Positions 1-21,602 of a stretch of DNA of 21,602 nucleotides are shown here, piece by piece. The notes under the pieces were generated by a model that did not search any database, was not told where the DNA came from, and worked only from the letters and a program-made list of their open reading frames with translations. Source of the DNA: a virus. The DNA lies in IMG/VR virus record IMGVR_UViG_3300008117_000958, positions 1-21,602 of that record; one strand, given 5' to 3'. Positions within the stretch are counted from its first letter, which is position 1. Each line of letters starts with the position of its first letter. Both the position numbers and the translations under genes were made by a program.

Positions 1-22
1 TGCGTGTTAGCAGCGAGGTTTT

Positions 23-1294
23 ATGGACACTAAAAGGATCACCGCAGCAGCCATTTTGTGGCTTGTTGCATCCACACTTCTCTTTGGGGCGGTCACCTCA
101 CCCGCGCTCGCCCTTGAAGACACAGACGAGTGGGATCAGCAGATTGACTCAAACGGAACAATCACACTTACCGAAGGAACGATTTTGATTCAGGGCAGCA
201 ACAATGCTGGCCCCGGATATCCATGGCAAAACACTGTGACCGGAATTACCACTGATTCTTCGGTTGGCGAGACGGTCTCTTTTGATTGGTCGTACTGGAC
301 CACTGACGGCGCGTTCTATGACCGCGCGCAGATGCTGCTTGACTCAAACTGGGTTGACCTCGCAATCTGGGATCAGGCTGGCTATAACCCACTCCAGCAA
401 AGCGGCACGCAATCTGTGTACATCGCGTCAGGTGGCTTTTTCGGATTCCGCATCTTGAGCACTGACTCGTGCTGCGGCGCAGGATTTCTTCAGATCAATA
501 ACACCACGTGGGTCGTTGGACCCGCGCCAACCCCTGAGCCCTCGGTAGAGCCTAGCCCTACCCCAAGCCCGGAGCCAACCAATGAACCATCACCATCTCC
601 AAGCCCTACTCCAACGCCTGAGCCTACGCCTCAGCCCACACCAGAACCAACCCCTACCCCCGAGCCCACCCCGTCTCCAACACCTGAGCCGACTCCAGTA
701 CCTGAAACACCTGAGCCCGTATCTCCTGATCCCAGCCCTCTACCTACTCCTGCACCTACCGAACCCCCTGTAGAACCCTCCCCAGAGCCCTCAGAAGCCC
801 CGATTTCCCCGAACCCTAGTCAGACACCAGATCCAGTAGAACCGAGCCCCAGCGTGGCTCCTAGCCCTATTCCAGAGCCATCTGTAGACCCAAGTGAGGA
901 GCCATCCCCTGAACCAACCCCTGAGCCTGCTCCAGAGAATCCGGTGGAAGCTATTGGAGAGGCGGCTGAGGCGGTCGGAGAGGCGGTTGGCGCGGCTGCA
1001 GAGGCAGTTGGAGAGGCTGTTGGGGCGGCTGCGGAAGCGGTCGGAGAAGCAGTAGGCGAAGCCCTTGCCCCGCTTGCCAATTTAGGTAATGATGTTACCG
1101 AAGAGGAGCGCGAGGAAGCTGCTCCAACCATTGTCGCTGCCGTGATCATGTCGCAGGTTGCCCAGAACGCTGTGGCTGCTGCGGCTCGCGCTGCAAGTAC
1201 ACCACCTTCTGGTGGAACGTCTGGTGGCGGTGGCGGTGGCGGGTCATCTGATAAGCGAACTAGCGGCGGGCGCTCTCATCGCCGCAATAGATAA
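23..1294 (+). CDS. Secreted proline-rich protein with N-terminal beta-rich domain
   Basis: This 423-residue protein is not recognised as a named family. Residues 1-30 look like a signal peptide: a positive start (DTKR), a hydrophobic core and an A-L-A cleavage site near residue 30. Residues 32-165 are rich in aromatic and beta-forming residues and hold an adjacent Cys pair (SCCG), resembling a small jelly-roll or carbohydrate-binding domain (inference). Residues of about 170-310 are a long Pro/Glu/Ser/Thr linker of PEP, PTP and PSP units. Residues 313-345 are three 11-residue Ala/Glu/Val/Gly repeats. A hydrophobic Ala/Val stretch (about 365-390) and a Gly-rich, Arg/Lys-rich tail follow. The layout suggests a protein exported from the infected cell, with a wall-spanning stalk. 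A GAGG ribosome site lies just upstream. The gene shares its start context (TTTTATGGAC) with the next gene, with which it forms a short operon. Confidence 0.8.
959..1057 (+). repeat. Three tandem 33-bp units encoding an 11-residue repeat
   Basis: Units lie at 959-991, 992-1024 and 1025-1057. Each encodes the pattern x-A-A/x-E-A-V-G-E-A-V-G. The units differ mostly at third codon positions, so the protein pattern is kept while the DNA has drifted. An 11-residue period fits an amphipathic helix or a right-handed coiled coil. Confidence 0.85.
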
Positions 1295-1302
1295 GGAGTT
1301 TT

Positions 1303-1584
1303 ATGGACGCACTTAAGGATATCTATCTAGCCGTCTGGTGGACGGTAAGCGCATGGCCAAAGAAGTTCAAGAAGCGCCTGTCTGGAATCGGCGAAGCCGT
1401 TAGGGACCTCTTGCCAAAAGTAATCAATGAGCTTGTGTCACAGTCGTGGACGGTCTTCGGACTGCTCGTTGGTTGGATTGTTCTCCCAGATGGCGATACC
1501 CGCAACTTCGTTGGGGTTGTCCTTCTCTGGCTCTGCATCGCCTGGCTTGTGACGATGCCGCTGCGCATCTCGCGCGAGGACTGA
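1303..1584 (+). CDS. Small membrane protein with two predicted transmembrane helices
   Basis: This 93-residue protein has a basic amphipathic N-terminal half (PKKFKKR at about 19-25) followed by two hydrophobic segments, near residues 48-62 and 69-86, joined by a short polar turn (PDGDTRN). An AAGGAG ribosome site sits six bases before the ATG and overlaps the stop codon of the upstream gene, so the two are probably co-translated. The topology resembles a small holin or an accessory membrane protein, but no family is recognised. Its stop TGA abuts the reverse-complement stop TCA of the convergent gene, so no untranslated space separates them. Plus-strand transcription would continue to the bidirectional terminator at 1803-1832. 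Confidence 0.7.
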   Translation: MDALKDIYLAVWWTVSAWPKKFKKRLSGIGEAVRDLLPKVINELVSQSWTVFGLLVGWIVLPDGDTRNFVGVVLLWLCIAWLVTMPLRISRED

Positions 1585-1788
1585 TCAGCCGATAACGACG
1601 TCGGTGTTCTGAGGGATCTTTTCCTGCCATGCCCAGCCTGATCCCTTGTAGACGATCTTTGGCGATGAAAAGTTCATGCGCATCTCAGCCTTGCACTTCT
1701 CGCAAAAGACTTTTGCGTCATCAGACATAGGGCGTACAACCTCAGTCGTGAGGTCGCATGGATCACACTTGAAATCGTAGGCTGGCAT
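1585..1788 (-). CDS. FmdB-like zinc-ribbon protein
   Basis: This 67-residue protein starts MPAYDFKC and has two CxxC knuckles, CDPC (residues 13-16 in the N-terminal part) and CEKC (about 34-37). It then has an SSP...V-x-K-G-S-G-W segment. This matches the small FmdB (CxxC_CxxC_SSSS) family, whose members carry the same start, a zinc ribbon and a FKGSGW-like tail. The four cysteines are expected to bind one zinc ion. The role is unknown, with regulation usually proposed. The gene is set apart from the lysis cassette by a strong terminator and seems to have its own extended -10 promoter. It has no convincing Shine-Dalgarno sequence and may be translated from a leaderless transcript. Confidence 0.8.
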   Translation of the reverse strand: MPAYDFKCDPCDLTTEVVRPMSDDAKVFCEKCKAEMRMNFSSPKIVYKGSGWAWQEKIPQNTDVVIG

Positions 1789-1794
1789 ATGTCC

Positions 1795-1803
1795 AGTATA
1801 ACA
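1795..1803 (-). promoter_or_regulatory. Extended -10 promoter for the zinc-ribbon gene
   Basis: The minus strand reads TGTTATACT, an extended -10 element (TG-n-TATAAT type). Only six bases separate it from the ATG at 1788, so initiation would fall at or next to the start codon and give a leaderless mRNA. No good -35 hexamer is seen, as is common with extended -10 sites. The upstream part overlaps the arm of the terminator hairpin. Confidence 0.45.
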
Positions 1804-1832
1804 AAAGACCCGCCCCGAAGGGCGGGTCTTTT
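1803..1832. terminator. Bidirectional intrinsic terminator ending the lysis cassette
   Basis: There is a perfect 13-bp inverted repeat (1803-1815 and 1820-1832) around a CGAA loop. The stem is GC-rich, flanked by AAAA on one side and TTTT on the other, so it works in both directions. On the minus strand it lies 17 bases after the holin stop. On the plus strand it would stop read-through from 23-1584. Confidence 0.9.
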
Positions 1833-1848
1833 GATTACCTGCTAGGTA

Positions 1849-2244
1849 TTACGCCTTATCGTCTTCGTCTGGGTAGACTTCGTTTGCAAGGCTGCCAGCG
1901 TACTCGTCGGCAATCCCGTCGCCGTCGGTATCAATAGCGCTGCCCTGAATGTGCGCGGTGCTCTCTCGGGCTTCCTTTTCCTCAGCCTTCACAGCCTTTG
2001 CCTTTCCGACGCCGAACTTGGCATCTTCAGGGTTCAAAGCGCGGACGACAACCTGCAAGCAGGCAGCCAGACCGGCTGAAAGGATCATGCGGAAATCGCC
2101 GCCACTGATATCGAGCAGCGGGATGCCGAGGCCAAGCGCTACTGCAATGCTGGTTGCCAAGAAGGCGCGACCCGCCTCAAGGAGCATTTCGTCAATGCCC
2201 GTGTTGTTGGCAATCCACTTAAGTCCGTTGATGATTGAAGCCAT
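1849..2244 (-). CDS. Putative holin with a C-terminal calcium-binding-like loop
   Basis: This 131-residue protein has two hydrophobic helices, near residues 27-45 and 51-70, separated by a short turn (LDISGGD). A charged Ala/Glu/Lys tail follows. The arrangement and the place directly after a lytic-type peptidase fit an actinophage holin (r1t-like), which forms membrane lesions that start lysis. At residues 105-114 the tail contains D-T-D-G-D-G-I-A-D-E, a textbook EF-hand-like or thrombospondin type 3 calcium loop, followed by a very acidic end. That element is unusual in a holin. An AAGGAG ribosome site five bases upstream overlaps the stop of the preceding gene, implying coupling. A strong terminator follows. 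Confidence 0.75.
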   Translation of the reverse strand: MASIINGLKWIANNTGIDEMLLEAGRAFLATSIAVALGLGIPLLDISGGDFRMILSAGLAACLQVVVRALNPEDAKFGVGKAKAVKAEEKEARESTAHIQGSAIDTDGDGIADEYAGSLANEVYPDEDDKA

Positions 2245-2253
2245 GGTTTCTCC

Positions 2254-2880
2254 TTACTTCTTTGCTGTGATGATTATAACATGCTGGTGCGGCTTGCCCA
2301 TGTGCTGCTTGCTTACCCGCTTGGAGTCAGCAATCTGCTGCAACTGCGCTTCCGTCACGATGACGCCAAACTGCTCCTTGCCCTTTCCGGAACGGGTTGG
2401 GCACGCCCACTGCCATCCAAGCTCTGGGTCATAGGCGGCAGCAGTCATGTGGCCGTAGCCAGCCTTGATGTGGCTGTTGTCCTTCTTTGACCAATAGGCA
2501 GCCCACTTGCTGTGCCAGTTTGAGACCTGCAGCCCTGCCGGGTAGCCAATCGGCTGCTGGACCCACACGATGAGACCAGCGCCAGCCTTTGCAGAATTGA
2601 CAACATCGTCCCATGACTTTGCAAAACGAGCTTCTGCACCAAGGACCCGGGCGGTCTTGATCAGATCCCCGAGAGATGAGCCGTTGTCCGACACGCCCTG
2701 CTTGTCCTTGTGCCCGGTTGCCTTTTCCTTGGCGGCAATGCCGTCAGCGGCAGAGAAGTCCTTGGTGTACTTGAACGCCCAAGAAACAGCCGCAGCCACG
2801 CTGGACGGGCCGCAGTCATCAAGAATGCCGCCCTTCTCCTCGTGGTCAAGCTGTGACTTAACCTTGAAATAGAGTCCCAT
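2254..2880 (-). CDS. C39-like cysteine peptidase, probable endolysin
   Basis: This 208-residue protein has a papain-fold C39-type signature: D-D-C23-G-P-S-S near the N-terminus and G-Y-G-H144-M-T-A-A-A-Y-D151 further on, which supply the probable catalytic Cys, His and Asp. Peptidases of this type occur as N-terminal domains of mycobacteriophage LysA endolysins, where they are thought to cut peptide cross-links of the wall. Here the domain stands alone, with no obvious cell-wall-binding domain, and sits directly upstream of the holin gene, so an endolysin role is the best reading. No signal peptide is visible, in keeping with holin-dependent release. The start has GGAGG five bases upstream. 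The alternative is a non-lytic processing peptidase. Confidence 0.75.
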   Translation of the reverse strand: MGLYFKVKSQLDHEEKGGILDDCGPSSVAAAVSWAFKYTKDFSAADGIAAKEKATGHKDKQGVSDNGSSLGDLIKTARVLGAEARFAKSWDDVVNSAKAGAGLIVWVQQPIGYPAGLQVSNWHSKWAAYWSKKDNSHIKAGYGHMTAAAYDPELGWQWACPTRSGKGKEQFGVIVTEAQLQQIADSKRVSKQHMGKPHQHVIIITAKK

Positions 2881-2913
2881 TGGAACCTCCGTACTATGTG
2901 GATTGATACGGAT

Positions 2914-2930
2914 ATTTTACCTGTTACAGG
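2914..2930 (-). promoter_or_regulatory. Possible promoter and operator before the lysis cassette
   Basis: In the 60-base gap before the peptidase gene, the minus strand reads CCTGTAACAGG (an 11-base inverted repeat at 2920-2930) directly followed by TAAAAT (2914-2919), a plausible -10 box. No clear -35 is seen. This could be a regulated lysis promoter, but the evidence is only a short palindrome and an AT-rich hexamer. Confidence 0.25.
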
Positions 2931-2940
2931 AGCGGGAGTC

Positions 2941-3237
2941 TTAAGCCTCTAGTTCTGCGGCTCTTGCGTTTGCTGGAATTAGCCTTGCAACCAAGAAGCC
3001 ATCAAGAGGTTCGGGCTGTACCTCCATTGCGCCGTCTTCAACAAGGGATTGGACAATGGGAAGTTCAGTTGCCTCAGAAGAAAGAAAGAACCATCCATCT
3101 GGGGCGGTGGAAACAGACTCGGCGCTAATAGTCGTTTTAGCCTTACCTTGTGATTCGTCATATAAAACACAGGTGTCATTCTCTTGGAAGATCGCAAATG
3201 ACCCAGCTGCAGTGTGGTGCATAAAAGATATACTCAT
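2941..3237 (-). CDS. Hypothetical protein between tail fibre and lysis genes
   Basis: This 98-residue protein matches no family that I recognise. I chose the ATG at 3237 (MSISFMHHT) over an upstream in-frame ATG at 3288. AAGGAG lies six bases before the chosen ATG, while the longer form would overlap the end of the fibre gene by about 35 bases. The protein is mildly acidic, rich in beta-formers in the first half (FAIFQENDTCVLYDE), and has no signal peptide or membrane segment. It ends in an Ala/Glu-rich helix. Genes in this place often encode fibre accessory or assembly proteins, but that is only positional inference. Confidence 0.7.
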   Translation of the reverse strand: MSISFMHHTAAGSFAIFQENDTCVLYDESQGKAKTTISAESVSTAPDGWFFLSSEATELPIVQSLVEDGAMEVQPEPLDGFLVARLIPANARAAELEA

Positions 3238-3253
3238 TAGTATCTCCTTGGTA

Positions 3254-6200
3254 TTACTTGTTTTCCAGTTCTGCGATCCGTGCCTCAAGGGACTTAACTC
3301 TACCGATAAGGTCCTTGATTACTACGCCCTCAAGTGCCCTAAGAGTGTCATATCGGAGAGCGCGATATGACACGCCATCTGAAATGTCGGTTGACACAGC
3401 CTCCGGGAACAGTGCCTCAACCTCGTCTGCGATAAGACCCCACCTTAGTTCGTCGCTTACCTCGTAATCAATCCCAGCAGTCACAAGACCGAAGTCTCGC
3501 ATTTTTTGGGCATCGTATCTAAAAGTAATCCAGTTAAGCAATTCATATTTATCTGTTTCTGGAGAAATAGATGAAATATCGCTCTTGAACGCACGCTCTG
3601 ATGTCATTGCGCCACTGTTATATCGCCGCAAGGACACGCTAGTTCCCGTGCCGCTCCAGCCACACCCAGCGTTAGCGATGGCGGCAATTCCAGTAGGGCT
3701 TACCGATTTGAAAATCGCATCAGATGACAGCTCTGTTTGCCCTACTGCCCCAGCCTGAATTTTTGCGGCTGTAACAGAATCTGTTGCAAGTTTGGCGTTG
3801 GTTACCGCAAAATCTATTATGCTGGCGCTGCCAATTGCGTCGTCTGCAACCTTGCCGTATATAACAGCATTTATTCCAAGTGAGTTGCTTTGAACCGCAC
3901 CGTCATTTATTTTGCTATTAGTCACTGCGTCAGCCGCAATCTTTGCTTGGGTTACCGAGAGATCAATAAGCTCAGACGTGCCAACCGCAAGCGCAGCAAT
4001 TTTGTCCTGGGTAACAGCGCTAGATGCAATTTCGGCAGATGTGACGGCGAGCGCCGCGATCTTTGAAGTTGTTACTTGACTGGCACCTATTTTGGCTGTG
4101 GTAACTGCGCTATCCGCAAGTTTTGCAGTAGTAATAGACCCATCTGCAACTGTACCGCCAAGCCCAGATGTTGCGCTTACGGTTCCGTTGATGGTTACAT
4201 CGCCATAGAATGTCCAATTTCTACCAGAAGACATCCTTGCTCCAACCTGAAAAACATTTGTGGATGTATTCGTATGACCAATATCAAGCCTGTTTCCATC
4301 AGGGACGGCAATGTCTCCCTCGTCAGAGTTTCCCTGCAGGGTGATGGCCGGCTTTCCCTCTGGGTTAAATCTTGCGCCGTAGGCAGTAAGATCGCCAGAG
4401 GAAGCGACGATAAAGTTTCCGTTTATGTTGAGCTGGCCGCCGGTTATATTCACGTTGCTTGCGGTAACGGCTCCAAGGCTGGTAACTCCGAACACCCCGC
4501 CATTCAGGCTGATTGAACCACCAGTAATTGTAAGGTCGCTAGCATTAACAGCCCCAGCAGTTGAGACCGTAAATGCCCCATTGTTAATTTCTCGAGACGT
4601 CAGTGTGCCTGTTGTGATGTTGCTGGCATTTAGGTTCGTGACTGCGACGTTTGCTGCGTTCAGGGTCCCTGTCGTGATCTTGTCAGCAGAGATTACGACC
4701 AAACCGTCAGATGTTACGTCAATTGCGTCCACCGATGCCCGAGTCCAATAGTTGTCCCACGCTCCTGGTGATGGATGCTTTCCGTTGCGGTACAGCTTTC
4801 CGTCTGCCTCGGAGTAAACAATTTGCCCAACTGGGAACTGGACGAGAGAAAATGCGTCACCAAGAACCCTAGGGTTGCCGTCCACGTCGTCAAACGCACC
4901 GCTTACCTCCCACCCGTTCGCCGTCCCCCCAGTAAGGCTGAGAACATTGGTTCCAGTCTTTGTAATGGTGAACGTGGTAGATGATAGAACCGTAATGATA
5001 TAGAACCCTCCGTTAACATCCGCATTGTTCGTGCCCGCCGCACCGGTAACGCCAACGACATAACCAGTTGAAAATCCATGTGCCGTTGAGGTCGTGACGG
5101 TTGCGGTCGTTGACGCGCCGCTGGCAATCCCAGAAATTGCCTTGGCAACACCATTTCCTGGGTAGGTCACGCTGCTTACAATCTTTGGGACATTGATCCC
5201 AAGGCCGTCATAAGCGTCAGAAAAATCTGTTTCTCCAGGCGCTGTCGGGGTGAACTCCGCGCTATCTGGGGAGTATTGCGTAAGAATTGGGGATGGCCCA
5301 GATACGTCTACCGCTGCAACCTTATATACATAACCAACGGAAGCCTCAACGTTTGTGTCGGTGAACGACGGAACTGCTGTGTCTGGCGCAAGAGGGTTTT
5401 GCGCAGTGAGGATCTCTTCGCCAGTGCTTGCCTTTTGCCACGTGGTTCCACCGTCACCAGTTCGCAGAACAATAAACCCGCCGAAGGAGGTGCTGTTGAC
5501 GATGCTCTGCGGGTATTCCCACGAGATGTCAACCTTCTCTGCCCCCGCGTCTCCGGTTGGAACTGCTGGCGTAACTATTCCGCCCTCGGTTGGGTACCCA
5601 GCGTATGGGCTTGGCGGCGGGGAGAAGTACGCGGCATCACCTGAGATTTCTCGGAGCCGCTGCTCAACGAGATACATCGTTGATCGCTGGAATGCCAAGT
5701 CGCCACCGAGTTGCACTCGGTAATAAACCTCTTGCCCAATCAGGTAGCCGACCTGCTTGCGGACAACAAGCGCCTCCGCAATCCCGAGCTCATCCCAGAT
5801 GAACGGGACAACATCTCCTACGTTAAGCTTCCCTGAGATGTGCTGAAACTCAAAAGACTTAAGAGCCTTTCCGGTCTTTTGAAAATGATCCTGGGCAGTT
5901 AGCAGGGCGGTTTCTACGTCGGTTGCATTGAGCGCAACGATAGAGCTCTCAATTCGCTTCCCCCCAGCCTCCCAGACGCCCTGCACAAAGTCATAGGTGT
6001 TTCTGTATGAGGTAAGCATCTTTGCGCCAGTAAGAGGGTCTTCGGTCGTGTATGGCGCATAGACATAGATCCTGTTGGAGGCCTCGCCAGATTCTGATGG
6101 TGCGCTTGGGTTCTCAAAGTCCTTGAGTGCCATCCCGTAGGTGGTCGTGTCCTCAAGCGGGTGGTCGCTAAAGCCATACGCACCAGTGATCTTGATGATC

Positions 6201-6805
6201 TGGATGTCTGTGAACCGAGCCGTATACGACGAAGAGAATTCTTCGTGGTGCAGGGTAAACGACATCTTTGCTGCGCCAGCAGGAACGATAACGATGCCCC
6301 AGTCCCTGTGCCACTCGTCATCAACTGGGTCATGTTGATTTATCTGGATGCCATGAGAATTGCCAACGATAACGTCAGAGGCGTCATAGAACTTCATCCG
6401 TGGACGTTCTTTGGCGTCCTTGTCTGAGAAGTGTCTCCATGAAACAAAGTATTTCTCTCCAGCAGTAACTAGAATTCTGTGCGCGACCGACATTTCTGCG
6501 TCTTGGTGGTCAGAACCCGTGTAGTACAGCGTGTTGCCAACTCCATACGGGCCGCTCGCCCCTGTAGTGTCGGCGAGCCATGAGCCCATATCCCATCCGA
6601 CCTGGGTCGTTGTGTTCCCGTCTACATCGTCAAACAAACCATTCTTGACAAGATCAACGAGATTCTTCGCCTTAGCGTTTAAGTTGATTGTCAGGTTGTT
6701 TGATCCATCTAGGGTTCCGCTGTCAAGATAGAAGACCCCCGTACCACGATCAACAACGTATTGAAGGTTGCGCGCAATTGTGCCTCCCTTGAGAGGGGTG
6801 GGAGT
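3254..6805 (-). CDS. Tail tip and fibre protein with C-terminal S74 intramolecular chaperone
   Basis: The reading frame is open from 6817 to the stop at 3254, but its first possible initiation codon is a TTG at 6637. The 60 codons before it look coding, so it is probably fused to the hub frame. Numbered from the TTG: residues 1-155 form a beta-rich, carbohydrate-binding-like domain. Residues 155-350 resemble tail-hub sequence. Residues 358-470 form a fibronectin type III domain (DISWEY...Y-V-Y-K-V-A-A-V-D). Residues of about 500-570 hold a small HGF domain. Then come beta-helix repeats (ITTGTLNA type), 14 decapeptide repeats (834-973) and an S74 chaperone. The last has Ser1013 and Lys1018 in S-E-R-A-F-K, the spacing of the catalytic dyad of endosialidase-type chaperones. 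The product should form a trimeric receptor-binding fibre whose chaperone is cut off after folding. Confidence 0.88.
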   Translation of the reverse strand, partial: TPTPLKGGTIARNLQYVVDRGTGVFYLDSGTLDGSNNLTINLNAKAKNLVDLVKNGLFDDVDGNTTTQVGWDMGSWLADTTGASGPYGVGNTLYYTGSDHQDAEMSVAHRILVTAGEKYFVSWRHFSDKDAKERPRMKFYDASDVIVGNSHGIQINQHDPVDDEWHRDWGIVIVPAGAAKMSFTLHHEEFSSSYTARFTDIQIIKITGAYGFSDHPLEDTTTYGMALKDFENPSAPSESGEASNRIYVYAPYTTEDPLTGAKMLTSYRNTYDFVQGVWEAGGKRIESSIVALNATDVETALLTAQDHFQKTGKALKSFEFQHISGKLNVGDVVPFIWDELGIAEALVVRKQVGYLIGQEVYYRVQLGGDLAFQRSTMYLVEQRLREISGDAAYFSPPPSPYAGYPTEGGIVTPAVPTGDAGAEKVDISWEYPQSIVNSTSFGGFIVLRTGDGGTTWQKASTGEEILTAQNPLAPDTAVPSFTDTNVEASVGYVYKVAAVDVSGPSPILTQYSPDSAEFTPTAPGETDFSDAYDGLGINVPKIVSSVTYPGNGVAKAISGIASGASTTATVTTSTAHGFSTGYVVGVTGAAGTNNADVNGGFYIITVLSSTTFTITKTGTNVLSLTGGTANGWEVSGAFDDVDGNPRVLGDAFSLVQFPVGQIVYSEADGKLYRNGKHPSPGAWDNYWTRASVDAIDVTSDGLVVISADKITTGTLNAANVAVTNLNASNITTGTLTSREINNGAFTVSTAGAVNASDLTITGGSISLNGGVFGVTSLGAVTASNVNITGGQLNINGNFIVASSGDLTAYGARFNPEGKPAITLQGNSDEGDIAVPDGNRLDIGHTNTSTNVFQVGARMSSGRNWTFYGDVTINGTVSATSGLGGTVADGSITTAKLADSAVTTAKIGASQVTTSKIAALAVTSAEIASSAVTQDKIAALAVGTSELIDLSVTQAKIAADAVTNSKINDGAVQSNSLGINAVIYGKVADDAIGSASIIDFAVTNAKLATDSVTAAKIQAGAVGQTELSSDAIFKSVSPTGIAAIANAGCGWSGTGTSVSLRRYNSGAMTSERAFKSDISSISPETDKYELLNWITFRYDAQKMRDFGLVTAGIDYEVSDELRWGLIADEVEALFPEAVSTDISDGVSYRALRYDTLRALEGVVIKDLIGRVKSLEARIAELENK
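3719..4138 (-). repeat. Fourteen degenerate 30-bp units encoding decapeptide fibre repeats
   Basis: Residues 834-973 of the fibre frame fall into 14 consecutive 10-residue units with the pattern A-V-T-x-x-K-I-A-x-x (for example AVTTAKIGAS and AVTQDKIAAL). The hydrophobic positions are kept while the DNA varies. Such repeats are common in phage fibre stalks just before S74 chaperones and form a repetitive trimeric shaft. Confidence 0.85.
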
Positions 6806-7805
6806 GAAACGAACCGTTTATGTCCGCATATCCAGCCGGCCCATTTGTCAGGGAGATCGTAACTACTCGGTCAACGCCAAACCCATGCGGGGCCGAGGTC
6901 GTGATTGTCGCCGTATTCGCGGTTCTTGCGACATTAGAAATTGCCCGAGAAATGTCTGGGTTTCTTGGGCTCCACTTCCAGTCTGGATTGAGATCGGCAA
7001 TGTTAGCTGGGTTGACAACAATTCTTGAATCAAGTTGCGGGGCATTGTTGGTGGTCATGAAGCCCGGAACAGTCACTGCCCCCGTTACAGCCGCACTTGC
7101 GCTATCTGCAACATTTGAGTACTGTTGGAAGCGCACCTTGTAAGTGCTGCCCTCGGAGGCAACCCCAGTGACCTTGTGAACCCCGTCGTATGTGTTGTCG
7201 CTTAGGTCAACAACAACCGTGTCGCCAATCTCTAGATTTCTGCTATATGGTGCGCCAATGGCGATTGAGCTGACTGTGACCGCGGATAAGCCAGCAGTTC
7301 TCTCTGCGAAACTTGGGGTAAATGAATAGGTCTGGCTGGTAATAGTCTGCTTGATGGTTGAATTCGCCAGCGGCGTGTACTCAAGGGCAACGGTCTCATT
7401 GAGCAGCGCAGTATAGTCAATTGCCTCAAATGAGCCAACAATTGCCCCGCCATCGCGGTTCTCGGACACTCGAGTGACAACCCCGCCCCAGAGGATGGTA
7501 TGAGGACTGGTTGAGACATCGCGAATCTGTACCTCGGTACGGGATGGGATCTTTAGATGGAAGAAGTGATCGGTGAGTGCGTTCTGGATCTTCTCAGCCT
7601 GTGTTGCGCCAGCGTACTGCAGCCAATGTGTCGTGCTTACCGGAAGGATGCTATAGAGATTTGCCCGAAGTGACGAGGCATTCCCTTGGTCGTTTTGCTC
7701 CCACTCAATAGAGTCAAACTCAATGTGTCTGCTGAAATCATAAAAAGCCTCCTGGTCAGTGGCCGCAGGAAGCCTAGGCTGGATGTAAACGCGGATTTCT
7801 GCCAT
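6750..7805 (-). CDS. Tail hub (Tal-like) protein, N-terminal part, frame interrupted
   Basis: The frame encodes 351 residues. The first 333 read as a beta-rich tail hub or baseplate protein (HIEFDSIEWEQND, WGGVVTRVSENRDGG), ending in an HGF domain (ITTSAPHGFGVD ... YADINGSF). A paralogue of that domain lies in the fibre frame. The last 18 residues are low-quality sequence and the frame stops at 6750. Coding sense passes into another frame (TPLKGGTIARN ... GTGVFYLD), a pattern typical of hub proteins. The ATG overlaps the TAA at the end of the extended tape-measure frame (TAATG), as at two other junctions here, implying coupling. Hub and fibre frames together would give about 1516 residues, a normal size for a Tal-type tip protein. 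Confidence 0.8.
   Translation of the reverse strand: MAEIRVYIQPRLPAATDQEAFYDFSRHIEFDSIEWEQNDQGNASSLRANLYSILPVSTTHWLQYAGATQAEKIQNALTDHFFHLKIPSRTEVQIRDVSTSPHTILWGGVVTRVSENRDGGAIVGSFEAIDYTALLNETVALEYTPLANSTIKQTITSQTYSFTPSFAERTAGLSAVTVSSIAIGAPYSRNLEIGDTVVVDLSDNTYDGVHKVTGVASEGSTYKVRFQQYSNVADSASAAVTGAVTVPGFMTTNNAPQLDSRIVVNPANIADLNPDWKWSPRNPDISRAISNVARTANTATITTSAPHGFGVDRVVTISLTNGPAGYADINGSFHSHPSQGRHNCAQPSIRC
6803..6812 (-). other. Probable +1 frame junction joining hub and fibre frames
   Basis: Codon 333 of the hub frame is TTT followed by CAC (TCG TTT CAC). Skipping one base after TTT gives ACT and the sequence TPTPLKGG, which continues to the fibre frame. TTT-C lets a Phe tRNA re-pair as TTC. A single extra T in the sequence would give the same result, so programmed shifting and a sequence error cannot be told apart here. 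Confidence 0.5.
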
Positions 7806-7939
7806 TAGTAGAGCCTCCCGCCCTCAGTCCTAAATTGGCTTGCCTGAACCCTTGAGATTTCCTGGGCAAGCTTCCTAATGTCATTATCGTTCCTAATTAC
7901 AGGATTATTGACATTTATTGTAGGCTTAGCCGGTTTTTT
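7805..7939 (-). other. -1 frame extension of the tape measure, with A AAA AAC slippery heptamer
   Basis: The heptamer A AAA AAC occupies 7933-7939, in the correct zero-frame phase (GAA AAA AAC). After a -1 shift the frame reads PAKPTINVNNPVIRND, then IRKLAQEISRVQ, and ends GGRLY with TAA at 7805-7807. That TAA overlaps the next ATG as TAATG. Basic, helical tape-measure ends of this kind are usual. No convincing downstream stem-loop is seen; there is only a 3-bp GGC/GCC repeat right after the site. A tract of seven A where there should be eight would explain it equally well. Confidence 0.6.
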
Positions 7940-10900
7940 TCCATAATTCCGCCAGAGTGGAATCCTGGTATAACCATATCACCAGTTTCCTTGTCAAAAT
8001 ATCTTGGGAATAGTTTTGGATAGTGTGATGCAATTATGGCAAATTCATCTAAAATCTGATTGTATTTAGTCTGAAGTGGCGCAATTTCATTAATGGCTGC
8101 GAGGCCTTTAATTCCGGCCCTTACACCCTTAAGCTCATCACTCGCCACGCCCTTAGAAACCATAGTGCTTAGCATTGTGTTCAGCGTTGTTTCATAGTTT
8201 TTCTTCAGAGCTTTAACTTGATTTCCCGGGTCTGCTAGGGCTTCAACGGTAGCCGTTGCGCGAGCAACCAGCTGCATAAGGCGCAGAACTTCTTTATACT
8301 TTTTCATGATGTAACTAATCAAGACCTTAAACCCCTTGGTCTCAAGGTTTTTGATTAGATCCTCGGCAAAGGTAACATTCATATCAATGCCCTTCATGTT
8401 CGCGGCATCCATAACTGAGCGCATTGCAGAGTTCATTTCTGTGACCTTTGCGCCCATCATGTCAATAGTTATCCCAAAACGTTCCTCAAGCTTGCCCTGG
8501 AGTTCTTTAAGTTTGACTGCAATTTGGCTTTCTTTTTCTGCCCATGAAAGGTCTGGGTTCTCAAGAATCCATGCGATGTCTCGGTTGTAGTCCTCAAACA
8601 TCCTAGTCATCTCATCAAGAATCAGCTCCTGACCCTTGCTGAACTCCTCAAGGCGCTCCTTGGTTGCCTCGGTTAGACGACCCCAATCTCGTGAGTTCGT
8701 TGCCTCATCAACAAGGTTTTCAAGGCCCTCAAAGCGAAGGTCGGAGATATCTTTCTCGTACTTCTGTTGCGCTTGGCGAAGTTGAATTGCGCGCTGCAGC
8801 GGGTCAATTGATTCATCATATTGCTGAAGCGTTGCAAGGCCGAGGTCATATTCAGCCTCAGCAAGTGCCTTGATTCGCTCCTGCTCTTTCCTTCGTTCCT
8901 TTTCAATCTTTAGGCGCTCATTAACCATCTTGAGGTTAACCTCGCCAGCGTTTAGTTCGTCCTCGGTTAGTGGAAGAATGGAATCAAGGATGTCCTTGTA
9001 TTCATCAAATGACCTGCTAATTCCTTGCCTATTCTCAAAGGTTGTGAAGCTCATCTCCTGCTCAATCTCAAGCAGTTTTTCGTACTTAACCATTTCGCCT
9101 GAGTCTAGTGCGTATGGATTCTCAAAGTCAGGGTTAATAATGTCGTCAAGAACTTCCTCGGCAACCTTCTGAAGGATTTCAAGTGCATCAGCTACGCGCT
9201 GCTTTGCAATTGCCAGCAATCCATTATATTTCTTCAGGGCAGTATTTGCGGCATCCTGCTGGTTGATAAGAAGTTTTTGATAGTTAGTCAAATCCCTCAT
9301 GCCGCTCTTGGCCTGCTCAATGACCCTTGGATAGCGAGACTCGCGCTCTGCTTGCCTAAAGTTGACCATGGAACGCTGGTTGAGGTCGTTTCTGATTAGT
9401 CCGTTTTGAACGGTTGATGACGCGTACTGTGAGTCCTTGTAGTAGCCAGAGCCATCAAGAACAGTCCCGCGCGTGTCGTAATAACGGCTCCTCACCCTAT
9501 CCGCGTACCCAGGGTCGCCGGGCTTAAGCTCGCTGTTCCTTCTCTCGTCCTCTGCTTCGCCAGCTTTTCCAAGCAAAAATGCAATAAGGAGACCGATCGC
9601 AGCAATAATTGCAATAACGGCCAAAGCAACACCTGCGGTAGCCGCGGCAAGACCAACCCCTGCGGCAGCAACCGCGGCGACAGCACCCTGAAATGCAAGA
9701 CCAATTAACGGAAGCGCAGCAATAAATGCACCAATCGCAACCAAAGCAGCTTTCAATGCGGCGATAAGTGTGGGCAGGACCATTGAGAGCACTGCAAAAG
9801 CCATTGTAATATCAAAAATTCCCTGCAGGGAGGCAGCCGCCTCAGGGCTAATTGCACCAGACTGAGCGGCGCCCTGAGTGGCCATGGTTCCAACCATTCC
9901 GACTGCCAGCGCCGCACCGGATAGCTTCTGCAGTCTAGACATACTTGCTGAGGCCGCTATTGCCGCGACATTAAATGCGCGCATCTGAACTGTTGCCCTA
10001 AAGAGGGCGCCTGTAAGAAGGGAGATTCCCCCTATTACCAACTTGCTTGCAAGGCTTACGCCAAGAAGGAATCCGATTACCCTAAGAACTGGCTCCATCT
10101 TGCTTAAGACGCTTAAAACTGTTCCAAGGACTTGTGCTACGGCAGAAATTGTTGGAGCTAGTGCCCTAAACGCTGCAGAAAGGCCAGCGATAATCCCTTG
10201 GCTAATGGTCAAGAGAACACTCATAAGCACCGGCAGGAATTCATCTCTAAAGATGCCAATCATTGGCTCAATGCTGGCAGCCATTTGTCTAAATGCCTGC
10301 CCAATGCCAAATAGGTTTTCGTTCACTGCCATTTTCAGCGCACCGAGGAGCGTTATGAGGAGCCCAATGCTAACCATGAATGGGTTCGCTGAAGCAAACT
10401 TGAATGCAACGCCAATTAGGGCGGCTGTTGCTACGATTGTTCTTGCAAAATCATTTTCAAGAAGTTTGATTATTTCTCTTACCCCGATGGCAAATGCGCC
10501 AAAGGTTCCCCCAACACCTCCGACGCTTGATCCGATGCTTGACATTGCATTAGCGAAGTCTTTGCCGATCCTTTTTCCAATGCTCATCAAAAGTGCGCCC
10601 ATTGGCTTCAATTGCACAAGAATCTTTTCAACAACATCACTGAAAGCCAGCGCAGATGCGCGAACGCTTGGGTCTTGTAGGAAAAGGCTGAACTCGTAGG
10701 TTATATCCCTAATTGCGTTGTAGAGCGGCCTAAAAGAATCTGCCACAAGGCTCTGAGACATGTCGGCAACCGTGCTGAATGCTCCGGCAAATGTCTTGGA
10801 TTGTGCCATCATTCCGCCGCCGAAGTCGCGCTCAAGGCCAGAAAGGATTGCTCGAGACGCTACCTCTCCAGAGATTTTTCCGCTAGTTGTAAGCCGGCGT

Positions 10901-12789
10901 ACGGTCTCAATTGCGTTTGATTGCAGTTGACGATAAAGATTTTCTTGGCCCTTGATAACCTTGTCTTGAGTACCCTTGCCGTCAGTCGTAATTTCTTTCA
11001 TGAGTGCTTCGGCGATATACTTGTATCCACCGATACCCGCGTTTGCCAGCTGCATCATGTCGTTTTGGTAGACGCGACCAGCTTGCTTCATCTGACCGAG
11101 AGCGTAGGTAATTCTTCGGAAGGCGTCTGCCCCGCCGCCAAGGGCAGCAACGGCGTTACCTACGGCAACGATACCGCCAGAGAACTGATCTACTGATTCA
11201 GAATTTTCGTAAAGGATCTCCTGCATGTCAAACCCGAACGCTCGCATTCGGAGTGTTGACTCTTGGATTTCCGCGAACCTAAATGGCGTAACGTTTGCAA
11301 ATTGGCGAATGGTTTCAATGACGCCCTCGGCTGCCTCCTTTGCGTTGTCATAACCCATTGCCATGAAGTCAATGCCGACTGCATTTTCTCCAACCAGCTC
11401 ATTTGTTGCCTCTGCCTGCTTTCTTTGGTTGTCAAATAGAGTGGTAAACCCAACCGTTGCCTGCTCCAGCATTGAGTTAAACTGAACTACACCACCCTGA
11501 AGATGTCCAAATACTTGCTGCAGTTGTGAGGCGACGGCATGAATTGCCTGATACCCGAAGGCCATGCCAAGAACGTTTTTAATTTGACCAGTAATTGCGT
11601 CGCCTTCGCTCCTTACCTGGGAGATTGACCGTGCTGCTGCAGCGGCGGACTTGTCAATCTGACCATATGCGGACGACAACTGCTGCGGGGCCTTAGGGCT
11701 ACCGGGACCACCAGAACCACCAGATCCGGCAGCATACTGAGACTTCGGGAATACGCTTGCCTCATTACGGCGCTCCATTCTGTGGAGTTGCGCATACTCC
11801 TTGGCAAATCCGCCCCTCATCTCCCGCATCATGCGAGTTGCAATTAGTTCTGGGGTTTGCGCCTTAGTCGGTCCCCGCCCCCCAGCTGGCCTAGCTGACT
11901 TTGCTAGCGCATTAAGCGCAGAGGATGCATTTTTTGCTGCCGACGCAAGACCCTCAAGCCCTGATGACACGCCACGGACGTTGGCGCTAGGGGCAGATGG
12001 TGTAACTTGTTTAGAGGCGGCTGCTTCGGCGGCTTTTCTCGCTTGCGCATCCTTGATTGAACGATACTCCGCCTCGTATGGTGCAAGCCGTTTTGCCTGG
12101 GCAGCAAGCTCAGCTTCGTTAAAGCGACCACCTGCCCTAATGCGCCGAGGTGTTAAATCCTTGCTGGTTGCGTCAGAAACCGATGTTGCTGCCCGCTTTG
12201 CGACCGCGATCCGTTCCCGTGCACCGGCCATCGCGACCTGTGTTTTCTGCGCTTCAGTTGCCTTGTCGGTGGCAACTGCTTTTCTTGCGGCCTCCTCACG
12301 TAGGCGCTGTTCTCGATTGAAGTTGGTCGTGAGAAGCGAACGCTCGGCGGAAAGCGACTCTGCTTTTCCAGAATATTCTGAGCTGGCGGAGATTGCTCTT
12401 GATCTGGCTTTGGCAAGATTCTCAATAAGACCACGGAACCCGTCAGCATTTTTTCCCGCAGCACGCAAGGACTTATCGTCAAGGCCGACGCTTTTTAGGA
12501 TGTCTTGAGATAGACCAGTCTTTTTGACTGCCTCGCCAATTGCTGAGATGGCTGGGCTTAAAGCCTTTGCTTGATCCCTAGCATTACCAAGACCCTTGGC
12601 AGCTCCATATGAGGACTTGATAAGGTCCTGCATCTGAATTGGGATGTTTGCAAGACCGCGCATCTGCGATGCTTGGCGCTCTAGTCCACCGATCTGCTTG
12701 GTGAGGGCGGCAATGCGCTGGGCAGCGCTGTCACCGCCCTCAACCTGCAAGCCAATCTTTAGGTCAAATTTGGCCTGATCGTCAGCCAT
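7915..12789 (-). CDS. Tape measure protein
   Basis: This 1624-residue frame sits straight after the chaperone pair, the standard place for a tape measure, which sets tail length and threads the tube. The first 330 residues are Ala/Lys/Arg/Glu-rich coiled coil. A conserved tape-measure core follows (about 430-720: FANVTPFRFAEIQES, LRMRAFGFDMQEIL, MMQLANAGIGGYKYI). Hydrophobic helices lie between about 780 and 1130, including a long Ala/Val/Ile stretch ending in LLIAFLLGKAG. The C-terminal third is charged coiled coil. The ATG overlaps the stop of the GT frame. The frame ends at 7915 soon after an A AAA AAC heptamer. A -1 shift there adds 42 residues and gives 1661 residues. At about 1.5 angstrom per residue that predicts a tail of roughly 250 nm (inference). 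Confidence 0.95.
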   Translation of the reverse strand: MADDQAKFDLKIGLQVEGGDSAAQRIAALTKQIGGLERQASQMRGLANIPIQMQDLIKSSYGAAKGLGNARDQAKALSPAISAIGEAVKKTGLSQDILKSVGLDDKSLRAAGKNADGFRGLIENLAKARSRAISASSEYSGKAESLSAERSLLTTNFNREQRLREEAARKAVATDKATEAQKTQVAMAGARERIAVAKRAATSVSDATSKDLTPRRIRAGGRFNEAELAAQAKRLAPYEAEYRSIKDAQARKAAEAAASKQVTPSAPSANVRGVSSGLEGLASAAKNASSALNALAKSARPAGGRGPTKAQTPELIATRMMREMRGGFAKEYAQLHRMERRNEASVFPKSQYAAGSGGSGGPGSPKAPQQLSSAYGQIDKSAAAAARSISQVRSEGDAITGQIKNVLGMAFGYQAIHAVASQLQQVFGHLQGGVVQFNSMLEQATVGFTTLFDNQRKQAEATNELVGENAVGIDFMAMGYDNAKEAAEGVIETIRQFANVTPFRFAEIQESTLRMRAFGFDMQEILYENSESVDQFSGGIVAVGNAVAALGGGADAFRRITYALGQMKQAGRVYQNDMMQLANAGIGGYKYIAEALMKEITTDGKGTQDKVIKGQENLYRQLQSNAIETVRRLTTSGKISGEVASRAILSGLERDFGGGMMAQSKTFAGAFSTVADMSQSLVADSFRPLYNAIRDITYEFSLFLQDPSVRASALAFSDVVEKILVQLKPMGALLMSIGKRIGKDFANAMSSIGSSVGGVGGTFGAFAIGVREIIKLLENDFARTIVATAALIGVAFKFASANPFMVSIGLLITLLGALKMAVNENLFGIGQAFRQMAASIEPMIGIFRDEFLPVLMSVLLTISQGIIAGLSAAFRALAPTISAVAQVLGTVLSVLSKMEPVLRVIGFLLGVSLASKLVIGGISLLTGALFRATVQMRAFNVAAIAASASMSRLQKLSGAALAVGMVGTMATQGAAQSGAISPEAAASLQGIFDITMAFAVLSMVLPTLIAALKAALVAIGAFIAALPLIGLAFQGAVAAVAAAGVGLAAATAGVALAVIAIIAAIGLLIAFLLGKAGEAEDERRNSELKPGDPGYADRVRSRYYDTRGTVLDGSGYYKDSQYASSTVQNGLIRNDLNQRSMVNFRQAERESRYPRVIEQAKSGMRDLTNYQKLLINQQDAANTALKKYNGLLAIAKQRVADALEILQKVAEEVLDDIINPDFENPYALDSGEMVKYEKLLEIEQEMSFTTFENRQGISRSFDEYKDILDSILPLTEDELNAGEVNLKMVNERLKIEKERRKEQERIKALAEAEYDLGLATLQQYDESIDPLQRAIQLRQAQQKYEKDISDLRFEGLENLVDEATNSRDWGRLTEATKERLEEFSKGQELILDEMTRMFEDYNRDIAWILENPDLSWAEKESQIAVKLKELQGKLEERFGITIDMMGAKVTEMNSAMRSVMDAANMKGIDMNVTFAEDLIKNLETKGFKVLISYIMKKYKEVLRLMQLVARATATVEALADPGNQVKALKKNYETTLNTMLSTMVSKGVASDELKGVRAGIKGLAAINEIAPLQTKYNQILDEFAIIASHYPKLFPRYFDKETGDMVIPGFHSGGIMEKNRLSLQ

Positions 12790-13066
12790 TCTTCAGCAAC
12801 TCCGCCTTCGCTTCTGGTGCCCCAAACTGGGCCACCATTTGATCCATTGATTTCGTAGAGCCCATTCTTTGACCGGTTGCTCCAGACGAAGGCGACTTAC
12901 TCTGGCGCTTCATCTCTGCGTCCCTCTTCTCTGCGTATGAGGCAAAGTCCGAGAGCTGGGGAAGCGTCAGTTGGAGAAATTGTTCTGGTGTGAAGCCGAA
13001 TGCATCAGAATATGATGCAGAAAGTTCACCCCAGTTTATACTTCCCCAGTCGCCTCCTCTTTTCCC
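12782..13066 (-). CDS. Tail assembly chaperone GT-type frameshift extension
   Basis: After the slippery site, the -1 frame reads KRGGDWGSINWGELSASYSD, a region of about 94 codons that ends in LLKNG and a TGA at 12782-12784. It contains FGFTPEQFLQLTLPQLSDF, a pattern typical of the T domain of tail chaperones. It has no start codon of its own near the junction and is expected only as a fusion to the upstream 98-residue protein. The fusion would be about 184 residues. The T domain is thought to bind the tube protein while the G part coats the tape measure. Its stop overlaps the tape-measure ATG region, so the three products are translationally linked. Confidence 0.88.
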   Translation of the reverse strand, partial: GKRGGDWGSINWGELSASYSDAFGFTPEQFLQLTLPQLSDFASYAEKRDAEMKRQSKSPSSGATGQRMGSTKSMDQMVAQFGAPEAKAELLKNG

Positions 13067-13332
13067 GACGAGACTTCGTCGGTTCCAAGCAAACCGCTTG
13101 CCTTTAGGACTTTTTGAACCTCTTCTTGCATGGTTTGGATGTTAAATCGTTCTCCAACCTGCTCAATAGAGATGCCAACTTCGCCCTTGCGAATAACAAG
13201 CCAAAGAATTTTTCTGATTACAGTGAATCGGCTGAGGTCCACTTTGTCCAGCGGTCCAAACTCCTCTTCAAGCTCAGCAAGGTCGTTGAGGTTTAGGGCT
13301 TTGCCGCCCTTGAGCTCTACCAGATTTCCCAT
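13036..13332 (-). CDS. Tail assembly chaperone G-type protein
   Basis: This 98-residue acidic, helical protein (LNDLAELEEEFGPLDKVDLSRF, FNIQTMQEEVQKVL) lies between the tube gene and the tape measure, which is the standard place for gpG-type chaperones. These keep the tape measure soluble during tail assembly and are absent from the virion. It ends ...SSGKEEATGEV. The G GGA AAA heptamer falls 31-37 bases before the end of the frame, so most ribosomes make this short form and a minority make the GT fusion. A GGGAG ribosome site precedes the ATG. A strong promoter lies about 85 bases upstream, so expression of the tail genes can be set apart from the capsid genes. Confidence 0.9.
   Translation of the reverse strand: MGNLVELKGGKALNLNDLAELEEEFGPLDKVDLSRFTVIRKILWLVIRKGEVGISIEQVGERFNIQTMQEEVQKVLKASGLLGTDEVSSGKEEATGEV
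13060..13066 (-). promoter_or_regulatory. Programmed -1 frameshift site G GGA AAA (G/GT)
   Basis: On the minus strand the zero frame reads TCG GGA AAA GAG, so the X XXY YYZ heptamer is G GGA AAA, close to the G GGA AAG of lambda. After a -1 slip the next codon is AGA and the frame runs on in the chaperone T domain. The phase, the position between tube and tape measure, and the extension length all fit the conserved tail-chaperone frameshift. Confidence 0.88.
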
Positions 13333-13382
13333 AACTCTCCCACTGCAGCCCGTGGCTGCTATTTACATCTATGCCCGACCAG

Positions 13383-13396
13383 ACGACACATGTCGT
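13383..13396 (-). promoter_or_regulatory. 14-bp palindrome in the leader of the tail chaperone operon
   Basis: ACGACA and TGTCGT flank two central bases, a perfect inverted repeat. It lies about 14-27 bases downstream of the predicted start site of the 13417-13445 promoter. It may be an operator or a small leader hairpin. A second short stem (GCAGCC/GGCTGC) lies nearer the gene. Confidence 0.35.
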
Positions 13397-13416
13397 GCTT
13401 TGGTGGGGGCGGGTAC

Positions 13417-13445
13417 ATTATACCCATATCTTTCCCCATTGTGAA
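13417..13445 (-). promoter_or_regulatory. Strong sigma-A type promoter for the tail operon
   Basis: The minus strand has TTCACA (13440-13445, one mismatch to TTGACA), a 17-base spacer, then TATAAT (13417-13422), a perfect -10. It lies in the 183-base gap between the tube gene and the chaperone gene, just after the hairpin that follows the tube gene, and reads into chaperones, tape measure and tip genes. Confidence 0.7.
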
Positions 13446-13459
13446 GACTGGGGGATCTA

Positions 13460-13493
13460 TGTGGGGCCGAGAGCCGAAGCCCCCGACCCCACA
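13460..13493 (-). terminator. Strong hairpin after the tail tube gene
   Basis: The minus-strand RNA can form a 15-bp stem (seven pairs of TGTGGGG/CCCCACA, then G-C and G-U pairs) closed by a C(UUCG)G tetraloop, one of the most stable loops known. No U-tract follows, so it may be a partial terminator or a 3' stabilising hairpin. A shorter 7-bp stem (TTAAAGC/GCTTTAA, 13496-13515) lies between it and the tube stop codon. Confidence 0.6.
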
Positions 13494-13515
13494 GATTAAA
13501 GCGCTAAGGCTTTAA

Positions 13516-14124
13516 TTACGCCTCAATGAGGACGATGGTCGGCTCAGCCGTGCCACCAGTCGTCACGAGAAGCGACGTGTCCACAACCGCCATGAAGTCA
13601 ACATCCTGAACGATGATGTCTTCTCGGGTGAACGGAATGTTCAGGCTCATCGTGTACGCCTTTGGCAAGTGGATCTTGACCGTCTTGGACGAGTCATCGG
13701 TCCGCTGGTGCGTAAAGCGCACGTAGAGTGGGCGTGGGAGACCGGCTCCTGCCGTGGTCGCCTGCCCCGAGCCGCCGTCAACGTCTGGATCAAACACGAA
13801 CGAGCTTGGCTCGGCAGTGCTGATGAACGAAGCGGTTCCGTTGCTATTGAAGAAGTTCTTGAGCGAGTTTACGTTAAGCTCAACTTGACGCGCACGCGCC
13901 TCAACCTTACCACCGAAGTGTGCCTTCATGATAGGGAAGTTGAACTGACCGTAGAATTCGCGCTCCTGATAATTGATGTCAAACTCGACATCGCCGGCGA
14001 TCTGTCCGATGGAGAATACCGCAGTGTATCCGCCCGACGCAGAAGTAAAGTACGCTGAGGTACCCTTCGCGCGGCCGCTCACCCAGTAAGCCACCTCTAG
14101 TACGCCTGATCCAAGCGTAAGCAT
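13516..14124 (-). CDS. Major tail tube protein
   Basis: This 202-residue protein is beta-rich, with little helix. It sits between the tail completion gene and the chaperone pair, the standard place for the tube protein, which polymerises around the tape measure. Features are an N-terminal glycine-rich strand (LTLGSGVLEVAYW), a central beta segment (VEFDINYQEREFYGQFNFP) and a C-terminal segment (FTREDIIVQDVDFMAVVDTS). The length is normal for siphovirus tubes. AAGGAG lies seven bases before the ATG. Two hairpins follow the stop codon and a separate promoter starts the next unit, so tube output can be much higher than that of the tape measure. The assignment rests on position, size and composition; I recognise no diagnostic motif. 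Confidence 0.82.
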   Translation of the reverse strand: MLTLGSGVLEVAYWVSGRAKGTSAYFTSASGGYTAVFSIGQIAGDVEFDINYQEREFYGQFNFPIMKAHFGGKVEARARQVELNVNSLKNFFNSNGTASFISTAEPSSFVFDPDVDGGSGQATTAGAGLPRPLYVRFTHQRTDDSSKTVKIHLPKAYTMSLNIPFTREDIIVQDVDFMAVVDTSLLVTTGGTAEPTIVLIEA

Positions 14125-14140
14125 TATTGTGCTCCTTGCG

Positions 14141-14545
14141 TTAAGATTTTATTAGGTTATATCGGATGATTCTCCGATATTCCTGTGCCTGATCGTCATA
14201 CCCATCTGCCTCGTAAACCTTTTGACAGAGGTGCACTACGACCCCATTTGGACCCGAAAGCCGCTTTCGGTTAATCAACGTGTCCACCCTTGCCGAAATC
14301 GTATTAAGTTCAGTAGTACTGGTCCCACTGGAGATGAGAACGTCTACTGTTGGACGATCTATCGGAAGGCCAACATCCGCCGAGCCGCTAAGCACAGCTA
14401 TCCGAATCGCCGGCAGATTACTCGAGCCGACATGGTAAATGGGGTACACCTTCTTATCCGTGTTTGAACCGGAGAGCAACGTCTGGAGCGTGGCATCCCC
14501 GCCCAACGCGGTAAAGAACGATTCGTACACACCAACCATGTCCAT
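14141..14545 (-). CDS. Tail completion (tail terminator) protein
   Basis: This 134-residue protein starts MDMVGVYESFFTALGGD and has the pattern of small tail completion or minor tail proteins found just before the tube gene. It has an N-terminal helix, then strands (KKVYPIYHVG, PAIRIAVLSG, RPTVDVLISSG), a helix (ELNTISARVDTLIN) and a C-terminal strand (QEYRRIIRYNLI). Such proteins cap the tail and join it to the neck. No good ribosome site precedes the first ATG. A second in-frame ATG lies at 14539, six bases after a TAGAGT that could serve as a -10 with TTGGCT 17 bases further upstream, so a leaderless start is possible. It is divergent from the plus-strand gene at 14634. Confidence 0.78.
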   Translation of the reverse strand: MDMVGVYESFFTALGGDATLQTLLSGSNTDKKVYPIYHVGSSNLPAIRIAVLSGSADVGLPIDRPTVDVLISSGTSTTELNTISARVDTLINRKRLSGPNGVVVHLCQKVYEADGYDDQAQEYRRIIRYNLIKS

Positions 14546-14619
14546 ACTCTACGCGCATTTGTTAAGGGAGCCAATAGACCCGCGATCTACGCAGAAGCTC
14601 GTCATATAGACATTTTTCT

Positions 14620-14634
14620 TTGTTACGGTAACAA
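14620..14634. promoter_or_regulatory. 15-bp perfect palindrome at a divergent gene start
   Basis: TTGTTAC and GTAACAA flank one central G. The last base is the A of the ATG of the plus-strand gene at 14634. It lies in the only divergent gap (88 bases) between tail genes and the plus-strand cluster, a natural place for an operator. It may also block ribosome access as a hairpin. Confidence 0.5.
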
Positions 14635-14942
14635 TGCTGAACATGGCAGCAGCCAAAATTCCAGCCGACTTGCACGCCTCCCAGGAGGAGGCCGCCGCGC
14701 TTTCCTATTGGAGGGGCCACATGGACGCTAAAATGGACGACTTGACACGAAGAGTTAGCAGCATTGAGGGTAAGGTAAACACTATCCACGAAGATGTCCA
14801 AAAGATCGTGGTGAGCCTTGAGAAGAGGGACGCAGCCGACGGTCAGGTCAAGGGCATCCTTCGCTGGATAGCGCCAGACTCTGCGGCGGCTATTGCCATT
14901 ATCGTGGCGGCTATTGCTATTGCCCTGAGGTTCGTTCCCTAA
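14634..14942 (+). CDS. Coiled-coil protein with C-terminal membrane anchor, XhlA-like
   Basis: This 102-residue protein has an Ala-rich N-terminus, a heptad-type coiled coil (about 28-65: MDDLTRRVSSIEGKVNTIHE...VVSLEKR) and one C-terminal hydrophobic helix (about 82-98, SAAAIAIIVAAIAIAL). The layout is that of haemolysin XhlA-type proteins, which work with holins in some phages. Here it is far from the lysis cassette and on the other strand, so the lysis role is uncertain. Start choice is open: ATG at 14634 or 14643, neither with a good ribosome site. A 15-bp palindrome overlaps the first ATG. An alternative role is a membrane-linked accessory such as superinfection exclusion (speculative). 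Confidence 0.65.
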   Translation: MLNMAAAKIPADLHASQEEAAALSYWRGHMDAKMDDLTRRVSSIEGKVNTIHEDVQKIVVSLEKRDAADGQVKGILRWIAPDSAAAIAIIVAAIAIALRFVP

Positions 14943-14965
14943 TCCACATTTCCACACTATCATTG

Positions 14966-14995
14966 TGGACACACAGCTGTTCTGTGTTGTATACT
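14966..14995 (+). promoter_or_regulatory. Promoter for the phosphoesterase cluster
   Basis: TGGACA (14966-14971, one mismatch to TTGACA), an 18-base spacer and TATACT (14990-14995) form a good sigma-A type promoter. It starts just after the stop of the upstream gene and reads into 15054-16506. Confidence 0.6.
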
Positions 14996-15018
14996 GCTAT
15001 CCGTTGGGGCAACTAGCG

Positions 15019-15040
15019 CCTACCCCGTAGCCGGGCTAGG
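15019..15040 (+). promoter_or_regulatory. Leader hairpin just before the ribosome site
   Basis: CCTA-c-CCCG and CGGG-c-TAGG form an 8-bp stem with one C-C mismatch and a TAGC loop. It ends four bases before the GGGAGG ribosome site (15044-15049) and may influence translation. No known riboswitch is recognised. Confidence 0.35.
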
Positions 15041-15053
15041 TCAGGGAGGTTAA

Positions 15054-15305
15054 ATGACAAGCAGGGCAACCGCTCTTGCTGAGCTGCAAAAGATGCAGTC
15101 GTTTAAACCGCGCGGAGCAAAATGCACCGCGGGTCTTGTTTCAAGAATCCTTGGTGGCAAGGATCGGGAGGCGCTCATTGAGGCGCTTGGAGATCAAACC
15201 ATTGACGCCAACACGATCAGCGTATGGCTTGATCGCAAGGGTCACAAGGTGAGGCGACACACTGTTGCCCGCCACCGACGAGGGGAGTGTGCCTGCAATG
15301 AGTGA
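15054..15305 (+). CDS. Small basic putative DNA-binding protein
   Basis: This 83-residue protein looks helical and basic. The second half (REALIEALGDQTIDANTISV, then LDRKGHKVRRHTVARHRRGECAC) has the shape of a helix-turn-helix: a helix, a turn and a basic recognition helix rich in Arg and His. Small phage and actinobacterial proteins ending in RHRRGxCxC are of this general type and are thought to bind DNA, but the role is not known to me. Start: ATG with GGGAGG five bases upstream, behind a good promoter. Its stop TGA overlaps the ATG of the phosphoesterase gene, so the two are probably coupled. It could be an autoregulator of this two-gene unit (inference). Confidence 0.65.
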   Translation: MTSRATALAELQKMQSFKPRGAKCTAGLVSRILGGKDREALIEALGDQTIDANTISVWLDRKGHKVRRHTVARHRRGECACNE

Positions 15306-16506
15306 TCTAGACGAACTGAAAGCAATACAGTCAGAACGATCAGATGCAAAACGACCGAAAAGACAGCACCCAGAGGGCTGGGAGCCGGGAATCACATGGA
15401 ACGGAAACGAAGGAACCGTTACGACAAGTGGTGGTCCGCTTGATCAGGCGGCGGATTGGTCGGCAGTACTTAAGGTGTGGGGTCTTGATCCCGACCACTT
15501 TGAAGTTGTTGAGCCAATCCTTTTTAATGTTTGGGGTAACCCAGAGGGCGTTCCAAATCGCCAATGGAAGGGCAAGGTCGTTCGCAAAAGCGTAGAGCGC
15601 GGCGTTGAACTTAATGATCTTATTGATGAAATAAAAAAGCATAAGCCCGGAAAAGTCACAACATTTGATGGCGACACGGCACTTGTCGTGGGAATCTCAG
15701 ACCTGCAGATGGGCAAGGGTGAAGGGGGCGGCTCCGAGGGCATCGTCTCTAGATTCCTAGCCGGAATTAATGAGGTTGAGAATCGCTGGAAGGAGCTCGT
15801 GAAGACGGGCAGGAAGCTTGACAGGCTTGTGGTGCTTGGCCTTGGGGACCTCATTGAGTCCTGCGACGGCCACTACGCCATGCAGACCTTCCAGAACGAT
15901 CTTGATCGGCGAGAGCAGGTTAAGGTCGTGCGACGACTTCTTGTCAAGGCACTAACCTCGTGGGCGAAGATTGCCCCGAGGGTTGTAGTCGCTTCGGTTC
16001 CGGGGAACCACGGAGAGAACCGACGCAATGGAAAGGCATACACAACATTCAGCGACAACGATGACGTTGCGGTGTTTGAGCAGGTTGCAGAGATCCTTGC
16101 TGCCAACCCAGATGTGTATGGGAATGTGACATTCATGTTCCCGCAGGACGAACTCACGCTAACGATGGATGTTCACGGGACAATCCTTGGGCTCGCCCAC
16201 GGGCATCAAGCCCGACGGGGAGGCGCGGTATCAGCCGCAAAGATCAAGGCGTGGTGGAAGGATCAGGCGTATGGGATGCAGAGGGTTGCAGACGCAACCA
16301 TTCTGGTGACAGGCCACTACCACCACCTCTCGGTCCTTACCGAGGGAATCAGGACGCACATTCAGGCACCATCTCTTGATGGTGGCTCTCAGTGGTTTAC
16401 TGAGACGGCTGGCGTGAAGTCTGCGCCTGGGCTTTTGACTTTTACAATAAGTAAGATTGGCTGGGACGACCTTCGGGTCTTACCCTGCCTTAGCGAGAAC
16501 GCTTAA
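15298..16506 (+). CDS. Calcineurin-like metallophosphoesterase
   Basis: This 402-residue protein has the ordered metal-binding motifs of the calcineurin-like superfamily: S-D135-L-Q (family D-x-H, here Q), L-G-D183/184-L-I-E (family GDxxD, here E), V-P-G-N-H238-G-E, H301-G-H303 and G-H340-Y-H-H. These bind two metal ions and hydrolyse phosphomono- or diesters. Many actinophages carry a relative as a putative nuclease or phosphatase; the substrate here is not known. The first 120 residues are a family-specific N-terminal extension. I chose the ATG at 15298 (MSDLDELKAIQ), which overlaps the previous stop, rather than 15265, which lies inside the previous gene. The 3' end overlaps the convergent neck gene by 17 bases. 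The D-x-Q and GDxxE variants could weaken one metal site. Confidence 0.88.
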   Translation: MSDLDELKAIQSERSDAKRPKRQHPEGWEPGITWNGNEGTVTTSGGPLDQAADWSAVLKVWGLDPDHFEVVEPILFNVWGNPEGVPNRQWKGKVVRKSVERGVELNDLIDEIKKHKPGKVTTFDGDTALVVGISDLQMGKGEGGGSEGIVSRFLAGINEVENRWKELVKTGRKLDRLVVLGLGDLIESCDGHYAMQTFQNDLDRREQVKVVRRLLVKALTSWAKIAPRVVVASVPGNHGENRRNGKAYTTFSDNDDVAVFEQVAEILAANPDVYGNVTFMFPQDELTLTMDVHGTILGLAHGHQARRGGAVSAAKIKAWWKDQAYGMQRVADATILVTGHYHHLSVLTEGIRTHIQAPSLDGGSQWFTETAGVKSAPGLLTFTISKIGWDDLRVLPCLSENA

Positions 16507-17053
16507 CGCTGTTCGCAACATGCTTCTGGAGGGCCTTGCCGTACATCGCGGCGAGGTCCTCCCCAAGCAGCTTTAGTGTTTTTTGCATCGTAAACCACTG
16601 GACCCCCTCCTCAAAGAATCCATAGAGGCTTTCTGGGTATTGGAAATACGGCTTTCCCGAGTATGGGTCAATTGGGTTTCCGCCATATTGAACGCGTATG
16701 CTTCCGTCTTTCGCGACTTCCTGCTGGTAGATGCTGTGCGGCGCATCAGGGGTCACGAGTGATTTTTGAAGTCTCCCAGTCTTTACCGGAGTGCCAAGAC
16801 CAACCCCAAACTTTGAATTCCCACTCTTCCCGCGAGGTCTGGTTTTCCTGAAAATTTCAGCAAGGCTTGTGCCGTACTTCCTGTGATAAATAGCAGATCT
16901 GATCATTGAAAACCCTTGGGCCTGAACCTTCACAAGCGCCGCCCTAGACTGCTTATTGCTAACAGCCTTGGCAAGCGCACGAAGCGCGCTCATCGCTTCG
17001 TTGATTCCAGAAAGACCAGAGCGGCTTCCCCTGCCGATTGTCCTGTAGGCCAT
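16490..17053 (-). CDS. HK97 gp10-like neck protein
   Basis: This 187-residue basic protein has the pattern of HK97 gp10-type neck or tail-completion proteins: an N-terminal helix (LSGINEAMSALRALAKAV), a segment after it (AALVKVQAQGFSMIRSAIYH), the P-V-K-T-G-R-L-Q-K-S-L motif near residue 90 (family PVdTGrLrrS), a Gly-Gly-x-Pro turn and the Y-G-F-F-E-E-G-V-Q-W-F segment (family yg.fvEfGt). The PVKTGRLQKS motif makes the family call firm. It joins head and tail. Its ATG overlaps the previous stop as TAATG, so it is translationally coupled to the head-closure gene. The last 17 bases overlap the convergent phosphoesterase gene. Confidence 0.88.
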   Translation of the reverse strand: MAYRTIGRGSRSGLSGINEAMSALRALAKAVSNKQSRAALVKVQAQGFSMIRSAIYHRKYGTSLAEIFRKTRPRGKSGNSKFGVGLGTPVKTGRLQKSLVTPDAPHSIYQQEVAKDGSIRVQYGGNPIDPYSGKPYFQYPESLYGFFEEGVQWFTMQKTLKLLGEDLAAMYGKALQKHVANSVKRSR

Positions 17054-17382
17054 TAACGCTCAGCTCGTTTCGCCTTTACAATCAGGTGATGCTTCAGGCT
17101 TTCCTGCTCAATCCCTATAACTTCAAATTCATAGCCGTCAGCAACAAGGCGGTCGGTCATTGAGGGTCGGTCGTCACCAGTAAGGAACGGCAGCCAGAAC
17201 CTGTAAACCTGAAACTCAACAGGACCAGTCTGAACGTTTAGCTCTGTCCCCTGCTGTTGCTGGTAATGGCCCTTTTTAGTCCAAATGGTCGTGACGCTCA
17301 CCGTTGGGGTGCCGTCTGCGGCGTGACCAGTCTGACCCTCTCTTTTTAGCGTGATGTTTGTAACGAATCCTGGCAGCGCCAT
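17053..17382 (-). CDS. Head-closure (stopper) protein
   Basis: This 109-residue beta-rich protein starts MALPGFVTNITLKREG and has the shape of phage head-tail joining or stopper proteins: a strand pair (TPTVSVTTIWTKKGHY), an aromatic beta hairpin (VEFQVYRFWLPFL), the PSMTDRLVADGYEFEVIGI segment (typical of the family: D.l...g..Y.V.gi) and a C-terminal strand (HHLIVKAKRAE). These seal the head after DNA packaging. The order connector, stopper, gp10-like is the normal head-tail order. The start overlaps the stop of the connector and the stop overlaps the start of the neck gene, both as TAATG. Confidence 0.82.
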   Translation of the reverse strand: MALPGFVTNITLKREGQTGHAADGTPTVSVTTIWTKKGHYQQQQGTELNVQTGPVEFQVYRFWLPFLTGDDRPSMTDRLVADGYEFEVIGIEQESLKHHLIVKAKRAER

Positions 17383-18115
17383 TAGCGCACCGAGATAAAC
17401 CGATAAGGATCAAGAATGGTGCAGGCTGCTGATGGCACCTGCAGGACACTTGCGCCGCTGGCTGGTTTATCTGAATACATTTCCATCTCCCCGACGCGAA
17501 GCCTAGAAAGACCGTTCAGCCCCTGCTTTGCGAGACTATCTCGAGCAATCAGGTCAACTGCGGTGAGGGCAACGGCATCCTTGATGTCGGTTGGCGTGTA
17601 TTGGTGACCGTGGGTATATGTGATCTCGGCCACAGGCTCAATGAGCCCAAGGGCGACAATCGCTGGGAACAGCGAATACGTCACATTTGCCAGGCTTGTA
17701 ATCTCAACATAGCCACGGTCTGGATTGATGTAAATATCATTGACGGTAAATGCCGCGTTCTGCTGGTTGCTAACATAGACCCTAAAGGCGGCAACGGAGA
17801 CAATCGGCTTTTCTCGCGGATATACGCGGCGACTTTTCTGGTTCCAAACGTGTCGCTCGGTTGTTTGTCGGTATTGGAACGAATAGCCGACGTATGCGTC
17901 AACAAGCCGAGAGGCTGTTCCGATGAATGAGTCCAGCGCCGCATCAGATAGGTCGGTCCCAGCGCCGTCCGTGAGGTCTCCGAGCTCGTAGTCGCGGAAC
18001 TCCTCCGCCGTGAGGTACCCAAGCGTCTTGCCCCTGACAGTGGAGTAGGACCCAGCGGCACTCGTGCTGCTATTGATTAGGCGATGTCTGGTACTGGAAT
18101 TGTGACTCGGATCAT
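17382..18115 (-). CDS. Head-tail connector (adaptor) protein, start disturbed by a frame change
   Basis: The main frame from 18080 to 17382 encodes a connector: G-K-T-L-G-Y-L-T-A-E-E-F at the front, a helical segment (SDAALDSFIGTASRLVDAYVG), then EKPIVSVAAFRVYV, a turn (NDIYINPDRGYVEI), an Ala-rich helix (DIKDAVALTAVDLIARDSLA) and a C-terminal DPYRFISVR. This is a typical gp6/gp15-type adaptor that plugs onto the portal. The frame has no ATG, GTG or TTG near this point, and its upstream end runs into the opposite gene as unlikely sequence. A separate frame begins ATG (18115), MIRVTIPVPDIA, with AGGAGG 11 bases upstream, and hits TAA at 18077. A -1 change at 18080 would join them (...PDIALINSS). 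One missing C would explain it. Confidence 0.75.
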
Positions 18116-18171
18116 GTGCTGATTGTCCTCCTAACGGTCTTTTTAGTCTACCCCTATTTGATCTACGGCTG

Positions 18172-18180
18172 TGATACAAT
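18172..18180 (+). promoter_or_regulatory. Extended -10 promoter for the glycosyltransferase-like gene
   Basis: TGATACAAT is an extended -10 element (TG-n-TACAAT). The predicted start site lies near 18187, close to the AAGGAGG ribosome site (18188-18194), which is four bases before the ATG. No good -35 hexamer is seen at 17 bases. The 5' leader would be only about 12 bases. Confidence 0.5.
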
Positions 18181-18198
18181 CCCACCCAAGGAGGACCC

Positions 18199-19065
18199 AT
18201 GGGAAAGAAAGCACGAGAGAACAGGGAGCGCCAAATCGCCGAGCAGAAGGCTGAGGGCGGGCAGGACTTGCCTAAAGTCTACGTGTCAACCCCATCCCTT
18301 GACGGCAATATGTCGTGGGGCTATACAAAGAGCGTCCTTGACATTCAGCGAGCATGCTCTAAGTTTGGTCTAAAGTTTGCCTGGAGAGTTGTTTGGGGAA
18401 ACTCAATCCTCCCCCTAGCAAGAAACAAGATTGTCTCTCAGTTTATGTCTAGCGGATACGACTTCCTTGTCATGATTGACGGTGATATTGAGGTTGACGC
18501 GAAGGACATCCTTGGCGCCGTGCTTAGTGGCAAACAGTTTGTCGGCATCCCATGCTCTAAGCGCGCAATGGACTTCGGTCGGCTAAGGGACTTCACTATT
18601 GCTGCAGGCAAGGACGTTCCGCCAGAGTACCTGTCATCTTATTTCTGTGCTCCAAACTTTATTGTTGGAGAGGACTCAACTGAGAATCTTGACGAAATTG
18701 CCAAGGATCTCAATCTTGTTCGGGCTGAAAAGATTGGCACCGGCTGCGTTGTGATCCATCGTTCTGTTTTTGAGAAGTTCCAAGAGAGCTTCCCGGGTCG
18801 GGTGTATCTTGAGCCAGATGGGGTCGGCGAAGAGGCTAAGGCGAAAGCGCCAATCCAGACATTTGAATACTTCAGATATGCCCTAGACGATGAGGGGTTC
18901 TTTATTGGGGAAGACTTCATGTTCTGCAACGACTGGAGATCCACTGGGGGAGAGATCTGGCTCAAGGTTGATGCCATTACTCGCCACTACGGTACGACCC
19001 ACTTCACGTGGGACGCAGCGGCCTTGCAGCCAGTTTCTAGGGCGATACCCGACGGCGGCGACTAG
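18199..19065 (+). CDS. Glycosyltransferase-like protein (GT-A fold)
   Basis: This 288-residue protein has a basic N-terminus (MGKKARENRERQ), then KVYVSTPSLDGNMSWG, the L-P-L-A-R-N-K-I-V segment (residues 71-79) and a hydrophobic strand leading to M-I-D-G-D-I-E-V-D, whose D94-G-D96 is the DxD-type motif that binds metal and nucleotide sugar in GT-A enzymes. The family (Anp1 or GT2-like) occurs in several phages, where it may modify the phage DNA, a virion protein or the host surface. The acceptor cannot be read from sequence. There is no membrane segment. The strand is opposite to the surrounding head genes, and the gene has its own promoter and ribosome site, so it behaves as a moron. The 3' end overlaps the convergent 78-residue gene by 29 bases. 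Confidence 0.75.
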   Translation: MGKKARENRERQIAEQKAEGGQDLPKVYVSTPSLDGNMSWGYTKSVLDIQRACSKFGLKFAWRVVWGNSILPLARNKIVSQFMSSGYDFLVMIDGDIEVDAKDILGAVLSGKQFVGIPCSKRAMDFGRLRDFTIAAGKDVPPEYLSSYFCAPNFIVGEDSTENLDEIAKDLNLVRAEKIGTGCVVIHRSVFEKFQESFPGRVYLEPDGVGEEAKAKAPIQTFEYFRYALDDEGFFIGEDFMFCNDWRSTGGEIWLKVDAITRHYGTTHFTWDAAALQPVSRAIPDGGD

Positions 19066-19273
19066 TCCTCTTACACCCCAGGTTGTAGGCTTCGCTAAGG
19101 TTCCTTCTGTGAACCATTGCAATACCCTCTTTGAAGTTGTAAATGCTGCCGTCTGAGAATACGACGTTCCCCTCAAGCGGACCACGGACTTCCACCCTGT
19201 AAAAGGGGTCGTAATTCTCCGTGGCTCTCTGGGCAATCTTTTTTGCCAGATCGTAACCGTTGTCATCACTCAT
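19037..19273 (-). CDS. Hypothetical 78-residue protein after the capsid gene
   Basis: No family is recognised. The protein starts MSDDNGYDLAKKIAQRATEN, then has short strands (YRVEVRGPLEGNVVFSDG, SIYNFKEG) and a basic tail (CKRTSRRRRVSP). A small helix plus beta sheet is likely, with a nucleic-acid-binding tail possible. It lies downstream of the capsid hairpin, and its last 29 bases overlap the convergent glycosyltransferase-like gene. Its ribosome site is weak (AAGAAG directly before the ATG). The upstream minus-strand sequence TGTTACCAT could be a poor extended -10. It might be a head-tail accessory protein by position. Confidence 0.55.
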   Translation of the reverse strand: MSDDNGYDLAKKIAQRATENYDPFYRVEVRGPLEGNVVFSDGSIYNFKEGIAMVHRRNLSEAYNLGCKRTSRRRRVSP

Positions 19274-19290
19274 CTTCTTATGGTAACAGA

Positions 19291-19320
19291 AAGGGGACCG
19301 GGCTTTCGCCCGATCCCCTT
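19291..19320 (-). terminator. Strong hairpin after the major capsid gene
   Basis: A 13-bp stem (19291-19303 with 19308-19320, one G-U pair) is closed on the minus-strand RNA by a GAAA tetraloop. It begins about 24 bases after the capsid stop codon. The sequence beyond the stem is CTGTT, without a real U-tract, so it is probably a partial terminator or a stabilising 3' hairpin. Confidence 0.65.
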
Positions 19321-19343
19321 CCAGACCAATCGTCAGTTGACGA

Positions 19344-20582
19344 TTAGACGGTTACGCGAACCTTTGCGTTGAACTGCGGAGCCTTGTTCGCAAGACCGAA
19401 CATCACATACATGATGTAGAGCTTGGAAAGAGCACCGTTCACGCCCACTGGAATCTCCAGCGTCGTGATGCTGTCCGCGCCGAGGTACGGCATTGACCAG
19501 GTGTCCTCGTCAATGATGTACATATCGCGATAGTTCGCCGTCGTTGGCGAAGTGACCGTGTACGAGCCGATAGCATCGCCCGCGACCGCAAGGATCGGGA
19601 GTGCGCCAGCAGCCGTAACAACCTGACCAAACGTCGCGCCCGCAACCTCATCGGATGCTGGTGCGTTGTATCGGACAAGGCTCGTCAGCTCGTTTACAAG
19701 GCCAGCGTAGTCCGTTGGCGAGCAAACGATTGCTGATGGGTTACCACCATTGTCGAGAACTGAGGCAACAGCGCTGTTAATCGTGGCGAGATAGGCAGCA
19801 GTGCCCTTCGTCGCGATAATGCCCTGTCCAGCAGCCGAACCCAAGAGCTTGCGGAGACCGTCAAACCCGTTCGCGTCATACGCGCCGAGCTCAGTGGTCG
19901 CGCCTGCACCCGAGGTGACCGTGGCGTTGCCCTGGAAAACCTGCTTCTGAAGCTTGTGTGCGATGGCGGTTACGCCACCAGCAAGCTCAGCCGAGAGGCC
20001 GTTGAACGGCGACCCGCCACCAGTGAGAGCGAACTGCTGCTTAAGCGTGATACCACGGCGGGTAGCAAGCACGGCAACGTTCGTCGTCTGGCGAGCGTAG
20101 GTGTTGTTGTCGTCCGTCACGGTGCCAGTCTCCGTCTGGAAGACTGCGTCGCCGTAGGCGGTCTGCTGATTGAACGCGTGCACAAGGCCGTTTGCAGGCT
20201 CCTTGCGCAGTCGGTCAAACATTGGGAAGCGCTTTACAAACAGCGAATAAAGGATTGGCTCAAGGTCCTGTCGGATAAGAGCCGCGCCGCCGCTGCTGTC
20301 CAGAAGCTTAGAAATGTTTGGGTTCGCGGTTGCAAGTCGGTTAAGGATATCAGCCGAAGCCTGCTTCCCCGTCTCGCGACCAGCCTGAATGTCAAGTGCC
20401 TCGCCGAGCTCAGCGGTGCTCATCTTGCCGAACTTCTTGCGAAGTTCGCGCTGGACGGCATACGCCTCTGCGACGTCGAGATTGTCCTCAGCACCCGAGG
20501 TGCGTGAGACAATTGCGGTGTCGTTCAGGGATTCAAGTCCCTTGTGAACGTCCTGCAGCTTCTCGCGAAGTGTGTCGCTCAT
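19344..20582 (-). CDS. Major capsid protein, HK97-fold
   Basis: This 412-residue protein has the layout of HK97-type capsid proteins. It has a helical N-terminal arm (1-110: SDTLREKLQDVHKGLESL, AYAVQRELRKKFGKMSTAEL), a strand region (DLEPILYSLFVKRFPMFDRL), an E-loop-like segment (TETGTVTDDNNTYAR), and then a spine helix and P-domain with Gly/Ala/Val-rich strands and the A-domain (AIVCSPTDYAGLVNEL). The N-terminal arm of about 110 residues is the size of a delta domain that can serve in scaffolding, but no cleavage site is evident. AGGAG nine bases upstream of the ATG overlaps the stop of the upstream gene. It is the largest head gene and is followed by a strong hairpin. Tube, connector and neck genes downstream agree with this call. 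Confidence 0.85.
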   Translation of the reverse strand: MSDTLREKLQDVHKGLESLNDTAIVSRTSGAEDNLDVAEAYAVQRELRKKFGKMSTAELGEALDIQAGRETGKQASADILNRLATANPNISKLLDSSGGAALIRQDLEPILYSLFVKRFPMFDRLRKEPANGLVHAFNQQTAYGDAVFQTETGTVTDDNNTYARQTTNVAVLATRRGITLKQQFALTGGGSPFNGLSAELAGGVTAIAHKLQKQVFQGNATVTSGAGATTELGAYDANGFDGLRKLLGSAAGQGIIATKGTAAYLATINSAVASVLDNGGNPSAIVCSPTDYAGLVNELTSLVRYNAPASDEVAGATFGQVVTAAGALPILAVAGDAIGSYTVTSPTTANYRDMYIIDEDTWSMPYLGADSITTLEIPVGVNGALSKLYIMYVMFGLANKAPQFNAKVRVTV

Positions 20583-20588
20583 AATTTT

Positions 20589-21602
20589 TTACTCCTGTGC
20601 GTCAAGAAGACGCGCGATGAATGGGTCCAGCCACGGGGCCTTCTCTCCATTCGTGGACTTCGTATTTTCTACAGTTGCGTGCTTTCGGCCCATTGGGACA
20701 TTGATCAAACGACCAACGAGATCCAGAGCCTTGGCAAGTTCTCCCTCGACCTTGGCCTTGTCCGCAGCCAGTTCGGTTATCACGGACTTAACCGCAACAA
20801 CCTCCTGCTGCGCAGCAATGGCTGCATCGAGCGCCGACTTGGCGATGGCAGCGACTTCCTCCAGAGAAGTAGCGGCAGCATCTTCGGCAACCACATCCGG
20901 GGCGGCTTCAACAGCGACCTCGGCAGGGGCTTCCTGAACGACCTCAAGGGTCACTTCAGTATCGGAAATTGGAGCCTCTTCCACCACTGGCTCGCCGTCC
21001 TTCTGGACGCCAAGACCAGCAAGAACCGCATCGCGGTCCTCATCGGTGAGGTCGGCAAGAATCCCGTTGATGCCGACAAGGACCTGATCACTTACGCCAC
21101 TCTTGTAGCGTGAGCTCTTGTCCGAATCAGCCTCTGGCGCCTTGGGCGCATCATCAGGCTTCGGTGCAGGCGCTGGCTCAGGAGCCGGCGCTGGTGCTGG
21201 TGTAGGTGCTGGGGCGGGGGTTGGCTCAACAGCCTTCTCCACGATCTCCTCTGCAACTTCGTTATTGCACTCGCAGCCACCCTCTGGGCAGTCGCAAGGC
21301 TCTGCGGAAGCCTTGATCGCCTCTGGGGCGGCTTCCTCTTCCGTCTCTTCCGCGACAGCGGCTGGAGCGGCAACATCGGCTGGCTTATCGCCTTCCGTGC
21401 TAACAGTTACGGTCACGCGGGTCTTCTTTTCCGCGTCAATGACCTCATCGGCAGTGGCGGTCTCAACGACCTCCCCGGCGACGAGATCCTTCTCGGTCTC
21501 GGACATTTCTGTCTCCTCGTCTTCCTCCGCCTCTACAGGCGGATTACTTCGGGTGAGCGCGCTGAACTGTACAGCCACATACACACCACTATCTTCCCAG
21601 TC
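20589..21602 (-). CDS. Scaffold-like acidic capsid assembly protein (5' end outside the window)
   Basis: The frame is open to the right edge (DWEDSG then GVYVAVQFSAL), so the true start may lie beyond 21602. The part in view is very acidic and low in complexity: Glu/Ala/Val tracts, a Pro/Ala stretch (APTPAPAPAPEPAPAPKP), a Cys cluster C-D-C-P-E-G-G-C-E-C (residues 97-106 of the frame from GTG 21584) and a C-terminal helix (EVAAIAKSALDAAIAAQQEV). It ends APWLDPFIARLLDAQE, just before the capsid gene, in the usual place of a scaffold or protease-scaffold. An internal ATG at 21506 (MSETEK) has AGGAG six bases upstream and could make a shorter 305-residue scaffold. The upstream part might be the end of a protease or portal gene. 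Confidence 0.7.
   Translation of the reverse strand, partial: DWEDSGVYVAVQFSALTRSNPPVEAEEDEETEMSETEKDLVAGEVVETATADEVIDAEKKTRVTVTVSTEGDKPADVAAPAAVAEETEEEAAPEAIKASAEPCDCPEGGCECNNEVAEEIVEKAVEPTPAPAPTPAPAPAPEPAPAPKPDDAPKAPEADSDKSSRYKSGVSDQVLVGINGILADLTDEDRDAVLAGLGVQKDGEPVVEEAPISDTEVTLEVVQEAPAEVAVEAAPDVVAEDAAATSLEEVAAIAKSALDAAIAAQQEVVAVKSVITELAADKAKVEGELAKALDLVGRLINVPMGRKHATVENTKSTNGEKAPWLDPFIARLLDAQE

Follow-up and report, generated by a model that had tools for sequence, protein, structure and literature searches.

Two overlapping frames on the minus strand of a viral contig encode a putative tail hub and a tail fibre, and the second of them is open well ahead of its first usable start. We asked whether these frames are fused by programmed frameshifting, are two separate genes, or are the remains of one gene from which sequence is absent. 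The contig, IMG/VR record IMGVR_UViG_3300008117_000958, was analysed over positions 1 to 21,602, and this whole 21,602-nt stretch is referred to below as the window.

Results

The first frame (frame A; 6750–7805, minus strand), the 5′ part of the hub gene, starts with an ATG directly after the tape measure gene and encodes 351 aa. Its product is 95.8% identical to residues 1–333 of a 1580-aa protein of a related virus, L002 (IMGVR_UViG_3300044627_005880), after which the frame is lost; the last 18 codons (6806–6753, HSHPSQGRHNCAQPSIRC) are an out-of-frame reading of frame B sequence. Frame B (3254–6817, minus strand; 1187 codons) comprises the remainder of the hub and the tail fibre; in L002 a single ORF covers these together with the 5′ part of the hub. 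It is open from the TAA at 6820–6818 through to 3254, and its C-terminal part contains a Peptidase_S74 chaperone domain (PF13884, 2.5e-06) and gives PHROG tail fibre matches. The hub part gave no match in Pfam or PDB searches, and the name 'hub' thus rests on its position, following the tape measure (PF20155).

As a preliminary description of this DNA had stated, frame B contains no ATG or GTG between the upstream stop (6818–6820) and the TTG at 6637; the only alternative codons before the TTG are ATT 6778, CTG 6694 and ATC 6688. The same description had read this start-less stretch (6637–6806, minus strand) as hub protein, and we found that it is indeed a continuation of the hub gene. It encodes GGTIARN and GTGVFYLD in frame B, and over the 57 codons from the junction to the TTG the window and L002, its nearest relative, differ at 16 bases, all of them synonymous in frame B (16 synonymous to 0 nonsynonymous, versus 1:14 and 2:13 in the other two frames). 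The dN/dS was ~0.05 before the junction and ~0.06 after it. Frame B was therefore in use, or under selection, until very recently.

The same figures bear on the possibility that hub and fibre are separate genes and that the second begins at TTG 6637, where frame B has its first usable start codon. The 16:0 ratio is a strong argument against an independent start at this position, as the codons before the TTG are conserved as well as those after it. In addition, a clear Shine-Dalgarno sequence was not found upstream of the TTG, and none of the relatives has a separate start here. We consider two separate genes highly improbable.

Scanning a viral collection with the proteins identified L002, and a profile built from L002 and L004 identified further relatives; a search among bacterial hosts yielded none. 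In L002 both frames are part of a continuous 1580-codon ORF, which starts at the tape-measure end, and L018 likewise has a single ORF, of 1577 codons. These two genes supply the related, unbroken frame of about 1500 codons that the preliminary description had proposed to look for. None of the eight relatives that cover the site (L002, L013, L014, L015, L016, L017, L018 and L019) has a break in the frame there. Judged by this sequence comparison, hub and fibre are a single tail hub-fibre gene of ~1545–1580 codons that immediately follows the tape measure. The L002 gene, at 5001–9743 of this uncultured phage, resembles that of the window in gene order after the tape measure and in its domains as far as the S74 end, with a protein identity of 93% in the hub part and 89% in the rest (from an alignment separate from the one that gave 95.8%). 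It differs in being one frame of 1580 codons, whereas the window lacks 107 nt.

The absence lies at the junction 6806/6807 (minus strand), where alignment against L002/G001 places 107 nt of the relatives, with one T ambiguous. Against L002 there is a single 107-nt gap at window position 6807, with no other gap for hundreds of bases on each side and with flanks of 90.6% and 86.6% identity over 300 nt; the next gaps occur in the repetitive fibre part, at a distance of more than 2 kb. The 107-nt segment aligns at full length in G004, G005, G006 and G007. An intact homologue thus aligns with one gap, which is not a multiple of three. The preliminary description had raised deletion with frame loss as a further possibility, and the clean gap against L002 bears that reading out; the window lacks 107 nt instead of carrying an additional T. 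A DNA pattern search for the hub allele of the window in intact form gave no match.

In the context of L002 the absent stretch reads NGSF-VIASVPTDSTFTYTTITTGTITSGAATGTAVCSGE-ITPTPLKGG. It comprises ~36 residues (codons 333–369 of L002) from a beta domain at residues 285–366, and the HGF-like domain of the window hub is cut to its first half, not only relative to its paralogue in frame B, as had been noticed earlier, but also relative to all relatives. An AlphaFold model of residues 1–460 had a pLDDT of 52.5 overall and near 90 for residues 281–360. According to this model, the absent piece is the second half of the beta domain in the hub.

The preliminary description had favoured a +1 shift at TCG TTT CAC. 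That site does occur in the window, and slipping by +1 at TTT-C, a rare step found at 5 of the 3574 codons of these genes, would fuse the frames into NGSF-TPTPLKGG. A programmed shift, however, found no support. The break is not conserved, the relatives being continuous across the site, and even the fused product would be without the ~36 residues that supply the later strands of the beta domain modelled with a pLDDT near 90. The tape measure is also broken (see below), and a slip there could not restore an absent conserved segment. Neither the next codon nor the downstream fold showed a frameshift stimulator: CAC is not a stop, and the fold was at chance (z −0.5). A working TTT-C slip would likewise keep the frame under selection, yet would give a half-domain protein that no relative needs. 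Programmed +1 frameshifting is known from prfB and antizyme. As in these cases, two frames overlap in the window and would be joined by a +1 slip; unlike them, the window has no conserved break, stop or stimulator at the site, and sequence is absent at the junction. We accordingly give programmed fusion of hub and fibre at this site almost no weight. An intron or a translational bypass was ruled out, because the absent pieces are conserved coding sequence in the relatives.

Two further losses were found in the window. The tape measure gene (7915–12789, minus strand) is truncated by the loss of 124 nt (versus G001) or 127 nt (versus G004), while in the relatives it is intact and encodes 1654–1895 aa. 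The window protein is 100% identical (rounded) to those of G004, G005 and G006 over residues 1–1623. Alignment against L002 and G004 places this second junction at 7921/7922 (minus strand); the gene stops early at 7915, and its conserved C-terminus runs out of frame at 7921–7806, up to the hub start, with 15 synonymous to 4 nonsynonymous differences. At a third junction (18079/18080, minus strand) 178 nt are absent from the head-tail adaptor gene (17382–18200, minus strand; phrog_442 match, 2.2e-14), a frame-losing change with 4-nt microhomology, so that the N-terminus is replaced by out-of-frame sequence. The 178-nt segment is present in G004, G005, G006 and G007 at 98–100% identity, and the adaptor is intact, as a 303-aa ORF, in G004 and G005. 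The remaining window genes that were compared are collinear and intact; for the last part of the window, into which neither G001 nor G002 extends, the comparison was limited to the DNA and ORF lists of G004 and G005. Amid the minus-strand structural genes lies an exonuclease-type gene on the plus strand (15265–16506; phrog_284, 1.1e-69), which is 98–99% conserved in the relatives.

The window is mosaic. Positions 7922–21569 are ~99.4–99.5% identical to G004 (IMGVR_UViG_3300008107_007728), whereas positions 1–7921 are ~76% identical to G004 and ~90% to G001. As the switch in identity falls at the tape-measure junction, this second junction coincides with a change of relationship. Such a mosaic could be a chimeric contig, joined where strains branch, or a natural recombinant whose assembly has a gap at the branch. 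Short-read assemblies of microdiverse phages are known to break where the sequence varies or coverage is low (PMC6487183). When, as a direct test of a join at strain branches, the breakpoints were compared with the edges of k-mers shared between strains, no significant closeness was detected (p 0.09–0.15), and the comparison lends the idea no support.

We compared three nearly identical contigs, G004 (3300008107), G005 (3300008108) and G006 (3300021599), which have ~99.8% identity along most of the length that they have in common (98.4–99.9% by segment). Among them, five losses, of 238, 118, 166, 214 and 141 nt, are confined to G005 and affect the end of its major head protein gene, its tape measure and its hub-fibre gene; the comparison contig was G004 alone for the 238-nt loss and G006 alone for the 141-nt loss. 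A contig 99.9% identical to G005, from a neighbouring sample number, has none of these losses. G005 (IMGVR_UViG_3300008108_000871; L016) thus resembles the window in having clean, mostly frame-losing losses of ~100–240 nt relative to nearly identical contigs. The places differ, with the exception of the tape-measure end, where the G005 loss (118 nt) removes almost the same piece, with almost the same right edge, as that of the window. Of the eight losses in the window and G005, seven are not multiples of three. Microhomology at seven of the eight junctions was as in random joins (mean 1.14, P 0.15); inclusion of the G005 junction with 8 nt raised the mean to 2.0 (P 0.002). Separately, the hub gene of G006 (L025) has a 10-nt loss relative to G004 at ~13833 that breaks the frame; it stops after 964 codons, and the remainder is open in another frame.

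Discussion

The above comparisons suggest that the 107-nt absence is an assembly gap in a metagenome contig, to which we assign a probability of about 80%. A short gap would have been joined during contig building without its sequence; the absence, which lies within the HGF-like beta domain of the hub, shifts the downstream part of the gene into a different frame. If it arose in this way, the gene is probably complete in the living phage and requires no recoding. The losses in the tape measure and the adaptor of the same contig move the likely cause from biology to assembly, and breaks in three structural genes that bear signs of very recent purifying selection favour absent assembly sequence. 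Clean losses of this size that ignore the frame, in one of several near-identical contigs, resemble joined assembly gaps. The support is indirect, coming from the three losses in one contig and from the G005/G004 pair. Against a gap, no runs of N are marked at the junctions in the IMG/VR records as they stand, and the tape-measure right edge, nearly the same as in G005, together with the 8-nt microhomology, could reflect real recombination.

The main alternative is that the losses are real and that the window represents a phage genome, or a subpopulation, that recently became defective through deletions in the adaptor, tape measure and hub. The clean junctions, the microhomology (8 nt at one G005 junction and 4 nt at one in the window) and the loss of almost the same tape-measure piece in two contigs would agree with this. 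Real deletions, however, would have broken three essential structural genes and left everything else that was compared intact. Purifying selection is still visible in every downstream frame, and the neighbouring-sample contig that nearly matches G005 retains everything G005 has lost. We regard real deletions as unlikely. More doubtful still is that some phages of this group carry recurrent 100–240-nt deletions in virion genes, with the tape-measure end, affected in two contigs, as a hot spot, and exist as a defective pool complemented by intact relatives.

Split tail genes in IMG/VR contigs can thus reflect absent sequence rather than recoding, and comparison with near-identical contigs quickly exposes such absences. 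If, on the other hand, the deletions were real, they would indicate a pool of defective phages.
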